The notes under the pieces are model-generated. The model was given only the letters and a program-made list of their open reading frames with translations. It had not been told where the DNA came from and ran no database searches. From positions 1,724,823 to 1,788,822 of the forward strand of contig NZ_CP085327.1 in the NCBI RefSeq assembly GCF_020614375.1: a stretch of 64,000 nt of DNA. The letters run 5' to 3'. Below, in pieces: positions 1 through 64,000 of the stretch. The stretch comes from Haladaptatus salinisoli. GTDB taxonomy: Archaea > Halobacteriota > Halobacteria > Halobacteriales > Haladaptataceae. The stretch's first letter is position 1, and every line of letters begins with the position of its first letter. The position numbers and the translations under genes are program-made.

Positions 1-834
1 ATGCTCGGCGACGGTATCCCGCGGACGATCCGAGGCGACGGAGGAACGATTTCGGAAGACGACGCTGGAGACGAGCGAGTGGACGCAACCGAGAACGACA
101 GTACGCTCAGCGACGATTCGAAGCGGTGTCGAGATCTAATGGAACTGCAACTCAACCTTCCCGGCTCGCAGACCCGCTCTATCGTCCGATCCGAGCGAAC
201 AAACGCGACTGAGACGGTGCTTCGGGAGGCGAACGAGGGATACGATATGCTGGTGCTCGGCGCCTCCGAGCACGGTGCGCACGCCGACGATCCGCTGTTC
301 AGTGCGACCATCGACGAGATAATCCACGACGCGCCGTGTCCCGTGATGGTCGCGAGTACGGATCGCGAAACCGACGAGGAGGGGACTCTCCTGCAGGACG
401 AGGTTCCGATTCGACGCATTCTCCTGCCGACGGTCGGAACCGAGTACAATCACCACGCGGCGGAGGTGGCGTTCGCGATAGCACTCGACCGGAACGCCGC
501 GGTGGATATCGTCCACGTCGTCAATCCGCTGCAGACGGGTGACGTCTTCGCCAACCGGCCGAACAGGGATTCGGCGCTGCGCCTCGGCGAAGAGATCGTT
601 GACGGCGAAGCAGACCTCGGTCGTCAGATGGGTGCGGAGGTTCGCACGAACGTGTTCGTCGGCGAGAACGAACCGGAAGAGGAACTGGTCGCGCTGGCCT
701 CCGAGGAGGGCTACGACCTTATCGTCTTGGGGAGTAATCTCCGCCCGCTCTCCGGTCGCGCCTTCTTCGGCCACCGCGCGGAGTACATCGTCAAGCACGC
801 CGACTGCCCCGTGGCGGTTCTCGCCTCGGCATAA
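1..834 (+). CDS. UspA-domain protein, 3' part (possibly the tail of a cation/H+ antiporter)
   Basis: The frame is open from the first base, so the true start probably lies left of the window. Two universal-stress-protein folds are visible. The first is incomplete and ends around residues 65-120 with the strand pattern YDMLVLGASEHG. The second, residues about 137-277, is complete and keeps the UspA nucleotide-site pattern (LGS..., then FFGHRAEYIVKHADCPVAVL). Tandem UspA domains in haloarchaea often sit behind a membrane transporter domain (CPA-type Na+/H+ antiporter or amino-acid permease), so this is probably a soluble regulatory tail; that is inference because the N-terminal part is missing. 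The stop is followed after 11 bases by a perfect 13-bp inverted repeat. A stand-alone double-UspA protein is the alternative. Confidence 0.75.
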   Translation: MLGDGIPRTIRGDGGTISEDDAGDERVDATENDSTLSDDSKRCRDLMELQLNLPGSQTRSIVRSERTNATETVLREANEGYDMLVLGASEHGAHADDPLFSATIDEIIHDAPCPVMVASTDRETDEEGTLLQDEVPIRRILLPTVGTEYNHHAAEVAFAIALDRNAAVDIVHVVNPLQTGDVFANRPNRDSALRLGEEIVDGEADLGRQMGAEVRTNVFVGENEPEEELVALASEEGYDLIVLGSNLRPLSGRAFFGHRAEYIVKHADCPVAVLASA

Positions 835-1206
835 AACGAAACCCGGTGCGCCGTCGCGCTTCCGGTGGTCCGCGGTACCGCGACGGCGCACGCGTCGCCG
901 GTTGCGAAGTGAACGAATCCGTCGGAGGAACCGACGTCTCCGTCCGCGCGGTCGGTTATCGCATCGTCGAAAAGCGCGCCCGGTGAGCGTCCTCGAAGAC
1001 CGCGACCGGCATCCGTTCCGCGTCGGCGCGCCGCGCCGCTCGGTACCGCTCGGAACGTGGTGGCGGCGGAAACCCGAGAGGAATTTCCGTTCGGTACTTC
1101 TCGTCGCGTCTCGATTGCGATTACTGCGAAACCGGTCGTGTCAGAGTGGAAGAGTATCGACAACGCTTTCGGTCACAGCGTTTGAGTCACAGAGAAGGGG
1201 ATTCTC
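835..1206. other. Gene-free interval (372 bp)
   Basis: Apart from the inverted repeat at 846-891, I see no supported gene here. Open frames crossing it on both strands are Arg/Ser-rich shadows. No clear TATA box stands at the right distance from the HTH gene that follows. Confidence 0.5.
846..891 (+). terminator. 13-bp perfect inverted repeat after the UspA gene
   Basis: GTGCGCCGTCGCG at 846-858 is exactly complementary to CGCGACGGCGCAC at 879-891, with a 20-base loop that itself contains CCGCGG. It begins 11 bases past the stop codon. There is no T-tract behind it, so it is not a classic archaeal U-rich terminator. It could be a 3'-end stabilising hairpin or a palindromic protein site. Confidence 0.35.
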
Positions 1207-1878
1207 ATGGGTGTCATCGCGCAGGTCGAAATACCGGCGAAGGAGTTTGCACTGGGGACGACGCTCGAAAAGGCGCCGCGCGTGGAATTCGACATCGAAC
1301 AGGTCGTCGCTCACGGCACCGACCACGTCTTTCCGTTCGTGTGGGCCATCGGAGACGATCTCGAATCGCTGGAGGACCTGTTGCGCGAGGATCCGGACGT
1401 CAACGACTCCGAGCTACTCGCCGAACTCGAGGATCGTCGGCTGTATCGGATGGACTGGGTGGCGCACATCCGACTCATCGTTCGTATCGTGATCGAAGAG
1501 AAAACGACGATTCTAGACGCGCACGGAAAAGACGAACGATGGAAACTTCGAATCCTGTTCCCCGATCACGGCGCGCTTTCGCGAACGCGCGAGTTCTGCG
1601 AACGAAACGGCATTCCGTTCGACGTGAAGGCCGTCTACAGGTTGAGCGAGGGGAAACAGCGCATGTTCGGACTCACCCAAGAGCAGTACGAGGCGCTCGT
1701 CGCGGCGACCAAACGCGGGTACTACGACGTCCCGCGCGCCATCGACGCCGACTCGCTCGCCGCTGAACTCGGTATCACGCCGCAGGCGCTGTCCGAACGC
1801 CTTCGACGCGGACAACGAACCTTGAACAGGAACACCCTCGGTATCGGGAGCGAGCCGGACAGCGACCACGACGGGTAA
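1207..1878 (+). CDS. Bacterio-opsin-activator-type HTH regulator (HTH_10)
   Basis: A 223-residue probable transcription regulator. The C-terminal 60 residues (about 155-212) match the haloarchaeal bat-type HTH_10 domain: LTQEQYEALVAATKRGYYD, then a helix-turn-helix around LAAELGITPQALSERLRRG. The N-terminal 150 residues form an alpha/beta sensor-like region of the kind usually attached to this HTH, without a recognisable PAS or GAF motif. Proteins of this family are common in haloarchaea and their ligands are mostly unknown. It stands alone, 80 bases ahead of a GNAT gene on the same strand. The ATG start is preceded by AAGGGG, which could act as a weak ribosome-binding site. Confidence 0.85.
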   Translation: MGVIAQVEIPAKEFALGTTLEKAPRVEFDIEQVVAHGTDHVFPFVWAIGDDLESLEDLLREDPDVNDSELLAELEDRRLYRMDWVAHIRLIVRIVIEEKTTILDAHGKDERWKLRILFPDHGALSRTREFCERNGIPFDVKAVYRLSEGKQRMFGLTQEQYEALVAATKRGYYDVPRAIDADSLAAELGITPQALSERLRRGQRTLNRNTLGIGSEPDSDHDG

Positions 1879-1966
1879 TCGACGACGACGAGGCTCGTTC
1901 GACAGACTTTCTCGAAGGACGAGTGGTCGGAGTAAGAATTACTGCACGGGGGCGACAATGGCCATC

Positions 1967-2368
1967 ATGCGCGTCCGAGACGCAATCGAAGCGGACGGCG
2001 ACCACCTCGCCGAACTCGCCGATGTTCCGACGGAGGTGATGGCCGACGTGGTTCACGATCGAACCCTCCGCGTCGCCGAGTCGGACGAGGAAATCGAGGG
2101 GTTCGTCGGCTTCGACGCCCACGAAGACACGGTTCACGTCACCCACCTCTTCGGGACGGAGTCCTCCTGCGAACGCCTGCTGGACGAACCGATCCGATTC
2201 GCGGCGAACGAGGGGATGGCGGTCGAGATACTGCTCCCCGAGTCGGAAGCCGACGCCGCGACGGCCGCCGAGCGCGCCGGGTTCGAGCGGACGGGGTCCG
2301 GACCGCGGTTCGAGGGGCAGCGGACCCTTCGGTTTCGACTGGAGAACCCCGAGACTGCGGCGGAGTGA
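1967..2368 (+). CDS. GNAT-family N-acetyltransferase-like protein
   Basis: The protein starts MRVRDAIEADGDHLAELAD, the usual beginning of a GNAT fold (an 'R.A...D...L..L' first strand and helix). It continues with a central sheet (VGFDAHEDTVHVTHLFG) and a C-terminal GFERTGSG...TLRFRL, where GNAT proteins end. An upstream in-frame ATG at 1958 would add three residues; I prefer 1967 because the fold begins there. The acetyl-CoA pyrophosphate loop (Q/RxxGxG/A) is not well preserved, so it may bind or modify an unusual substrate or be inactive. No substrate can be inferred from context. It ends about 80 bases before tRNA-His. Confidence 0.7.
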   Translation: MRVRDAIEADGDHLAELADVPTEVMADVVHDRTLRVAESDEEIEGFVGFDAHEDTVHVTHLFGTESSCERLLDEPIRFAANEGMAVEILLPESEADAATAAERAGFERTGSGPRFEGQRTLRFRLENPETAAE

Positions 2369-2446
2369 GTCGGTTTTTCGAACCCGAGAAAACCACGCCC
2401 GCTTCCGAAACGTATTTTAATCTCACCCGACAACCACGACATGCGT

Positions 2447-2520
2447 GTCCGGGTTGGGGTAGTGGACTATCCTCCAGCCTTGTGGAGGCTGGGACGCGGG
2501 TTCGATTCTCGCACCTGGAC
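2447..2520 (+). tRNA. tRNA-His (anticodon GTG)
   Basis: The cloverleaf folds completely. Acceptor TCCGGGT pairs with ACCTGGA, flanked by an encoded G(-1) at 2447 opposite C73 at 2520, the identity pair typical of tRNA-His. The anticodon arm is CAGCC-TTGTGGA-GGCTG with anticodon GTG. The T arm is GCGGG-TTCGATT-CTCGC. The D arm lies in the GGGGTAGTGGACTA segment. There is no intron and CCA is not encoded. TTTT follows three bases later, a plausible termination signal. Confidence 0.95.
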
Positions 2521-2889
2521 CTTTTCCGAGCGATACTCCGCGAGCGGACGTGCAGGTCGACGGGAGCCGCGCCAGACGACCCCGATCGGTCAGCGGTACC
2601 CGTATCGGTCTCTCCCCGAGAGCGTTCGATGTTTACGACGTCGTTATGAGGCATTTTCTGACGCCTCCGAGGATAGCGTCCGCGGTTAATCATAATACAT
2701 TCTACTATTATTCGACGTGTGTCAGAAATGCCGTATAGTACCCGGGTGAGAATTTCGTCTCCGCCGACTGGACGACGCGAGAAGCGTCCTTTCCGACGCG
2801 TGAGGTCGCGTCGCGCCGGTCGAACTGTCGCGGAAGAGGCCAGAATACCTTAGTGAGAACCGGTAGAACTTAAAACGAAGTTGGTCACC
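2521..2889. other. Gene-free interval between tRNA-His and the acidic operon
   Basis: About 370 bases. It opens with a short T run behind the tRNA. A weak hairpin (GAGGC at 2648 with GCCTC at 2663) and an AT-rich patch near 2690-2715 follow. No supported reading frame is seen. The end holds the promoter of the next operon. Confidence 0.5.
2866..2873 (+). promoter_or_regulatory. Probable TATA box of the acidic-protein operon
   Basis: An A/T-rich ACTTAAAA element lies about 17-24 bases before the ATG at 2890 in otherwise GC-rich DNA. This is close to the distance expected for a leaderless or very short-leader haloarchaeal transcript. Confidence 0.4.
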
Positions 2890-3636
2890 ATGTCAGAAAC
2901 TGCCGAGCGTAGCGATTCAACCGGTCAGGAACAGGGAGATGCCACCCGCGAGGGCAGCCGCGTCGACGACGCTTCCGACGAGCGGCGGTTGTTGCCCGAT
3001 GGTGGCGAAGAGGAGGAAACGGACGAGGCGAACGAGTCGGAAGGAAGCGACGAGGGGTCGAACGAGGAGGCTGAAGAAACGGACGAAGAGTCGCAGGACG
3101 AATCGGCGGAAGAGACGGAAGAGTCGCAGGAGGAGACCGAGGAGTCCGAAGAGTCGCAGGAAGCCTCCGAAGAAGAGGAAGGAGAAGAAGAGGACTATCG
3201 AGAGGAGGGGGAGACGACGGTGTTGTATCTCGACCTCGAAGGACTGTTCCTCGACCTCCTCGGCCTCGAAGTCGACCTCAACGAGGTCGAACTGGGCGTG
3301 ACGGCGGTGAGCGGCCCCGGTCGACTGCTGGGGAACCTGCTCTCCGGGGTTGGAAACCTGCTCGGTAGCGGTTCGAAAGGCCTCCTGGGGAACCTGTTCT
3401 CGGGAAGCCTCTTCGAGGGTCTCTTCGGCGGCTCCGACGAGGAGTCGGAGGACTCCGGCACCGGTCGGGTCTCGTCGGCGGTTAGTTCGGCTCGCGATTC
3501 GGTGAGCGACGCGCTGGCCGACGTTCCGCTCGACGAACTGCTGACGACGCTGCTCAAAGAACTCGTGGACCAGATGTTCGGCTCCGAATCGGCGGACGAG
3601 TCCGGCGAGGAGTCCGGAGCGGAATCCGAAGCATGA
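2890..3636 (+). CDS. Extremely acidic protein with an LLGL/LLGNLL motif
   Basis: 248 residues from ATG 2890 (an in-frame TTG three codons upstream is less likely). Residues about 35-105 are almost pure Glu/Asp/Ser/Thr low complexity and surely disordered. A hydrophobic core follows, about residues 110-165: a VLYLDLEGLFLDLLGLEVDL strand/helix, then VELGVTAVSGPGRLLGNLL and a repeated GNLLGSG/GNLFSGS. This arrangement (LGL.VDL..V.L.V.A..G.G.LLGNLL) resembles a motif I know from bacterial and haloarchaeal hypothetical proteins; its function is not known to me. The C-terminus is amphipathic, then acidic again. It is the first of four co-directional genes, and its stop overlaps the next ATG (ATGA). 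It is not a gas-vesicle protein by motif. Confidence 0.75.
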   Translation: MSETAERSDSTGQEQGDATREGSRVDDASDERRLLPDGGEEEETDEANESEGSDEGSNEEAEETDEESQDESAEETEESQEETEESEESQEASEEEEGEEEDYREEGETTVLYLDLEGLFLDLLGLEVDLNEVELGVTAVSGPGRLLGNLLSGVGNLLGSGSKGLLGNLFSGSLFEGLFGGSDEESEDSGTGRVSSAVSSARDSVSDALADVPLDELLTTLLKELVDQMFGSESADESGEESGAESEA

Positions 3637-3968
3637 GCGACGACACTCCGCCGCTCGACCTCGGATCGGCGATTCGGAACATCGATTTCGAGGAGGTGTT
3701 CGCGGACACGCCGCTCGCCGGGGAGTTCGACGACGAGACGTCGGCGGAGTCGCTCGGCGAAACGATCGGGGAGTTCGTCGGTCGCCACCTCGGCGGATGG
3801 CTCGGCGGGCTCCTCGGCGGCCTGCTGTTGGACTCGCTCCTCGACTCCGCGTCCGAGGCGGAATCGGACGAGGACGGCGGAAACGGAGCTGACGAGAGCG
3901 AGACGAGCGAGGAGGGCGAAGCGGACGCGAGCGACGACGAGAGCGACGAAGGAGGCGAGGACTCGTGA
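3633..3968 (+). CDS. Small acidic protein with a glycine-zipper segment
   Basis: 111 residues, not recognised. The ATG overlaps the previous stop by four bases (ATGA), indicating translational coupling. The middle (about residues 45-70) is a Gly/Leu segment, GEFVGRHLGGWLGGLLGGLL, resembling a glycine zipper able to associate with membranes or self-pack. The tail is an acidic low-complexity stretch like that of its upstream neighbour. The first 40 residues contain a short LDLGSAIRNIDFEEVF element. Operon membership and shared composition suggest these proteins form one assembly; this is inference. Confidence 0.7.
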   Translation: MSDDTPPLDLGSAIRNIDFEEVFADTPLAGEFDDETSAESLGETIGEFVGRHLGGWLGGLLGGLLLDSLLDSASEAESDEDGGNGADESETSEEGEADASDDESDEGGEDS

Positions 3969-4681
3969 GCGAGGCACCCGACCCGAAGGAGGCGGTCGCC
4001 GACGAACTGACCGAGCAACTCGACGTCGGTTCGCTGGTGACGGGCGACGGCGTGACCGAGCAGGTCGACGGGTCGTCGCTCGGGCGGGCGTTCGGCGAAG
4101 CGGTCGGCGCGCTCGCCGGCCGCCGACTCGGACGACTCGCGGTCGACCGGGTCGTCTCCAAGTTGCCGTTCCGGAGCGAGGACGAGAGCGAACCCTCGCC
4201 GCTTCGCCGCCTCGGAAGCGCGTTCGGCGTGGCGCTCGTGAGGACGCTGCGCCGACCGCAGTTCCGCGAACCCATCGAGGACGCGCTCCGGGGGTACGTC
4301 GAAAAGCGAGAGGAGGCGCTCGACGAGGCGGAGAAAACCGCCCAACAGGCCGCGGAAGAGGCCGCCGGAACCGTCGAGCGAGCGGCGGACGAGGCGACCG
4401 ACGCCGCCGAGGAAACCGCCGAAGAAGCGGCGACGGAGGCGGAAGCGGCCGCCGACGAGGTGACCGACTCGGACGTCGGCGACCTCACCGCCGACGACGT
4501 GCAGGCGATCAAGGAGGAGACGTACCGCGAACTACTCGAGACGATGGAGTACTCGGAACTCCAGTCCATCGCCAAGGAGGTCGGCGTGAGGGCCAACCTG
4601 AAACGGGAGGAGATGCTCGACGCCATCGTGGAGAACTTCAAAGCCAAGTCGGAGGAGAACGAAGACGAGGATGGGGAATAG
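3965..4681 (+). CDS. Acidic coiled-coil protein with a C-terminal SAP/Rho-N-like domain
   Basis: 238 residues, starting at a GTG that overlaps the previous TGA. Residues about 35-60 repeat the Gly/Leu-rich pattern of the preceding protein (GRAFGEAVGALAGRRLGRLA), suggesting the two are related or interact. Residues about 115-175 are an Ala/Glu-rich stretch with heptad-like spacing, likely a long helix or coiled coil. The last 45 residues (YRELLETMEYSELQSIAKEV, then VRANLKREEMLDAIV) resemble a SAP/Rho-N helix-extended-helix, a small nucleic-acid-binding fold. So this member may tie the assembly to DNA or RNA. Function unknown. Confidence 0.7.
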   Translation: MSEAPDPKEAVADELTEQLDVGSLVTGDGVTEQVDGSSLGRAFGEAVGALAGRRLGRLAVDRVVSKLPFRSEDESEPSPLRRLGSAFGVALVRTLRRPQFREPIEDALRGYVEKREEALDEAEKTAQQAAEEAAGTVERAADEATDAAEETAEEAATEAEAAADEVTDSDVGDLTADDVQAIKEETYRELLETMEYSELQSIAKEVGVRANLKREEMLDAIVENFKAKSEENEDEDGE

Positions 4682-4719
4682 CGCGCTCAGCGACCGACCC
4701 ACGAACGCCCGCTCGAACC

Positions 4720-5508
4720 ATGAGTAACGACGAATCCGACCTCGAACGGCTCCTCGCCGACGGGGTAGAAGAAATCCGAACGGCCCTCGACGGTGTGGAA
4801 GACGACGAACTGCCCGACGAGGAGGCCGAATCCGTGCGCGAGACCGCCGACGCCGCGGCCGAGGCGGTGGCCGACGCGTCGTTCGACGAACTGCTCGCAG
4901 CCACCGGCTTCGGGGACACGTCGGACGACGTCGCCCCCGCCGACCTCCCGAGGTTGATGCAGGACGCCGACGCCGACGCGGTGCTCGGCCTCCGCCGCCT
5001 GCTCGAACTGGCGGACCTCTCGGAGGAGTGGTCTGATCTCGACGCCGGAGAGCGAATCGACCGACTCGAACGCATCGACGGCGACGCGTCGTCCGGCGGG
5101 GGCGACAGGAGCGTGAGCGACCTGCTGTCGACGGTGTTCTCGACCCGCGACTCCGGCGAGGAGGCGGCGACCGATGAGGCGAGCGAGGAAGCGGACGGTG
5201 AGAGAGACGGGGAGGAAAGCGACGCGAACGGCGACGAAGTCGAGAGCGAGGACGGCGAGGAAGACGCCGCCTCGGCGACCGAAGGGACGCTCGCGGAGCT
5301 TCGGTCGCTGTTCGACGCGGCCGGACTCGGCGACGACGCTGACGACGAGGCTGCGGACGCGACGGAGGAAACCGAGGACGAACCGGTCGACGTGGGCGGG
5401 CGCGGCGAGCGCGAGCGAGTCACGACCAAAGTCTCCACGGTGCCGTCCTCGCGGTCGGACGTGGGTCGCACGGCGCGCCCCTCGACGATGCCGAAGAAGA
5501 AGAAGTGA
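4720..5508 (+). CDS. Acidic protein with basic C-terminal tail, last gene of the operon
   Basis: 262 residues, not recognised. It begins 38 bases after the previous gene. Residues 1-115 are mostly helical and Asp/Glu-rich, with a conserved-looking ASFDELLAATGFGDTSDD. Residues about 145-225 are low-complexity acidic linker interrupted by a helix (TLAELRSLFDAAGLGDD). The last 25 residues switch abruptly to basic, with two copies of a STVP/STMP element and a run of four lysines at the end. A Lys tail on such an acidic protein is unusual and could bind nucleic acid or an acidic partner. Confidence 0.65.
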   Translation: MSNDESDLERLLADGVEEIRTALDGVEDDELPDEEAESVRETADAAAEAVADASFDELLAATGFGDTSDDVAPADLPRLMQDADADAVLGLRRLLELADLSEEWSDLDAGERIDRLERIDGDASSGGGDRSVSDLLSTVFSTRDSGEEAATDEASEEADGERDGEESDANGDEVESEDGEEDAASATEGTLAELRSLFDAAGLGDDADDEAADATEETEDEPVDVGGRGERERVTTKVSTVPSSRSDVGRTARPSTMPKKKK

Positions 5509-5574
5509 CGGCGGTGCCGCCCGATTCGAACCGGCCGAAACGAGCGGACGGACGAGAATCGCCGTCGCGGGGTC

Positions 5575-6165
5575 TCAGACCCACAGCTGTTTGTACGTGG
5601 CCAACACCGGCTCTTCCGTGACGTTGAGCGCCAGTTGGACGACGCCGACCAGGAAGTCCGCGTCCGGAACCGCGTTCGGCCACTCGGTGGCCGAGGACAC
5701 CGGTTCATGGACGCCGCCGACTCGAGGAGCGGAGCGCCCGTCGCGGTCGACGTCGACCCACGCGGAGAGTCCGACCGAGAGGTCGGTCTTGTGATCGTAC
5801 ATCGACAGCAGGAACTCGGTCGGGACGTCCTCCTCGCGGCGTTCGGCGCGGTCGTCCTCCGACGGGTCGTACGCGACCGCGAAGAGGTACTGCCACGTCG
5901 TCTTCTCCCTGTCGCGCTGGTCGGCCCCCGCTTCGACGCCGGGGACGTTCGGCGTGCCGAACAACTGAACGAGGCGGTACAGCGCGGTTCCCGTCTCGAC
6001 CTCCGTGGCGAGCTTTCGGTCGAGGTGGGACGGGATGTCGAGCGTCGTCAGGGCTGACTCCGGGAGTCGTCGCTCGATCTCCTCGGGGGAAACCGGTTCG
6101 ACGGTGAACCGGTCGAACCAGTCGGCGTCCGCGAAGTCGCGCTCGGGTTCGCGGTTATCGACCAT
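5575..6165 (-). CDS. Unknown soluble protein in the peptide-ABC cluster
   Basis: 196 residues, no family recognised. It is the last gene of the minus-strand transporter cluster and starts three bases after the stop of the small membrane protein, so it is surely co-transcribed. There is no signal peptide or membrane segment. Composition is mixed alpha/beta with several Trp/Tyr (TTWQYLFAVAYDP; GLSAWVDVDRDG) and a conserved-looking end (QLALNVTEEPVLATYKQLWV). Its place behind two permeases hints at an accessory role for the transporter. Nothing in it looks like an ATPase. Confidence 0.7.
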   Translation of the reverse strand: MVDNREPERDFADADWFDRFTVEPVSPEEIERRLPESALTTLDIPSHLDRKLATEVETGTALYRLVQLFGTPNVPGVEAGADQRDREKTTWQYLFAVAYDPSEDDRAERREEDVPTEFLLSMYDHKTDLSVGLSAWVDVDRDGRSAPRVGGVHEPVSSATEWPNAVPDADFLVGVVQLALNVTEEPVLATYKQLWV

Positions 6166-6168
6166 TCG

Positions 6169-6441
6169 TCACCACCTCCCGAGGGACAGCGACCCTCGGA
6201 CGATGCCCGCTCCGACGACCATCGCGACCAGCGAGACGCCGATGAGAATCAACCGGTCGGTCGTCGACCGGAAGTACGGTGCGGGAGGCGTCGTCGTTAT
6301 CGTCACGCCGAGCAGGAGAAACGCGCCGCCGAGCGCGAAGACGATCACGCCGACGAGGAGGCCGAGGTTGAACAGCAGTTCGCGGTGGCGGTTGACGAGG
6401 CTCCCTCCGTCGCTTCCCGCGGCGGTGGATTTCGCGCTCAC
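6169..6441 (-). CDS. Small two-helix membrane protein of the ABC cluster
   Basis: 90 residues from a GTG whose last bases overlap the stop of the upstream permease (GTGA). Two hydrophobic segments, about residues 25-48 and 66-84, are separated by a short polar loop (TTTPPAPYFRST). The N-terminus is soluble and the C-terminus very short. It resembles no named family I can recall. Overlap with the permease gene on one side and a three-base gap on the other show it belongs to the operon, so it may be a transporter subunit or stabiliser. Confidence 0.75.
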   Translation of the reverse strand: MSAKSTAAGSDGGSLVNRHRELLFNLGLLVGVIVFALGGAFLLLGVTITTTPPAPYFRSTTDRLILIGVSLVAMVVGAGIVRGSLSLGRW

Positions 6442-7418
6442 GCTTCCCTCCGTTGGGGGTTCATCACGTCTTCGAGGCTGTAGCCGACGAAGTAGAACGA
6501 CGCCGCGACGAGCATGATCATGATTCCCGGCGGAACCATCCACCAGAGGGCGTCGTAGACGTGACCGGTCGCTTTTACCCACTGGAGCATCCACCCCCAC
6601 GAGACGTTCGACGGGGCGAGACCGATGAACGCGAGACTCGCCTGCGTCAGGATGGCGAACGCCGCGTCCTGCGCGAGGTAGACGAACGCCAAGGGGAGGA
6701 CGTTCGGCAGGATGTGTCGGAAGATGATGCGGAGGTCGGAAGCACCGCTGACCCGCGCGGCCTCGACGTAGGAGCGTTCCTTCAGCGTGAGCGTCTGCCC
6801 GCGGATGACGATGGCGTTGTTGAGCCAGGATTTCACGGCGATGGCGATGATGATGTTCGTCGTCGTGACGCCCCGGAGCGTCACCAGCACGATGACCAGC
6901 GGGAGGAACGGGAGGCCGTACATCACGTCGACGATTCGCTGAATCGCTTCGTCGATCCACGTGTCGCCGTAGAATCCGCTGACCAGTCCGAGCGGGACGC
7001 CCACGAGCGACGAGAGCAGTCCCGCCGCGAATCCGACGTACAGGGTCGTCCGAGCGCCGTACACCAGTTGCGTGAACACGCCGTTCCCGTTCTGGGTCGT
7101 CCCAAGCGGTGCGAAGTACGGGTCGCCGAACTTCGGCGGTGCCGGGTGGGTGAGCGTCTGCTTGCCCAGTTCCGCCAGCGTCTCGGCTCCGCCGCCGTTG
7201 CCGAGATTGGTCGGAGCCTTCCAACTGAGCGGATGGGGCGCCAACAACGGGGCGAATATCGCCATCGCGGTCAACCCCGTGAGGATGACGAGTCCGGCGA
7301 CGCCGAGGCTGTGGTTCGTGAACCGCGACCAACCGCGGCCGAGCGAGTGATACAGTCTGTGGTGCCGATCCCTGTGCTGCCGCAGTACCGACGACAGTTC
7401 GTCCTTGATTCCGCTCAT
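6438..7418 (-). CDS. Peptide/nickel-type ABC transporter permease (DppC/OppC family)
   Basis: 326-residue inner-membrane permease. It has an N-terminal OppC-like segment with a first membrane helix (GLVILTGLTAMAIFAPLLAP), then about five further helices. The EAA-type loop that contacts the ATPase is visible (YVEAARVSGASDLRIIFRHI), followed by LPNVLPL, typical of this family. The start codon overlaps the end of the DppB-like gene by four bases. Together with the DppB-like subunit and the lipoprotein it forms the import channel for peptides or a similar solute. No ATPase gene lies in the cluster. Confidence 0.93.
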   Translation of the reverse strand: MSGIKDELSSVLRQHRDRHHRLYHSLGRGWSRFTNHSLGVAGLVILTGLTAMAIFAPLLAPHPLSWKAPTNLGNGGGAETLAELGKQTLTHPAPPKFGDPYFAPLGTTQNGNGVFTQLVYGARTTLYVGFAAGLLSSLVGVPLGLVSGFYGDTWIDEAIQRIVDVMYGLPFLPLVIVLVTLRGVTTTNIIIAIAVKSWLNNAIVIRGQTLTLKERSYVEAARVSGASDLRIIFRHILPNVLPLAFVYLAQDAAFAILTQASLAFIGLAPSNVSWGWMLQWVKATGHVYDALWWMVPPGIMIMLVAASFYFVGYSLEDVMNPQRREA

Positions 7419-8413
7419 TCCGACTCACCGAATTTGATTCGCGGGTCGAGGTAGGTGTACGCGATGTCCGTCAGCAGGCGCATCGCCACGATGAGCACGC
7501 CGAGCATGAAGAACGCGGCGAGCGCCACGGGGAAGTCTCGACTGATGACCGCTTCCACGAGCAGTTTTCCGATACCCGGCCACGAGAACACCGTCTCGAT
7601 TATCACGCTTCCGTCGATGATGAACGCGATGCCGACGATGGCCTGCGTCGCGACCGGAATGAGCGCGTTACGAGCGGCGTGTTTGTACTTGACGGCGGTC
7701 GGGGAGAGACCCTTCGCGCGCGCCATCCAGACGTACTCCTCGGCGAGCACCTCCTGCATCGCGGTGCGCATCACCAGCATGTTCCCGGCCCAGCCCACTA
7801 TCGCGAGCGACAGGGCCGGGATGAACAGGTGCCAGAGCACGCCGGTGGTGAAGTCGAGCCAACCGAACTTCGACTCGAACGCCGGCGTCATGTGGGCGCT
7901 CGGGAAGAGCGTGAAGCCGAACCCCTTGTACGAGAACCCCAGCAACAGGAGCCACGCGAGCCAGAAAAAGGGGATGCTGTACAGCGTCAGCCCCGTCGAG
8001 AAGCCGAGCTTATCTTCGACCGACCCGCGGTTCCACCCGAACTGGATTCCGAGCAGCGTACCGACGGTGATGTTGATCAGGTACGCCGTCCCGAACAGCA
8101 CGATCGTCCGGGGGAGTCGGCGAGCGATGAGCGCCACAACCGGCTCGGCGTTGCGAAGCGAGTAGCCGAACTGCAGGGTGGCGTAGTTGCGCAGCCACTT
8201 GAGGTACTGCACCCAGAGCGGCTGGTTGAGACCGTACTGTTGTCGCAGTGCCCTGAGGTCGGACGCCTCCAAGTTCGGATTGAGCAGCAGCGATGCGATG
8301 TTGCCGGGCATCGCCTTCAGCAGGAAGAACAGGAGCGTCAACAGTACCCAGAGCACGAGGACGGAAACGCCGAGTCGCTTAGCGAGATACCGTCCGCTGA
8401 TTCTCGTTGTCAT
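7415..8413 (-). CDS. Peptide/nickel-type ABC transporter permease (DppB/OppB family)
   Basis: 332-residue permease with the classic DppB layout. A first helix (VLVLWVLLTLLFFLLKAMPG) is followed by the family's periplasmic segment and NPNLEASDLRALRQQYGLNQ, and then five more helices. The cytoplasmic EAA-type loop reads EYVWMARAKGLSPTAVKYKH followed by AARNALIPV. It lies 78 bases downstream of the binding-protein gene and overlaps the DppC-like gene, so all are transcribed together. It should form a heterodimer with that subunit. Confidence 0.94.
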   Translation of the reverse strand: MTTRISGRYLAKRLGVSVLVLWVLLTLLFFLLKAMPGNIASLLLNPNLEASDLRALRQQYGLNQPLWVQYLKWLRNYATLQFGYSLRNAEPVVALIARRLPRTIVLFGTAYLINITVGTLLGIQFGWNRGSVEDKLGFSTGLTLYSIPFFWLAWLLLLGFSYKGFGFTLFPSAHMTPAFESKFGWLDFTTGVLWHLFIPALSLAIVGWAGNMLVMRTAMQEVLAEEYVWMARAKGLSPTAVKYKHAARNALIPVATQAIVGIAFIIDGSVIIETVFSWPGIGKLLVEAVISRDFPVALAAFFMLGVLIVAMRLLTDIAYTYLDPRIKFGESE

Positions 8414-8491
8414 CCGTCGAACCCGTGTGATGCTGTCATATCTTCGTCGTTATCGTCCGATGAACGCCGAAATCGTTCGGAAGCGGACACG

Positions 8492-10423
8492 CTACTTACC
8501 GGTGGACTTGTGGATGTTGAGCCACGTTTGCGCGTTGGTGACGCCCCCGACGGACCGTATCCGACCGTCGAACTTGGTCGTCACCGGTTGCAGGACGCGA
8601 GAGTAGAAGTTTATCAGCGTCGGCGCGTCGCTGTAGATTCGCGCGAGCGCCTTCTTGACGATGGGCTTTCGCTCGTCGATCGTCATCATGCTCGCCTGCT
8701 TGAAGATGAGGTCGTCGGCGTTCGTGTACCCCATCGGGTTGAACTTCTGCGACTTCTTGTTCCCCTTCATGTCGGCACCCGCGCTGCTGTAGAACTGACG
8801 GTAGTGGTCGTTGACCCACGTGATGCCGGTCCATCCCATCTCGAACATGTCGAAATTCTCGTTCGCGTACACCTTCGGAAGCTGGGAGTTGAACGACTGG
8901 ACCTGCTTGGTCACCGGAATACCGACCGTCCGGAGCGCGTTTATCCACTGGTTCTCCAGTTGCGCCTTCTTCGGCGACTTCGACGGCGGGTTCATGCTCA
9001 TCTCGAGCGGCCCCTGCCCCGGATTCCCGTTGTTGTCGGTGTGCGCCTTCCCGAGGGGCTTTCCGTTGACGTATATCGCCTTGTTGTCCGGCGATTTGAC
9101 CTTGTCTGACTTCGCCGGGCCGATGGAGTAGTCGTGTTTCGCCCGGTCGTTGTTGAGGAGGAACTGCCGCGCCTTTTTGACGCCCGACGAGGAGAGTTTG
9201 AACTTCCCGCGCTTTCCGGGGAACGTCGTGTCGGGGATGGAGATTCCCTCGTACGAGCCGTTTTTGATCTTATCCGGCGTCGGCGGACGCCAGTCGTTGT
9301 ACGCGCTCGGCGTCGCGTAATCGCCGTGCTCGGCGGCGAGACCCCGGTACAGGTTTTCGACGACCCACTTCTTGTCGAACAGTTTGTTGAGGAGTTGGCG
9401 GAACGCGGGGTCGTCGAGGGGAACGCGGCGGACGTTGTAGGAGTTGTGTTCCCACCCGTCGTCTTTGGATTTGAGGACGGTGAGGTGGTTCTTGTTGGTG
9501 GCCTTCGAGGCTTTCTCGACTTTCACGGTGCCGTACGTCTGGTCGATCTTCCCGTCGAGCAGCGCCTGATTGAGCGCGGTCTGCGAGCCGAAAATCTCGA
9601 TGCGGAGGGCGTCGATGAACGGGCCCTTCTCGTGGAGCCAATCGGTGTGTTTCAGCCCGTTCCACGGAATCGCGGAGTCCTTCCGGGGGACGAGTTCGAA
9701 CCAGCTCTCCCACTTGTAGTTTTTCAGTTTGAACGGGCCGGAGCCGATCGGTCCGCCTTCCTTCCGCGGCGTGTACTTCGAGTAGTCGGAAACGTTCTTC
9801 CAGACGTGTTTCGGGAGGATGACGTTCCCGACGATGTTCGTCAACCACGCGCGGTCTTTCTCCTTCAGGTAGTAGAGAACCGTGTGCTTCCCCTCCGTTT
9901 TCACCTCCTTGACGGAGGAGAACTGCGACGCGGAAACCGTCCCGGCCGGTTTCTGCTCTTGGACGTAGTTGACGGTGAACTTCACGTCCTCCGCCGTGAC
10001 CGGTTTTCCGTCGCTGAAGGTGAGGCCCTCGCGGAGGTTCGCCTTCACCGTCCACTTGTCCGTCCCGGCGTTCTCCGGGCGCACCTTCCAGTCTTTCATC
10101 CCCCACGGGGCCGGCTTGTACGTCTCCGGGTGCTGAATCGTTCCCCACGTGTAGACGTTGTCGAGAATCGTCCACGCGTACGCCGTACTCGACGCGAGGG
10201 GGTTGAGGTTGTTCGGCGCCGTCGCCATCCCGAGGACCGGCTTTCCACCTTTCTGGATGTTCTTCGGCTTGTCCGTCTGTCCGTTACCGTCGCCGCCCCC
10301 GTTCCCGGATTTTTGGTCACCGGAGCAACCGGCCAGTCCGGCCGCGATACCGGTTCCGGTTCCAACGATGAACTTCCGTCGGTTGATTCGTTCGGATCGA
10401 TCGAGTTTCTCGTTCTCGCTCAT
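8492..10423 (-). CDS. Peptide-type ABC substrate-binding lipoprotein (SBP_bac_5), Tat-exported
   Basis: About 643 residues of extracellular solute receptor. The N-terminus carries a twin-arginine motif (NRRKFIVGTGTG) and a lipobox (LAGC), so it is exported folded and lipid-anchored. A Gly/Asn/Asp linker follows, then the SBP_bac_5 fold: SSTAYAWTILDNVYTWG, LREGLTFSDGKPVTAEDVKF, a proline-rich hinge, and a C-terminal FDMFEMGWTGITW. It is longer than most family members (about 500-550). Start is uncertain: the ATG at 10423 suits the signal peptide, but an in-frame GTG at 10447 lies 13 bases after an SD-like GGAGGT. It is the first gene of the ATPase-less transporter operon. Confidence 0.93.
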   Translation of the reverse strand: MSENEKLDRSERINRRKFIVGTGTGIAAGLAGCSGDQKSGNGGGDGNGQTDKPKNIQKGGKPVLGMATAPNNLNPLASSTAYAWTILDNVYTWGTIQHPETYKPAPWGMKDWKVRPENAGTDKWTVKANLREGLTFSDGKPVTAEDVKFTVNYVQEQKPAGTVSASQFSSVKEVKTEGKHTVLYYLKEKDRAWLTNIVGNVILPKHVWKNVSDYSKYTPRKEGGPIGSGPFKLKNYKWESWFELVPRKDSAIPWNGLKHTDWLHEKGPFIDALRIEIFGSQTALNQALLDGKIDQTYGTVKVEKASKATNKNHLTVLKSKDDGWEHNSYNVRRVPLDDPAFRQLLNKLFDKKWVVENLYRGLAAEHGDYATPSAYNDWRPPTPDKIKNGSYEGISIPDTTFPGKRGKFKLSSSGVKKARQFLLNNDRAKHDYSIGPAKSDKVKSPDNKAIYVNGKPLGKAHTDNNGNPGQGPLEMSMNPPSKSPKKAQLENQWINALRTVGIPVTKQVQSFNSQLPKVYANENFDMFEMGWTGITWVNDHYRQFYSSAGADMKGNKKSQKFNPMGYTNADDLIFKQASMMTIDERKPIVKKALARIYSDAPTLINFYSRVLQPVTTKFDGRIRSVGGVTNAQTWLNIHKSTGK

Positions 10424-10484
10424 AGTTACGTTCGAATCGGGTGTCACGCCAACCCGTGCTACCTCCTCTCAAACAAACAACCGA

Positions 10485-10497
10485 CTTTATTTATTAA
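10485..10497 (-). promoter_or_regulatory. TATA box and SD-like site of the peptide-ABC operon
   Basis: On the minus strand TTAATAAATAAAG is a strong TATA-like element in an unusually AT-rich patch (10470-10560). Initiation would fall near 10465, exactly where GGAGGT (complement of 10461-10466) sits. The mRNA would then have a short leader with a ribosome-binding site, which favours the GTG at 10447 or leaves a 42-base leader to the ATG at 10423. Confidence 0.5.
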
Positions 10498-10634
10498 TTC
10501 CCGTTTGGGATTGGGTTATTTATCCTAAAAAATATATAGGTAAAGTATATTATACTGTAATGTTTCGCTCAACGTCGCTGTATCATCGCGAAACGGCTCC
10601 CGTCGAAACCTGAGACCGACCGCGGCGGGAGTTC

Positions 10635-11321
10635 TCAGCCGAAATCATCGAGTCCGGTCTGTCGCTCGTTCTCGGGCGTCACCCGTTCGACCAGCGCAGA
10701 TGAGTCGTTCTTCGGGTCGTTCACCGCCTTCGACACGGGATAGGCTCGCATCTCGTCGGCGGGAAACGGGTCGAGAACCGATTCGAGTTCGGCCCCCTCG
10801 CCGTGAAGCCACGTCTCCTCTTCGCCGGGTGCGAGGACGACGGGCATCCGGTGGTGGACGTCGCGCACGAGGTCGTTCGGTTCGGTGGTGACGACCGTAA
10901 ACGACGTTTTCTTTCCGCCGCCGTTTCCGTTCCACGGTTCCCACAGCCCCGCCATCGCAAACGGTTCGCCGTCGCTCCTGGTCATTCGATAGGGTTGCTT
11001 CCCGGTCGCCGTCCGCTTCCAGTCGTAGAAGCCGTCCGCGAGGACGAGACACCGACGCTCGCGGTAGGCGTCGCGGAAACTCGGTTTTTCGGCCAGCGTC
11101 TCCGCCCGGGCGTTGGTGTGTCCGTCGCGGAACTCGTCGGCCCAGTGCGGGATGAGTCCCCACGTCGGAAAGCGCATCTCCTCGGGCGCGTCGTTTCGAA
11201 CGACCGGGTGTTCCTGGCCGGGTGCGACGTTGTATCGGGGACGGAGCGTTCGAGCGGGCACGGCGTCGAATCGCTCCGCGAGGTCCGCTTCGAGGGCGAA
11301 CAGCGAGAGGCGGCCACACAT
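10635..11321 (-). CDS. SRAP-domain protein (YedK/HMCES family)
   Basis: 228 residues from ATG 11321, chosen because Met-Cys-Gly-Arg begins the family: the initiator Met is removed and Cys2 is the nucleophile that crosslinks abasic sites in single-stranded DNA. Other family signatures are RYNVAPGQ (Asn/Pro pocket), TWGLIPHWA, NARAETLAEKPSFRDAY (catalytic Glu), LVLADGFYDWK, and VHHRMPVVL (active-site His). It protects replication forks from abasic lesions through a DNA-protein crosslink. It stands alone between two transport clusters. An upstream GTG at 11348 would bury the essential Cys and is rejected. Confidence 0.95.
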   Translation of the reverse strand: MCGRLSLFALEADLAERFDAVPARTLRPRYNVAPGQEHPVVRNDAPEEMRFPTWGLIPHWADEFRDGHTNARAETLAEKPSFRDAYRERRCLVLADGFYDWKRTATGKQPYRMTRSDGEPFAMAGLWEPWNGNGGGKKTSFTVVTTEPNDLVRDVHHRMPVVLAPGEEETWLHGEGAELESVLDPFPADEMRAYPVSKAVNDPKNDSSALVERVTPENERQTGLDDFG

Positions 11322-11458
11322 GGGTCGAGAGAGGACGCGAGCGGGCAAAAAATTACCCGAGAACGCGACCGAGGAGCGCCTTACTGACTTAAAGGATTTT
11401 AAATCCGGTTAACTATCCAGCCGTCAGATATGCATGGTCTCGTCCCCTCATTACGACC

Positions 11459-12796
11459 ATGGGCGAGCAGCTCGGATTGAAGGAAGCGATAGCGATGGCT
11501 CTCGGAGGGATGATCGGCGGCGGCATCTACTCCGCGTTCGGTATCGTCGTCGCCATCTCCGGAAAGATCGCGTGGCTGGCGTTCACCGTCGCTGGGTTCG
11601 TGGCGATGTGTGCCGGCTACAGCTACGTCCAGTTGAACAAGCTGACCGAGAACAAGGGGGGTGCGCCGACCTACATAGCCGAGATCGTCGACCGGTCAAC
11701 CGCGGCGGGGATGACGGGGTGGACGCTCCTGTTCGGCTACATCGGGTCGATGGCTCTGTACGCCTACGCCTTCTCCTCGTTCTTCTCGGAACTGGTCGGG
11801 CGACTCCACTACGCGTTGGTGGTTCCGGTGGTGAGCTACGAACTGGTCGTTCCCGTTCCCAACGTCGTCTCCATACTGCTCATCGGCGCGTTCGTCGGGC
11901 TGAACCTCCTCGGAGCCACAGAGACGGGGAAGGTGGAGGACGTGCTCTCGTTCTTCAAGGTCGGCATCATCGCCGTCTTCGGCGCGTGGGGCGTCTGGTT
12001 CGCCTACACCGGCCAGACGCTGAATCTCGGATTCTCCGAACTCGGCTTCAGTCCCATCATCGGCGCGTCGATGTCGTTCGTCGCGTTCCAGGGCTGGCAG
12101 TTGCTGATGTACGACCAGTCGCAGTTCGAGGAACCGGTCGAGAACATCCGGAAGGCCATCTACATCTCGATTCCGATAGCGACCCTCCTCTACGTCCTCG
12201 TCGCGTTCACGACCGTCAGCATCCTCGAACTGTCGGTCATCGCGGTGTCGCCCGAGGTGTCGCTGTTGTACGCCGCGCTCCCGTACATGGGGGCGATAGG
12301 CGCGTTCGTCATCGGTATCTCGGCGCTGTTCTCGACCGCGAGCGCGGTGAACGCCACGCTGTTCAGCGGGGCGCAGTTCTCCCGAAACCTCATCAACCGG
12401 GGACTCCTCCCTGAGCGGTTCAGCACCAGCGAAGAAGGCGTCCCCTCGAAGCTCGTCGTCGTGCTCGGCGTCCTCTCGGCGGCGTTCGCGGTGTACGGAA
12501 GCCTTCGCAGCATCACCTCCTTCGCGTCGCTCGCGTTCATCGCCGTCTTCGGCGCGATGAGCTATCTCGCGTTCCGCAAGCGCGACGAGATCGACGACAT
12601 GATAGTCGCCCTGCCGGTCGTCGGCATGGTGGGCTGTACGGTCTTCTTTCCCCTCCTGCTCTACGACCTCTACCTGAACAGTCCGAGCACGTTCTTCATC
12701 GTGCTCGTCATCGCCGTGCTCGTCATCGGCGTGGAGCTGATATACTTCGAACGACAGCCGATCAAAGCGGCGGTTCCCGGCATCAACACGGACTAA
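11459..12796 (+). CDS. APC-superfamily amino-acid permease
   Basis: 445-residue integral membrane transporter with about 12 hydrophobic segments. The first helix has the APC signature GLKEAIAMALGGMIGGGIYS (unwound GGG substrate site). Helix 6 reads SMSFVAFQGWQLLMYDQSQF, another conserved region of this superfamily. It probably exchanges or imports an amino acid with protons or sodium. No UspA domain is fused, unlike many haloarchaeal relatives. It ends two bases before a binding-protein gene, so they are co-transcribed, which is an odd partnership because APC permeases need no binding protein. An AT-rich element (ATTTTAAATCC) lies about 60 bases upstream. Confidence 0.92.
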   Translation: MGEQLGLKEAIAMALGGMIGGGIYSAFGIVVAISGKIAWLAFTVAGFVAMCAGYSYVQLNKLTENKGGAPTYIAEIVDRSTAAGMTGWTLLFGYIGSMALYAYAFSSFFSELVGRLHYALVVPVVSYELVVPVPNVVSILLIGAFVGLNLLGATETGKVEDVLSFFKVGIIAVFGAWGVWFAYTGQTLNLGFSELGFSPIIGASMSFVAFQGWQLLMYDQSQFEEPVENIRKAIYISIPIATLLYVLVAFTTVSILELSVIAVSPEVSLLYAALPYMGAIGAFVIGISALFSTASAVNATLFSGAQFSRNLINRGLLPERFSTSEEGVPSKLVVVLGVLSAAFAVYGSLRSITSFASLAFIAVFGAMSYLAFRKRDEIDDMIVALPVVGMVGCTVFFPLLLYDLYLNSPSTFFIVLVIAVLVIGVELIYFERQPIKAAVPGINTD

Positions 12797-12798
12797 GC

Positions 12799-14415
12799 AT
12801 GAACGAGAACGCACGCGAACTCGATCGTCGCACCGCACTGAAAGGAATCGGCGCGGTCGCCGGGTCGGCGGCGCTCGCGGGTTGCGCGGGGGTCGTCGGG
12901 GGGTCCGGCGACGGCGAACAGCTACGCTACGCGCAGGTGCTCACGCCCGTCTCGCTCGACCCCATCGCGGTCGACGACCCGTGGTCCGGGCAGGTACAGT
13001 CGCTCATCTTCGAGGGGCTGTACACCTACGACTACGGGATGAACCTCGTCCCGGTGCTGGCGAACGGAAAGCCGAATCAGCGCGACGGCGGGAAGCGATA
13101 CGCCGTCGAACTGCGGGACGAGGCGCGCTTCCAGAACGGAAAACCGGTCACCGCGGAGGACGTGAAGTACAGCTTCGAGAAGCCGAATCAGGAGGAGACG
13201 CCGCCGCCGACGAAGTGGCACGTCGACGCGATAGAGACGGTGAAGACGCCCTCGAAGCGGACGGTGGAGTTCGTGCTAGAACACCCCTATCCGGGGGTCG
13301 AGCACGCGCTGACGCGACCCGTCGTGCCGAAGTCGGTTCGGGAGAAGAACCCGAAGGCGTTCGGGACGAAGACGACGATCGGGTCGGGACCGTACCGACT
13401 CGACCGATTCAAGCCCGGGAAGTACGCCACGCTGACGTCGTGGGACGACCACTGGCGCTCGCGGGGCGGGACCATTCCGCGGGCGAAGTTCGTCCCGAAC
13501 CACGCCGGACTGGCGCGAACGATGAGTTTGAAGACGGGACAGAACGACATCGTCGAGCGAATCCAGCCGAAGCTGTGGGGGCCGACGCAGCACTTCCCCG
13601 ACTCGACGGTCGTCTCGAGCGAGAGCTACCACTACCACTTCGTCGGCTTCAACTGTAGCAGCGGCACGCCGACCGCGAAACCGAAGGTGCGAGAGGGAAT
13701 CGACGCCCTCGTCTCGATGGACGAACTGGTCAAACACGTGGTCGAACCGTCGGGGCGGCGGCAGTACGGTCCGCTGCCCCGGCAAGTCGCCGAGGCGTGG
13801 AACGTGCCCGTCGAGGAGTGGAAGAAGATTCCCAAGAAGAAGAGCCACCACGAGGCGAAGAAGCTGATAAAGGAGGAGGCGGGGGTGAAATCGTGGAGTC
13901 CGAAGATAGCGGTGCCGGGTACCAAGAGTTCGGGCGACAAGATGCGCGAGAAGATAGCCGAGACCATCGTCCACGGGCTGAAGAAGCTGGGATTTCGCAA
14001 AGCCCGAACGCAGAAGTACCCGTGGCCGAAGTTCCGCGAACTCGTCACCAACGGCGACCAGGGGAACTACGCGATGTTCGTGGGGTCGTGGGCCGGCTAC
14101 CCCGACCCGGATACGTTCCTCTATCCGCTGTTCCACAGCAACAACGAGGGACTGACGAACGGCACGTACTACCGCGACGAGAGCCTGATGGAGGACATCG
14201 AGGCCGCCCGGCGGACGACGAATCGCGAAAAGCGCGAACGGCTGTACGAAAAAAGCATCCGAACCGTCCTCGAACAGCGCGTTCACCTCCCGGCGTACAC
14301 CCTGCACAACAGCTTCGGCGTGAAGAATCGCATCTCCGGTTTCCGCCCGCACCCCGTCTCGCAGTTCAATCCGCGGCTCGTGGGGCCGGACGGGTCGGTG
14401 TCGCTCCGCGAGTAG
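12799..14415 (+). CDS. Orphan peptide-type substrate-binding lipoprotein (SBP_bac_5)
   Basis: 538 residues. A twin-arginine motif (DRRTALKGIG) and lipobox (LAGC) indicate Tat export and lipid anchoring. Domain features include VLTPVSLDPIAVDDPWSGQV, FQNGKPVTAEDVKYSFEKPN, TIGSGPYRLDRFKPGKY and WAGYPDPDTFLYPLFHS, all typical of DppA/OppA-like receptors. It begins two bases after the APC permease stop but has no ABC permease or ATPase next to it. It may feed the ABC permeases encoded at 6438-8413 in this window or another system, or deliver ligand to the APC permease; neither can be shown here. Confidence 0.92.
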   Translation: MNENARELDRRTALKGIGAVAGSAALAGCAGVVGGSGDGEQLRYAQVLTPVSLDPIAVDDPWSGQVQSLIFEGLYTYDYGMNLVPVLANGKPNQRDGGKRYAVELRDEARFQNGKPVTAEDVKYSFEKPNQEETPPPTKWHVDAIETVKTPSKRTVEFVLEHPYPGVEHALTRPVVPKSVREKNPKAFGTKTTIGSGPYRLDRFKPGKYATLTSWDDHWRSRGGTIPRAKFVPNHAGLARTMSLKTGQNDIVERIQPKLWGPTQHFPDSTVVSSESYHYHFVGFNCSSGTPTAKPKVREGIDALVSMDELVKHVVEPSGRRQYGPLPRQVAEAWNVPVEEWKKIPKKKSHHEAKKLIKEEAGVKSWSPKIAVPGTKSSGDKMREKIAETIVHGLKKLGFRKARTQKYPWPKFRELVTNGDQGNYAMFVGSWAGYPDPDTFLYPLFHSNNEGLTNGTYYRDESLMEDIEAARRTTNREKRERLYEKSIRTVLEQRVHLPAYTLHNSFGVKNRISGFRPHPVSQFNPRLVGPDGSVSLRE

Positions 14416-14445
14416 CGGCGTCCGTCGCGTCGTGACGAACGCCGG

Positions 14446-15612
14446 TTACGACGGTTGCTCGCTGGGCGCGAACTCCTCCTCCGAGCGCCCGCTGCTCTTG
14501 ATGATGTCGAACGCGGTCATCAGGTCGGTTCGGGAGATGATACCCGCCACGTCCCCGTTCGCGTCGATGACGGGAAGGCGACCGATGCCGTGCTGCTGGA
14601 TGGATTCGAGCGCGTCGATGGCGTCGCTCTCGGCGGAGATGGTCTTCACGTCGGTCGACATCACCTCCTCGACGGTGTAGGCGTCGCGTTCGACCTGCCG
14701 GACGCTCCGCGCGTCGTCCAGCGTTATCATCCCGACGAGTTCGCCGTCGCTGACCACGGGGTAGCCGGTGTGACGCTGTTGGAACATCATCTCCAGCAGG
14801 TCGGCGATGGAGGTGTCCGGCGAGACGGTCTGCAGGTCCCGCGCGGGCGTCATCACGTCGCGGACGCGGACGTTCCGGAACGCCGCCGAGAGGACGGTCT
14901 GTTGGGCCTCGCTGGACGCGCCGATGTAGATGAAGAAGGCGATACCGATGAGGATGATGTTGCCGCCGAGCAGGCCGAACAGGCCGAGCAGGATGGCGAA
15001 CAGTTTGCCGACCTCTGCGGCGGTCTGGGTCGCCTGCGCGAACGGTCGAGTGCGGGCGAGCAACGCGCGCAGGACGCGCCCCCCGTCCATCGGGAAGCCG
15101 GGCAGGAGGTTGAACGCGGCGAGCACGAGGTTCATCAGCGCGAGGTAGCCGACGACGAATCTGATAGCCTCCTGTTCGGCGGGGATGAAACCAAGCGCGA
15201 GGAAGGAGCCGACGCCGAGGACGACGCTGACGAACGGGCCGGCGATGGCGATGAGCAGTTCTTCGAGCCAGTTCTCCGGTTGGTCGGTGAGCCGAGCGAC
15301 GCCGCCGAAAATCCACAGGGTGATTGAGTCGATGGGGAACCCGAACCGCATGGCGACGACCGAGTGGCCGAGTTCGTGGAGCACGACGCCGACGAAGAGA
15401 CCGACCGCGGCCACCGCACCGAGGAGCCACGGCATCGACCCCGACGAGAGCGGTTCGGCGGTCAGACCGAGGTTCCAAAGCTGATTCATTATTTCGACCC
15501 ACTGGCCGACCTGCGTCCCGATGAGCCACGCGAACACCGGGAGGATGAGGAGGAATGTGAGGTCGAGTTTGATCGGGATGCCGAACGCGCTCCCGATTCT
15601 GAAGCTTCGCAT
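14446..15612 (-). CDS. Site-2-type membrane metalloprotease (M50) with two CBS domains
   Basis: 388 residues from ATG 15612, where the conserved start MRSFRIGSAFGIPIKL lies; the longer open frame upstream is Arg/Ser-rich and rejected. Membrane segments surround the zinc motif HELGHS (about residues 68-73) and the distal Asp site (LLPGFPMDGGRVLRALLA). Two CBS domains fill the C-terminal 130 residues (VRDVMTPARDLQTVSPDTSI; VEEVMSTDVKTISAESDA) and probably bind adenine nucleotides to control proteolysis. The family cleaves membrane-embedded regulators. It is divergent from the TnpB-like gene with 136 bases between the starts. Confidence 0.93.
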   Translation of the reverse strand: MRSFRIGSAFGIPIKLDLTFLLILPVFAWLIGTQVGQWVEIMNQLWNLGLTAEPLSSGSMPWLLGAVAAVGLFVGVVLHELGHSVVAMRFGFPIDSITLWIFGGVARLTDQPENWLEELLIAIAGPFVSVVLGVGSFLALGFIPAEQEAIRFVVGYLALMNLVLAAFNLLPGFPMDGGRVLRALLARTRPFAQATQTAAEVGKLFAILLGLFGLLGGNIILIGIAFFIYIGASSEAQQTVLSAAFRNVRVRDVMTPARDLQTVSPDTSIADLLEMMFQQRHTGYPVVSDGELVGMITLDDARSVRQVERDAYTVEEVMSTDVKTISAESDAIDALESIQQHGIGRLPVIDANGDVAGIISRTDLMTAFDIIKSSGRSEEEFAPSEQPS

Positions 15613-15748
15613 GGGTGTATCTAGCGGCGGAAACGCCTTAAACTTCCTCGCGGTCGCGCCGTCCCGAGATGTCACCGAACGCGACCGTCGGTCGCCCGTC
15701 CCGCGGCGACCCGAAGTATTCAAGGGGGCGCTCCGGGGAGAAAAGAGC

Positions 15749-16960
15749 GTGAGTGGTTCCGACTACCTCAAGCGGACGGCGGTAACCCGGCTCGCGGTCG
15801 CGGAGGACGACCGCGAGCGCCTGTTGGCGATGGTGCGCGAGTGGAAGCGGGGGTGTCAGATAGCGGTCAACGCCGCGTGGGGCGTCTGTCACACCCGCAA
15901 CGAGGTGCAGCAACTCGCCTACGACGAACTGCGCGAGCGCACCGACCTCGGGAGCCAACACGCCGTCCTCGCCACCCATCGCGCCGCCGAAGCGATAAAG
16001 CGCACCCTCGACCGCGACGGCGACGAGGCGGCGAAACCGGAGTTCACCAGCCCGAGCGTCGTCTACGACACGCGGACGATGACGCTGTTCGACGACCGAA
16101 GCGTCAGCCTGACGACGACCGGGGAGCGCGTCCACTGCGACCTCGATTTTCCGACCGACGGCTACCAGTCGCGGTATCTAAACGAGGAGTGGGAACCGGC
16201 GAAGAGCGTCCTCCGGTACCGCGACGGCGAGTTCCACCTGCACCTCGGTTTTCGTACGCCCCACCCCGAAATCGAACCGCCGGGCGACGACGCCACCGTC
16301 CTCGGCGTCGCGCTCGGCGTCGAGAATCTGGCCGTGACGAGCACGGCGCGGTTCTTCTCGGGGGGCGAACTGGCGCACCGCCGCCGCGAGTTCGAGGGAT
16401 TACGCGCCGACCTGCGCGAGGCGGGGACGCGGAACGCGCGCCGAACGCTCCGTCGAGCGGGCGACCGCGCCGACAACTTCGCCCGCGACGCGCTCCACGA
16501 GGTCGCGGGCGGCATCATCGAGGAAGCGGAACGACACGGCTGTTCCGTCGTCGCGTTCGGCGAACTCGAAGCCGTCCTCGAGATGCTCTCGGAGGCCGAG
16601 GGGTTCCACTCGTGGGCGTTCGAGCGCCTGTTCGAGTTCGTGGCGTATCGAGCGGCGGAACGGGGAATCACGGTCGTACAGGTGAACCCCGAGTACACGA
16701 GTCAACGCTGTACCGCCTGCGGGTTCACCCACCCGCAGAACCGCGACGTGGAGGACAACCACTTCGAGTGCCTGAAGTGCGGCAACGAGGCCAACGACGA
16801 CTACAACGCGGCGAAGAACGTCGGGTTCCGGTGTATCCGACGCGGTCCGCTCTCCTCGCGGGGCGTCGGCGCGAGGTACTGCGCGCTCAAATCCGGGCGG
16901 GTGACACCGGACGGGGAGTTCGTGCCGAACGCGGAACTCGAAGAAGTGCAAAAAACTTAG
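15749..16960 (+). CDS. TnpB-family protein with degraded RuvC active site (nuclease-dead TnpB homologue)
   Basis: 403 residues from GTG 15749 (the start fits family N-termini; the longer frame overlaps the divergent gene). The full TnpB length is present: wedge/REC region (KRGCQIAVNAAWGVC, SRYLNEEW), RuvC and zinc ribbon (Cys 321, 324, 341, 344). Two of three catalytic acids are gone. RuvC-I reads TVLGVALGVENLAVTST, where active relatives have GVDLGV (residue 188 Ala, codon GCG). RuvC-II reads VAFGELE, where relatives have AFEDLT (residue 271 Gly). RuvC-III keeps Asp351 (NDDYNAAKN). No tnpA partner and no insertion-sequence ends are seen. TnpB is an RNA-guided nuclease; this one should bind but not cut. 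A cupin gene starts 24 bases downstream. Confidence 0.9.
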   Translation: MSGSDYLKRTAVTRLAVAEDDRERLLAMVREWKRGCQIAVNAAWGVCHTRNEVQQLAYDELRERTDLGSQHAVLATHRAAEAIKRTLDRDGDEAAKPEFTSPSVVYDTRTMTLFDDRSVSLTTTGERVHCDLDFPTDGYQSRYLNEEWEPAKSVLRYRDGEFHLHLGFRTPHPEIEPPGDDATVLGVALGVENLAVTSTARFFSGGELAHRRREFEGLRADLREAGTRNARRTLRRAGDRADNFARDALHEVAGGIIEEAERHGCSVVAFGELEAVLEMLSEAEGFHSWAFERLFEFVAYRAAERGITVVQVNPEYTSQRCTACGFTHPQNRDVEDNHFECLKCGNEANDDYNAAKNVGFRCIRRGPLSSRGVGARYCALKSGRVTPDGEFVPNAELEEVQKT

Positions 16961-16984
16961 CCCTCCCCGCTCGAAGCGCCGGGT

Positions 16985-17353
16985 ATGACTGACCCAGACC
17001 CGGTCGTTCGGAAGGCGGACGACGTCGAGTACGAAGCGGTCGGAGCAGCCGAGGGGATGGAGAAGGGCGTCCTCATCGGCGACGAGCAGGGCGCGCCGAA
17101 CTTCGCCATCCGCCGGTTCACGCTCGAACCGGGCGCGGAAGTTCCGGAGCACACCAACGAAGTGGAACACGAACAGTACGTGCTGGAGGGCGAGTACGTG
17201 GTCGGAATCGACGGCGAGGAGTACGAGGTCGAGGCGGGCGATTCGCTGCTCGTTCCCGCCGGCGTCGTCCACTGGTATCGAAACGAGGGCGACGCTCCGG
17301 GTGCGTTTCTCTGCGCCGTGCCGAACGGGGACGACGAGATACGGCTCGTTTAG
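16985..17353 (+). CDS. Cupin-domain protein
   Basis: 122 residues forming a single beta-barrel cupin (about residues 35-110). Motif 1 appears as PGAEVPEHTNEVEHEQYVLEG, giving the metal-binding His, His and Glu-type ligands, with Gly at its end. Motif 2 appears as AGDSLLVPAGVVHWYRN with the last metal His. Small cupins of this kind act as isomerases, dioxygenases or simple ligand-binding proteins; no substrate is inferable. It starts 24 bases after the TnpB-like gene on the same strand and may share its transcript. Its stop overlaps the stop of the convergent small gene. Confidence 0.9.
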   Translation: MTDPDPVVRKADDVEYEAVGAAEGMEKGVLIGDEQGAPNFAIRRFTLEPGAEVPEHTNEVEHEQYVLEGEYVVGIDGEEYEVEAGDSLLVPAGVVHWYRNEGDAPGAFLCAVPNGDDEIRLV

Positions 17354-17526
17354 CGGTGTTCGGAGAGCGAGACGACGGTTTCGATGGACGATTCGACCCA
17401 CGCTTCGTCGTCGCTCGCGTCGCGCATTCGAACCAGCGGTCGTTCGCGGTCCGCTCCGTCTTCGATTTCGAGGACGATTCGGTCGTCGAACCGTTCCGGG
17501 AGTTCTTCTTCGTGCGTGCCTTCCAT
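17350..17526 (-). CDS. Small acidic hypothetical protein
   Basis: 58 residues from ATG 17526 (a GTG three codons upstream is possible). Sequence features: MEGTHEEELPERFDDRIVLE, a predicted beta-hairpin around LVRMRDASDDEAWVESS, and a short ending SLSEHR. Composition and codon use match real haloarchaeal genes, and I believe short proteins like this are widespread in the class, but I cannot name a family. Its stop overlaps the cupin stop (convergent). Function unknown. Confidence 0.65.
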   Translation of the reverse strand: MEGTHEEELPERFDDRIVLEIEDGADRERPLVRMRDASDDEAWVESSIETVVSLSEHR

Positions 17527-17780
17527 GAGTGCCACCTGTCGAACGCTACCGCGCGCTGTCTGCGCTTTCCGAGCGAGCCCGCTTTGTTATGAGCCGATTT
17601 CGGGACGGTAGCGGCGGAATACCGTTTTCTCGCTTTCGTTATCGACGGATTACCGCGATTCAACGGCGGATTTCGGGCCCCGTCGGCGGTGCCTACCGCG
17701 GCCCGGCGGCGGGGCGGAGAAGGCGCCCGACCCTCGTCCGGTTCGAATCCCTGAAATAGCTCCGACGTGTAGCACGCACC

Positions 17781-19835
17781 GTGTCGAAGCAGGCCCAGCA
17801 GGTGGAGACGCTCTTCTGCCACGAGACCGACCGGGGCTACTTGGTCGTCGCGCGGCGGAACGGCCAGCGACAGTTCCGCGCCGTCCTCGAACTGAAGGAG
17901 ACGAGCGCCGGACCGCGACCGGGGCGATATCTCCTGAAGGAAGGGTCGAGCGAGAAACCGCGCAGCCCCGACGAGTTCGTGGAACTGGCGCGAGGAGCGA
18001 ACCGCATCCGCATCTCGCAGCAGACCTCGCCCGAAGCGCGGGAGGAACTGAAGGAGATGCTCGCGGGGTACCAGCTCGACGCGAAGGCGGTTCGAACCTG
18101 CCGGTACTGCGCCAACAGCGGGCGCTACTCGCCCATCAACGGCGAGACGGCCGTCGACGCTGGCGAGGAGTACATCTGCCCCGACTGCGCGACCAAGGAA
18201 TTAGAACGCGAACTCTCGTTCAGAGGCGACCTGACCGGGGCCGCGCAGGACCGACTCGAAGACCTCCTGCTGGAAGTGCAGGATTTGGAGCGAATCACGA
18301 ACCTGCTCAAGGGGCGACTCGACCCCGACCTGACGAAGTTCGACGAGATAAGCGCGAACGTCGAGGACGTGGAGACGGTGCCGGTCGATTCGCTCGACCT
18401 GCACCCCGGCATCCAGAACCTGCTGGAACCACGATTCGACGAACTGCTCCCCGTCCAGAGCCTCGCGGTGCAGAACGGGCTGCTCGACGGCGACGACCAG
18501 CTCGTCGTGAGCGCGACGGCGACCGGGAAGACCCTCGTCGGCGAGATGACGGGCATCGACCGCGTGCTGAACGGACGGGGAAAACTGCTCTTTCTCGTCC
18601 CGCTCGTCGCGCTGGCGAACCAGAAACACGAGGACTTCGAAGAGGAGTACAGCGACCTCGTGAACGTCACCATTCGAGTGGGCGCGAGCAGGGTGCGCGA
18701 CGACGGCAACCGGTTCGACCCGAACGCGGACGTCATCGTCGGCACCTACGAGGGCATCGACCACGCGCTCAGAACCGGGCGCGACCTGGGCGACATCGGC
18801 ACCGTCGTCATCGACGAGGTGCACACCCTCCAGGAACAGGAACGCGGCCACCGCCTCGACGGGCTCATCTCGCGGCTGAAGTACTACTGCGAGGAGCGCG
18901 CGAAACGACGCACGGAGTACGGCGGAGCGCAGTGGGTGTACCTCTCCGCGACGGTCGGCAACCCCCGCGATCTGGCGGGGGCGCTCGAGGCGAACCTCGT
19001 GGAGTTCGAGGAGCGCCCGGTCGCGCTGGAACGCCACGTCACCTTCGCCGACGGGCGCGAGAAGCCGAACATCGAGAACAAACTGGTCAAGCGCGAGTTC
19101 GACCGCGAATCCTCGAAGGGGTATCACGGACAGACCATCATCTTCACCAACTCGCGGCGGCGCTGTCACGAGATTTCGAGGAAGCTGGAGTACAACTCCG
19201 CGCCCTACCACGCCGGACTGGACTACGGGCGGCGCAAGCAGGTCGAGCGCATGTTCGCCGAACAGGAACTCGCGGCGGTCGTCACGACCGCCGCGCTCGC
19301 CGCGGGCGTCGATTTCCCCGCCTCGCAGGTCGTCTTCGACTCGCTGGCGATGGGCATCGAGTGGCTCTCGGTGCAGGAGTTCCACCAGATGCTCGGCCGC
19401 GCCGGGCGGCCCGACTACCACGACCGGGGGAAGGTGTACGTCCTCGTGGAACCCGACGGGAGCTACCACAACAGCATGGAGATGTCGGAGGACGAGGTGG
19501 CGTTCAAACTCCTGAAAGGCGAGATGGAGGACGTTCGCACGCGCTACGACGAGAGCGCCGCCGTCGAGGAGACGCTGGCGAACATCACGGTCGGCGGGAA
19601 GGCCGCCAAGCGCCTGAACGACCGGATGATCGGCGATGTGCCGACGAAGCACGCGCTCGGTAAACTGCTCGAATACGAGTTCATCGACGGCTTCTCGCCG
19701 ACCCGCCTCGGCCGCGTCATCACCACCCACTTCCTCGCGCCGGACGAGGCGTTCAAGATGGTGGACGGGATCCGGAAGGAGAAACACCCGTACCACATCG
19801 TCGCCGACCTCGAACTCCACGGCGAGGACGAGTAG
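17781..19835 (+). CDS. DEAD/DEAH-box superfamily 2 helicase, DUF5814 type
   Basis: 684 residues from a GTG start. The N-terminal 170 residues are the haloarchaeal DUF5814 region with a four-Cys zinc site (CRYCANSGRY..., ICPDC). The helicase core follows: Walker A VSATATGKTL, motif II DEVH, motif III LSATVGN, motif V region VVTTAALAAGVDFPASQVVF, and motif VI FHQMLGRAGRPDY. The core resembles the Hel308/Ski2 group in motif VI and may unwind RNA or DNA using ATP. The short C-terminus has a winged-helix-like ratchet (LGKLLEYEFIDGFSPTRLGR). It stands alone on the plus strand. The substrate is unknown. Confidence 0.9.
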   Translation: MSKQAQQVETLFCHETDRGYLVVARRNGQRQFRAVLELKETSAGPRPGRYLLKEGSSEKPRSPDEFVELARGANRIRISQQTSPEAREELKEMLAGYQLDAKAVRTCRYCANSGRYSPINGETAVDAGEEYICPDCATKELERELSFRGDLTGAAQDRLEDLLLEVQDLERITNLLKGRLDPDLTKFDEISANVEDVETVPVDSLDLHPGIQNLLEPRFDELLPVQSLAVQNGLLDGDDQLVVSATATGKTLVGEMTGIDRVLNGRGKLLFLVPLVALANQKHEDFEEEYSDLVNVTIRVGASRVRDDGNRFDPNADVIVGTYEGIDHALRTGRDLGDIGTVVIDEVHTLQEQERGHRLDGLISRLKYYCEERAKRRTEYGGAQWVYLSATVGNPRDLAGALEANLVEFEERPVALERHVTFADGREKPNIENKLVKREFDRESSKGYHGQTIIFTNSRRRCHEISRKLEYNSAPYHAGLDYGRRKQVERMFAEQELAAVVTTAALAAGVDFPASQVVFDSLAMGIEWLSVQEFHQMLGRAGRPDYHDRGKVYVLVEPDGSYHNSMEMSEDEVAFKLLKGEMEDVRTRYDESAAVEETLANITVGGKAAKRLNDRMIGDVPTKHALGKLLEYEFIDGFSPTRLGRVITTHFLAPDEAFKMVDGIRKEKHPYHIVADLELHGEDE

Positions 19836-19953
19836 GTCACCTGCACGCCCGAAGTCGGCGCTAGTGGAAGTCCGTTGGTCGGCGAACGGTGGACTGCCGC
19901 GGAGGAGAATTCCACCAACAGCGTTAATTAGTGATGTATCCGAGTGACCGACG

Positions 19954-20727
19954 ATGGACTCCAGAGAACAGGTTGACTTTCTCGCTAGCTCGCCAACCCG
20001 TCTCTGTCTCCTCCGAAAACTACGTGACCAACCGTTAGACCCGAGTACGCTCACGACTCGCTGTACGTGTTCACGAGCGACCGTCCATCGGAACTTAGAG
20101 ACAGTACAGCAGTACGGGTGGGTGAAGTCGGTCAATGGTAGCTACGAACTCACCGTAGTGGGTAAACGAATCCTCGACCAGTTCGGCTCGCTCCTCGAAA
20201 CGATTTCCACCGTGAACGCTCACGAGATGTTCTTCCAGCACCTCGGCGATCTCGGTCTCGATATTCCGCTCGCCGGGTTCGACTCCGGTACGGTCGTGAC
20301 CGCGACGCCGGAGAACCCGCACGCACCGCTACAGTATTGCACGACCGAGATCACCGAGCTTTCGAGCGAGCGATACTACGGCGTCTCACCGATAGTGAGC
20401 CCCGAGTTCAACGAATCGACCCAGTCGTTCATCGAAACGGGAACCGAGATAGAACTCATCATCGACGAAACCGTCTGGAGCGTGGCTCAAGCGGCGTACC
20501 CGAACGACATCGCCGAAGCGTTCGAGACCGATCACTTTTCCCTCTACGTGTATCCGGACGACCTCTCGTTCGGCTTCGCCCTCTTCGACGATCGGGTCTT
20601 CGTCGGTGCCCACACCGACAGCGGGCAACTGCAAGCGTGTCTCGATAGCACCGACGAAGAACTGTTCGACTGGGTGGAGGACCAGTACAACCAGTTCCGT
20701 GCGGAGGCGGATCGGGTCGAGCGCTAA
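19954..20727 (+). CDS. Winged-helix transcriptional regulator with FilR1-type sensor domain
   Basis: 257 residues. The N-terminal wHTH (residues about 5-75: VDFLASSPTRLCLLRKLRDQ, CSRATVHRNLETVQQYGWV, ELTVVGKRIL) matches the ArsR/TrmB-like archaeal group. A C-terminal alpha/beta domain follows (VTATPENPHAPLQYCTTEIT, GTEIELIIDETVWSVA, DDLSFGFALFDDRVFVGAH) as in the DUF1724/FilR1 methanogenesis-regulator family, found in many copies in haloarchaea. The ligand is unknown. The nearest possible target is the small leftward gene candidate at 20747-20875, just past its 3' end, with a palindrome at 20937. Confidence 0.88.
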   Translation: MDSREQVDFLASSPTRLCLLRKLRDQPLDPSTLTTRCTCSRATVHRNLETVQQYGWVKSVNGSYELTVVGKRILDQFGSLLETISTVNAHEMFFQHLGDLGLDIPLAGFDSGTVVTATPENPHAPLQYCTTEITELSSERYYGVSPIVSPEFNESTQSFIETGTEIELIIDETVWSVAQAAYPNDIAEAFETDHFSLYVYPDDLSFGFALFDDRVFVGAHTDSGQLQACLDSTDEELFDWVEDQYNQFRAEADRVER

Positions 20728-20746
20728 TCTAACAGAGCGTGAACGT

Positions 20747-20875
20747 CTAGAAACCGCCGGAGGGCCGAAGTAACCATTCACTCACGTAGATGAGCGGTGT
20801 CGAAGGAATGGTGCGGGGCTGGTGATGACGCCAGAACTCCGACATCAGCCACCGTAAGTAGCTGGGACCTTCCAT
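20747..20875 (-). CDS. Candidate 42-residue Trp-rich microprotein
   Basis: From ATG 20875 the frame encodes 42 residues starting MEGPSYLRWLMSEFWRHHQP and ending LLRPSGGF. Three Trp, with Tyr, Phe and Pro, give a composition very unlike the Arg/Ser-rich shadows typical of this genome. On the minus strand TTATAA (around 20904-20909) lies about 30 bases before the ATG, the spacing expected for a leaderless haloarchaeal transcript. No ribosome-binding site is needed in that case. I do not recognise a family. It could still be chance. Confidence 0.35.
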   Translation of the reverse strand: MEGPSYLRWLMSEFWRHHQPRTIPSTPLIYVSEWLLRPSGGF

Positions 20876-20936
20876 CGACAAAATATATTCTCCCAGGTAC
20901 TCCCTTATAATTACCCCGTGATCGATAGTACACGGT

Positions 20937-20952
20937 GTGAACGTTCGTTCAC
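20937..20952. promoter_or_regulatory. Near-palindrome GTGAACG-TT-CGTTCAC
   Basis: A perfect 7-bp inverted repeat with a 2-base centre. It lies about 30 bases upstream of the TATA-like element facing the candidate microprotein gene, a position where archaeal activators bind. The FilR1-type regulator encoded next door is a possible binder, but that is inference. Confidence 0.3.
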
Positions 20953-21154
20953 CCCGTGAAACACGCCGCCGAACGTCGTGCGACGAGTGGAGAAAACGCT
21001 TCGCCAACGTCGCCGCCGACCGGTGCGGGCCTACCGCCGGAAATCGCAAATCGCGTCGAAGCGAGTCCGACGTGGGACGAGACCGACGCGAGGTCGGTGC
21101 CAGCTTCAAATTAAACGAAACGCTTTACAAGGTAAACACGCTATTGCGTTGTAC

Positions 21155-21227
21155 GGGATCGTGGGGTAGCTTGGTATCCTTTCGGCCTTGGGTGCCGATA
21201 ACCCCGGTTCAAATCCGGGCGATCCCA
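21155..21227 (+). tRNA. tRNA-Pro (anticodon TGG)
   Basis: Complete cloverleaf. Acceptor GGGATCG pairs with CGATCCC, discriminator A at 21227, CCA not encoded. The anticodon stem-loop is TCGGC-CTTGGGT-GCCGA with anticodon TGG. The T arm is CCCGG-TTCAAAT-CCGGG. No intron. An AT-richer patch of DNA begins beyond it. Confidence 0.95.
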
Positions 21228-21780
21228 TCCGGTTTTGCACGGTTCGTAGCCAACGCGTTTGGTCACCCGAGCGGCTGTATCGAACGGTGATACGGCCGCC
21301 CTCGACGTGAGGTTCGTCGTACAGTTCCCGGACGATCCGAACGAATCTCCGGATCATTGCACCGGTAGCAAGATGTTCCACCGTGTAGCGGTGTTACCCG
21401 GTGCTATCTGGCTCGGTCCTAACCGCTAGATACTCTTTTCGACGTTCTCTCGGTTCGCGTTTGTACAGAAACGTGCAACTCGGTCTGGGGTATATTCGCC
21501 AGTACGCAGCGGGTGCGTGGGCCGGTGTGATGTCGTGGTCGCGGCGGAATTCATCCGTATTTTGTCAGCACTTCGACTAGATCCTCTGAGCGAGCTAGGC
21601 AACTGGTGCAACTCCTGCTGGTAATCCTGAAAGGATGACGTCCCTCCATTCATCTAGCAGGCGTTTCTATCCGGTTTCAGGAAATGATCTATCAAAAGAT
21701 CTGGTCGGGTATGTGAAGATATATGATCCATTTCCATTCCAAAAGATATAATGAGGGAACGTTTCTAAATCCGATGGAAC
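21228..21780. other. Long gene-free interval after tRNA-Pro
   Basis: 553 bases with no supported gene. Base composition falls steadily toward the right, reaching AT-rich DNA near 21690-21770. Short frames on the minus strand exist, but one reads through the tRNA (giving the usual GFEPG artefact) and the others lack any recognisable pattern. I looked for a repeat of the tRNA 3' end that would mark an integrated element and found none in the next 1.4 kb. Confidence 0.5.
21743..21752 (+). promoter_or_regulatory. TATA box of the Tat-exported protein gene
   Basis: AAGATATAAT is centred about 33 bases before the ATG at 21781, which predicts a leaderless or nearly leaderless mRNA. Confidence 0.5.
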
Positions 21781-22416
21781 ATGAGCGAGAAAAAGCGTGG
21801 ACGGCGACGCTTCCTCCGATCGGCTGCGACCCTTGGAATCGGGGTTGCCGGTGGAATCGCCGCGACTGGGACAGCAGCAGCTAACTCGGATGAAATACGG
21901 GTGTATTCCAACAGCAATTACTGGGAATATCAGGTGCACACTACCACAGGCTACGACGACCTAAAAAGGGGTTCAGAGGCTGAGCAACACGACACATTCC
22001 CAGGCTCTGGAGATGACTTTGTAGCTGGGGAGGTTAGTGACGGAGGAGTAGACAACTTCTGGATGGATTCTGGCGATTCGATCACTCAGATTAATGTCAC
22101 CTATAACGATTATGGATGGATAAAGATCAGCGAAGAAACAGCAAATATGAAAACGGCAGTTAAAGTGGATAGAGACGAGAACCCGGACTGGCCCGGGTAT
22201 AATTACACCATTGACATCAGCGGGCAGGTGCAACCTCATGATGAGTATTTCGATTACGGTCAAGACGAGATTCGGAATGGTGACGCTGGTCCATTCGTAG
22301 GTACTATTGACCCCGGCGATGTGGACGCAGTCTGGAAAACGGGAGTTCCTACGCGCGTATTTATTGAAGATCCAAACTCTCCCGGCCTTGGGCTGACCAT
22401 CACTCTCCCGAGTTGA
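21781..22416 (+). CDS. Tat-exported hypothetical protein in an AT-richer patch
   Basis: 211 residues. The signal peptide is clear: GRRRFLRSAATLGIGVAGGI with a twin-arginine motif, followed by a TAAAN-type cleavage region near residue 35, so it is secreted. The mature part is beta-rich with many Asp, Gly, Tyr, Trp and Asn (VYSNSNYWEYQVHT; ITQINVTYNDYGWIKIS). A repeated theme of extended strands ends in GLGLTITLPS. No family is recognised. Codon use and G+C are clearly lower than in neighbouring genes, suggesting recent acquisition. It stands alone about 550 bases after tRNA-Pro. Could be a surface or toxin-like protein; no evidence decides. Confidence 0.8.
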   Translation: MSEKKRGRRRFLRSAATLGIGVAGGIAATGTAAANSDEIRVYSNSNYWEYQVHTTTGYDDLKRGSEAEQHDTFPGSGDDFVAGEVSDGGVDNFWMDSGDSITQINVTYNDYGWIKISEETANMKTAVKVDRDENPDWPGYNYTIDISGQVQPHDEYFDYGQDEIRNGDAGPFVGTIDPGDVDAVWKTGVPTRVFIEDPNSPGLGLTITLPS

Positions 22417-22550
22417 TCGTGTTTTTATAATTTCCGCATAGGGCGTGTACGAACGCGCAAAGAAGGCTCTTTAGCGGACCGCAGAAGCCGGGGTAGCGGT
22501 CCTAGTACCGATTTAGCACTCCTCGTCGAGGCCCCTAATCAGTATGCTCG

Positions 22551-22781
22551 CTACTCCGCTTGCCGGCTCGGATCGTCGGATTCAACGCTCTCGTCGTGCC
22601 CGTCGGCCTGCTCCGACGCCGCGTCTTCGCGGCGTCCCTGCGTCGCCTTCGATTTGAGCTTTCGTTTGACGAGGTAGTAGCCGCCGACGGACCCGGCGCC
22701 GAACACCACGGCACCGGGCTTGCCGAACCGCCGGTAGCCGAACTTCGCCGCCTTCTTGCCGACCGTCAGTGGTCCCAGCAT
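22551..22781 (-). CDS. Small hypothetical protein with one hydrophobic segment
   Basis: 76 residues. The N-terminal half (MLGPLTVGKKAAKFGYRRFG, then a Gly/Val-rich stretch to YYLVKRKLKSKA) looks like a single membrane-associated helix after a basic start. The C-terminal 30 residues are polar and acidic and probably disordered. I recall similar short proteins in other haloarchaea, but no name. It is divergent from the wHTH gene. Confidence 0.6.
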   Translation of the reverse strand: MLGPLTVGKKAAKFGYRRFGKPGAVVFGAGSVGGYYLVKRKLKSKATQGRREDAASEQADGHDESVESDDPSRQAE

Positions 22782-22882
22782 ACCTTACGATGGGGCCTCC
22801 GACGCCGAAGGTAACGGGGTTGTGCACGCAAGTCGTTTATCCGCTGACCACCCTAGCGGTGCGGACATATCTTCCGTTCGAT

Positions 22883-22892
22883 TTAATATTTG
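22883..22892 (+). promoter_or_regulatory. TATA box of the small wHTH gene
   Basis: TTAATATTTG, within AT-rich surroundings, is centred about 28 bases before ATG 22916 and fits a leaderless start. It supports 22916 over an upstream in-frame ATG at 22769. Confidence 0.5.
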
Positions 22893-22915
22893 TTACTGCA
22901 TATACGAGGGCGAGC

Positions 22916-23338
22916 ATGAGACTCGTTGGACGCCGATCGGTGGCCGGCAGTAAACTCATCGAGCGGTTACGCCGCGCGATTTCGCGGGTGAACGCCGGAA
23001 TCGTCGGCGCGAAATCGGCACCGGCGGGACACGGAGAACGCGACGCGAGCGAGTCCGCTGGCGGTCGGTCGATGGCCGACTTCGCGCTGGAGACGGGCGT
23101 CACGCCGGAGGAGTACGTCGTGAGCCTGCTCGAAGAGCGCGGTGGCAACCAGCGCCAGCAGGCGATACTCGCCGAGACGGGGTTGAATCGGTCGAGCGTC
23201 AGTCGGCTCCTCCGCGAGATGGAAGCGAACGGGCGGATACGTCGCGTCAGACTCGGCGCGGAGAACCACGTGTACCTGCCGGACGCCGCGCCCGACCTCG
23301 CCGGCCCGGAAGACCCCGCATCGACGGCAGATATCTGA
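22916..23338 (+). CDS. Small winged-helix (MarR/TrmB-like) regulator upstream of mcm
   Basis: 140 residues from ATG 22916; the longer open frame is discarded because the TATA box lies inside it. The last 80 residues are a wHTH: TPEEYVVSLLEERGGNQRQQ, then recognition helix NRSSVSRLLREMEANGRIRR and wing LGAENHVYLPD. The N-terminal 50 residues are basic and not globular, and could touch DNA or membrane. It precedes mcm by 48 bases on the same strand, so it may be co-transcribed with or act on the replication helicase gene. No ligand-binding domain is present. Confidence 0.8.
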   Translation: MRLVGRRSVAGSKLIERLRRAISRVNAGIVGAKSAPAGHGERDASESAGGRSMADFALETGVTPEEYVVSLLEERGGNQRQQAILAETGLNRSSVSRLLREMEANGRIRRVRLGAENHVYLPDAAPDLAGPEDPASTADI

Positions 23339-23386
23339 CACGACTTTGCGAAACTTCTTACGTAATCGAGCACCAATGGATACTGA

Positions 23387-25483
23387 ATGGCACGTGCGGA
23401 GAATACGGAACTGGTAGACCGGTTCGAGCAGTTCTACCGGCGGTACTACGGCGACGAGGTCGGGGAGCTCGCACAGCAGTACCCGAACGAGAAGCGCTCG
23501 CTGTACATCGACTGGGACGACCTCTATCGGTACGACGCGGACATCGCCGACGATTATCTCGCGCAACCGCAGCAGTTACAGGAGTACGCCGAAGAGGCGC
23601 TCCGGTTGTACGACCTCCCCGTGGACGTGAGTCTCGGTCAGGCTCACATCCGAGTACGAAACCTCCCGGAGACGACGGAGATCCGCGCGATTCGCGCCCG
23701 GCACGTCAACACCCTGGTGAGCGTACAAGGCATCATCCGCAAAGCGACGGGGGTTCGACCGAAGATTCAGGAGGCCGCCTTCGAATGTCAGCGCTGCGGG
23801 ACGTTGACGTACATCCCGCAGGCGGGCGGGGACTTTCAGGAACCCCACGAGTGTCAGGGCTGCGAGCGACAGGGACCGTTCCGCATCAACTTCGATCAGT
23901 CCGAGTTCATCGACTCCCAGAAGCTTCGCGTTCAGGAGAGTCCCGAGGGCCTGCGCGGCGGCGAGACGCCCCAGAGCATCGACGTCCACATCGAGGACGA
24001 CATCACCGGAAAGGTGTCGCCAGGCGACCACGTGACGGTGACGGGCGTGTTGCACCTGGAACAGCAGGGGAGCGGGCAGGACAAGTCCGCGGTCTTCGAC
24101 GTCTACATGGACGGTACGACGGTCGAAATCGAGGACGAAGAGTTCGAGGACATGGACATCACGGACGAGGACAAAGAGGAGATCATCCAACTCTCGAACG
24201 AGGACGACATCTACGAACAGATGGTCGGTTCCATCGCGCCGGCCATCTACGGCTACGACCAGGAGAAACTGGCGATGATACTCCAGTTGTTCTCCGGCGT
24301 GACGAAGCACCTCCCGGACGGGTCGAGGATTCGCGGCGACCTCCACATGCTCCTCATCGGCGACCCCGGGACGGGGAAATCGCAGATGCTTTCGTACATC
24401 CAGCACATCGCGCCTCGGTCCGTCTACACCTCCGGGAAAGGGTCGTCCTCGGCGGGTCTGACCGCCGCCGCGGTTCGCGACGACTTCGGCGACGGCCAGC
24501 AGTGGACGCTCGAAGCGGGCGCGCTGGTGCTCGCGGACAAGGGTATCGCGGCGGTGGACGAGTTGGACAAGATGAGCCCCGACGACCGCTCCGCGATGCA
24601 CGAAGGGTTGGAACAGCAGAAGATCAGCGTGAGCAAGGCCGGAATCAACGCGACGCTAAAGTCGCGCTGTTCGCTCCTCGGCGCGGCGAACCCGAAGTAC
24701 GGGCGGTTCGACCAGTACGAGTCCATCGGCGAGCAGATCGACCTCGAACCCGCGCTCATCTCCCGGTTCGACCTCATCTTCACGGTGACCGACCAGCCCG
24801 ACCCCGATAAAGACGCGCAACTCGCCGAGCACATCCTCCAGACCAACTTCGCGGGCGAGTTGAACACCCAGCGAACGGAGATCAACGCGCCGAATATCAG
24901 CGAGGAGGACGTTCAGAGCCAGACGGAGGAGGTGGCTCCGGCCATCGACGCCGAACTCCTGCGGAAGTACATCGCCTACGCGAAATCGAACGTTTACCCG
25001 ACGATGACGCCGGAAGCCCGCGAAGCGATACGGGACTTCTACGTCGACCTGCGATCGAAAGGTGCCGACGAAGACGCCCCCGTCCCGGTCACGGCCCGAA
25101 AACTGGAGGCCCTCGTCCGCCTCTCGGAGGCCAGCGCGCGCGTCCGGTTGTCCGACACGGTCGAGCAGGAGGACGCGGACCGCGTCATCGACATCGTTCG
25201 AACGCAGCTACAGGACATCGGCGTCGACCCCGAGACGGGGCAGTTCGACGCCGACGTGGTCGAGACGGGAACGTCGAAGTCCCAGCGCGACCGCATCAAG
25301 AACATCAAGCAGCTCATCGCGGACATCGAAGAGGAGTACGACGAGGGCGCGCCCGTCGAAACCGTCCTCGACAGAGCGGACGAAATCGGCATGGACCCCT
25401 CGAAGGCGGAGCACGAGATCGAGAAGTTGAAACAGAAAGGCGAGGTGTACGAGCCGTCCACCGACCATCTGCGGACGACCTGA
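23387..25483 (+). CDS. mcm: Replicative DNA helicase MCM
   Basis: 698 residues; the ring helicase that unwinds DNA at archaeal replication forks. The N-terminal domain has a zinc ribbon (CQRCGTLTYIPQ..., ECQGCERQG). The AAA+ core has Walker A LIGDPGTGKSQ, the MCM-specific Walker B region LADKGIAAVDELDKM, sensor 1 (LLGAANPKYG) and the arginine finger SRFDLIF. A C-terminal winged helix ends the protein (IEKLKQKGEVYEP). No intein interrupts it, although inteins are common at the Walker A of haloarchaeal MCMs. Its stop is followed after one base by the next ATG. Confidence 0.98.
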   Translation: MARAENTELVDRFEQFYRRYYGDEVGELAQQYPNEKRSLYIDWDDLYRYDADIADDYLAQPQQLQEYAEEALRLYDLPVDVSLGQAHIRVRNLPETTEIRAIRARHVNTLVSVQGIIRKATGVRPKIQEAAFECQRCGTLTYIPQAGGDFQEPHECQGCERQGPFRINFDQSEFIDSQKLRVQESPEGLRGGETPQSIDVHIEDDITGKVSPGDHVTVTGVLHLEQQGSGQDKSAVFDVYMDGTTVEIEDEEFEDMDITDEDKEEIIQLSNEDDIYEQMVGSIAPAIYGYDQEKLAMILQLFSGVTKHLPDGSRIRGDLHMLLIGDPGTGKSQMLSYIQHIAPRSVYTSGKGSSSAGLTAAAVRDDFGDGQQWTLEAGALVLADKGIAAVDELDKMSPDDRSAMHEGLEQQKISVSKAGINATLKSRCSLLGAANPKYGRFDQYESIGEQIDLEPALISRFDLIFTVTDQPDPDKDAQLAEHILQTNFAGELNTQRTEINAPNISEEDVQSQTEEVAPAIDAELLRKYIAYAKSNVYPTMTPEAREAIRDFYVDLRSKGADEDAPVPVTARKLEALVRLSEASARVRLSDTVEQEDADRVIDIVRTQLQDIGVDPETGQFDADVVETGTSKSQRDRIKNIKQLIADIEEEYDEGAPVETVLDRADEIGMDPSKAEHEIEKLKQKGEVYEPSTDHLRTT

Positions 25484-25484
25484 T

Positions 25485-25763
25485 ATGGACCGGATCTCCG
25501 CGCTTCGAAACATCGAAGACGCTCTCTCGGATTTCGAATCCGACGAGAACGGCCTGAAGGAGACGGAACGACGGGTGGTGGCCGTACTCCGAACGTACGC
25601 GACGGAGTTCGAGAGCGAGCGCGACCTGTCGGCGTACCGAGCGCGCGGCGACGAGCGAGCCGACGGTATCGTCGTCGTCGCCGATTCGAAGGACGAAGCG
25701 CGCGAGCGAGTCGGCGACCTGTTCGATGCCGAGGATCTGGAATTCGAGATGGAAACTATATAG
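25485..25763 (+). CDS. Small haloarchaeal protein coupled to mcm
   Basis: 92 residues. The ATG lies one base after the mcm stop, so translation is probably coupled. The sequence is acidic and mixed alpha/beta (MDRISALRNIEDALSDFE; LKETERRVVAVLRTYATEF; GIVVVADSKDEARERVGDL). It looks like a conserved haloarchaeal domain of unknown function (from memory a DUF785x family; not verified). A role in replication is suggested only by position. Confidence 0.75.
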   Translation: MDRISALRNIEDALSDFESDENGLKETERRVVAVLRTYATEFESERDLSAYRARGDERADGIVVVADSKDEARERVGDLFDAEDLEFEMETI

Positions 25764-25981
25764 AATGTAGTGATAACTTTGATATGGAAAAATAGATAAG
25801 TATGTTTGTCGAATACTAGAGACGAAAACTGCGTGTTTAGGTGTGTGAAACGTGACAGCTCGGACGGTGGGTTCAGAACTTATCAGCTCCATAATAATGG
25901 AGGTGGCCCGATAATGTACGGGAAATGTCATGGGAGAGACCACGCGGCGAACGAGCGCGGTATCGCCGAGGCCGACCACTC

Positions 25982-26596
25982 ATGAGCGACGTTTCGACGA
26001 AGTTGGACGACGAATCGAGCGTCCTCGTGCTCGGTTCTTCGATGAGCACGGAAACCGACGAACTCTGTATCGACCTGCTCACGCGGACGACGCCGGAACA
26101 GGAGAACGTCCTCTGGATTACGTTCACGCGCTCGCCGGACGGTTGCCTTCAAGATTGGCTCTCGCACGCCGGTGAGCGACCGGCGAACCTTCGATTCCTC
26201 AGCGTCGGAGAGACCGTTCGCTCGGTGACCGCCGCGACCGCGGTGCAGGCGACGACCGACGTGAGGGCCGACCCCGTCATCGACACGCTCTCGAATCCCG
26301 GCGACTTGACGGGGCTGGGAATCAAGACCAGCGAGGTGCTCCGGCAGTGGCACGGCGACGGCAACCGGACCGTCGTCTGTTTCCACTCGCTGACCGCCCT
26401 GCTCCAGTACTCCGACGCGCAGACCGTCTACAAGTTCCTCCACGTCCTCACCGGGCGGTTCGCCACGGCGGGCGTGACCGCCCACTTCCACCTCGACCCG
26501 GACGCTCACGACGCACAGACCGTCAACACGCTGAAGACGCTGTTCGATGCCGTCGTCGAATTCGACGACGGAGAATGGATAGTCCGAACTCGGTGA
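25982..26596 (+). CDS. KaiC/RecA-like protein with degenerate P-loop (DUF7504-type)
   Basis: 204 residues from ATG 25982. The overall order (SSVLVLGSSMSTETDELC, VLWITFTRSPDG, an NRTVVCFHSLTALLQYSD region, HFHLDPDAHD) follows a RecA/KaiC-type strand layout. Where a Walker A (GxxxxGK[ST]) should stand, the sequence is GSSMSTETDE, so nucleotide binding is probably lost. Haloarchaea carry several such proteins (I recall them as DUF7504). It may serve as a structural partner of the MinD-like ATPase downstream. It starts the run of co-directional genes ending at 29104. 218 AT-richer bases separate it from the mcm pair. Confidence 0.8.
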   Translation: MSDVSTKLDDESSVLVLGSSMSTETDELCIDLLTRTTPEQENVLWITFTRSPDGCLQDWLSHAGERPANLRFLSVGETVRSVTAATAVQATTDVRADPVIDTLSNPGDLTGLGIKTSEVLRQWHGDGNRTVVCFHSLTALLQYSDAQTVYKFLHVLTGRFATAGVTAHFHLDPDAHDAQTVNTLKTLFDAVVEFDDGEWIVRTR

Positions 26597-26632
26597 GGTA
26601 ATTTTAAATCGATTACGTCGGTAACTTTCGGC

Positions 26633-26971
26633 GTGTTGCTGATAGTTACGTACTCGCGTTCCGCCCGGCAGACGCTTCGAAACGTCTGTACCGCTCACGA
26701 GGGGAGTGTCGTCCGGCGGTTCGGGCGTGTAGCACTACTGGAAGCGACGGAGCTAGGAGCCTTCCTCGCGCTTCGTCTACGCGAAAAACACGGTGAGGAC
26801 GTGCAGATAGAGCGCACCGTTCCGCTGAACGAGTTCTCCGACGTGCCGGACTCGGTCCGCCGGGCCGCGAGAGCGTACGAGAATCGCGAACATCCGAGCA
26901 CGCCGTATCACAAGTTCGCCGCGGGGACGGAGCATCCGAGTCCGGAGACGATGCGCGACGGAGAGCTATGA
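26633..26971 (+). CDS. Haloarchaeal protein of unknown function (112 aa)
   Basis: Starts at GTG 26633, 36 bases after its neighbour. It has a beta-alpha start (LLIVTYSRSARQTLRNVC), a second strand RRFGRVALLEAT, and a C-terminal helix with ENREHPSTPYHKFAAGTEHP, which looks conserved. No cofactor motif. Its stop overlaps the next ATG (ATGA), showing coupling. From memory it belongs to a numbered haloarchaeal DUF that always sits beside mcm and minD-like genes. Confidence 0.75.
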   Translation: MLLIVTYSRSARQTLRNVCTAHEGSVVRRFGRVALLEATELGAFLALRLREKHGEDVQIERTVPLNEFSDVPDSVRRAARAYENREHPSTPYHKFAAGTEHPSPETMRDGEL

Positions 26972-27792
26972 GGATCGAAGTCGAGGGCGAGGCGCTGTTC
27001 GGGCGAGCCGTCGACCTCTCCGAACGGCCGGTTTCGCCGGAGGCGATTGCGGAGGCGATTCGGGGCCACGCCGAGTCGCCGGTCGTCGACTGTCCCGAAC
27101 CCGGCCCGGCGCACGAATACGTGGGCGTCATCGAACCGGGAATGTCGCTCCGTACACGATCCGCCTCGGCCGCCGTCGCGCGCTCGCTCGAAACGAGTGC
27201 GCCACAGGACGACGAGATAGCGGCGCTCGCGAGCGAACTGGATTCGATCGACGTGACGGACGTATCGCTTCGAGCGGAACGGCGACGCGCGGCGGACGTC
27301 GGGGGGTCGGAGACGGAACTTCGGGAACGGATCGCCGCGCTTCGCGGGCGGGTGCGGACGCTTCGAGAGGCGGGAGACGATTCGACCGACGCCGAGTCGA
27401 AGTTGCGAGAAACGACGAGACGGCTCTCCGAAGCGGAGACGGGTAGAATCGCCGCAGAACAGGCGCTCGAACGCGCACGGGCGAACCGGCGTTCGACGAG
27501 AGACCGACGAGAGAAACGGCTCCGCCTCCGCGACCGAAAGGAGAACCTCGAACGGGACGCTCGTCGATACCTCTCGCGGGAGGTTCACGAATCGTTCGTC
27601 GCCGCGGTCGATGCGGTTCCGGGCCGGGGACGGGTTCCGGAACCCGGAGCGTTCGAGGGTGACGCGGTGACGGCGGCGTTGGCGCTGGCGCGAATCGCCG
27701 CCCTCGACGCGCCGGTCGTGTTGGCGTGCGACCGATTCGAAACGCCGGAATCGGCCGCCGAGTGTCTCGACGCGGCCGTACTACAGGTTTAA
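26968..27792 (+). CDS. Coiled-coil haloarchaeal protein of unknown function (274 aa)
   Basis: The ATG overlaps the preceding stop. Three parts are visible. An N-terminal beta-rich domain (about 1-80) contains VEGEALFGRAVDL. A long Arg/Glu-rich helical region (about 105-205: ELRERIAALRGRVRTLREAG...RLSEAETGRIAAEQALERAR) almost surely forms a coiled coil. A C-terminal domain contains YLSREVHESFVAAVDAVPG and ALALARIAALDAPVVLACD. It does not resemble SMC or Rad50 because no ATPase ends are present. It may be a scaffold for the MinD-like protein; that is inference from position. Confidence 0.75.
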   Translation: MRIEVEGEALFGRAVDLSERPVSPEAIAEAIRGHAESPVVDCPEPGPAHEYVGVIEPGMSLRTRSASAAVARSLETSAPQDDEIAALASELDSIDVTDVSLRAERRRAADVGGSETELRERIAALRGRVRTLREAGDDSTDAESKLRETTRRLSEAETGRIAAEQALERARANRRSTRDRREKRLRLRDRKENLERDARRYLSREVHESFVAAVDAVPGRGRVPEPGAFEGDAVTAALALARIAALDAPVVLACDRFETPESAAECLDAAVLQV

Positions 27793-27818
27793 GGCCGAAG
27801 ACGGAACCAACGCGGGGC

Positions 27819-28445
27819 ATGGTGACGCTCCGCTGGTCCACAGACGCGCGATGCGGACGATACGAGACCGTCACGGTGGTCGAACTGATGGTCGAGAATC
27901 CGACCGAGACGCCCGTCAGGGTGCGGGTCGGAAATCGACTCGACGGTGAGGTGTGGCCACCTCGAACCGAGGGAGTCCCGGAAGCCGGCTGGGACTCCGG
28001 CGGTTTCGAAGGTGTCGTCGGTGCGGGCGACCGTCGCTCGCTCGGTTACGCTAGCCGCGCCGAACCGGTCGAACCGCCCGCGGAAATCGTCTGGACGGAA
28101 CGAGCCGCCGAAACGCGAGGGGCGAGCGCAGGAACCGAGACGACCGTCCCGGCTGGTGCGGGTCTCGACGGTTCGGACGTATCGATCGACGTCGAACCCA
28201 CCGCGGAGGGCGTCGTGCGAGCGCTCGGCGACTCTCGACCGCCCGCGGACGCCGTTCCGGCTCCCGCGCATCCCTCGCTTCCGACCGCGGTTGAGTCGTG
28301 GCTCTCGGCCGTCGAGACGCACGTCGAACGAGGCGAGGCGCTCGGCGAGTGTCGACGGGCACTTCGTGCGGTCGCGGAGCGCGTGGACGACCTTCGAGCG
28401 CGCGCCGAACCGACTTCGGACGAGATAACGGGAGGGAACGCGTGA
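27819..28445 (+). CDS. Haloarchaeal beta-rich protein of unknown function (208 aa)
   Basis: Start ATG 27819, 26 bases after the previous stop; the longer frame is out of character. The first 90 residues look like a beta-sandwich (VTVVELMVENPTETPVRVRV, GDRRSLGYASRAEP). A low-complexity Ala/Pro/Glu linker follows, then a C-terminal helical hairpin (AVESWLSAVETHVERGEALG...LRAVAERVDDLRARA). Its stop overlaps the GTG of the MinD-like gene, so the two are translationally coupled and probably interact. Confidence 0.75.
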   Translation: MVTLRWSTDARCGRYETVTVVELMVENPTETPVRVRVGNRLDGEVWPPRTEGVPEAGWDSGGFEGVVGAGDRRSLGYASRAEPVEPPAEIVWTERAAETRGASAGTETTVPAGAGLDGSDVSIDVEPTAEGVVRALGDSRPPADAVPAPAHPSLPTAVESWLSAVETHVERGEALGECRRALRAVAERVDDLRARAEPTSDEITGGNA

Positions 28446-29104
28446 TTCTGGCCGTTACCGGCGGGAAAGGAGGCGTCGGAAAGTCGACCGTCTCGTTGAA
28501 TCTCGGAGCCGAGCTCGAAGCCGTCGTCGTCGACGCCGACCTCGCCATGGCGGATCTTCCGACGGCGCGCGGGCCGGACTTACACGACGTGCTCGCCGGG
28601 CGAGCCGAACCGTGCGAAGCGGTTTCGTCCGCGGGGAGCGTCACCGTGCTCCCTTGCGGTCGCACGCTCGCGGGTGCGCGGGCGTGCGACCTGACCGCCT
28701 TCGTCGGAGCGATGGAACGGGTCGCGGCGGAGTACGAGCACGTCGTCATCGACTGTCCGGCGGGGATGGCCGCCGACGCGGGGCTACCCCTGGTCGCGGC
28801 GGACGCGTGCCTGCTCGTGACCGCCCCCCGAGCCTTCGCGCTGGCGGACGCGGTTCGGACGAGGGCGCTGGCGCGACGACTCGACGCGGGCCTCGTTCGG
28901 GCGGTGCTGAACAGGGTCGTCTCGGATCCGCCGGTCGAAACCGTCGAACGAACGCTCGGCGCACCGGTGACGACGTTTCCGGAATCGGAGACTGTCGCGC
29001 GCGCACAGCGACACGGTCAACCGGTGGCGGCGATAGCGCCGGAGAGCGTGCCGGCGGAACGGTTCGCAGAACTCGGACGGGCGGTTCACTCCTGCAGGTC
29101 GTGA
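28442..29104 (+). CDS. MinD/ParA-like ATPase
   Basis: 220 residues from GTG 28442. Intact deviant Walker A VTGGKGGVGKST with the signature lysine, switch I region VVVDADLAMADL and Walker B-like VVIDCPAGM are all present. MinD-family proteins cycle between ATP-bound dimers and monomers to position cell structures. Gene context (mcm, small haloarchaeal DUFs, then tfb on the other strand) matches what I remember around Haloferax MinD1, but this is not verified. The C-terminal amphipathic membrane-targeting helix of bacterial MinD is not obvious. The last 19 bases overlap the convergent tfb gene. Confidence 0.88.
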   Translation: MILAVTGGKGGVGKSTVSLNLGAELEAVVVDADLAMADLPTARGPDLHDVLAGRAEPCEAVSSAGSVTVLPCGRTLAGARACDLTAFVGAMERVAAEYEHVVIDCPAGMAADAGLPLVAADACLLVTAPRAFALADAVRTRALARRLDAGLVRAVLNRVVSDPPVETVERTLGAPVTTFPESETVARAQRHGQPVAAIAPESVPAERFAELGRAVHSCRS

Positions 29105-29961
29105 TACGTCGAACGGAGCGTCACGGGCGTCACGTCGGCGACGTCGGCGGCTTCGCGTTGAGTGATCGCCGCACCACACTCGCGGGAGGCGGCGTAGAGG
29201 CAGGCCGCGGCGACGCCGCCGGGGTTGCGACCGCTGACGAGATTTCGGGACTCCGCCGCCGTCACGAACTCCTCGGCGCGTCGTTCGACCGCCATCGGGA
29301 GGTCGAGTCTGCTGGCGAAGCGGGGGAGATACTGGCGAGGGTCGATCGGCCCGGTCGGCAGGCCGAGTTCGCGGTTGAGCGCGTCGTACGCCGCGGTCAG
29401 TTCGTTCCGCTCGGCGCGGGCCTTCTCGACGACCTCGTCGAGCGTGCGCGACACGGCGGCGGTGCGGCAGGTCGCGTACACCGTCGCCGCGGCGAACCCT
29501 TCCAACGAGCGACCGCGGAGTAGATCTTCGGACTGTGCGGACTCGAACAGCACGCACGCCCGGTCCCGAACGCTCGCGGGCAGTTGGAGCGCGCCGACGA
29601 GTCGGCGAATCTCGGTGAAACCGTACACCCGATTGCGCTCGGATTTCGACGATATCTTGGCGCGCTTGTGCTGGCGGCGCATCCGCATCACGCGCCGTCG
29701 CTTGCGACCCGTGAATCGAACCGCACCGTCCCGATAGCCGATTTCGGTCGACAGTCCGCGGTCGTGGCGCGAACGGGTTAGCGGTGCGCCGGTTCGCTTG
29801 CGGTCGGTATCGTCGTCACTGAACGACCGCCACTCGGGACCGCGGTCTAAGTTGTCCTCGGCGACGACCAGCCCGCACTCCGTGCAGACGGACTCGGCGC
29901 CGCGTTCGCGGACTCGGTTGTGACATTCGGGACACGTTTCGGTCGGTGTCGTCGTACTCAT
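29086..29961 (-). CDS. tfb: Transcription initiation factor B (TFB/TFIIB)
   Basis: 291 residues from ATG 29961 (a GTG one codon earlier is also open). The N-terminal zinc ribbon (CPECHNRVRERGAESVCTECG) recruits RNA polymerase. A B-reader/linker follows (GPEWRSFSDDD, LTRSRHDRGLSTEIG). Two cyclin folds of about 90 residues each contact TBP and the BRE (LRGRSLEGFAAATVYATCRT; SGRNPGGVAAACLYAASREC; HTH near the end ITQREAADVADVTPVTLRST). Haloarchaea have several TFB paralogues with different promoter preference; this is one. It is slightly shorter than typical TFBs (about 310-330). Confidence 0.95.
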   Translation of the reverse strand: MSTTTPTETCPECHNRVRERGAESVCTECGLVVAEDNLDRGPEWRSFSDDDTDRKRTGAPLTRSRHDRGLSTEIGYRDGAVRFTGRKRRRVMRMRRQHKRAKISSKSERNRVYGFTEIRRLVGALQLPASVRDRACVLFESAQSEDLLRGRSLEGFAAATVYATCRTAAVSRTLDEVVEKARAERNELTAAYDALNRELGLPTGPIDPRQYLPRFASRLDLPMAVERRAEEFVTAAESRNLVSGRNPGGVAAACLYAASRECGAAITQREAADVADVTPVTLRSTYHDLQE

Positions 29962-30126
29962 CACAGTCGAAACTTCTCCCGAGATGGTATTTAAACGAGC
30001 GCAGGATTCGGGGAAAGGATCGACTTCGGCGGGAGAGAACGTACCGGTTACCGGTACGCTCCCGTCGAAAAGGATTATCAGATTTGATACTTGTCACCAA
30101 CGTTGAAGTCGGAGGGAGAACGAGGG

Positions 30127-30648
30127 ATGGACATGGCGCTGTCGGACATCGCCGCGGGGCTGGAGGTGACGACCGAGCAACGGGACCGCGGTGTCGCGAC
30201 CGTGGACGACACCGGACGAGCGCTCCACGAGCGACTAGCGGAGTTCGCCGAATCGTTGCCGTGCGACCCCGACGCGGCCGTCGCGGTGCTGGAATCGTAC
30301 ACGACCGGTTCGTCGGTCGGCGAGAGCGCCCGGCGCGCCGGTGTCGCACCGATAACCGCGGCGAAGGCGCTCTACCTGCTCGGCGCGGACGGCGTCTCAC
30401 CGCTCCCGCCGATGGGTCACGAAATCATCCGAGACTGGCTCTCCGCCGACCTCTCCCGGTCGGAGGCGCGAAGCCTGACGGGGGCGAACGAAACCGAGTT
30501 CGCGCTGGCGACGTTCGTCGAAACGCACGAACCGTTGGACGGCGCAAAAGAAGCGGTCGAAGGTGCGCTGGCGCTCGGCGGCGACGCGACCGTCAGAAAG
30601 CGCGACGCGCTGGCCGAGACGATGAGCGGCGTCGGCGATCTACTCTGA
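30127..30648 (+). CDS. Haloarchaeal HTH-like protein of unknown function (173 aa)
   Basis: Start MDMALSDIAAGLEV at ATG 30127. It is mostly helical, with a segment SLPCDPDAAVAVLESYTTGS and SVGESARRAGVAPITAAKAL that resembles a helix-turn-helix of a sigma-like or DUF-type DNA-binding domain. It is divergent from tfb with 165 bases between the starts. From memory it belongs to a haloarchaeal DUF in the same mcm-minD neighbourhood. A DNA-binding role is plausible but unproven. Confidence 0.72.
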   Translation: MDMALSDIAAGLEVTTEQRDRGVATVDDTGRALHERLAEFAESLPCDPDAAVAVLESYTTGSSVGESARRAGVAPITAAKALYLLGADGVSPLPPMGHEIIRDWLSADLSRSEARSLTGANETEFALATFVETHEPLDGAKEAVEGALALGGDATVRKRDALAETMSGVGDLL

Positions 30649-30686
30649 AAGGAATTTCGGCGAAACTCGAAGCGTAGCCGAGAGTC

Positions 30687-31460
30687 TCAGGAGAGGGCGT
30701 CCGGCAGGTACTTTTCCGCGTCGATATCGAGCAGACCTTCCTCCGGGAACTCCACGTCGAGCGACGTGTCGAAGACGGATTCTGCCGCGTCGGCGATAGC
30801 GGGCGAGAAATCCGGGTCGAGGTCGGGCGCACTCGTCGGAACGCGCTCGACGGCGGCCGCATCGCTCGTCGGAATCGCCGTGGCGTCCGCGAACGGATGC
30901 TCGCTCTCGGCATCGTCCGCACGATTTACGAGAACGGCGTCGGCACTCGTCCCGAGGTCGGCGAGTCGACCGCGCATTCCCTGTACGGCGTCGGCACCGA
31001 ACCGAGACGCGGGTGCGACCAGCGCGACGGAGTCGACGGCGTTCACCGCGGCGAACGATTGGTTCGCGGCGACCGGCGGCGTGTCGACGAGAACGTGGTC
31101 GAACTCGCCGTCCGCCCGCTCGACCAGCGTCTCGAATCGCCGGGCGGCGCGGGCCGTCTTGGCGCGGGCGAGTCTTTCGAACGGCGCGTAGGTCGGACAG
31201 AGCGCGAGTCGTCCGGCGGTTTCCGCGGGATGGTCGACCAACGCATCGGCGAGGTCGGGGTCGGCGTCGTCGGTCAGGAGTGCGGTGGTGTCGGTGTCGA
31301 TGCGACCGGGCGCGTGACGGGCCAAACCCTGCGTGGCGAACGCGGCGTCGAGGATCGCAACGTCGCGTCCGTCGTGTGCGAGGATGGCGGCGAGTTCGAG
31401 ACAGAGACGGGTCGTTCCGGCCCCTCCGGTCGCGCCGACGAGTGCGGCAGTTCGTTTCAC
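30687..31460 (-). CDS. ParA/MinD-like protein with a degraded Walker A
   Basis: 257 residues from a GTG start. The fold order is that of SIMIBI ATPases: MKRTAALVGATGGAGTTRLC, VAILDAAFATQGLARHAPG, then FDHVLVDTPPVAANQSFAAV. The P-loop reads GATGGAGTTR instead of KGGxGK[ST]: both the signature Lys and the Walker A Lys are replaced. The protein has the shape but probably not the normal ATPase activity of ParA/MinD. It is convergent with the preceding helical gene. It may heterodimerise with the intact MinD-like protein nearby; that is inference. Confidence 0.82.
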   Translation of the reverse strand: MKRTAALVGATGGAGTTRLCLELAAILAHDGRDVAILDAAFATQGLARHAPGRIDTDTTALLTDDADPDLADALVDHPAETAGRLALCPTYAPFERLARAKTARAARRFETLVERADGEFDHVLVDTPPVAANQSFAAVNAVDSVALVAPASRFGADAVQGMRGRLADLGTSADAVLVNRADDAESEHPFADATAIPTSDAAAVERVPTSAPDLDPDFSPAIADAAESVFDTSLDVEFPEEGLLDIDAEKYLPDALS

Positions 31461-31505
31461 GGTTTCGAATCGGAATAGATCCGGAATGGTATAAAAATCT
31501 GGGAG

Positions 31506-31931
31506 TTACCGCGCGTTCCGGATGTCGGCGGCGATGTCGTCCAACTCCTCGTCCGAGAGGTCGGGGCGGGAACCCGCGATGGCGTGGATGGGTCTACCGC
31601 CGTCGCCCTCGAATCGCGGGATGATGTGTCCGTGGACGTGCGGAACTTCCTGTCCCGCCGCCTCGCCGTTGTTGAACGCGACGTTGCTCGCGTCGGCGTC
31701 CACCGCGTCTTCGACGGTCGGTGCGAGGCGGTGGAGCGCCGCGAACACGTCGGCGGCGGTGTCGTCGGGCAGGTCGCCGAGCGTCTCGTGATGGTCTTTC
31801 GGGATGACGAGGGTGTGGCCCGGCGCGAGGGGATTCACGTCGAGGAACGCGAACACGGTGTCGTCCTCGTAGACGGTTCTGCTGGGGATGTCGCCCGCCA
31901 CGATCTGGCAGAAGATGCAGTCGTCCGGCAT
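31506..31931 (-). CDS. HIT-family nucleotide hydrolase/transferase
   Basis: 141 residues. It opens with CIFCQIVAGDIPSRTVYEDD, the usual Hint-branch start with a CxxC zinc pair. The catalytic histidine triad is HVHGHIIP near residue 97. Proteins of this group cleave nucleoside phosphoramidates or AMP-linked substrates. It stands alone downstream of the ParA-like gene on the same strand, with 45 bases between its stop and that gene's start. Confidence 0.95.
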   Translation of the reverse strand: MPDDCIFCQIVAGDIPSRTVYEDDTVFAFLDVNPLAPGHTLVIPKDHHETLGDLPDDTAADVFAALHRLAPTVEDAVDADASNVAFNNGEAAGQEVPHVHGHIIPRFEGDGGRPIHAIAGSRPDLSDEELDDIAADIRNAR

Positions 31932-31979
31932 ACGTCGCTAGTTGCGGGTCGGCATCAAGAAAGTTGAGGCTTCGAGGAA

Positions 31980-32375
31980 CTACCCCCGCAGTTGGAGCAG
32001 TTGCCGACGCCGCGATTCGATGTCGAAGTTGGGTTCGAGTTCCGGATCGGCGGCGAGCCTATCGAGGGCGAGCAACGGGTCGATTCCCGCCCGTTCCACC
32101 CGGTCGAGCAGGGCGTCGATGCGCTGACGGTGGAGCGCGAGCGACGAGAGGAGCGCGGCGGCGAGCGCCACGGCGGCGGCCGCCTCCTCGTCGTCGGGAA
32201 GCGCGTCGCTGATTCGGGAGAAGTCGGTGAGTTCGGTCTCCGGACTCTCCGCGGGTTCGAGCGAGAGACACCGCGGACAAACGAACACCGATGCCGGTTC
32301 CGACGGAACGTGTTCGCGCAGGTCGGGCGGAACCGCGAACGGAAGTCGCTCGTCTCCGCACTCGGGACAGTTCAT
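31980..32375 (-). CDS. DUF6276-type zinc-ribbon protein
   Basis: 131 residues from ATG 32375, where MNCPECGDERLPFAVP begins; the 13-residue upstream extension is less likely. Two CxxC pairs (CPEC, CPRC) about 35 residues apart form a zinc ribbon. The rest is helical (LLSSLALHRQRIDALLDRVE). I recall this arrangement as DUF6276 in haloarchaea, function unknown. It could bind nucleic acid. Confidence 0.8.
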   Translation of the reverse strand: MNCPECGDERLPFAVPPDLREHVPSEPASVFVCPRCLSLEPAESPETELTDFSRISDALPDDEEAAAAVALAAALLSSLALHRQRIDALLDRVERAGIDPLLALDRLAADPELEPNFDIESRRRQLLQLRG

Positions 32376-32429
32376 CGGACGAGTAGAGGGGCGCACCCCA
32401 CAAAAGTCTAGCACCGACGGCGGCGCGAA

Positions 32430-33074
32430 TCAGGTCGGCGGGGGCGTCTCGGTGCGGTCTTCGCCCTCGTCGGTCACGTTGATGGGAATTCCGGCGTCGC
32501 TGTTCTCGCCGAACCCGGCGCTCAGGATGCGCGTCAGGGCGTCCTCGACGGACTCGTCGGTTTCGGTGAACTGGTCGGGTTCGACCTCCACGACGAACCC
32601 GGTCGTGATGTTCGGTGCGGTGGGTAAAAAGAGGAGTTCGCGGCCGTCGTCGGTCGATTTTCCGGTTTTGAACGCCGTCATCCGAAGTCCGTTCCACGTC
32701 TCTATCTTAACCGGTTTCTGGAGTTGGTTGGTGTCCGAAAGCGCGGTTTCGGCGGCCATCTTGGACGCGTTGTAGACGATTCGGAGGCCGGGCAGTCGAT
32801 TCATGATTCCGTCGATGGTGTTCTCGACGATGCCGCCGACCGTCGTTCGCATGAGGTAGCCGACGCTGAGCACGAGCATCGAGAACACCACGAGGACGAT
32901 GCCGACGCGGACGAGGTCGCCGGGAATTACGCCGAAGAAGGTAGTCTCCGAGATGTCTCCCAAAAACGGTAAGTTAGCTATTTTGAGGAACAGCCACGCG
33001 ACGATGTACGCGGTGACCAAGAGGGGGGCTAAGACGATGAGTCCGCTACCGGCGTCACGTTTCCACGAGGACAT
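32430..33074 (-). CDS. DUF502 family membrane protein
   Basis: 214 residues. Two membrane helices lie at about residues 9-32 (SGLIVLAPLLVTAYIVAWLF) and 55-75 (VRVGIVLVVFSMLVLSVGYL). They are followed by the DUF502 signature around PGLRIVYNASKMAAETAL and LPTAPNITTGFVVEVEPD. The family is widespread in bacteria, archaea and plants (LCV-like); its molecular role is not settled. It is transcribed leftward with a TATA-like TTTATATTCC about 30 bases upstream of the ATG. Confidence 0.9.
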   Translation of the reverse strand: MSSWKRDAGSGLIVLAPLLVTAYIVAWLFLKIANLPFLGDISETTFFGVIPGDLVRVGIVLVVFSMLVLSVGYLMRTTVGGIVENTIDGIMNRLPGLRIVYNASKMAAETALSDTNQLQKPVKIETWNGLRMTAFKTGKSTDDGRELLFLPTAPNITTGFVVEVEPDQFTETDESVEDALTRILSAGFGENSDAGIPINVTDEGEDRTETPPPT

Positions 33075-33124
33075 TTAGGTGTAGCATTTGTGTGCAGGAA
33101 TATAAACCAGTTGCAACGTTCGCG

Positions 33125-33955
33125 TTATCGACCGAGAACCGCGCGGGCCGCGAACAGCAGATTCTCCTTTCGCTCCATTACGCGGCGGTAGAAGTACGAC
33201 AACCACTTCCCGCCGTAGGGGACGTACTGCCAGACCTCGTAGTCGCGGGCGAGGTCGTACTGGGCGTCCTCGCGCACGCCCATCAGCATCTGAATCTCGA
33301 AGTCGGTGCCGTACTCCTCGTGGAGGTCTTTGGCGTACTCGATCATCGCCGGGTCGTGGCTCCCGACCGCGACGCCGCCGTCGAACTCCTGAAACATGTA
33401 CGCGAGGTACTCGCGGTAGACGGCGTCGACGCGCTCTTTTTGCTTGTACGCCACCTCCGAAGGTTCGTCGTACGCGCCCTTCACAAGTCGCACCTTGCCG
33501 GGAACGTCGGCGAGTCGTTCGAGGTCGCTTTCCGTCCGTTTCAAGTTCGCCTGCACGCAGACGCCGACGCCGCCGCCGCGTTCGCGGGCGAGTTCCTCGT
33601 ACGCGTCGAGCGTCGCGTCGGTCGTCGTGTGGTCCTCCATGTCGATCCAGACGAAGGTGTCGTCCGCGGCGTCGACGATGCGCTCCATATTCTCTCGGAA
33701 GACGTGCGTGCCGACGTCGAGACCGACCTGCGAGGGTTTGACCGAGACGCAGGCCGAGAGGTCGGAGCGGTCGATATCTTCGAGCAGTCGGACGTAGTGT
33801 TCCGCGTCCTCGTCCGCCGGTCCGCGGTCGTCGTAGTGTTCGCCGAGGAGGTTGAGGATGGCGTTGACGTTTCGTTCGTTCAGTTCCTTCACGTGGTCGA
33901 GCGCCTCCGCCGGCGTCTCGCCCGCGACGAATCGATTGGCGATGGGTGGAATCAT
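33125..33955 (-). CDS. Proline dehydrogenase family protein
   Basis: 276-residue FAD-dependent TIM barrel that oxidises proline to pyrroline-5-carboxylate. Visible family landmarks are SVKPSQVGLD, FVWIDMEDHTTTD, VRLVKGAYDEPSEVAYK, VAVGSHDPAM and the C-terminal YVPYGGKWLSYFYRRVMERK, whose Arg-Arg pair holds the proline carboxylate. Length fits monofunctional PutA/ProDH proteins of haloarchaea. No P5C dehydrogenase is adjacent. A palindromic TATA element stands about 36 bases upstream of the start. Confidence 0.93.
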   Translation of the reverse strand: MIPPIANRFVAGETPAEALDHVKELNERNVNAILNLLGEHYDDRGPADEDAEHYVRLLEDIDRSDLSACVSVKPSQVGLDVGTHVFRENMERIVDAADDTFVWIDMEDHTTTDATLDAYEELARERGGGVGVCVQANLKRTESDLERLADVPGKVRLVKGAYDEPSEVAYKQKERVDAVYREYLAYMFQEFDGGVAVGSHDPAMIEYAKDLHEEYGTDFEIQMLMGVREDAQYDLARDYEVWQYVPYGGKWLSYFYRRVMERKENLLFAARAVLGR

Positions 33956-33985
33956 ACTCCGGGGTTTGCACCCCCGCGTCTTATG

Positions 33986-33997
33986 GTTATATATAAC
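33986..33997 (-). promoter_or_regulatory. Palindromic TATA element of the proline dehydrogenase gene
   Basis: GTTATATATAAC is a perfect 12-bp palindrome centred about 36 bases before the leftward start at 33955. It is also 53 bases before the rightward carS start, so it could in principle direct both genes. Confidence 0.5.
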
Positions 33998-34013
33998 GAC
34001 GTCAGACCGTCGG

Positions 34014-34021
34014 TTCTTAAG
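34014..34021 (+). promoter_or_regulatory. TATA-like element of carS
   Basis: TTCTTAAG lies 24-31 bases before ATG 34045, matching the spacing of leaderless haloarchaeal promoters. Confidence 0.4.
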
Positions 34022-34044
34022 ACCCCGAGGGTTTCTTCTCGATT

Positions 34045-34605
34045 ATGGAGTTGTTCGACGTTGTCGTTTTCGATGTCGTGGTCGTCGCGGTCTGGGCGAT
34101 GTTGCCCGCTTACGTGCCGAACAACGTGGCGGTGGTCGCCGGTGGCGGTGCGCCCATCGACGGCGGGCGAACGTGGAACGGGCGGCGACTCCTCGGCGAC
34201 GGAAAGACGTGGCGGGGGACGCTCGCCGGAATCGCCGCCGGGGCGGTGCTGGCGTGGGGACTGAACGCGGTTCGTCCGGGGTTCGCCGACGCGCTGGACG
34301 TGTCGCTCCCGGCGTTTCCGCTCGCGGTCGTCCTCGCCATGCCCGCCGGAGCCATGCTCGGCGACATGGCGGCCTCCTTTCTGAAGCGTCGGACGGGCAG
34401 AGCGCGCGGGGCGTCGTTTCCGGGCGTCGACCAACTCGACTTCGTCGTGATGGCGCTCCTCTTCACCTCGCTCTCCGCGCCGGAGTGGACGCTCGACACC
34501 TTCACGCTCCCCGTGCTCACCGTGGTCGTTCTGGTGACGCCGCTCCTCCATCTGCTCACGAACGTCGTCGCGTACGTGCTCGGGTTGAAGAACGAACCGT
34601 GGTGA
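34045..34605 (+). CDS. carS: CDP-archaeol synthase
   Basis: 186-residue integral membrane enzyme that couples CTP to unsaturated archaetidic acid (digeranylgeranylglyceryl phosphate), giving CDP-archaeol, the precursor of all archaeal polar lipids. Family features are [20 protein letters not shown], the cytoplasmic loop [12 protein letters not shown] with its conserved Asp-Gly-Lys-Thr, [13 protein letters not shown], and [15 protein letters not shown]. About five membrane helices. It lies 52 bases ahead of pyrE on the same strand. Confidence 0.96.
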
Positions 34606-34657
34606 GTCGGCGTCTCGAAGAACTACCTTTAAACCCGCTCCGCGCCCGATTTCCGGC

Positions 34658-35185
34658 ATGGCGAGCCAAGAACTCATCGACGCCCTGCGCGACGCGGACG
34701 CCGTGCGGTACGGCGAGTTCGAACTGTCCCACGGCGGGACGAGCGACTACTACGTGGACAAGTACCTCTTCGAGACCGACCCCCGCTGCCTCGAACTCGT
34801 CGCCGAAGCGTTCGCGGAGCGACTGGGGGAGACGAAGTTGGCCGGCGTGGCGCTCGGCGCGGTGCCCCTCGTGGCGGTCACGAGCGTCGAGACGGGGCTC
34901 CCCTACGTCATCGCCCGGAAGCAGAAAAAGGAGTACGGCACCGCGAATCTCGTCGAAGGCCGACTGAACGAGGGCGAGGAAGTCGTCGTGCTGGAGGATA
35001 TCGTGACCACGGGCCAGAGCGCGGTGGACGCGGTCGAGGCCCTGCGGGAGGCCGGGGCGGAGGTGAACCGGATTCTGGTCGTCGTGGACAGGGAGGAAGG
35101 CGGACGCGAGAATCTGGCCGAGGCGGGCGTCGAGATGGAGGCGCTGCTCTCCGCATCGGAGTTGCTCGACGGGCGGGACGGATAG
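34658..35185 (+). CDS. pyrE: Orotate phosphoribosyltransferase
   Basis: 175 residues. It joins orotate and PRPP to make OMP in pyrimidine synthesis. Motifs seen: the hood/orotate loop [20 protein letters not shown], flexible loop [16 protein letters not shown], and the PRPP-binding signature [20 protein letters not shown]. Length is as usual for archaeal PyrE. It is the last gene of a likely carS-pyrE pair. Confidence 0.96.
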
Positions 35186-35350
35186 CGGGAAGTCGTTGCG
35201 GTCGTTTTCGGTCGGCGACGGCGATTCCATCGTCGGCAGACGGTCGTGTGACTTCCGATTCTATTTTCGCCGCGGGACGAACGGTGCGACCGATGGATTC
35301 GCGGTGGTAGCGATTCCCCCCCGCGCAGAGTGCGATACTGAATGCGCGGA

Positions 35351-35360
35351 AGATATTTAT
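35351..35360 (+). promoter_or_regulatory. TATA box of thrS
   Basis: AGATATTTAT in otherwise GC-rich DNA. Initiation would be near 35382, leaving a leader of about 180 bases before the ThrRS start at 35566, unusually long for a haloarchaeon. Confidence 0.5.
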
Positions 35361-35391
35361 ACGATACCGCGATTATTTCCCGTCGAGCAAC

Positions 35392-35454
35392 ACGATGCTG
35401 GGTGACTGCTTTACACGCCGGGTTCTCGCCCGCTAATCTAGTCACCACCATCGT
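35392..35454 (+). promoter_or_regulatory. Long stem-loop in the thrS leader
   Basis: ACGATG (35392-35397) pairs with CATCGT (35449-35454). After a small internal loop, GGTGACT (35401-35407) pairs with AGTCACC (35440-35446). Inside, CGGG (35419) pairs with CCCG (35429) around TTCTCG. It lies at the expected 5' end of the thrS mRNA. Candidate autoregulatory operator or attenuation element. Confidence 0.45.
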
Positions 35455-35565
35455 CGCTTCTCCGCCCGCTCTCGACACGAGGAGCGGAGCGTCTTCGCGC
35501 TCGAACCGCTCCGCCGAACCGGGAGCGTGGCGAGACGGATTTTCATCCAACCACGAGTTACAACC

Positions 35566-37506
35566 ATGAGCAAACGATCAGCATCCGAAGTAGTCGTATC
35601 GCTTCCCGACGGGTCGAACCGCGCCTTCGACCGCCCGATTTCGGTCGAGGCCGTCGCGTACGACATCGGTCCCGGACTGGGCGACGACTGCGTCGCCGGA
35701 GTCGTCGACGGCGACCTCGTCGCCCCGGAACATCGAATCGCCTCCGACGCCGACCTGCGGGTCGTCACGCCCGACTCGGCGGAGTACGTCCGCGTCCTGC
35801 GCCACTCCGCCGCGCACGTGCTCGCGCAGGCCGTCCTGCGCCGGTTTCCGGACGCGAAACTAGCCATCGGTCCGCCGACGGACGAGGGCTTCTACTACGA
35901 CTTCGACGGCGTCGAACTCGACAGGAACGACCTCGCCGCTATCGAGGCGGAGATGCGCGACATCGTGGCCGAGGACGACCCCATCGTTCGAGAGGAGGTC
36001 TCGCCCGACGAGGCGCGCGACCGACTCGCCGACCAGCCGTACAAACTGGAACTGCTGGACGAAATCGAACGCGAGGGCGGCCCCGTCACGTTCTACCGCC
36101 AGGGCGAGTTCGAAGATCTCTGTGCGGGACCGCACGTCGAGTCCACGGGCGAAATCGGCGCGCTCTCGCTCCTCGAAATCGCCGGGGCGTACTGGCGGGG
36201 CGACGAGGACGAGGCGATGCTCGCGCGAGTCTACGGCACGGCGTTCGAGGCGGAGTCGGAGCTAGCGGCGTTCCTCGACCGCAAAGAGGAGGCCGCGAAG
36301 CGCGACCACCGCAGGATCGGCGAGGAGATGGACTTGTTCTCGGTGCCCGACCACTCGCCGGGATGCGTTCACTTCCACCCGAACGGGATGGCGATTCGCC
36401 GCGAGTTGGAGGCGTTCGTGCGCGAGAAGAACGCCGAGTTGGGCTACGAAGAGGTTCGGACGCCCGAACTCAACCACGCCGACCTCTGGAAGAAGTCGGG
36501 TCACTACGAACACTTCAAGGAGGAAGGCGAGATGTTCGCGTGGGAGCAGGACGGACGCGAGTACGGACTGAAGCCCATGAACTGCGCGAACCACGCGTCC
36601 ATCTACGACCACCGACGACGCTCGTACCGCGACCTGCCTGTTCGCTTCTCGGAGTTCGGCACGTGCTATCGTAACGAGCAGTCCGGCGAACTCTCCGGGA
36701 TGTTGCGGGTGCGCGGGTTCACGCAGGACGACGGCCACGCCTTCGTCCGTCCGGATCAGATTCGGGGCGAAATCGCCCGCACGCTGGCGGTCATCCGCGA
36801 GATGTACGCGGCGTTCGACCTCGACGTCCTCCTCGAACTGGAGACGAAACCGGACGACGCAATCGGCGACGACGCCCTCTGGAAACGGGCCCACAACGCC
36901 CTCCGAGCGGCGCTGGAAGAGGAGGAACTGGACTACCAAATCGCGGAGGGGGAGGGCGCGTTCTACGGGCCGAAGGTCGCCATCAACGCGAACGACGCCA
37001 TCGGACGCGGGTGGACGATAGGGACGGTGCAGTTGGACTTCGTGCAACCCGAACGACTCGACATCGGTTACGTCGGCGAGGACAACGAGGAACATGGCCC
37101 CGTGATGATTCACCGCGCGCTCCTCGGTTCGATGGAGCGGTTCATGGGCGTCTGCATCGAGCACTTCGCCGGGAACTTCCCGCTCTGGCTCGCGCCCGAA
37201 CAGGTGCGCGTCCTCCCCATCACGGACGACGACGCGGACTACGCCGAGAAAGTGGCGGACGAACTCGCGGACTTTCGGGTCGAGGTGGACGACCGCGACC
37301 GGACGCTCGGAAAGAAGATTCGCGCGGGTCACGACGACCGCGTTCCGTACATGGTCGTCGTCGGAAGCGACGAAGCGGAATCGAGCACGATATCCGTCCG
37401 CGACCGAGGAGAGCGCCAGCGGGACGGCGTCGAACTCGCCGCCTTCCGACGCCACCTCGAACGCGAGCGCGAGGAGAGACACCGCGAGCCTAACTTCCTC
37501 GACTGA
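35566..37506 (+). CDS. thrS: Threonyl-tRNA synthetase
   Basis: 646 residues from ATG 35566. It charges tRNA-Thr. The order is bacterial-type: TGS domain (about 8-70: VSLPDGSNRAFDRPISVEAV), second editing domain with HSAAHVLAQ and CAGPHV (zinc-like His/His/Cys/His), class II core with motif 2 FSEFGTCYRNEQSGELSGML, zinc Cys in KPMNCANHASIY, motif 3 PVMIHRALLGSMERFMGVCI, and a C-terminal anticodon-binding domain (EQVRVLPITDDDADYAEKVA). It does not have the archaeal D-aminoacyl-deacylase-like N-terminal domain. A long structured leader precedes it. Confidence 0.97.
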   Translation: MSKRSASEVVVSLPDGSNRAFDRPISVEAVAYDIGPGLGDDCVAGVVDGDLVAPEHRIASDADLRVVTPDSAEYVRVLRHSAAHVLAQAVLRRFPDAKLAIGPPTDEGFYYDFDGVELDRNDLAAIEAEMRDIVAEDDPIVREEVSPDEARDRLADQPYKLELLDEIEREGGPVTFYRQGEFEDLCAGPHVESTGEIGALSLLEIAGAYWRGDEDEAMLARVYGTAFEAESELAAFLDRKEEAAKRDHRRIGEEMDLFSVPDHSPGCVHFHPNGMAIRRELEAFVREKNAELGYEEVRTPELNHADLWKKSGHYEHFKEEGEMFAWEQDGREYGLKPMNCANHASIYDHRRRSYRDLPVRFSEFGTCYRNEQSGELSGMLRVRGFTQDDGHAFVRPDQIRGEIARTLAVIREMYAAFDLDVLLELETKPDDAIGDDALWKRAHNALRAALEEEELDYQIAEGEGAFYGPKVAINANDAIGRGWTIGTVQLDFVQPERLDIGYVGEDNEEHGPVMIHRALLGSMERFMGVCIEHFAGNFPLWLAPEQVRVLPITDDDADYAEKVADELADFRVEVDDRDRTLGKKIRAGHDDRVPYMVVVGSDEAESSTISVRDRGERQRDGVELAAFRRHLEREREERHREPNFLD

Positions 37507-37590
37507 GGTCGACCGGTTACACGGTTGTGCTTAGACGACCATCGTTTCGCATCGAAGTGTTCAAGGTTGCACGAAGGTGAGGGTAGGGGT

Positions 37591-38304
37591 ATGAACCGAG
37601 CAGAGAAGGCCAATCTCCAGTTGCAGGCCGTCTCAGTTCTCCGAATGCTGAAGGAGACGCGCACCTACGACGAACTCGCCGCGACGACCGGCCTACCCGC
37701 GGGGGACCTGAACCGTTACGTGAACGGTCACGTCCTGCCGAGCACCGACCGCGCGGAAGCGGTCGTGGAGGGCGTCGGGCGCGAGGAACTCGCGGCGGAA
37801 CTCGAAGCCCGCACCCGTCTCGACCCGGAGGGGTACGTGGACAACTCCGGCGTCGTCTTCGACCAGTCGTTCCTCGACCTCGTCGCGCCCGTCGCCGCCG
37901 AGACGTTCGACTTCGGCCACCCCGACGTGGTGCTGACCGCCGCGACCGACGGCATCACCCTCGCCGCCGCGATGGCGAGCTACTTCGGCGCTCGGTGCGC
38001 CTACGCGAAGAAGTCGAAGGAGACCGCCGTCGAGGAGTTCATCGAGGCCCGTCAGCGACTCGCCTCGGGTATCGAACTCACCTACTACCTCCCCGCCTCG
38101 GCCATCGCGCCCGGCGAAACCGTGCTCGTCGTGGACGACCTCATCCGCTCCGGCGAGACGCAGGAACTGCTCCTCGACATCGCCGACGACGCGGACGCCG
38201 ACGTGGGCGGCGTCTTCGCCCTCATCGCGGCGGGGACGGAAGGTATCGAGCGCGCCGAGGGGCGAACCGAGGCACCCGTGGGCGCGCTCACGTCGTTCGA
38301 GTAG
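37591..38304 (+). CDS. gfcR: PRTase-type transcriptional regulator (GfcR-like)
   Basis: 237 residues from ATG 37591. The N-terminal HTH (LQAVSVLRMLKETRTYDELA, TTGLPAGDLNRYVNGHVLPS) binds DNA. A type I phosphoribosyltransferase domain follows with the PRPP signature TVLVVDDLIRSGETQELLLD and ATDGITLAAAMASYFG. In Haloferax an orthologous family member (GfcR) is described as a regulator of sugar and glycolytic genes; the name is from memory. Here the neighbour 158 bases downstream is a purine permease, so a PurR-like purine or PRPP response should also be considered. Confidence 0.82.
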   Translation: MNRAEKANLQLQAVSVLRMLKETRTYDELAATTGLPAGDLNRYVNGHVLPSTDRAEAVVEGVGREELAAELEARTRLDPEGYVDNSGVVFDQSFLDLVAPVAAETFDFGHPDVVLTAATDGITLAAAMASYFGARCAYAKKSKETAVEEFIEARQRLASGIELTYYLPASAIAPGETVLVVDDLIRSGETQELLLDIADDADADVGGVFALIAAGTEGIERAEGRTEAPVGALTSFE

Positions 38305-38462
38305 CGGGCCGCTCTCCCGTCCGTCCGAGAGTAAGCACGTCTGTGCGAATTTTCATCGAGGGACGGCGAAAAACCCCGGATTTTATACACGCATGCGCAT
38401 AGGTGCTCAGATTCGATGAGAACAGTTAAGTACGTATTCGCGGTTATGCTCATTCGTGTACC

Positions 38463-39908
38463 ATGGGGATTAACGACACCAGCGAGAAACCGGCGAACTC
38501 GGGTACGTTCGGCGCGCTCGGTGAGTACTTCGGCTTCGAGGAGCACGGGACGGACCTGCGGACGGAGATCATCGCGGGCGTGACGACGTTCCTGACGATG
38601 AGCTACATCGTCGTGGTCAACCCGGGAATCCTCGCAGACAGCCCGCAGGTTCCGATTCAGGACGGCATCCAACTGGCGAACTACTCCTACGGCGCGACGG
38701 TGTCGATGCTCGCCGTCGTAACCATCATCGCGGCCGCGGTTGCGACGCTGACGATGGCGTTCTACGCGAACCGGCCGTTCGCACAGGCGCCCGGACTCGG
38801 TCTGAACGCCTTCTTCGCGTTCACGGTCGTCGGCGCGCTCGGAATCTCGTGGCAAACCGCGTTGGCGGCGGTCGTCGTGGAAGGAATCGTCTTCATCGCG
38901 CTGACCGCGGTCGGCGCGCGAAAGTTCGTCATCCGCCTGTTTCCGGAACCGGTGAAGTTCGCCGTCGGTACCGGTATCGGCCTGTTCCTCGCCATCATCG
39001 GATTGGAAGCGATGAACGTCGTCGTCGCCGACCAAGCGACCTACGTCACCCTCGGTCCCGTCGCCTCCGACCCCGTCGCCATTCTCTCCGTCGTCGGCCT
39101 CTTTCTCACCTTCGCGCTCTACGCTCGCGGCATCCCGGGTTCCATCATCATCGGAATCGTGGCGACGACCGCGATGGGTTACGGCGCGGAGTGGCTGGGA
39201 CTCGTGCAGGCGAACACGCTCACCCCGGCTCCGGTGAACGCGACGTACAACATCGCGCCGCTCGCGGGCGCGTTCATCTCGGGGCTCCAGAGCGTCGAGG
39301 CGTTCTCGTTCGCGCTCGTCGTCTTCACGTTCTTCTTCGTCGACTTCTTCGACACCGCCGGGACGCTCGTCGGCGTCGGGCAGATGGGCGGGTTCCTCAA
39401 CGACGAGGGGAACCTCCCCGACATCGACAAACCGCTGATGGCGGACGCAGTCGGCACCACCGTCGGCGGCATGCTCGGCACCTCGACGGTGACGACGTAC
39501 ATCGAATCGGCGTCGGGCGTCGAGGAGGGCGGACGCACCGGCATGACGGCGCTCGTCGTCGGCGTCCTCTTTCTGATATCGCTGGCGTTCGTTCCCGTGG
39601 CCGCGGCGATTCCGCAGTACGCGTCGCACATCGCGCTGGTCGTCATCGGCGTCGTGATGCTCGGCAACGTGGTCGACATCGCGTGGGACGACATCACCAA
39701 CACCGTTCCCGCCGGGCTGACGATTCTCATCATGCCCTTCACCTTCTCCATCGCCTACGGTATCGCCGCCGGCATCATCTCGTATCCCATCATGAAGCTC
39801 GCGGCCGGCGAACGGGACGACACCCGCCTCGGACACTGGGCGCTCGCGGCGGCGTTCGTTCTTTACTTCTTCGTCCGAACGAGCGGCGTCTTGGAAGGAA
39901 ACGTCTGA
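38463..39908 (+). CDS. NCS2-family purine (AzgA-type) permease
   Basis: 481 residues with about 12-14 hydrophobic segments. The AzgA branch is recognised from the start (FEEHGTDLRTEIIAGVTTFL, TMSYIVVVNPGIL), AQAPGLGLNAFFAFTVV, and FVDFFDTAGTLVGVGQMGGF; TSTVTTYIESASGVEEGGRT contains the family Glu. These transporters import hypoxanthine, guanine or adenine with protons. A TATA-like GTTAAGTACG lies about 35 bases before the ATG. Downstream of the PRTase-type regulator, which may control it. Confidence 0.92.
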   Translation: MGINDTSEKPANSGTFGALGEYFGFEEHGTDLRTEIIAGVTTFLTMSYIVVVNPGILADSPQVPIQDGIQLANYSYGATVSMLAVVTIIAAAVATLTMAFYANRPFAQAPGLGLNAFFAFTVVGALGISWQTALAAVVVEGIVFIALTAVGARKFVIRLFPEPVKFAVGTGIGLFLAIIGLEAMNVVVADQATYVTLGPVASDPVAILSVVGLFLTFALYARGIPGSIIIGIVATTAMGYGAEWLGLVQANTLTPAPVNATYNIAPLAGAFISGLQSVEAFSFALVVFTFFFVDFFDTAGTLVGVGQMGGFLNDEGNLPDIDKPLMADAVGTTVGGMLGTSTVTTYIESASGVEEGGRTGMTALVVGVLFLISLAFVPVAAAIPQYASHIALVVIGVVMLGNVVDIAWDDITNTVPAGLTILIMPFTFSIAYGIAAGIISYPIMKLAAGERDDTRLGHWALAAAFVLYFFVRTSGVLEGNV

Positions 39909-40029
39909 CGACGCGACTCCTTCGGGTCCGCTCACCGTCGAAGGACGACCGTACCTCCCCTATTTCGCCAATGCTCCGGATTCGTGCACCAACAACAAAC
40001 TCTTAGTTCGCCCGTTCATACGTTCGCGC

Positions 40030-40278
40030 ATGTCGAACCTCGAACTATACGAACTCGAAGGCTGCCCGTTCTGCGCGAAGGTGAAGCGAAAACTGGACGA
40101 ACTCGGACTCGACTACGAATCCCACTTCGTCCCGCGCGCCCACGCGGAGCGCGACGAAGTGGAGGAAGTGAGCGGTCAGACCGGCGTTCCGGTGCTGGTC
40201 GACCCGGAACACGGCGTGGAGGGCATGGCCGAGAGCGACGATATCGTAAACTACCTCGAAGAAACGTACGGGCGTTAA
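40030..40278 (+). CDS. Glutaredoxin-like protein
   Basis: 82 residues with a thioredoxin fold. The start LELYELEGCPFCAKVKRKLD carries a redox CPFC motif, the cis-Pro segment is TGVPVLVDP, and the end is AESDDIVNYLEETYGR. It resembles the N-terminal domain of GST/glutaredoxin proteins. Haloarchaea use gamma-glutamylcysteine instead of glutathione, so it may act with that thiol. It stands alone. Confidence 0.92.
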   Translation: MSNLELYELEGCPFCAKVKRKLDELGLDYESHFVPRAHAERDEVEEVSGQTGVPVLVDPEHGVEGMAESDDIVNYLEETYGR

Positions 40279-40514
40279 AACTACTGCAAATATTAACGCG
40301 GAAGACTAACTAGAACGCCATCTATCGCACAGCTACGACGAAACGTCGGTAAGCGACGAATCGAGTACAGCGCGCAAAACGACCGTACCGACCGCCGAAC
40401 GACGCGAAGCCACACCGTCTTCAACCTTGGTGCTATCGCTCCCCACGCGGGGATCGTCGTCACTTTTGCCGTCGGGCCGTCCGATTTACCACAGTCCCGC
40501 GCGTAGCGACGAGC

Positions 40515-40736
40515 ATGACGACTCGACGCCAACTGCTCGGTGCGGTCGGACTGTTCGTCGGCGGCCTCTCCGGTTGCGCGCGATTCGGCGGAGGCGGCGA
40601 GGAGAGCGGCGGCGGCGAGGAGGGAGGCGGCGGCGAAGGCGGAGAAGGCGGAGAAGGCGGTGAGAACGGCGGAGGCGGCGAGGGCGGTGAAGGCGGCGAG
40701 GGCGGCGAAGATGGAGAGGGCGGTGGGGACGGATAG
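40515..40736 (+). CDS. Short lipoprotein with Gly/Glu repeats
   Basis: 73 residues. TTRRQLLGAVGLFVGGLSGC is a twin-arginine signal ending in a lipobox Cys, so it is exported and lipid-anchored. The remaining 50 residues are almost only Gly and Glu (GGEGGEGGE-type repeats) with a few Asp, Ser and Asn. There is no globular domain. The repeat may serve as a flexible acidic surface brush or spacer. The only alternative is that an upstream binding protein degenerated to its leader. Confidence 0.65.
   Translation: MTTRRQLLGAVGLFVGGLSGCARFGGGGEESGGGEEGGGGEGGEGGEGGENGGGGEGGEGGEGGEDGEGGGDG
40586..40735 (+). repeat. GGCGGN/GAAGGC short tandem repeats inside the lipoprotein gene
   Basis: Imperfect 6- and 9-base units (GGCGGA, GGCGAG, GGAGAAGGC) fill almost all of the mature coding part. 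Such units are prone to slippage, so length may vary between strains; every unit is a multiple of three and keeps the frame. Confidence 0.7.
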
Positions 40737-40772
40737 AACGGCGAGGAAGGAGGCGGAGGCCGAGTCGACGGA

Positions 40773-41720
40773 TTACGCCTTCGCCCGCTCGCGAATCAGC
40801 TTCCGAAGTTCGTCGGGGTCGTCGATTCCTTCGACCTCCTCGCGTTCGACCAGCGCGGTGTCGTCGACGGTCTCGCGCCGCGCCGAATCCACGAAGTAAA
40901 CCGAACGAGTCCGCGCGACGTGGCTGATGGAACTCATGATTCGAGCGCGCTTCTCGGCGGTGCGGTTGAACGCCGAGTGACTCGTCAGGACGCGGTCTTC
41001 CTGTTCGTCCTCGCTCACGGTCTTGAACGGCGCGCGGGTCGTCGGGTGCACCGTGAAGCCGACGCGGGTGAGCACGGTGAACATGTGCTGGTCGTCCGGT
41101 TCCGCCTCGGGTTCGTCCAGTTCGGCGTCCTCGACGACCTCCTCGGTTCCTTCGAGCACGTCCACCGGACTCGTCAGCTCGCGGTCGAACAGGTCCTCGA
41201 GTTCGATCGCCACGTCCACGCTGGCGTTCATACCGTCCTCGTACTTCGAGACGGTTCGGCGGGAGACGCCGAGTTCGGTGGCGAGCTGTCCGAGGCTCCA
41301 CCCGCGCTCTTTGCGCTCGTCCTGCAGCACGTCGCCGTCGATGTTGACGTACAGACCGCCGGGCGCGGCGTACACCAGCGGCGGCACGCCTTCGACGAAG
41401 AGGTCGAGCGCCGTGTCCGGACTGAACACCGGGACGCCGTGGCGGAAGTACACCACGCCGGGTTCGAGGTCCTGGTTCCGCGAGCGCAGACCGATGACCA
41501 TCGGCGTCGCTTCGAGGTAGGTGCCGAGCCGTCGCATCTCCACGCCGGTCTCGGCGTCGAACGCGTCGATGTTTCCGAGGATCTTCAACAGTAGCAGGTC
41601 GGAACCGCGCCGGGCCGCCACGTCGAAGCTCTTCGGTCGGATGGCACACCGGTCGCTAACCGCGAACCCCGCGTCGTCGAGCATCGCAGTCACGTTGCCG
41701 ACCAGTGCTGACCGGGACAT
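40773..41720 (-). CDS. XRE-type HTH transcriptional regulator (archaeal conserved family)
   Basis: 315 residues. The N-terminal 120 residues are a conserved archaeal domain ([33 protein letters not shown]) resembling a nuclease-like fold without clear catalytic residues. A Cro/CI HTH stands at about 130-190 ([20 protein letters not shown], then KYEDG). The C-terminal 120 residues include [20 protein letters not shown] and [18 protein letters not shown]. It belongs to the archaeal 'putative HTH-type transcriptional regulatory protein' family; ligands and targets are unknown. It is divergent from tiaS. Confidence 0.88.
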
Positions 41721-41866
41721 GGTGAGAGGTAAGTGATTCCGATATAAATACGTTTTGCCAGGACACCGGAGCGCAGTCTTGCGATTGCGGGGAACGGCCG
41801 CGGTAGATTCATATACCGGAACGGCGCTCCGAAAGTCGTTAATTCGCCACGCGGTAATCCTCCGAC

Positions 41867-43156
41867 GTGACGGTCATCGGTCTCGACGACACCGACTCCC
41901 GCGAACGCGGGATGTGTACGACCTACCTCGCCGCGTGCATCGCGGAGCGCGTTCGAGGGGGAGGAGGCGACGTGGAGCGACTGCTCCTCGTCCGCCTCAA
42001 CCCCGCGGTGAAGCACAAGACGCGGGGGAACGCCGCGCTCGCGATTCACACCGACCTCGACCCGGAGCGGGCGTTCGAACTCGCCCGCGACGAACTCGAA
42101 GCCGCCGCGGAGACGGGCGACCCGAAGACGAACCCCGGACTCGTGGTCGCGCCGCACGCCCCCGACGAGGCACCCGACGAAGTCGCCGCGTTCGCCCGCG
42201 CCGCGGTTCGAGAGCACTGCTCCCGCGAGGACGCCGAGCGACGCATCGAATCGGCGAACTACCGCCACGCGGGGTGGAAGAACGCCCGCGGGAAAATCGG
42301 CGCGCTGGCGGCGGTGGGCAGTTGGGTGGCCTTCTCGGAGTGGACCTACGAGCGCATCTCCTACCGCGAATCAGAGCGGTGGGGGACGCCCCGCGAAGTG
42401 GACGCGGAGTCGGTGTTCGTGGCCGCTGACGACGCCTACCCGGCGATCTGGGACACGGTCGACCGCGGAACCGGCGGGGCGGTCTGCGTCCCGCGCACGC
42501 CCTGTCCCATCCTGCACGGGATCCGCGGCGACGACCCGGACGCGGTGCGGCGAGTCGCCGACCGAATCGACGGCGAACCCGTCGCGCGAACCGCGCTGTT
42601 CGTGACGAACCAGGGCACCGACGCCCACCTCCGGGACGCCGACCTCGGGGAGGTGGCGGGCGGCGTCGGAGCGGAGGCGGAGGGGCGCGCCTACCGGGTC
42701 GCCGGCACCGTCGCGTCGGAACCGGAGACGCGGCGCGGCGGCCACGTCTTCTTCGACCTGGCGGACGAGGGGAGCGAACTGCGCTGTGCCGCCTTCGAAC
42801 CGACGAAGCGGTTTCGGAACCGCGTCAGGAACCTCCGGCCCGGCGACCGAATCGCGGTCTGCGGCGAGGTCTCTCGAGGAACCCTCAAACTGGAGAAGTT
42901 CGCGGTCTGCGACCTCGATACGACCGAACTCGCCACCCCGAACTGCCCGGACTGCGGACGGTCGATGAAGAGCGCGGGGGCCGGGCAGGGCTATCGCTGC
43001 CGAGACTGCGGGACGCGGGCGGAGGGAAAAATCGAGCGAGAGGTCGAACGCGAACTGGAACCGGGATGGTACGAGGTTCCCCCCGAGGCGCGCAGACACA
43101 TCGCGAAACCCCTCGTTCGGGGCGGGTTCGACGCGCCGACGCATCCGGAGCGGTAG
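41867..43156 (+). CDS. tiaS: tRNA(Ile2) 2-agmatinylcytidine synthetase
   Basis: 429 residues from GTG 41867. It modifies C34 of tRNA-Ile(CAU) with agmatine so that it reads AUA. Seen are the TiaS N-terminal signature [20 protein letters not shown], the [19 protein letters not shown] segment, [20 protein letters not shown], an OB-fold ([20 protein letters not shown]) and a C-terminal zinc ribbon ([10 protein letters not shown]..., YRCRDCG). Archaea-specific and essential. The start is 146 bases from the divergent regulator. Confidence 0.97.
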
Positions 43157-43222
43157 CCGAACGGTCGCGAAGTAGCGGCGTTAAGCGAACACCTCGGACG
43201 GTTCTCGAATCGTCGGCGAGGT

Positions 43223-44437
43223 TCAGGCCGTCCACGTTCCGTCGCCGTACATGTGGTACTTGTACGTATCGTCGCCGTACCAGTGGTCGTCCCTGAAGAG
43301 CCAATCGGTCGTGTAGGAGTAGTTCGCCGTGGTCGTCCCGTCCGCCGGGTCGATTCGGTAGCCGGGGTAGGCGTTGAACGTCGTCTCCGAGACGTTCTCG
43401 CCGAACTTCAGGTCGAACTTGTGCGTGGCCTTCTCCGCGACGAGGTCGATGGTCTCCTCGATGTTCGTGTGCGAGTGGGTCGTCGACCAGCCCCAACCGA
43501 GGTTCGTGCCGACCTCAGGGCCGGTGGCCGAGACGCCGACGTTGACGCCGACGCTGAACGAACTGCTGCTCGATCCGCTCGTGGACGGCGGCCCGTGTTT
43601 CGCCAGTTCGTCCTCGAAGTCGACCGTTCGCAGGACGTAGTCGTTCATCCAATCCGAGCGGCCGAGCGCCTTGCCCGGCGTCATGCTTAGTTTGGTCTTC
43701 CACGAGAAGTAATCGCGGTTCGGGTCGGTCTCGTCGGCGGCCTTCGCGCACCAGACGAACTTCTCGATCTGCCCGTGTTCGTTCAGGTCCTTCTCCTCGT
43801 GACTCCGACCGAGACAGTCCCAGCCGCTCTCGGCGTCGGGACAGGTGTACGCCGTCGTCGCGCCGCTCGTTGTTGGATCGCTCGTCGAACCGCCGAGTTC
43901 GAACGTCCGGTCGATCCGGGAGAGGACGTAGCGCTGCGACGGGCTGTCGGTTCGGTACTGGTACGTGTCGACGGCGTCGCCGCGCGGCCACGCGACCGCG
44001 ACGGAGGCGGAGGCGTTTCGGTCGTACTCGACGCCGAAGCTCGCCGAGAGGTCGGCGGGTTTTTCGAGCGCGGACGACTTCGACGCGTCCGCGACCTTCG
44101 AGGGACGCACGTCGTACAACAGGGAGACGAGCGCGTCGTCGGCACCCGCTCCGACGAACGAGATCGGCGCGCCGCGTTTCAGCGCGCCCACGAGTCGCCC
44201 GCGCGGAATCGACGTGTCCGAGGACAGGAGCAGCGCGTCGGCGGCGGCGGGACTCTCGACGCGGTTCGCTCCGGCGGGCAGGTCGAGACCGACACCCGAT
44301 TCGAGGAAGACGCGTCGTCCGACGAGACTCCGTCCTCGGTCGGGTCGTTTCGCGCCCGCCGGAACCGCGAGCGCGGCCGCTCCCGCCGCGACACCTTTTA
44401 ATACTCTCCGTCGAGTATTTGAATCTCCGTTATTCAT
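43223..44437 (-). CDS. Tat-exported hypothetical protein with a pore-former-like beta-hairpin segment
   Basis: 404 residues. TRRRVLKGVAAGAAALAVPA is a Tat signal peptide with an AGA-type cleavage site. The mature part begins with a GRRVFLESGVGLDL beta region and an acyl-hydrolase-unlike Ala/Ser-rich domain. At about residues 295-335 a Ser/Gly-rich stretch with strict alternation of small polar and nonpolar residues (SFSVGVNVGVSATGPEVGTN, then GWGWSTTHSHTN) resembles the pre-stem of beta-barrel pore-forming proteins. Four Cys could form disulphides outside the cell. No named family recognised. Confidence 0.78.
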   Translation of the reverse strand: MNNGDSNTRRRVLKGVAAGAAALAVPAGAKRPDRGRSLVGRRVFLESGVGLDLPAGANRVESPAAADALLLSSDTSIPRGRLVGALKRGAPISFVGAGADDALVSLLYDVRPSKVADASKSSALEKPADLSASFGVEYDRNASASVAVAWPRGDAVDTYQYRTDSPSQRYVLSRIDRTFELGGSTSDPTTSGATTAYTCPDAESGWDCLGRSHEEKDLNEHGQIEKFVWCAKAADETDPNRDYFSWKTKLSMTPGKALGRSDWMNDYVLRTVDFEDELAKHGPPSTSGSSSSSFSVGVNVGVSATGPEVGTNLGWGWSTTHSHTNIEETIDLVAEKATHKFDLKFGENVSETTFNAYPGYRIDPADGTTTANYSYTTDWLFRDDHWYGDDTYKYHMYGDGTWTA

Positions 44438-44525
44438 ACTCGAAATAAAACTTTCTTCCGCGAAATAAATCTATCCCTTGTCGTAGTGGAAGTATGGGAC
44501 GGTGAGCGCGAAAACGTGGAGCGGG

Positions 44526-45629
44526 CTACGATTTCAGTCCGTGACCCGTGAGCGGGACGACCACGTCCGCGTCCTCGTCGAGAACGCCGCGCTCGCGGTA
44601 CGCCGACAACCCGGCGACCGCCACGGCGCTCGTCGGTTCGACGTAGAAGCCCGTCCGGTGGAGTCGGTCGAGCGCCTCTCGGGTCGCCTCCGCGTCCAGC
44701 GCGACGGCGTCGCCGTCGGTCCCCTCGATGGCGTCCGTAATCTGGTCCCGGCGGGCGGGATGGGCGATCTGGATGCCGTCCGCCACGTCGTTTCGTCCGT
44801 CGTCGATGTCGCCCTCGTCGGCGTCGTGTCGTTCGTCGGCGATGGGTGCGACGCCCTCGGCCTGCACGCCGAGCAGTCGCGGCACGTCGTCCGTCCACCC
44901 CGCGTCGAGCAGGGCGCGAAAACCCCGGTACGCGCCGAGAAAGAGGGTGCCGTGGCCGAGCGGGCAGACGACGGCGTCCGGCACCGACCAGTCGCGCTGG
45001 GCGGCCAGTTCCAGCGCGAAGGTCATCGTGCCCGCGAAGAAGGCCGGGTTCCACGCGTGGCTGGCGTACCAACCCTCGCCCGCTTCCACCGCGTCGACGC
45101 AGGCCTCGGTCACGTCTCGCCTGCTCCCTTCGACGCGAACCGGGGTCGCGCCGGCGCGCTCGATGGCGGCGAGTTTCGATTCCTTCGCGTCCGCCGGAAC
45201 GTAGATTTCCGCGTCGATACCCGCCCGCGCGGCGTACTGGGCGATGGCCGCGCCCGCGTTGCCCGAGGAGTCTTCGAGCACCGTCTCGACGCCGAGTTCG
45301 GCGGCGCGGGAGAGGGTCGTGGTCGCGCCGCGGTCCTTGAAACTACCCGAGGGGAAGACGCAGTCGAGTTTGAACTGAGCGTTCCAGTCGTCCGCGTCCA
45401 CAAGCGGGGTGAAGCCCTCGCCGAGCGTCACGACCCGCCGAACGGGGAGGAACTCCGAGAAGGCCCAGAGACCGTCTCGGGTGTCGATTTCGCCGAAATC
45501 GGGAGCGGGGCGGTCGGGGAGCGGTCGCTTGGCGAAATCGAGGGGGTGGCCGCACTCGCACCGCCACGGTTCGTCTGGGCCGGCGGGGTACTCGCGCCCG
45601 CAGGCCGAACAGGAGAGGTCGGCGGACAT
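44526..45629 (-). CDS. Threonine-synthase-like PLP-dependent lyase
   Basis: 367 residues from ATG 45629. The N-terminal zinc ribbon (CSACGREYP..., WRCECG) is typical of the archaeal ThrC group. The PLP Lys is in FPSGSFKDRGATTTL, the phosphate-binding loop is SSGNAGAAIAQYAAR, and the end reads FYVEPTSAVAVAGLSAYR with a C-terminal VVPLTGHGLKS. It probably converts O-phosphohomoserine to threonine or acts on a related hydroxy-amino acid. It overlaps by one base with the aspartoacylase-like gene upstream, so the pair is one operon. Neighbour pairing makes a non-biosynthetic role possible. Confidence 0.9.
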   Translation of the reverse strand: MSADLSCSACGREYPAGPDEPWRCECGHPLDFAKRPLPDRPAPDFGEIDTRDGLWAFSEFLPVRRVVTLGEGFTPLVDADDWNAQFKLDCVFPSGSFKDRGATTTLSRAAELGVETVLEDSSGNAGAAIAQYAARAGIDAEIYVPADAKESKLAAIERAGATPVRVEGSRRDVTEACVDAVEAGEGWYASHAWNPAFFAGTMTFALELAAQRDWSVPDAVVCPLGHGTLFLGAYRGFRALLDAGWTDDVPRLLGVQAEGVAPIADERHDADEGDIDDGRNDVADGIQIAHPARRDQITDAIEGTDGDAVALDAEATREALDRLHRTGFYVEPTSAVAVAGLSAYRERGVLDEDADVVVPLTGHGLKS

Positions 45630-46585
45630 CAGTACCGGTCGACGTCGGTTCCGACCGAGCAGACGTACTCGCCCGTGGCGACCTGCGGCAGGCGGCGGGA
45701 GCGCCAGAGGATGCCGGTTCTGTCGGCGGTGACCTCGGCCTTGAGTTTGCCGAACACGTCGGTGACCTCGAAGAGCACGTCGCCCGCGTCCACCTCGTCG
45801 CCGAGGTCTCGTCGGAAGGTGACGAGACCGCCGCTCGGCGCGCCGTAGCGGTCGAATCCGGTCGCCCGCGTCTGGGGTTCGAGTTCCACGTCGCCGTCGA
45901 GGAAGCCGTAGTGGCGCAGGACGTTGAACACGCCGTCGACGCCGTACTGGATGCTCTCTTCGTCCCAGCCGACGCAGCCGCCGAGTTCGGGGTCGATGGT
46001 CGGAATTCCCTCGTCGGGGGCGGTGCGGGCGAGTTGTCCGTCCGGTCCCTTCTGGTCGAGCACGTACCCGCAGCCGAACACCTTGGCGAGTTCGAGGCAC
46101 TCGTCGTGGAGGCGGTGGCGCGGGCCGCAGCGCACGCGAGCCTCGTTCAACATTCGGCTCGTGGAGCCCTGGTGCAGGTCGAGCGCGAGGTCGGCCCGCG
46201 ACGTGATTTCGTAGGTGGCCGCCGCGATTCGCTCGCTCGACGTTCCCGACTCGTTGCCGGGGTACGTGCGGTTCATCTTCGTGTCGTCGATGGGATTACG
46301 GTGTTCCGCGACCTGGAACGCGTGGTAGTTGACGATGCCGACGATGAGAATCGTTCCCGATAGCTTCTCGGGCGCGAGTTGCGGGACGACGCGCTTTACG
46401 ACGCCGAGACCGTTGAGTTCGTCGCCGTCGCTGACGGCCTGGATGTACAGCGTTTTCCCCTCTCTCGCACCGTTCACGACGGCGACGGGGAGGCCGAACT
46501 GGCTCCCGTCGCGGGTCTCACCCACCGGGAGGCGGCCCGTATCGACCTCCCCGGGAGCCGCACTCGCCGTTCCGAGCGTTGTCAT
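45629..46585 (-). CDS. Succinylglutamate desuccinylase/aspartoacylase-family protein
   Basis: 318 residues from ATG 46585. Zinc-dependent M14-like deacylase fold. Core motifs: LYIQAVSDGDELNGLG (where carboxypeptidase-like members have His-x-x-Glu, here Asp-Glu, with the His replaced), DDTKMNRTYPGN (conserved Asn-Arg), LALDLHQGS (zinc His) and a C-terminal beta domain with YVCSVGTDVDRY. The Gln-Ala-Val-Ser-Asp-Gly-Asp-Glu motif occurs in a subgroup, so activity remains likely but may differ from ASPA. It overlaps the PLP-lyase gene by one base. Confidence 0.85.
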   Translation of the reverse strand: MTTLGTASAAPGEVDTGRLPVGETRDGSQFGLPVAVVNGAREGKTLYIQAVSDGDELNGLGVVKRVVPQLAPEKLSGTILIVGIVNYHAFQVAEHRNPIDDTKMNRTYPGNESGTSSERIAAATYEITSRADLALDLHQGSTSRMLNEARVRCGPRHRLHDECLELAKVFGCGYVLDQKGPDGQLARTAPDEGIPTIDPELGGCVGWDEESIQYGVDGVFNVLRHYGFLDGDVELEPQTRATGFDRYGAPSGGLVTFRRDLGDEVDAGDVLFEVTDVFGKLKAEVTADRTGILWRSRRLPQVATGEYVCSVGTDVDRY

Positions 46586-46789
46586 TACCGATACACCGTT
46601 TCCGAACACCCTTAGCAGTTCGGTATTCCCGTTATGGCGTCCCATCGGAGCGTGCGGAATCGGTGAAACGACTCGCTCGTGGTGACCGCGGTCCAACCGG
46701 CTGGAACCGCGTCGTTCGTCATCTCCGGACGCGAGTTAGAGGCCGACGCCCGACCGCGGTTTTTTCGTCCCCGTCATCGTGTACCGAAC

Positions 46790-47179
46790 GTGAACCGAGA
46801 GAACGTCTCAAGCGGAACGGAGTGGGAGTCGCGCGTCGGCTACTCGCGGGCGGTTCGAGTCGGGAACGAAGTTCGCGTCTCCGGGACGACGGCCACCAAC
46901 GAAGACGGGACCGTCGTCGGCGTCGGGGACGCCTACGCGCAGACGAAGCGAACGCTCGAAAACGTCGAATCGGCGCTCGAAGAGGCGGGCGCACGTCTCG
47001 ACGACGTGGTTCGGACGCGGATGTACGTGACCGACATCGGGAACTGGGAACCGGTCGGCGAGGCCCACGCGGAGTTCTTCGGCGACGTGCGACCCGCCAC
47101 GAGCATGGTCGAGGTGAGCGGGCTCATCGCGCCCGAGATGCTGATCGAAATCGAAGCCGACGCCGTCGTTTCGGACTGA
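46790..47179 (+). CDS. RidA-family protein
   Basis: 129 residues from GTG 46790. Chorismate-mutase-like trimer former of the RidA/YjgF group. Features: [60 protein letters not shown], and [20 protein letters not shown]. The Arg in VVRTRMYVT is the residue that holds the imine in active RidA. It may hydrolyse reactive enamines from PLP enzymes; a PLP lyase is encoded nearby on the other strand. Confidence 0.93.
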
Positions 47180-47217
47180 CCGACGCATCTTTTATCCGAG
47201 CGCGCCAACCGCCGGGC

Positions 47218-47493
47218 GTGCAAGAGGAGATTCCCGAGCGACCGGCGACCGCGAAGCTCATCGAGGCGCTCAACGTCCGCCGAAACGCCGCGATCGGCTT
47301 CGCCGTGAGCATCGCGCTCACCGTACTCGTGTACGTCTACCGCGTCGTAATCGTCGGCGAGGTCCCCGGACAGGCCGGAACGCCGGTGTACTACCTCGCG
47401 CTCGGGTTCGTGCTGGCGATATCGCTCGGCGCGCTGCTGACGGCGGTGTTGACGTTCGTCTCGGCGCGGCGGATCGCGCGCGAACTCGACTAG
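47218..47493 (+). CDS. Small two-helix membrane protein
   Basis: 91 residues from GTG 47218. Two hydrophobic segments, AIGFAVSIALTVLVYVYRVV and YLALGFVLAISLGALLTAVL, with a short Gly/Pro loop between them. I recall this as a numbered haloarchaeal DUF (DUF7536), not verified. Its stop overlaps by four bases the stop of the convergent PhoU/TrkA-C gene. Confidence 0.8.
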   Translation: MQEEIPERPATAKLIEALNVRRNAAIGFAVSIALTVLVYVYRVVIVGEVPGQAGTPVYYLALGFVLAISLGALLTAVLTFVSARRIARELD

Positions 47494-48698
47494 TCCTCCG
47501 CACCGGCTCCGCCGGCCAACTCTGCGAGGCGCTCCGCGCCGGACCGGGTTCCTTTCGCCAGTAGCACGTCTGAAGCGTTAATTTCCGTGGCCGGGCCGGG
47601 GGAGATGACCCAGTCGTCCGGCGGTCTGCGAACCGCGATGACCCGCATCCCCGTCTCGGTTTCGACCCGTTCCTCGCCGAGCGTCGTCCCGTCGAAGGCG
47701 CTCCCCCGCGCGACGGTGACGCGAACGATGACCTCGTCGCTCTCCTGTACCGCCTGCTCGACGACCGGGTGGGTGCCGAGGCCGTGAAGGACGCCTTCGC
47801 TGATTTCGACCGCGGCGTCGCTGATGACCTCCGTGCTGTTGGCGAGGTGAACGAGACCGCGCAGGGAGACGGGGTCGTCAACGTGGCTCGCCGCCTGGAG
47901 CGTCCACGCCTCGAAGCGCGACTGGAGCGCGTCCACCTCGGCTTCGAGTTCCACCACTTCCTCCGCCACCTCCTCGCTGTCGAAGAGGACGCTCCCGTAG
48001 GCGAGGTCGACCGCGAGTTCGCTCATGTTCTTCATCAGCACGATGGAGTCCACCGCGCGTTCGAGGTCGGTGTCGCCCGCCTCGGGCGGGTCGGGGGGGG
48101 CGTAGCGCTCGCCGGTCGCTCGCTCGTACACGTTCGCGATGCCCTCGTCCGGGCCGCGAAGGAGGAGTCTGTCGTCCGCCCGGAGGTCGGTGTTCCTGTC
48201 GGGGTTCGGAATCCAATCGCCGCCGCGGTGGATGGCGATGATGCGGACGCCCGTCTCGGTTTCGAGGTTCAGCGCGCCGAGCGTCTGCCCCGCGAGCGAG
48301 GAGGTTTCGACCACCGACGCGCGAACGAGGGTTTCGATGGCCTCGGGGAGCGTCGCCCGCATCGCCGACGGGAGACCGATGTCCTCCAAGACGACCTTGG
48401 CGATGTCGCCCGCGGCGTCGCTTATCTTCTCGGCGGCCCCGACGACGCCCAGCACGGGCGCGAGTTCCTCCGCGTCCTCCGGACTTCTCGCGGCCATGAG
48501 CAGGCTCATCCGGGCCTGTAATTCGAGCACGTCCATCTTGCGTTCGAGCGCAAGCACCTCGGTGGCGATGTCGTCGCTCCCGTGGAGCACGGCGGAAAAG
48601 GAGAGGTCGATGAGCAGTTCGGCGGTGTCTTTCATCTCCGCCAACACCTCCTTCACGCTCCGCGGTTCGTACTCCACCTCGCCGCTCGCGGGTTCCAT
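47490..48698 (-). CDS. PhoU/TrkA-C double-module protein (potassium channel/transport regulator type)
   Basis: 402 residues from ATG 48698; the 47-residue extension upstream is not supported. Two copies of the same module are seen: a PhoU-like helical hairpin (AELLIDLSFSAVLHGSDDIA; SELAVDLAYGSVLFDSEEVA) followed by a TrkA-C beta domain (LETETGVRIIAIHRGGDWIP; VETETGMRVIAVRRPPDDWV). TrkA-C domains bind cyclic di-AMP or other nucleotides and gate K+ transporters. There is no membrane part, so it needs a partner. Probably regulates K+ homeostasis. Confidence 0.9.
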   Translation of the reverse strand: MEPASGEVEYEPRSVKEVLAEMKDTAELLIDLSFSAVLHGSDDIATEVLALERKMDVLELQARMSLLMAARSPEDAEELAPVLGVVGAAEKISDAAGDIAKVVLEDIGLPSAMRATLPEAIETLVRASVVETSSLAGQTLGALNLETETGVRIIAIHRGGDWIPNPDRNTDLRADDRLLLRGPDEGIANVYERATGERYAPPDPPEAGDTDLERAVDSIVLMKNMSELAVDLAYGSVLFDSEEVAEEVVELEAEVDALQSRFEAWTLQAASHVDDPVSLRGLVHLANSTEVISDAAVEISEGVLHGLGTHPVVEQAVQESDEVIVRVTVARGSAFDGTTLGEERVETETGMRVIAVRRPPDDWVISPGPATEINASDVLLAKGTRSGAERLAELAGGAGAED

Positions 48699-49059
48699 AC
48701 GCCGACGTTGGTCGTTCTCTCGTAAAAACGTTCGCAGAACCGGGGAGTCGACCGCAGGGAGACGGCTCCGTCCCTCGGTTCCGCTACCGACGAACGAAAA
48801 CCGCGGTTTCGACTCGGGTAGAACGCCGACGATCCTCACGCGAAAATTACACGCCGACCCGAAGGTCGTCTACCACCTCGCGCCGAGTTCCGTCGAACGC
48901 GCGGAATGAAACTGAGCGACCGAGGGGGACTGCTGCCCCGTTCGGTAGAACCGCGACCATCGACGAAAGGGCGACGGCGACGGGGCCGCCCCCAACCAGT
49001 CCCGGCAGAACGACCACGAAAGATAATCCTTTTCGGGGTTGGCCGAGAACTGTCACGGT
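48699..49059. other. Divergent intergenic region before citrate synthase
   Basis: 361 bases between the start of the leftward PhoU/TrkA-C gene and that of citrate synthase. It contains AT-rich GATAATCCTTTT about 32 bases before the citrate synthase ATG, a plausible TATA box. No reading frame in between is convincing. Confidence 0.5.
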
Positions 49060-50199
49060 ATGTCAGACGAGGTCAAACGAGGCCTAGAGGGCGTGGTAGT
49101 CGCTGAGTCCGAACTGAGCCACATCGACGGCGACGTGGGCAAACTCGTCTACCGAGGGTACACCATCGAAGACCTCGCGCGCGGGGCGAGCTACGAGGAG
49201 GTGCTGTACCTGCTCTGGCACGGCGAGCTTCCGACCCGCGACGAACTGGAGTCCTTCACCGAGGCGATGGCCGACGAACGCGCGGTGGACGACGGCGTCA
49301 TGGCGACCGTGCGCGAACTCGCCGAATCGGACTCGAACCCGATGGGCGCGCTCCGCACCGCCGTCTCGATGCTGGCGACCTACGACCCGGACGACTCCGA
49401 GACGGACCCGGAAGACCGCGAGGCGAACCTCCGGAAGGGTCGGCGCATCACCGCGAAGATTCCGACCATCCTCGCCGCGTTCGCCCGCATCCGGGACGGC
49501 TCCGACCCGGTCGAGCCTCGAACCGACCTCGGACACGCCGCGAACTTCCTCTACATGCTCAACGACGAGGAACCCGACGACGTGACCGCGGACGTGTTCG
49601 ACCAGGCGCTCGTCCTGCACGCCGACCACGGCCTGAACGCCTCGACGTTCTCGGCGATGGTCACCTCGAGCACGCTCTCCGACCTCCACAGCGCGGTCAC
49701 CAGCGCCATCGGAACGCTCGCGGGACCGCTCCACGGCGGCGCGAACGCGAACGTCATGAAGATGCTCAAGGAGATCGACGACAGCGACCGCGACCCCGTC
49801 GAGTGGGTCGACAACGCCCTCGACGAGGGACGACGCGTCGCCGGGTTCGGCCACCGCGTCTACGACGTGAAGGACCCGCGCGCGAAGATACTCGGCGAGC
49901 GGAGCGAGGAACTGGGCGAGGCCGCGGGCGACACCAAGTGGTACGAGATGAGCGTCGCAATCGAGGACTACATACAAGAGCAGAAGGGACTCGCCCCCAA
50001 CGTGGACTTCTACTCCGCCACCACCTACTACCAGATGGGCATCCCCATCGACATCTTCACGCCCATCTTCGCGCTCTCGCGAGTCGGCGGCTGGGTCGCC
50101 CACGTGCTGGAGCAGTACGAGGATAATCGACTCATCCGGCCGCGCGCGAAGTACGTCGGGAACGAGGACATGGAGTTCGTGCCCATCGACGAGCGGTAA
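49060..50199 (+). CDS. citZ: Citrate synthase
   Basis: 379 residues from ATG 49060. It condenses acetyl-CoA with oxaloacetate in the citric acid cycle. Catalytic residues are visible: His in LAGPLHGGANANVMKMLKEI, His in VAGFGHRVYDVKDPRAKILG, and Asp in LAPNVDFYSATTYYQMGIPI. Length and order fit the small-type archaeal/Gram-positive citrate synthase. Possibly also used for 2-methylcitrate, but nothing nearby points to that. Confidence 0.97.
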   Translation: MSDEVKRGLEGVVVAESELSHIDGDVGKLVYRGYTIEDLARGASYEEVLYLLWHGELPTRDELESFTEAMADERAVDDGVMATVRELAESDSNPMGALRTAVSMLATYDPDDSETDPEDREANLRKGRRITAKIPTILAAFARIRDGSDPVEPRTDLGHAANFLYMLNDEEPDDVTADVFDQALVLHADHGLNASTFSAMVTSSTLSDLHSAVTSAIGTLAGPLHGGANANVMKMLKEIDDSDRDPVEWVDNALDEGRRVAGFGHRVYDVKDPRAKILGERSEELGEAAGDTKWYEMSVAIEDYIQEQKGLAPNVDFYSATTYYQMGIPIDIFTPIFALSRVGGWVAHVLEQYEDNRLIRPRAKYVGNEDMEFVPIDER

Positions 50200-50262
50200 C
50201 GAGGGGCAATCGAACGCTCGCCTGCAAGGTAACTTTTGGTCGTTCGCGCCGTGCACTCGACC

Positions 50263-51357
50263 ATGATGGCTTCTTCGGGACTGCGCAGCGATAGAATCGC
50301 GTGGGGAGCGGTCGGCGTACTCCTCACGCTCCTCGTCGCGTACACGCTGTACACATACCTCGGCGCGGTCGTGTTCGGCGTGTTCCTCTACTACGCGAAC
50401 AGGCCGGTTCATCGCCGAATCGAGCGACGAATCGGCCATCCGATACTCAGCACGACGGCGACGCTGCTTTTCTTCTCGGTGCCGATACTGCTGGTCGTGG
50501 GGTACGCGGGCCTCGTGGGGGTGCAGGAGCTAAACCAGTATCTCACGTCGCACTCGCTCGGCCCGCTTCGGTCGGCGCTGAACCGGTATCTCCCGGGGAA
50601 GAGCCTCACGAACTGGGGGCGAATGCTGAGCGTGCTCGCGTCGAACCCGCAACGACTGCTCTCGGGGAACGTCGTGAGCCTGCTCCAGCGGGCGCTGGGA
50701 CGAATCACGACCGTCGCGGCGTTCATCTTCAGCGTGCTCTCGCACCTGTTCGTGATGTTCCTCTTCGCGTACTACCTCCTCAAGCACGACGACGCCATCG
50801 CCGACTGGTTTCGGCGCAGTTTCGACTATCACGGCACCACCGTCGCGTTCGGCGAGCGCGTCGACGACCAACTGGAGACGATATTCTTCGGTAACCTCAT
50901 CACCATCGTGTTGACCTCGATCATCGCCACCGCCACCTACTACGGCCTGAACCGCCTCGTCGGGTCGACCATCGTCGCCTACCCCGTGTTGCTCGGGATA
51001 CTCACGGGCATCTTCACCCTGATTCCCGTCGTCGGGATGAAACTGCTGTACGTCCCCTACACCGCGGCTCTGCTCGTCGCCGCGTTCCGAAACCCGGGGG
51101 TTCCCCTCTGGTATCCCGCGCTCTACTTCGTCGTGACGCTGGTCGTCGTGGACACCATCCCCGACTTCTTCATCCGCTCGTACGTCTCGGCCGGCAGCAT
51201 CAGCATGGCGCTGATCCTGTTCGCGTACGTCCTCGGCTCCATCGCGTTCGGCTGGTACGGGCTGTTTCTCGGCCCGATAATCCTCGTTCTGTTCTACAAC
51301 TTCGCCCGCCTCGTCTTCCCGCAGTTGGTCAGCGGCGAGTCGATTCGACCGGAGTGA
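50263..51357 (+). CDS. AI-2E transporter family membrane protein
   Basis: About 364 residues from ATG 50263 (or the next codon, also ATG). Multiple membrane helices with the family layout: two N-terminal helices (VLLTLLVAYTLYTYLGAVVF, LFFSVPILLVVGYAGLVG), a long amphipathic middle region, then GILTGIFTLIPVVGMKLLYV and a PxxGxxL-type loop with VVVDTIPDFFIRSYVSAGSI. Bacterial members export AI-2 or act as Na+/H+ exchangers (TqsA/YdiK/UPF0118). In haloarchaea the substrate is unknown. Confidence 0.9.
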   Translation: MMASSGLRSDRIAWGAVGVLLTLLVAYTLYTYLGAVVFGVFLYYANRPVHRRIERRIGHPILSTTATLLFFSVPILLVVGYAGLVGVQELNQYLTSHSLGPLRSALNRYLPGKSLTNWGRMLSVLASNPQRLLSGNVVSLLQRALGRITTVAAFIFSVLSHLFVMFLFAYYLLKHDDAIADWFRRSFDYHGTTVAFGERVDDQLETIFFGNLITIVLTSIIATATYYGLNRLVGSTIVAYPVLLGILTGIFTLIPVVGMKLLYVPYTAALLVAAFRNPGVPLWYPALYFVVTLVVVDTIPDFFIRSYVSAGSISMALILFAYVLGSIAFGWYGLFLGPIILVLFYNFARLVFPQLVSGESIRPE

Positions 51358-51414
51358 GCCGAGTCGGTCGAACGACGAAACGCAGGGTCGCCGCCCCGCC
51401 GCGACGGGGGGCGT

Positions 51415-52095
51415 TCACGGCGACTTTTCGCCGAGGAGGTCGTCCAACATCGCGTCGACGTGGTCGATTTCCTCTTGGACGACCCCGTGGCCCATCCCCT
51501 CGAATATCCGCTCGGTCACGTCGGCGTCGAGTTCGCCGAGCACGTCCCTCGTCTCGTGCACCCGCTCGACCGGGATGTGGGGGTCGACGTCGCTACAGCC
51601 GAGGTAGACGGGCGTTCCGCCGAGCGACCCGTCGTAGTCGCGGGGGGTCCCGTCGGGGCCGATGAGACCGCCGCTGAACCCGGCGACGCCGCCGTACCGC
51701 CGCGCGTTCCGCGCGACGAACTCGGTCGTCAGGCACGCCCCCTGCGAGAAGCCGAGCAGGAACGCTCGTTCGGACGAAATCCCGGCCGCGTCGAGGTCGT
51801 CCACCACCGCGCCGAGCAGGGCCAGCGCGGACGAGAGGTACGGTTCGTTCGATTCCATCGGCGCGAGAAACGACTGCGGATACCACGTGTTTCTGGTGGC
51901 CTGCGGCGCGACGTACGCGACGTTCGGGCGTTGGAACTCGTTCGCCAGTTCGAGGATGCTCTCCGCCGTCGCGCCCCGACCGTGCGTCAGGACCATCGCG
52001 GCGTCGGCCTCGTCGAGCGTCGCGCCCGCCGTCGCGACGGGTTGGCCCGAGTGCGGCCCGTCGATTCCGTCAGTGGTGAAGTTGGCGTCCGACAT
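51415..52095 (-). CDS. Carboxylesterase/phospholipase-type alpha/beta hydrolase
   Basis: 226 residues. Serine nucleophile in LLGFSQGACLTTEF, oxyanion region AAMVLTHGRGATAE, catalytic Asp in YLGCSDVDPHIPVERV, and catalytic His in FEGMGHGVVQEE. It belongs to the abhydrolase_2 (YpfH/EstB-like) group that hydrolyses short-chain esters or lysophospholipids. It stands alone, convergent with the AI-2E gene. Confidence 0.93.
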   Translation of the reverse strand: MSDANFTTDGIDGPHSGQPVATAGATLDEADAAMVLTHGRGATAESILELANEFQRPNVAYVAPQATRNTWYPQSFLAPMESNEPYLSSALALLGAVVDDLDAAGISSERAFLLGFSQGACLTTEFVARNARRYGGVAGFSGGLIGPDGTPRDYDGSLGGTPVYLGCSDVDPHIPVERVHETRDVLGELDADVTERIFEGMGHGVVQEEIDHVDAMLDDLLGEKSP

Positions 52096-52150
52096 CGGCT
52101 CGATAGTCGCGCTCGTCGTCCGTATTCTTTCCGTCGGCGCGGCGCGTTCG

Positions 52151-53575
52151 TCACGTCTCGACGCCCCCGCGCTCTTCCATCATCGCCGCGGCGCGCGACG
52201 TCCAGCCACCCCGGTAGAATCCCGCTCCGACCACCGACATCGACCAGACGTAGTGGAGCAAGATTCCCGCGTAGACGCCGACGACGCCGTACCCCAGCCG
52301 AACGCCGACCAGCCACGAGAAGCCGACCATGAAGAGGAACATTCCGGAGACGCGGGCGAAAAACGGCGTCGTCGTGTCGCTGCCGCCCTGCAGCGAGCCC
52401 GCGAGGACGACGAACGTGACGAGGAACGGCGCGGCCAGTCCGTACACGCGGGCGAAGTCCGCGGCGTACCGCAGGGTCTCCGGGGAGGAGGTGAACAGCC
52501 TGACGAGCGGTTCCGCGGCGAGAAAGAGCGCTCCGCCGATGCCGCCGACCGTCAGGAGTCCGAGCGCGGCGGTCGCCCAGCCCTCGAATCGCGCCCGCTC
52601 GGGGTCGCCGTCGCCGAGCGCCTGCCCGACCACGACGCTCGACGCCACGCTGTACCCCCGCGAGAGCGGGCCGGTCACCTGCTGGTACACCCGGCGGCCG
52701 ATCTGGTAGGCCGCGTTGACCTCCGTTCCGAACGCGAGCAGGATGGCGTTGAAGGGGAACTCCGCGACGGTCGCCGCGAACCCCTCGGCGATCCGCGGCG
52801 CGCTGACGACGAGCAACTGCTTCGTGATGATTCGATTTCGCGGCCGCGCGAAGGAGGCCCGCGTCCAACCGCCGTAAATCGCCAGCAGGAGCGCCGTCGC
52901 GGTGAACAGGTTGCCGCCCGCGGTTGCGACGCCGGCCCCGACGATTCCCAAATCCGGAAACGGACCCGCGCCGAGGCCGAGCGCCACGGTGCCGCCGATG
53001 TTGAGGAGGTTGGAGACGACGTTGACGTACATCGGCGTCCGGGTGTCGCCGGTTCCTTGCAGGGAGCGCGCGGCGACCAGCGCGACGTGTCGGGCGGGCG
53101 CGGTGAGGAAGATGACGGTGAGGTAGGTGCCGCCCATCTCCGCGACGGGTTCGGACGCGCCGAGGACGGAAATCGCGGACTCTGCGAACAGGAGACCGAA
53201 GAGGACGAAGGGAAGTCCCGCGAGCGCGCCGACGAGGATGGCCTGCGTGACGGCCTCGTCGCGGTTGGCCGTCGCGCCGCGTCCGGTGTCCTGACTGGAG
53301 AGCGCGATGGCACCGCCGCCGAGACCGAGGCCGATGCGGAGCGGGAGGCGCGCGTAGAGATCCGCGAGACCGATGGCGGCGACGGCGGCGGGCGATATCA
53401 GTCCGACGACGATGATGTCGGTCGTCCGCATCAGCGTCCGGAGCACCTGCTCGGCCATCACGGGCCACGAGAGACCGACGACTCGTCGCCAGACCGCGAC
53501 CACTCGCTCGCGAAGCGTCACGCGACGCGGTTCTTTCCGACGGGGTTTGGCTGTACCGGAACGGGCAACCCCCAC
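52151..53575 (-). CDS. MATE-family multidrug/organic-cation exporter
   Basis: 474 residues with 12 hydrophobic segments in two homologous halves. Signatures: LSWPVMAEQVLRTLMRTTDI, IGLGLGGGAIALSSQDTGRG, APARHVALVAARSLQGTGDT, and the second-half counterparts APRIAEGFAATVAEFPFNAI and FLVTFVVLAGSLQGGSDTTT. MATE proteins export organic cations against Na+ or H+. The start is a GTG at 53575; an internal GTG at 53521 is an alternative. A second, only distantly similar MATE gene stands at 55435. Confidence 0.94.
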   Translation of the reverse strand: MGVARSGTAKPRRKEPRRVTLRERVVAVWRRVVGLSWPVMAEQVLRTLMRTTDIIVVGLISPAAVAAIGLADLYARLPLRIGLGLGGGAIALSSQDTGRGATANRDEAVTQAILVGALAGLPFVLFGLLFAESAISVLGASEPVAEMGGTYLTVIFLTAPARHVALVAARSLQGTGDTRTPMYVNVVSNLLNIGGTVALGLGAGPFPDLGIVGAGVATAGGNLFTATALLLAIYGGWTRASFARPRNRIITKQLLVVSAPRIAEGFAATVAEFPFNAILLAFGTEVNAAYQIGRRVYQQVTGPLSRGYSVASSVVVGQALGDGDPERARFEGWATAALGLLTVGGIGGALFLAAEPLVRLFTSSPETLRYAADFARVYGLAAPFLVTFVVLAGSLQGGSDTTTPFFARVSGMFLFMVGFSWLVGVRLGYGVVGVYAGILLHYVWSMSVVGAGFYRGGWTSRAAAMMEERGGVET

Positions 53576-53584
53576 GAGCGCGGA

Positions 53585-54382
53585 TCAGAGCAGGCCGAGG
53601 ACGAAACCCGCACCCATCAGAATCAGCACCGCCGCCGAGAACGCCGGGAGGTGCTCGGCGTAGCGCTCGACCCGTTCCCCCGACCGCTCGTAGCCCGCGA
53701 TGAGCAGGAGCGTCAGTCCCACGATGCCGACGATGACCGTCAGCGCGTAGACGACCATCAGCTCGAGACAGTGGTTCGTCGTGCTGCAGATGGCGATTAT
53801 CTCGAACTCCTCCTCGTGGGCGAAGCCGAGCACGAAGGCGAATCCCGCGATTCCCCACAGACCGCGGTCGGTCGCGTCCTCCGCCGACCTGTGGGAGTGA
53901 CCGCCGACGAACGGAAGCGCCCGCTTCGCCTTCCCGAGCAAACCGTCCCCGTCGCCGCGGTGGTCGTGCGAGTGAGCGTGTCCGTGGTGGTCGTGCTCGT
54001 CGTGTGAGTGGTCGTGCGAATGCCCGCTTCCGTGGGAATGGGAGTGACCGTGGAAGTACTCGCGAACCCCGAGCAGAATCAGCACGACGCCCGCCACGAC
54101 GCTCACCGGACCGCCGATCTGAACTCCGCCGACCGTCAGCGGCTCGTTCACCCGCGCGAGGTCGAAGTACTTCTTCGCCCAGAAGAACGCGAACACCATC
54201 GCGACGCTGCTTATCAGGTGTCCGACGCCGAGCACGAAGCCCGCCGCGAGGCCGGAGAGCCACTTGTTCGTCCGGTCGAGCGCGTACGAAGCGGCGACCG
54301 GCCACCCGTGCCCCGGTTCGACGCCGTGTACGAAGCCGAGCGCGACCGTTCCCAACAGCACTCCGAGTTCGACGTTCCACAT
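53585..54382 (-). CDS. His-rich nickel/cobalt transporter-like protein (NicO/RcnA-like)
   Basis: 265 residues from ATG 54382. Six or so helices with the NicO signature VALGFVHGVEPGHGWPVAAS (H..EPGH), LVSSVAMVF-type second helix (GHLISSVAMVFAFFW) and a later WGIAGFAFVLGFAHEEEFEI. Between them, about residues 112-145, lies a cytoplasmic or external loop with about 16 histidines alternating with Ser, Asp and Gly, surely a metal-binding sensor or buffer. The divergent neighbour is nikR, so nickel is the most likely ion. Export versus uptake cannot be decided from sequence. Confidence 0.92.
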   Translation of the reverse strand: MWNVELGVLLGTVALGFVHGVEPGHGWPVAASYALDRTNKWLSGLAAGFVLGVGHLISSVAMVFAFFWAKKYFDLARVNEPLTVGGVQIGGPVSVVAGVVLILLGVREYFHGHSHSHGSGHSHDHSHDEHDHHGHAHSHDHRGDGDGLLGKAKRALPFVGGHSHRSAEDATDRGLWGIAGFAFVLGFAHEEEFEIIAICSTTNHCLELMVVYALTVIVGIVGLTLLLIAGYERSGERVERYAEHLPAFSAAVLILMGAGFVLGLL

Positions 54383-54420
54383 CCGGTCGGAGTTACAGAC
54401 CACCGACGCATACCGGTTGT

Positions 54421-54447
54421 TATTACCGAATTGCTGAAGGGGTAATA
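54421..54447. promoter_or_regulatory. Candidate NikR operator between the transporter and nikR
   Basis: TATTACC (54421-54427) and GGTAATA (54441-54447) form a perfect 7-bp inverted repeat with a 13-base spacer, so the half-site centres are 20 bases, about two helical turns, apart on the same face. The spacing and dyad form fit a tetrameric ribbon-helix-helix NikR. It lies in the 75-base divergent gap. Confidence 0.55.
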
Positions 54448-54457
54448 TCTCGAACCG

Positions 54458-54853
54458 ATGGTCATGCGAACGAGTCTCAGCGTCCCCGACGACGTGCTCT
54501 CGGCGTTCGACGAGACGTGGCGAGCGCAGGGGTTGGAATCGCGCTCTCGGGCCGTGCGCGAGGCGATGTCCGAGTACACCGAAGCCCACTCCCGGTTCGA
54601 GGACGTGTCGGGCGACATCGCCGCGGTGCTCGCGTTCGATTACGAACACGGGTCGGTCGTCGGCGACCTCCACGCCATCCAGCACGAGTTTCACGAGGTC
54701 ATCAACACGACCAGTCACGTTCACCACGACGACTGGTGTCTCGAAACGGTGTTCTGTCGCGGCCCGGCGGAGCGAGTCCGCGAACTCGCCTACCGGCTCA
54801 GGGATTTCGACGCCGTCGGGCGCGTGAAGGTGCTCTCGATTCGGCCGAGGTGA
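54458..54853 (+). CDS. nikR: Nickel-responsive regulator NikR
   Basis: 131 residues. An N-terminal ribbon-helix-helix (MRTSLSVPDDVLSAFDETWR, SRSRAVREAMSEY) is followed by an ACT-like metal domain with the high-affinity nickel ligands: HEFHEVINTTSHVHHDDWC gives His, HxH and Cys in the known NikR pattern. The end is VKVLSIRPR. NikR represses or activates nickel transport genes when nickel is high. The divergent gene is a His-rich Ni/Co transporter, and a dyad lies between them. ATG 54458 or 54464 both possible. Confidence 0.96.
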   Translation: MVMRTSLSVPDDVLSAFDETWRAQGLESRSRAVREAMSEYTEAHSRFEDVSGDIAAVLAFDYEHGSVVGDLHAIQHEFHEVINTTSHVHHDDWCLETVFCRGPAERVRELAYRLRDFDAVGRVKVLSIRPR

Positions 54854-54856
54854 CCG

Positions 54857-55246
54857 ATGCGGGTGTTCGTCTACGGAACTCTCACGGACCCGAACCGCGT
54901 CGCGTCCGTGGTCGAGACGTTCGAGTTCGTCGGCGACGCGGTGCTCTCGGGACTGCATCGCGTCGACGGTCGCTATCCGACGCTCGCACCGGGCGGCGAG
55001 ACGGACGGTCGACTCCTCGAAACCGACGACGTCGCCGCGCTCGATGCGTACGAGGGCGTCGAATACGGACTGTACGTCCGGGTCGCGGTTCCGACGGCGG
55101 AGGGAGGCGAAGCGGAAGTGTACGTCGGAGACGCGAACCGTCTCGGCGTCGCCGAGTCCGTATCGTGGCCCGGCGGCGGAACGCTCGAACGGCGCGTTCG
55201 TCGGTTCGTCGACGACCGAGACGTCCGCGTTCGGGTGACCGAATGA
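54857..55246 (+). CDS. Gamma-glutamylcyclotransferase-like (AIG2/GGACT) protein
   Basis: 129 residues, three bases after nikR. The first line MRVFVYGTLTDPNRVASVVE has the YGTL substrate loop of the GGCT fold. Other landmarks are LHRVDGRYPTLAPG and the catalytic-type Glu near DAYEGVEYGLYVR. Members remove gamma-glutamyl groups as 5-oxoproline; haloarchaea use gamma-glutamylcysteine as thiol, a possible substrate. Co-transcription with nikR is likely from spacing. Confidence 0.92.
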   Translation: MRVFVYGTLTDPNRVASVVETFEFVGDAVLSGLHRVDGRYPTLAPGGETDGRLLETDDVAALDAYEGVEYGLYVRVAVPTAEGGEAEVYVGDANRLGVAESVSWPGGGTLERRVRRFVDDRDVRVRVTE

Positions 55247-55261
55247 TTTATGTGTGACGTG

Positions 55262-55304
55262 CGTCAGACTCCGGCGTCTGCCTTCCGTCTGACGGAGGGA
55301 TTTT
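55262..55304 (+). terminator. Hairpin plus T-run after the nikR transcript
   Basis: CGTCAGAC (55262-55269) pairs exactly with GTCTGACG (55287-55294). Alternative smaller hairpins (CAGAC/GTCTG, TCCGTC/GACGGA) overlap it. TTTT follows at 55301-55304. A likely terminator for the nikR/GGCT transcript. Confidence 0.5.
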
Positions 55305-55434
55305 GGCGGCGCCTGCTATCGGTTTTCACTTTCACTCCAGCCCCCGTGGCTTTAAGTACCCCGGAGTGCACTTTCCGGACGCGGTCACACGCTCCGCGCT
55401 CCCATTCTTTCCCCTTTGGCCGGCGAGTGGAGAC

Positions 55435-56838
55435 TCAGTCCGCGGGATTCGTCGCGGCCTCGACGGCGCGCTCCAGCATCCCGTTGTTCGACGTGTAGTA
55501 GTAGTACGCGCCGGCACCGACCGCTGCGACGCAATTCGAAATCGTGACCGCCCAGAACACGGTGTGGACGCCGCGGTCGAGCCACAGAACGCCGAGGGCG
55601 GCGACGGGAAGCCTGATGGCCCAGTACTTCATCATATCCGCGATCATGGTCGTCTTGGTGCGGCGAGCACCGTTGAATCCGGCGTTGAAGAGGTACATCG
55701 CACCGATACCCCAGTAACCGTAGGCGAGTATCCTGAGATAGTCGATGGTGAGCGCGAGACCGTCCTCGCTGATGTCGGGGACGAAGATGTTCGTCAGCAG
55801 TTCGGGGATGAGCCACTGGACGACTCCGACGATGGAGAGACCGACGGCAGCGATGGCGACGCCGACCCACGTCGCCCTACTCGCCCGTAGCGGGTTGTCG
55901 GCACCGATGTTCTGGCCGATGACGCTCTGTGCCGCCTGTGCGAGGCCGCTGGCGGGGATGAAAGCGACGCTCGCGATTCGCGCGCCGACCGTGTACGCCG
56001 CGACGGCGGCGGTGCCACCGGCGGCGGCGACGATGCCGATGATGAGAACGCGAACCGACTGGCCGGCGAGGCGCTGGCCGAGCATGGGAAGTCCGATATC
56101 GACGAGTTCGCGGTAGTCGCCCATCCGGAACGTCATCGAGTTCCGCGTGAGCGTGTACCCGTCCCGGCCACGAAGCATCATTCCGAGCGCGAGAAGCGAC
56201 GAGATACCGTATCCGAGGATGGTGGCGAGAGCGGCACCGGCGATTTGGAGTCCGTCGAATCCGGGAATCAAGTAACCGAAGATGAGAAACGGATCGAGGA
56301 TGATGTTGACGGCGACCGCGACGACGTTGATGTAGAGGGCGGCCCGCGAATCGCCCCATCCGATGAACCCCATCTCGATGGTATCGCCCACGCCTATTAT
56401 CGGCAGTCCGAACGCGTACGTCGTCAGATAGACGATGGTGAGCGACGTGACCGCGGGGGTCGCACCGAACAGGGAGATGACGTTGGGTGCGAAGAGGAAC
56501 ACGAGGCCGAGGAGGACGAGGCCCATGACGAACGCCAACGTGATGCCGTGGAACGCCGCGCGGCGAGCACCCGCCTCGTCGTCCGCTCCGACGCGCTGGG
56601 AGACGAGCACCTGCGTCCCGACGAGCGGAATCATGAAAACGGCGAACAGAATGGCGGTGAGGGGGAAACTCAACCCGACCGCGGCGACCGCGTCCTCGCC
56701 GAGACGACCGACCCAGAACGTATCGACGACTTGTTGGGCGACTTGTACGAAGTTCTGTAAGACGAGGGGGGCGGCGAGGAGTACGAGGGCTCGTATTAAC
56801 GACCCGTCGGTGATTTCGTCCCGTGATAGCTCGGGCAT
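55435..56838 (-). CDS. MATE-family exporter
   Basis: 467 residues, 12 hydrophobic segments. The starts of the halves read ALVLLAAPLVLQNFVQVAQQ and GLPMLGQRLAGQSVRVLIIG; further landmarks are MEMGFIGWGDSR-type loop (here EMGFIGWGDSRAALYINVVA) and GIGAMYLFNAGFNGARRTKT. A DinF/NorM-like member that uses an ion gradient to expel organic compounds. Upstream DNA is AT-rich with TATA-like elements. It is not closely similar to the MATE at 52151. Confidence 0.94.
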   Translation of the reverse strand: MPELSRDEITDGSLIRALVLLAAPLVLQNFVQVAQQVVDTFWVGRLGEDAVAAVGLSFPLTAILFAVFMIPLVGTQVLVSQRVGADDEAGARRAAFHGITLAFVMGLVLLGLVFLFAPNVISLFGATPAVTSLTIVYLTTYAFGLPIIGVGDTIEMGFIGWGDSRAALYINVVAVAVNIILDPFLIFGYLIPGFDGLQIAGAALATILGYGISSLLALGMMLRGRDGYTLTRNSMTFRMGDYRELVDIGLPMLGQRLAGQSVRVLIIGIVAAAGGTAAVAAYTVGARIASVAFIPASGLAQAAQSVIGQNIGADNPLRASRATWVGVAIAAVGLSIVGVVQWLIPELLTNIFVPDISEDGLALTIDYLRILAYGYWGIGAMYLFNAGFNGARRTKTTMIADMMKYWAIRLPVAALGVLWLDRGVHTVFWAVTISNCVAAVGAGAYYYYTSNNGMLERAVEAATNPAD

Positions 56839-56997
56839 GGTTTTCAGCTATACAAATCATGAAATCCTGATGGTATTTATAAGTATTGTAGGGAGGATAT
56901 GACAATGGACGTCACCATGAAATAAGGAATTAAACGGTTTAATCGGAGAAATGTGGGATATTCATCGATTGAGTTAAAACGGTGTGTGAAGAATACT

Positions 56998-57309
56998 CTA
57001 CTCCGTCTGCTGCGGGGCTCGTTGACGCGTCCGCCGGCTCGCGCGACCGATCTTGTAGCTGGTGTAGATGAAATACAGACCCGCGAGGCCGACGAGCACG
57101 TAGATGAGGTACGTGACCGTCAGGGCGACGTCGGGGAGAAACAGCAGTCCCATCGCCTGCTGGACGACGTTCAGCGGTTCTCCGATCAATCCCGTCAGTC
57201 CGACGATGCCCCAGTTGAGCGCGCCGACCACGACCAGGAGAATGCTGAACCAGTCCAACCCGTTCGTGTTCATGCCGTCGTTCGTCCTCATACGGTCGTC
57301 CGTGGCCAT
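56998..57309 (-). CDS. DUF378 membrane protein
   Basis: 103 residues from ATG 57309. The DUF378 signature is complete: DWFSILLVVVGALNWGIVGL, then a loop and VALTVTYLIYVLVGLAGLYF. Two membrane helices with a short soluble tail. The family is widespread in bacteria and archaea; function unknown. It stands alone. Confidence 0.92.
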   Translation of the reverse strand: MATDDRMRTNDGMNTNGLDWFSILLVVVGALNWGIVGLTGLIGEPLNVVQQAMGLLFLPDVALTVTYLIYVLVGLAGLYFIYTSYKIGRASRRTRQRAPQQTE

Positions 57310-57498
57310 GTCGAACCGATAGGCGAGTGACTGCCATTGTTATTGGCTACTTGCTCCGCGACCGGAGCGGGTACCCCCGGATTTCCGATCGACAACAGCG
57401 GGATACGCGCGGCCGTCGAGTCACAATGGCGGTGAGAACGGGGCGAGTCTCCCTCGAATACCCTATCCTTTTGTCGCGGTAGCCCCAAGCCGTTACCA

Positions 57499-58437
57499 AT
57501 GAGTGGGCGGCGCAAGCCAAACTGGCTGAAGATGCGGCCTCCGTCGGGACAGGAGTTCACGGGAATCAAGCAGACGCTCCGGGAGCACGACCTTCACACC
57601 GTCTGCGAGGAGGCCAACTGTCCGAATCTCGGCGAGTGCTGGAGCGGACGAGGCGAGGACGGCGGGGGGACGGCCACCTTCATGCTGATGGGCCACCAGT
57701 GTACGCGCAGTTGCGGCTTCTGCGACGTGGACACCGGCGGCGGTGAACCGCTCGACCCGGACGAACCAACGAACGTGGCGAGCGCCATCGCGGAAATCGG
57801 CCTCGATTACGTGGTTCTCACGTCGGTCGACCGCGACGACCTCGAGGGACAAGGCGCGGGCCACTTCGCGCAGACGATTCGAGAGATAAAGAAGCGCCAC
57901 CCCGGCATCCTCGTGGAAGTGCTGATTCCGGACTTTCAGGGCGAAGAACGTCTCGTCCGGAAGATAATCGACGCCGAACCGGACGTCATCGCACACAACG
58001 TCGAGACGGTCGAACGGCTCCAGCGTCCCGTCCGCGACCCCCGAGCGGGCTACGAACAGAGCCTCGGCGTTCTCGAACAGGTCGAGCGCGAGTCGGACAT
58101 CTACACGAAGACCAGTCTGATGCTCGGCCTCGGGGAGTACGACCACGAAGTGTACCAGACGCTCTCGGACCTCCGGGAGACCGACGTGGACATCGTCACG
58201 CTCGGCCAGTATCTCCAGCCGTCGCGCACCCACCTCGACGTCGAGGCGTACGTCCATCCCGCGAAGTTCGAGACGTGGCGACAGGTCGCCGAGGACGAAC
58301 TCGGCTTCCTCTACTGCGCCAGCGGCCCGATGGTTCGGTCGTCGTACAAGGCGGGTGAGCTGTTCGTCGACGCCATTCTCCGGGACGGGAAGACGGTGGA
58401 GCAAGCGAGGCGGGAAGCTCGGAGAGCCTCCGTGTGA
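57499..58437 (+). CDS. lipA: Lipoyl synthase
   Basis: 312-residue radical-SAM enzyme that inserts two sulfurs into octanoyl groups on E2 and GcvH proteins. The N-terminal auxiliary cluster is formed by HTVCEEANCPNLGECW, the radical-SAM cluster by CTRSCGFCDVDTG (CxxxCxxC), and the C-terminal Ser is in GPMVRSSYKAGE. GGGTATFMLMG and VVLTSVDRDDLEGQGAGHFA are family landmarks. It precedes the 2-oxoacid dehydrogenase operon, whose E2 is its substrate. Confidence 0.97.
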   Translation: MSGRRKPNWLKMRPPSGQEFTGIKQTLREHDLHTVCEEANCPNLGECWSGRGEDGGGTATFMLMGHQCTRSCGFCDVDTGGGEPLDPDEPTNVASAIAEIGLDYVVLTSVDRDDLEGQGAGHFAQTIREIKKRHPGILVEVLIPDFQGEERLVRKIIDAEPDVIAHNVETVERLQRPVRDPRAGYEQSLGVLEQVERESDIYTKTSLMLGLGEYDHEVYQTLSDLRETDVDIVTLGQYLQPSRTHLDVEAYVHPAKFETWRQVAEDELGFLYCASGPMVRSSYKAGELFVDAILRDGKTVEQARREARRASV

Positions 58438-58576
58438 GTGAGCGGGCGGAACGACCCGCGAGGCGGGAATTGCGCTGTTTCTTGTCAATGAAATCGCCAA
58501 TCGATGCACAACGTTGTTCATCGGCTCTCAAGACCGTACGAGTATGTCCATCGACAGACCGGTATTCGGCCGGCAA

Positions 58577-58586
58577 TTTTATAATT
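58577..58586 (+). promoter_or_regulatory. TATA-like element ahead of the 2-oxoacid dehydrogenase operon
   Basis: TTTTATAATT lies in an AT-rich stretch about 120 bases before the E1-alpha start. A second element GTTAATTACG near 58653 would give a shorter leader. Both are plausible. Confidence 0.4.
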
Positions 58587-58676
58587 GGAAATTCTATCGG
58601 CGTTTGCGGGACAAACCCACAAAAATGGCATGTGGAGCGGTTTCTATGGGAAGTTAATTACGAAAACCCTATAGTG

Positions 58677-58698
58677 TGCGCGAGAGTTTTTTCGCGCA
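58677..58698 (+). promoter_or_regulatory. Stem-loop abutting the pdhA start
   Basis: TGCGCGA (58677-58683) pairs with TCGCGCA (58692-58698) around an 8-base loop rich in T. It ends 7 bases before ATG 58706. It could influence translation of the E1-alpha subunit or be a protein site. Confidence 0.35.
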
Positions 58699-58705
58699 TG
58701 TCAGG

Positions 58706-59827
58706 ATGGGTTCGACCGTGAGCATCGTACACCGAGACCCCCAGGAGCGAGTACAGATACTGGACGAAGACGGAACGGTGCTGGACGGTGCAGAGGTGCC
58801 GAACCTCTCCGACGAGGAACTGGTGGACATGTACCACCAGATGCGTCTCGCCCGCCACTTCGACGAGCGGGCGGTTAGCCTCCAGCGCCAGGGTCGAATG
58901 GGAACGTACCCCCCGCTCTCCGGGCAGGAAGGCGCGCAAATCGGGAGCGTCTACGCGCTCGACGACGACGACTGGATGTTCCCGAGCTATCGCGAGCACG
59001 GCGCGGCGCTCGTCCGCGGCCTCTCGCTCAAACAGACCATGCTATACTGGATGGGCCACGAGGCGGGCAACGAGATCCCCGCGGACTCGAACATCTTCAC
59101 CGTCGCGGTGCCCATCGCGACGCAGGTGCTTCACGCGACCGGCGCGGCGTGGGCGTCGCGCCTGAAGGGCGAGGAGAGAGCGTTCCTCTGTTACTTCGGC
59201 GACGGGGCGACCAGCGAGGGCGACTTCCACGAAGGGATGAACTTCGCGGGCGTCTTCGACGCGCCCGCCGTCTTCTTCTGTAACAACAACCAGTGGGCGA
59301 TATCGGTGCCGCGCGAGCGCCAGACCGCCTCCGAGACCATCGCGCAGAAAGCCCAGGCCTACGGCTTCGAGGGCGTGCAGGTCGACGGGATGGACCCGCT
59401 CGCGGTGTACAAGGTGACGAAAGAATCCGTGAACAAGGCCAAAAACCCCGGCGAGGACGAGCTACGTCCGACGCTCATCGAGGCGGTGCAGTACCGCTTC
59501 GGCGCGCACACCACCGCCGACGACCCGACCGTCTACCGCGACGACGACGAAGTCCAGCGGTGGAAACGCAAGGACCCGATTCCGCGGATGGAGGCGTTCC
59601 TGCGGAACACGGGACGGCTCGACGACGAGTCGGTGGACGCCATCGGGGAGGACGTCAAAGAACAGGTCGCGGACGCCATCGACGAGGCTGAGTCGGTCGA
59701 GCGACCCGACCCCGATGAGATATTCAAGCACGTGTACGCGGACATGCCGCGGCGACTGCGCGAACAACGCGAGTGGTTCGAACGCATCCGCGAACAGTAC
59801 GGGGACGACGCACTTCTGGAGGAGTAA
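58706..59827 (+). CDS. pdhA: 2-oxoacid dehydrogenase E1 component, alpha subunit
   Basis: 373 residues from ATG 58706; GTG 58718 ([11 protein letters not shown] follows) is an equally good start by homology. Thiamine-diphosphate enzyme. Landmarks: [39 protein letters not shown], the ThDP/Mg motif [20 protein letters not shown] with NNNQWAIS, and the phosphorylation-loop-like [20 protein letters not shown]. It forms E1 with PdhB, two bases downstream. In haloarchaea the true substrate of these complexes (pyruvate or branched-chain acids) has been uncertain because they oxidise pyruvate through ferredoxin oxidoreductase. Confidence 0.96.
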
Positions 59828-59829
59828 CT

Positions 59830-60825
59830 ATGAGTCAGGCAACTACCGAATCGGAAAATCTCACGCTCGTGCAGGCAGTCCGCGACGGACTGTACACTGA
59901 AATGCAGCAGGACGACGACGTCGTCGTCATGGGCGAGGACGTCGGCAAGAACGGCGGCGTGTTCCGCGCGACCGAAGGCCTCTACGACGAGTTCGGCGAC
60001 GACCGCGTCATCGACACGCCGCTGGCGGAGTCCGGCATCGTCGGCACCGCGATAGGCATGGCCGCCTACGGTCTGAAGCCCGTGCCCGAAATCCAGTTCA
60101 TGGGCTTCATCTACCCGGCGTTCGACCAGATCGTCTCGCACGCGGCCCGTCTGCGTACGCGCTCGCGCGGCCGGTACACCTGTCCGATGGTAATCCGCGC
60201 GCCCTACGGCGGCGGCATCCGCGCGCCGGAACACCACTCCGAATCGACGGAGGCGTTCTTCGCGCACCAGCCCGGTCTCAAGGTCGTCATCCCGAGTACG
60301 CCGTACGATACGAAGGGACTGCTCACGTCGGCGATTCGAGACCCCGACCCGGTCGTCTTCCTCGAACCGAAGCTCATCTACCGCGCGTTCCGCGGCGACG
60401 TGCCGACCGAGTCCTACGAGGTTCCCATCGGGGAGGCCGCGGTGCGCAGGGAAGGCGAGGACATCTCGGTGTTCACGTGGGGTGCGATGACCCGCCCGAC
60501 GATGGAGGCCGCCGAGCAGTTGGAGGGCGAAATCGACGTTGAGGTCGTCGACCTTCGAACCGTCTCGCCGCTCGACACGGACGCCATCGTCGAGTCGTTC
60601 AAGAAGACCGGACGCGCGGCGGTCGTCCACGAAGCCCCGAAGTCGGGCGGTCTCGCCGGCGAAATCGCGGCGACGATTCAGGAAGAAGCCCTGCTGTACC
60701 AGGAAGCGCCCGTCGAGCGCATCACCGGCTTCGACACGCCGTTCCCGCTGTACAGCCTCGAGGACTACTACCTGCCCGAACCGGCACGCATCAAGGAGGG
60801 CATCCGCGACGCGGTGAACTTCTAA
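59830..60825 (+). CDS. pdhB: 2-oxoacid dehydrogenase E1 component, beta subunit
   Basis: 331 residues from ATG 59830. Transketolase-like fold: NLTLVQAVRDGLYTEMQQDD, VVVMGEDVGKNGGVFRATEG, ESGIVGTAIGMAAYGLKPVP, RAPYGGGIRAPEHHSES, and a C-terminal domain with VEVVDLRTVSPLDTDAIVES. It completes the E1 active site with PdhA. Translation is likely coupled (two-base gap before, one-base gap after). Confidence 0.96.
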   Translation: MSQATTESENLTLVQAVRDGLYTEMQQDDDVVVMGEDVGKNGGVFRATEGLYDEFGDDRVIDTPLAESGIVGTAIGMAAYGLKPVPEIQFMGFIYPAFDQIVSHAARLRTRSRGRYTCPMVIRAPYGGGIRAPEHHSESTEAFFAHQPGLKVVIPSTPYDTKGLLTSAIRDPDPVVFLEPKLIYRAFRGDVPTESYEVPIGEAAVRREGEDISVFTWGAMTRPTMEAAEQLEGEIDVEVVDLRTVSPLDTDAIVESFKKTGRAAVVHEAPKSGGLAGEIAATIQEEALLYQEAPVERITGFDTPFPLYSLEDYYLPEPARIKEGIRDAVNF

Positions 60826-60826
60826 C

Positions 60827-62344
60827 ATGGTACGCGAATTCAAACTTCCGGACGTCGGCGAGGGCGTCGCCGAGGGCGAACTCGTCAGTTGGCTGGTCGA
60901 GGAGGGCGACGCGGTCAGCGAGGACCAGCCGGTCGCAGAAGTCGAGACGGACAAAGCCATCGTGGAGGTTCCCTCGCCCGTGAACGGGACGGTTCGCGAG
61001 CTGCGAGCCGAAGAGGGCGAGGTCGTTCCCGTCGGGAACGTCATCATCACGTTCGACGTGGAAGGCGAGGAAGCGGACGAACCGACCACCGAGAGCGCCG
61101 AATCCGAAGCGCCGACCGAATCCCAAGAGGAGGTCGCCGAGGAGCCGGACGTCTCCGAGGAGACGACGACGCCGGAGGGTCGCGTGTTCGCGGCCCCGAG
61201 CGCGAGGCGACTCGCGCGCGAACTCGGCGTGGACATCGGCGAAGTCGAGGGCACCGGTCCGAGCGGTCGCGTGACGGAACGGGACGTGCGGACGGCGGCG
61301 GACTCGGGCGAGTCTGACGAATCGGACGAATCGACGGAGAGCGCCCGAGACCGCGACGAGGCGCTCGCCGAAGCCGAGGAGCCGATGGGCGGCGCGCAGC
61401 CGACGCGGGAGCAGGGCGCACAGCCCACGACCGAGGGCGCGACCGCCGACCGCGACCGGACGCTGGCCGCGCCCGCGACCCGGCGACTCGCCGACGAGCA
61501 GGGCGTCGACCTCAACGCGGTGCCCGCCACCGAGGAGCGCGACGGCGAGGCGTTCGTCACGCCCGAAGCCGTGATGGAGTACGCCGAGGCCCAGCAGCGG
61601 GCGCAGGCCGCCGACGCCGCCGAAATCGCGGCGGGCGAGACCGGCCCGCGCGAAGAGCGCGTCCCCTACCGCGGCATCCGGCGCACCATCGGCAAGCAGA
61701 TGGAGCGCTCGAAGTTCACCGCGCCGCACGTCACCCACCACGACACCGTCGAAGTGTCGGAACTGGTCGAAACGCGCGCCGAGTTGAAGGAGGTCGCGGA
61801 GGACCGGGGCATCAAGCTGACCTACATGCCCTTCGTGCTGAAGGCCATCGTGGCGGCGCTGAAAGACTACCCGTACCTCAACGCGTCGCTGGACGAGGAG
61901 AACGAGGAAATCGTCCTCAAGAACTACTACAACATCGGCATCGCGGTCGCCACTGACGACGGGCTGATGGTGCCGGTCGTGAAGAACGTCGACCAGAAGG
62001 ATATGCTCCAGCTATCCTCGGAGATGAACGAGTTGGTCGAGAAGGCCCGCGACCGCACCATCTCGCGCGAGGAGATGCAGGACGGCACGTTCACCATCAC
62101 GAACTTCGGAGCCATCGGCGGCGAGTACGCGACGCCCATCATCAACTACCCAGAGGTCGGCATCTTCGGACTCGGGTCGCTGGAGAAGCGACCGGTCGTC
62201 GTGGACGACGAGGTCGAAGCGCGCCCCACGCTCCCCATCTCGGTGTCCATCGACCACCGAATCGTCGACGGCGCTATCGTCGCGGCGTTCGCCAATCAGG
62301 TGCTCGAATATCTGCGGAACCCGAAACTGCTCCTGCTGGAGTAG
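60827..62344 (+). CDS. pdhC: 2-oxoacid dehydrogenase E2 (dihydrolipoyl acyltransferase) with two peripheral-subunit-binding domains
   Basis: 505 residues. Lipoyl domain at 1-80 with the lipoylated Lys in VETDKAIVEV. Acidic linker. A first E3/E1-binding domain at about 120-155 (VFAAPSARRLARELGVDIGE), another acidic linker, then a second PSBD-like copy at about 208-245 (TLAAPATRRLADEQGVDLNA). Catalytic acyltransferase domain from about 275, with VPYRGIRRTIGKQMERSKFT, VKNVDQKDMLQLSSEMNELV and the active site SIDHRIVDGA. It forms the core of the complex. LipA upstream supplies the lipoyl groups. Confidence 0.96.
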   Translation: MVREFKLPDVGEGVAEGELVSWLVEEGDAVSEDQPVAEVETDKAIVEVPSPVNGTVRELRAEEGEVVPVGNVIITFDVEGEEADEPTTESAESEAPTESQEEVAEEPDVSEETTTPEGRVFAAPSARRLARELGVDIGEVEGTGPSGRVTERDVRTAADSGESDESDESTESARDRDEALAEAEEPMGGAQPTREQGAQPTTEGATADRDRTLAAPATRRLADEQGVDLNAVPATEERDGEAFVTPEAVMEYAEAQQRAQAADAAEIAAGETGPREERVPYRGIRRTIGKQMERSKFTAPHVTHHDTVEVSELVETRAELKEVAEDRGIKLTYMPFVLKAIVAALKDYPYLNASLDEENEEIVLKNYYNIGIAVATDDGLMVPVVKNVDQKDMLQLSSEMNELVEKARDRTISREEMQDGTFTITNFGAIGGEYATPIINYPEVGIFGLGSLEKRPVVVDDEVEARPTLPISVSIDHRIVDGAIVAAFANQVLEYLRNPKLLLLE

Positions 62345-62394
62345 TCGGGAGCCGTCGAGGTTCTGATTTTCTCGATTCGTAGCGCGAAATCGTC

Positions 62395-62751
62395 TCACGG
62401 CGAGTCGCCGCGCTCGTGTTCGAACGCGACTCCGGCGGCGAAACCGAACGCGGCGAGACCGTAGCCGAGCACCACCACGGCGAGGTTCGGCTTCGAGCCG
62501 ACGCCCATCAACAGCCCGAAACAGGCGAACGTCGAGACGCCGGCGAACGCGCCGCTGGCCCACTTCGGACCGTCGGTGCTTCGAAGAATCGAACCGTACC
62601 GAAGGGCGACCGCCGCGCCGACGACGTACACTTGTGCGATACCGACGAGCAGAATCGCCGATTCGGTCGTCTGCGGTTCGAAGAAAGTCACGCTGGCGGT
62701 CACGACCGCACCGACGACGACGGCGACGGAGTACCGGAGAGAACGGTTCAT
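62395..62751 (-). CDS. Four-helix membrane protein of unknown function
   Basis: 118 residues from ATG 62751. Four hydrophobic segments (YSVAVVVGAVVTASVTFF, ILLVGIAQVYVVGAAVAL, GAFAGVSTFACFGLLMG and VVVLGYGLAAFGFAAGVAF) are connected by short loops. No family recognised. It is inserted on the opposite strand between the E2 and E3 genes, interrupting the operon. Confidence 0.75.
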   Translation of the reverse strand: MNRSLRYSVAVVVGAVVTASVTFFEPQTTESAILLVGIAQVYVVGAAVALRYGSILRSTDGPKWASGAFAGVSTFACFGLLMGVGSKPNLAVVVLGYGLAAFGFAAGVAFEHERGDSP

Positions 62752-62895
62752 GATTTCGGTTGTTGTAAACCGAACGTAGTGTTTTCCCTCGGCGATACCG
62801 ACTCCGACGCGAAATCGCGCTAACGGAAAACGCGCGTCCACCCGACCGTCCGTAATCCGCCTGATTTTTTACCCGGTAGCCACTCTGTCCGCGTA

Positions 62896-64000
62896 ATGGT
62901 CGTCGGAGACATCTCGACAGGAACGGACGTGCTGGTTATCGGCGCAGGACCGGGCGGCTACGTCGCCGCCATCCGCGCGGGTCAGTTGAGACTCGACGTG
63001 ACGCTCGTGGAGAAGGACGCCTACGGCGGAACCTGCCTGAACTACGGCTGCATTCCGTCGAAGGCGATGATAACGGCGTCCGACCTGGCCTACGACGCGA
63101 ACAACGCCGAGGAGATGGGAATCTACACCAAACTGGACGTGAACTTCGGCGAAATGGTCGAGTGGAAAGACGGCGTCGTCTCGCAGTTGACCGGCGGCGT
63201 CGAGAAACTCTGCAAGGCCAACGGCGTCTCGCTGATGGAAGGCCGCGCCGAGTTCGCGGACGAGAACTCGGTTCGCGTCGTCCACGGCGGCGAGGGACAG
63301 GGCGCGGAGACGGTCGAGTTCGAGCACGCCATCGTCGCCACCGGCAGTCGAGCCATCGAGATTCCCGGCTTCGAGTTCGACGGCGAGCACGTCCTCAACT
63401 CGCGGCAGGCGCTCGCGCTGGACGACGTGCCGGAGAGCATCGTTCTCGTCGGCGCGGGCTACATCGGCATGGAACTCGCGGGCGTCTTCGCCAAACTCGG
63501 CTCCGACGTGACGGTCGTGGAGATGCTGGACTCGGTGCTCCCGGGCTACGAGGACGACCTCGCGCGGCCGGTCAAGAAGCGAGCCGAGGAGTTGGGCATC
63601 GACTTCCACTTCGGGCAGGCCGCCAAGGAGTGGGAGGAGTCGGGCGGGGGCATCACGGTCGTGACCGAGAACGAGGACGGCGAGGTCTCGGAGTTCGGCG
63701 CCGAGAAGGTGCTCGTTGCGGTCGGTCGCCAACCGGTCACCGACACGCTCGAACTGGAGAACGCGGGCATCGAGACGGACGAGAAGGGCTTCATCGGGAC
63801 GGACGACCGCGCGCGCACCGAGCAGGAGCACATCTTCGCCATCGGCGACGTGACCGGCGAACCGATGCTCGCGCACAAGGCGAGCAAGGAGGGACAGGTC
63901 GCCGCGGAGGTCATCGCCGGCGAACCCTCGGCCATCGACTACCAGGCCATGCCCGCCGCGGTGTTCACCGACCCCGAGATCGGCACGGTCGGACTGACGG
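62896..64000 (+). CDS. lpdA: Dihydrolipoyl dehydrogenase (E3), 5' part
   Basis: The frame opens at ATG 62896 and is still open at the window end (368 residues visible of about 470). FAD site VLVIGAGPGGYVAAIRAGQL, redox-active disulphide GGTCLNYGCIPSKA (CxxxxC), NAD site VLVGAGYIGMELAGVFAKLG, second FAD motif IFAIGDVTGEPMLAHKASKE, and the start of the interface domain (AAVFTDPEIGTVGLT). It re-oxidises the dihydrolipoyl group of PdhC and passes electrons to NAD+. Separated from pdhC by a divergent membrane-protein gene, so it has its own promoter. Confidence 0.97.
   Translation, partial: MVVGDISTGTDVLVIGAGPGGYVAAIRAGQLRLDVTLVEKDAYGGTCLNYGCIPSKAMITASDLAYDANNAEEMGIYTKLDVNFGEMVEWKDGVVSQLTGGVEKLCKANGVSLMEGRAEFADENSVRVVHGGEGQGAETVEFEHAIVATGSRAIEIPGFEFDGEHVLNSRQALALDDVPESIVLVGAGYIGMELAGVFAKLGSDVTVVEMLDSVLPGYEDDLARPVKKRAEELGIDFHFGQAAKEWEESGGGITVVTENEDGEVSEFGAEKVLVAVGRQPVTDTLELENAGIETDEKGFIGTDDRARTEQEHIFAIGDVTGEPMLAHKASKEGQVAAEVIAGEPSAIDYQAMPAAVFTDPEIGTVGLT

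What the first reader, a model, noticed from the sequence alone, without database searches (positions are those of the whole stretch)
15749..16960. Complete TnpB homologue with two RuvC catalytic residues lost: a candidate RNA-guided DNA-binding regulator
Compared with active haloarchaeal TnpB proteins, RuvC-I GVDLGV has become GVALGV (residue 188, codon GCG at 16310, two changes away from GAC) and RuvC-II AFEDL has become AFGEL (residue 271, GGC at 16559). RuvC-III Asp351, all four zinc Cys and the whole REC/wedge region are kept, the frame is open to normal length, and no tnpA or insertion-sequence ends are seen. This is the pattern of a protein kept under selection for RNA-guided binding without cleavage, as in the bacterial TnpB-like nuclease-dead repressors (TldR), some of which sit beside peptide ABC transporter genes. 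Here two peptide-binding lipoprotein genes lie within 8 kb. Function in this archaeon is inference.
Basis: partly seen in the sequence, partly recalled or inferred. Interest (0 to 1): 0.78.

Follow-up and report, generated by a model that had tools for sequence, protein, structure and literature searches.

The report
Archaeal host gene from dead TnpB
A gene that once belonged to a jumping element and cut DNA under the direction of an RNA guide has become a fixed gene in one family of salt-loving archaea, where it seems to have lost both its cutting site and its own guide RNA yet is kept as an intact protein.

Summary
The window gene has an orthologue in 27 of 28 genomes of its family (Haladaptatus, Halomicrococcus and, by elimination, Halorussus); the genome lacking it is 62% complete. 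It sits at one chromosomal place beside an M50 protease and a cupin. RuvC-II Glu271 is Gly in 27 of 27, Asp188 is lost in all 9 Haladaptatus, Asp351 is His in 4. The protein is under purifying selection (median dN/dS 0.17) and diverges at the pace of the neighbouring protease.

Active relatives carry an overlapping omega-RNA; here its covariance-model match, its 3' motif, the synonymous-site constraint and (in genus g3) all conservation after the stop codon are missing. In 11 of 27 genomes no such RNA was found anywhere. The link to peptide-transporter genes is not conserved.

Most likely it is a domesticated TnpB that works without a guide of its own, probably as a DNA-binding regulator through the retained REC/wedge half. 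Domestication is close to certain, loss of the cis guide likely, the regulator role an inference. Closest known kind: TldR, described as keeping its guide RNA.

The parts
15749..16960 (+). TnpB-derived ORF, 403 aa, GTG start; catalytic residues lost, domesticated
16310..16312 (+). RuvC-I codon 188, GCG (Ala in place of Asp); A (5) or S (4) in 9 of 9 Haladaptatus, D in the other 18 of 27 orthologues
16559..16561 (+). RuvC-II codon 271, GGC (Gly in place of Glu); G in 27 of 27 orthologues, E in 30 of 30 active rows
16796..16801 (+). RuvC-III codons 350-351, Asp-Asp; D350 in 27 of 27 (Ala in 93% of active rows); catalytic D351 kept here, His in 4 of 27 orthologues
16829..16957 (+). C-terminal tail (residues 361-403); the homologous stretch in active relatives overlaps the omega-RNA; here no synonymous constraint, protein sequence conserved
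15699..15748 (+). Conserved promoter/leader block (-50..-1), with AAGTATTCAAG at 15714-15724, present in 27 of 27 orthologues
16961..16984 (+). 24-nt gap between TnpB stop and cupin start; 24 nt in 9 of 10 Haladaptatus/Halomicrococcus loci; no omega-RNA right-end motif
16985..17353 (+). Cupin_2 gene, conserved downstream neighbour (24 of 27 loci in short flanks; 19 of 20 genomes in 20-kb stretches)
14446..15612 (-). M50 protease with CBS domains, divergent upstream neighbour in 26 of 27 loci (absent beside the Halomicrococcus copy)
17781..19835 (+). DEAD-box helicase, third member of the order M50 - cupin - helicase seen in other families without the TnpB gene

Best explanation
The gene is a host gene made from a TnpB of an IS200/IS605-type element that came to lie between an M50 protease and a cupin gene in an ancestor of the Haladaptataceae. 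The RuvC-II Glu was lost first (whole family), then RuvC-I Asp (Haladaptatus), then RuvC-III Asp (four species). The overlapping omega-RNA and the element's right end were lost too, most simply on the same ancestral branch, so the selected unit is now a promoter plus a protein. I think it most likely works as a guide-independent DNA-binding protein, a chromosomal regulator that uses the retained REC/wedge half, possibly acting on its own 50-bp promoter. Shown by sequence: one conserved place, selection, loss of canonical catalytic residues, absence of a detectable cis omega-RNA. Inferred: when the RNA was lost, DNA binding, regulation, target.
For: One orthologue in 27 of 28 family genomes and none in 364 sampled genomes of other families at E<=1e-142. 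Same neighbours: M50 in 26 of 27 loci; M50 19, cupin 19, helicase 18 of 20 genomes in 20-kb stretches. Other families have M50 and cupin adjacent in 13 of 25 loci examined, with no TnpB in any of the 25: an empty site. One clade, support 100/100. E271G 27/27, D188 lost 9/9 in Haladaptatus, D351H 4/27. dN/dS median 0.17 over 351 pairs, one of them saturated, maximum 0.41; divergence tracks M50 (r 0.78, means 0.238 and 0.228, 325 pairs from 26 loci). RNA: model R1 finds omega-RNAs at 14 of 20 held-out TnpB copies (29.9 bits or more) but nothing above 15.1 bits at the 27 dead loci. GTTGAY within -120..+200 of the stop: 0 of 27. Codon-controlled synonymous change at codons 361-395: 0.62 of expectation in 23 active copies, 1.05 in the 27. 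Identity of the 50 nt after the stop in g3 is 0.19, equal to shuffled 0.19, while -50..-1 is 0.87. 11 of 27 genomes have no R1 RNA at E<=0.01. Protein: REC/WED net charge hardly changed (-6.3 against -7.7), RuvC much more acidic (-7.0 and -9.1 against -0.5). Model of the whole TnpB fold, pLDDT 84.3. In AmaTnpB a RuvC-II point mutant loses omega-RNA processing (PMC10278001 section 11).
Against: No expression, binding or target data. R1 does not see every omega-RNA: it missed the intact copy L003 and the distant or broken L006-L010, so an unrelated or strongly diverged RNA, or one supplied in trans, is not excluded. Weak R1 matches lie at the homologous place in some dead loci (L060 15.1 bits, E 0.015; L054 14.9; L063 14.1; weaker in L064, L067, L069, L051), but places elsewhere in the same loci score as high (L074 14.9). 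In Haladaptatus the 50 nt after the stop are 0.66 identical, part of that being the start of the cupin gene. The acid shift of RuvC may be adaptation to a salt-in cell rather than loss of RNA contact, although REC/WED did not shift. D188 and D351 are kept in 18 of 18 non-Haladaptatus orthologues, which a purely structural role would not obviously require. The own genome showed no regulon for the promoter motif: 3 relaxed matches, one of them this place, against 1 in the control.
Confidence: 0.5

Rival explanations
1. It is an archaeal TldR: a nuclease-dead TnpB that still represses genes under an RNA guide, supplied in trans by another element or by an RNA too diverged to recognise.
For: The fold and 103 of 149 positions invariant in 26 active copies are kept. 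16 of the 27 genomes hold at least one R1-type omega-RNA elsewhere. TldRs are a known outcome of RuvC loss (passages of PMC13418256).
Against: No omega-RNA match, right-end motif, synonymous constraint or conserved 3' sequence at the locus. 11 of 27 genomes have no R1-type RNA found, yet keep the gene. TldR is described as losing the nuclease without apparent loss of gRNA.
Confidence: 0.18
2. In Halorussus and Halomicrococcus it is still a nuclease with a rearranged RuvC site (Glu271 lost, Asp350 gained beside Asp351), and only Haladaptatus is truly dead.
For: D188 and D351 kept in 18 of 18; D350 in 27 of 27 and not the usual residue in active relatives. TnpB clades with a rearranged RuvC-II exist and one tested member of such a clade was active (passages of PMC10278001).
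Against: No omega-RNA found to guide it. D350 is also kept in Haladaptatus, where D188 is gone. Nothing was tested on purified protein.
Confidence: 0.1
3. It protects the host from related TnpB elements, by occupying their target motif or by soaking up their omega-RNA without cutting.
For: The recognition half is kept and the family is exposed to such elements. Close R1-type elements (100 bits or more) occur in 2 of 28 family genomes against 19 of 81 others.
Against: The difference is not significant (Fisher p = 0.09, with different filters in the two calls; within, 1 of 8 against 19 of 81, p = 0.68; any R1 match 4 of 8 against 56 of 81, p = 0.43). The RuvC domain, which helps hold omega-RNA in ISDra2, has become acidic.
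Confidence: 0.12
4. A dying transposon gene that happens to be still open.
For: Catalytic residues lost; element right end lost.
Against: Open in 27 of 27 genomes, median dN/dS 0.17, one conserved place, same pace as a neighbouring protease.
Confidence: 0.02

Closest known systems
TldR (TnpB-like nuclease-dead repressors) of bacteria
   Same: TnpB homologue, RuvC residues lost, intact protein under selection, no longer in a transposon
   Different: TldR is described as keeping its guide RNA (passages of PMC13418256); here no cis guide is detectable. Archaeal and family-wide; no conserved peptide-transporter partner
Active haloarchaeal IS200/IS605-type TnpB (about 49-54% identical)
   Same: Same subfamily by sequence, same domains and zinc ribbon
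   Different: Active copies have D/E/D, an overlapping omega-RNA, the GTTGAY right end followed by variable sequence, and occur on plasmids; all 2211 matching plasmid records are under 60% identical to this gene
Cas12m (type V-M), a natural non-cutting Cas12
   Same: Non-canonical RuvC triad that binds without cutting (passages of PMC10442227)
   Different: Cas12m is guided by CRISPR RNA; no CRISPR-like repeats in window 9000-24000
TnpB clades with rearranged RuvC-II (RII-r)
   Same: RuvC-II Glu not at its usual place (passages of PMC10278001)
   Different: Those surveyed there were chosen for a well-conserved omega-RNA 3' end and transposon association; here the RNA is not found and RuvC-I is lost as well in one genus

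Membership tests
TldR | TnpB homologue with RuvC catalytic residues lost | tested here: met
   2 of 3 in the window; E271G in 27 of 27 orthologues
TldR | Guide RNA kept next to the gene | tested here: not met
   R1 nothing above 15.1 bits at 27 loci, GTTGAY 0 of 27, synonymous test 1.05, 3' flank at chance in g3
   Peptide transporter: SBP2 whole in 2 of 20, SBP1 in 0 of 20 genomes. Constant neighbours are M50 and cupin. Flagellin was not searched for
TldR | RNA-guided transcriptional repression | not testable with these tools
   needs RIP-seq and ChIP-seq
Active IS200/IS605 TnpB | D/E/D triad | tested here: not met
   A/G/D in the window
Active IS200/IS605 TnpB | Overlapping omega-RNA and element right end | tested here: not met
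Active IS200/IS605 TnpB | Mobile, scattered positions | tested here: not met
   one orthologue in each of 27 of 28 genomes, conserved neighbours, no plasmid copy at 60% or more
Type V CRISPR effector | CRISPR array nearby | tested here: not met
   no CRISPR-like direct repeats in window 9000-24000
TnpB with rearranged RuvC-II | Lost Glu replaced by another catalytic residue | tested here: inconclusive
   D350 in 27 of 27; whether it can bind metal was not tested
TnpB/Cas12f fold | WED-REC-RuvC-zinc ribbon fold | tested here: met
   PF07282 and NF040570 above cut-off; model pLDDT 84.3, pTM 0.60; PDB matches are AsCas12f, OsCas12f, ISFba1 and ISDra2 TnpB, E 1e-20 to 1e-8, TM-scores only 0.34-0.57 because the lobes differ in orientation (my reading)

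The most novel reading that the evidence does not exclude
A whole family of archaea uses a TnpB that has shed both its nuclease and its guide RNA and now acts as a protein-only, sequence-reading DNA-binding regulator: a route by which an RNA-guided nuclease becomes an ordinary transcription factor.
Probability: 0.4. Interest if true: 0.85.

Novelty: new variant of a known kind. Interest (0 to 1): 0.74.

Why it matters
The exaptations of TnpB that I know of (Cas12, TldR; partly recalled) keep the RNA guide and change what is done with it. A clade that keeps the protein and drops the guide would show what the TnpB fold does alone. The intermediates are all living: one, two or three catalytic residues lost, in orthologues at one place, so the order of events in domestication can be tested in culturable archaea. 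It also means that the name 'RNA-guided endonuclease TnpB', which the NCBIfam model would give (it matches above cut-off), is misleading for Haladaptatus and doubtful for the rest of the family.

Tried and rejected
Peptide-transporter link: rejected. Rfam: no omega-RNA family reached the gathering score in ten active loci either, so Rfam silence at 15 dead loci says nothing; an own model was built. Regulon by promoter motif: 3 relaxed matches (one of them this place) and 1 control match in the own genome; in the class search 4 of 391 genomes, 3 of them at this place, but that pattern began with a C that most orthologues lack. First AlphaFold model too poor (pLDDT 65.4, pTM 0.44), replaced by one on 34 sequences. 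Immunity against TnpB elements: counts not significant. CRISPR array: none. The raw synonymous test was redone with codon families controlled, because the raw dip at codons 341-360 is partly codon bias.

Rows dropped: four orthologues (L061, L064, L071, L074) were first read in a wrong frame and corrected. In one search copies L004 and L041 gave no row; L042 and L043 are partial and were left out, and L002/L003 out. In one search, 23 of the 34 non-orthologous loci were used; model R1 was built from 19 of those 23. In one search, 25 other-family loci were seen because only the best 30 places were fetched.

Literature: search listings, plus PMC10097598 (abstract, sections 8, 10, 11, 12), PMC10278001 (passages and section 11), and passages of PMC13418256, PMC10442227 and PMC12558985. 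The 2023 TnpB census and the 2024 TldR paper are not held and are known to me only by recall. No paper on this clade turned up in the listings of searches; that covers only the held open library.

Full report
What is there. The ORF at 15749-16960 is a complete 403-residue TnpB homologue. Ala188 and Gly271 stand where active relatives have Asp and Glu; Asp351 and the four zinc cysteines are kept. PDB alignments to AsCas12f agree with the placement of the three motifs. The second AlphaFold model (pLDDT 84.3, pTM 0.60) has the WED-REC-RuvC-zinc elements and matches AsCas12f, ISFba1 TnpB and ISDra2 TnpB chains in the PDB with strong E-values and modest TM-scores.

It is a family-wide host gene. 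In the own genome no other TnpB copy is more than 48% identical to it. A search of the 28 genomes of its family finds one orthologue in 27; the one without is 62% complete. In 392 genomes of the order, the same 27 are the only ones at E<=1e-142. That cut-off was set just below the best active copy of the family (3.9e-138), so a strongly diverged orthologue elsewhere could be missed. The named members are Haladaptatus and Halomicrococcus. Genus g3 is unnamed; NCBI lists only Haladaptatus, Halorussus and Halomicrococcus as named genera in the family, so it is most likely Halorussus, if the two taxonomies agree. The divergent M50 protease stands upstream in 26 of 27 loci. In 20-kb stretches of 20 of these genomes M50 is found in 19, cupin in 19, helicase in 18, SBP2 whole in 2 and SBP1 in none. 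In other families M50 and cupin lie beside each other in 13 of 25 loci examined, and none of the 25 holds a TnpB there. So the element most simply entered between M50 and cupin in the family's ancestor.

Order of loss. The 27 orthologues form one clade with support 100/100 on a long stem (0.55 changes per column). Gly271 is in 27 of 27. Asp188 is Ala (5) or Ser (4) in all 9 Haladaptatus and Asp in the other 18. Asp351 is His in 4 (L055-L058), which form one clade. The simplest reading is Glu271 first, Asp188 second, Asp351 last. Asp350 is in 27 of 27, against Ala in 93% of active rows; it may be structural or part of a rearranged site.

Selection. Median dN/dS is 0.14 within Haladaptatus, 0.15 within g3 and 0.17 over all 351 pairs, maximum 0.41. 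Amino-acid divergence follows that of M50 (r 0.78 over 325 pairs from 26 loci; means 0.238 and 0.228; in g3 0.131 against 0.195, in Haladaptatus 0.199 against 0.148). This is not a decaying gene.

No guide RNA is found at the locus. Most active relatives have, just after or overlapping the stop, a hairpin and the motif AGGGTGGGGTAGTTGAC or a variant of it, then variable sequence. Their synonymous change at codons 361-395 is 0.62 of expectation (8 of 369 windows as low), as expected of an overlapping RNA; in the window's clade it is 1.05 (263 of 369), in Haladaptatus 0.91 (78 of 369) and in g3 1.28 (361 of 369). A covariance model from 19 active copies finds the RNA at 14 of 20 held-out copies (29.9 bits or more); the misses are the intact L003 and the distant or broken L006-L010. 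At the 27 dead loci nothing exceeds 15.1 bits; with filters off on 18 of the 27 the best is L060, 15.1 bits (E 0.015), at the homologous place, and matches at unrelated places score about the same (L074, 14.9). GTTGAY occurs in 0 of 27 dead loci around the stop (simple shuffles 9% per locus) and in 20 of 23 active ones within 120 nt after it. In g3 the 50 nt after the stop are as different as shuffled sequence (0.19 and 0.19, 136 pairs), even between L067 and L070, whose ORFs differ by dS 0.12. In Haladaptatus the same 50 nt are 0.66 identical, but they are a 24-nt gap plus the start of cupin. On the tree, drawn with a midpoint root, copies with the RNA lie outside (L002; its partner L003 gave no match) and beside the dead clade (26 active copies, grouped with weak support 82/55), so loss on the dead stem is the simplest reading, not a proof. 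In trans: 11 of the 27 genomes hold no R1-type RNA at E<=0.01 and 16 hold at least one. Other omega-RNA types are not excluded.

What is conserved instead. The block -50..-1 is 0.86-0.87 identical within genera, while the same stretch is 0.62-0.74 for M50, 0.53-0.71 for cupin and 0.76-0.77 for the helicase; AAGTATTCAAG is in 27 of 27. The selected unit is thus promoter plus protein. The C-terminal tail, which in ISDra2 is disordered and dispensable for cleavage (PMC10097598 section 8), has at codons 361-380 the lowest amino-acid change of the full 20-codon windows in both genera, by a small margin, with free synonymous sites: it is now kept as protein. Of 149 positions invariant in 26 active copies, 103 are kept. 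REC/WED charge is hardly changed; RuvC, zinc ribbon and tail have lost positive charge. In ISDra2, WED and RuvC hold the omega-RNA, REC and WED read the TAM (PMC10097598 sections 10 and 11). I read this as a kept DNA-reading half and an eroded RNA face; it is an inference, and salt adaptation is a rival cause.

Mechanism and membership. My best reading is a guide-free DNA-binding regulator, perhaps of its own promoter; the confidence in that full statement is 0.5, in domestication about 0.97, in loss of a cis guide about 0.88. It may work like a TldR in binding DNA without cutting, but is not filed as one, because the kept guide RNA that TldR is described with was tested and not found. The rearranged-site rival applies to the 18 orthologues with D188 and D351. 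The immunity rival was tested weakly and is open.

Novelty. Dead, domesticated TnpBs are known in bacteria. A family-wide archaeal one that has also lost its guide RNA did not turn up in the searches of the open library listed under Tried and rejected. The 2023 census and 2024 TldR papers could not be read, so an entry in their tables is possible.

Noticed in passing
L028, L035, L036 (just after the TnpB right end): Three active copies in three genera carry the same sequence after GTTGAT (ATTCCGGCCTAGGC), so the same guide or target; L028, L033, L036 and L039 lie just downstream of a tRNA gene, which suggests tRNA-adjacent target sites.
   Followed up: no
window 16769-16828 (codons 341-360) in g3 orthologues: Synonymous change is low there in g3 even with codon families controlled (0.57 of expectation, 9 of 384 windows as low). 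Unexplained.
   Followed up: partly
window 16961-16984: The gap between TnpB stop and cupin start is 24 nt in 9 of 10 Haladaptatus/Halomicrococcus loci but 31 to 1351 nt in the g3 loci where cupin was found in the short flank: the two genes may be co-transcribed in the first group only.
   Followed up: partly
L074: This orthologue has a 419-residue protein, 16 longer than most, still in frame.
   Followed up: no
G000 contig C7: Eight of the own genome's nine other TnpB matches, several with stops, and all three R1-type omega-RNAs lie on C7: it looks like a replicon that collects insertion elements.
   Followed up: no
window 10635-11348 (-): An SRAP (YedK-like) gene; its homologue is found within about 10 kb in 16 of 20 family genomes by the script's cut-off, often next to M50.
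   Followed up: partly
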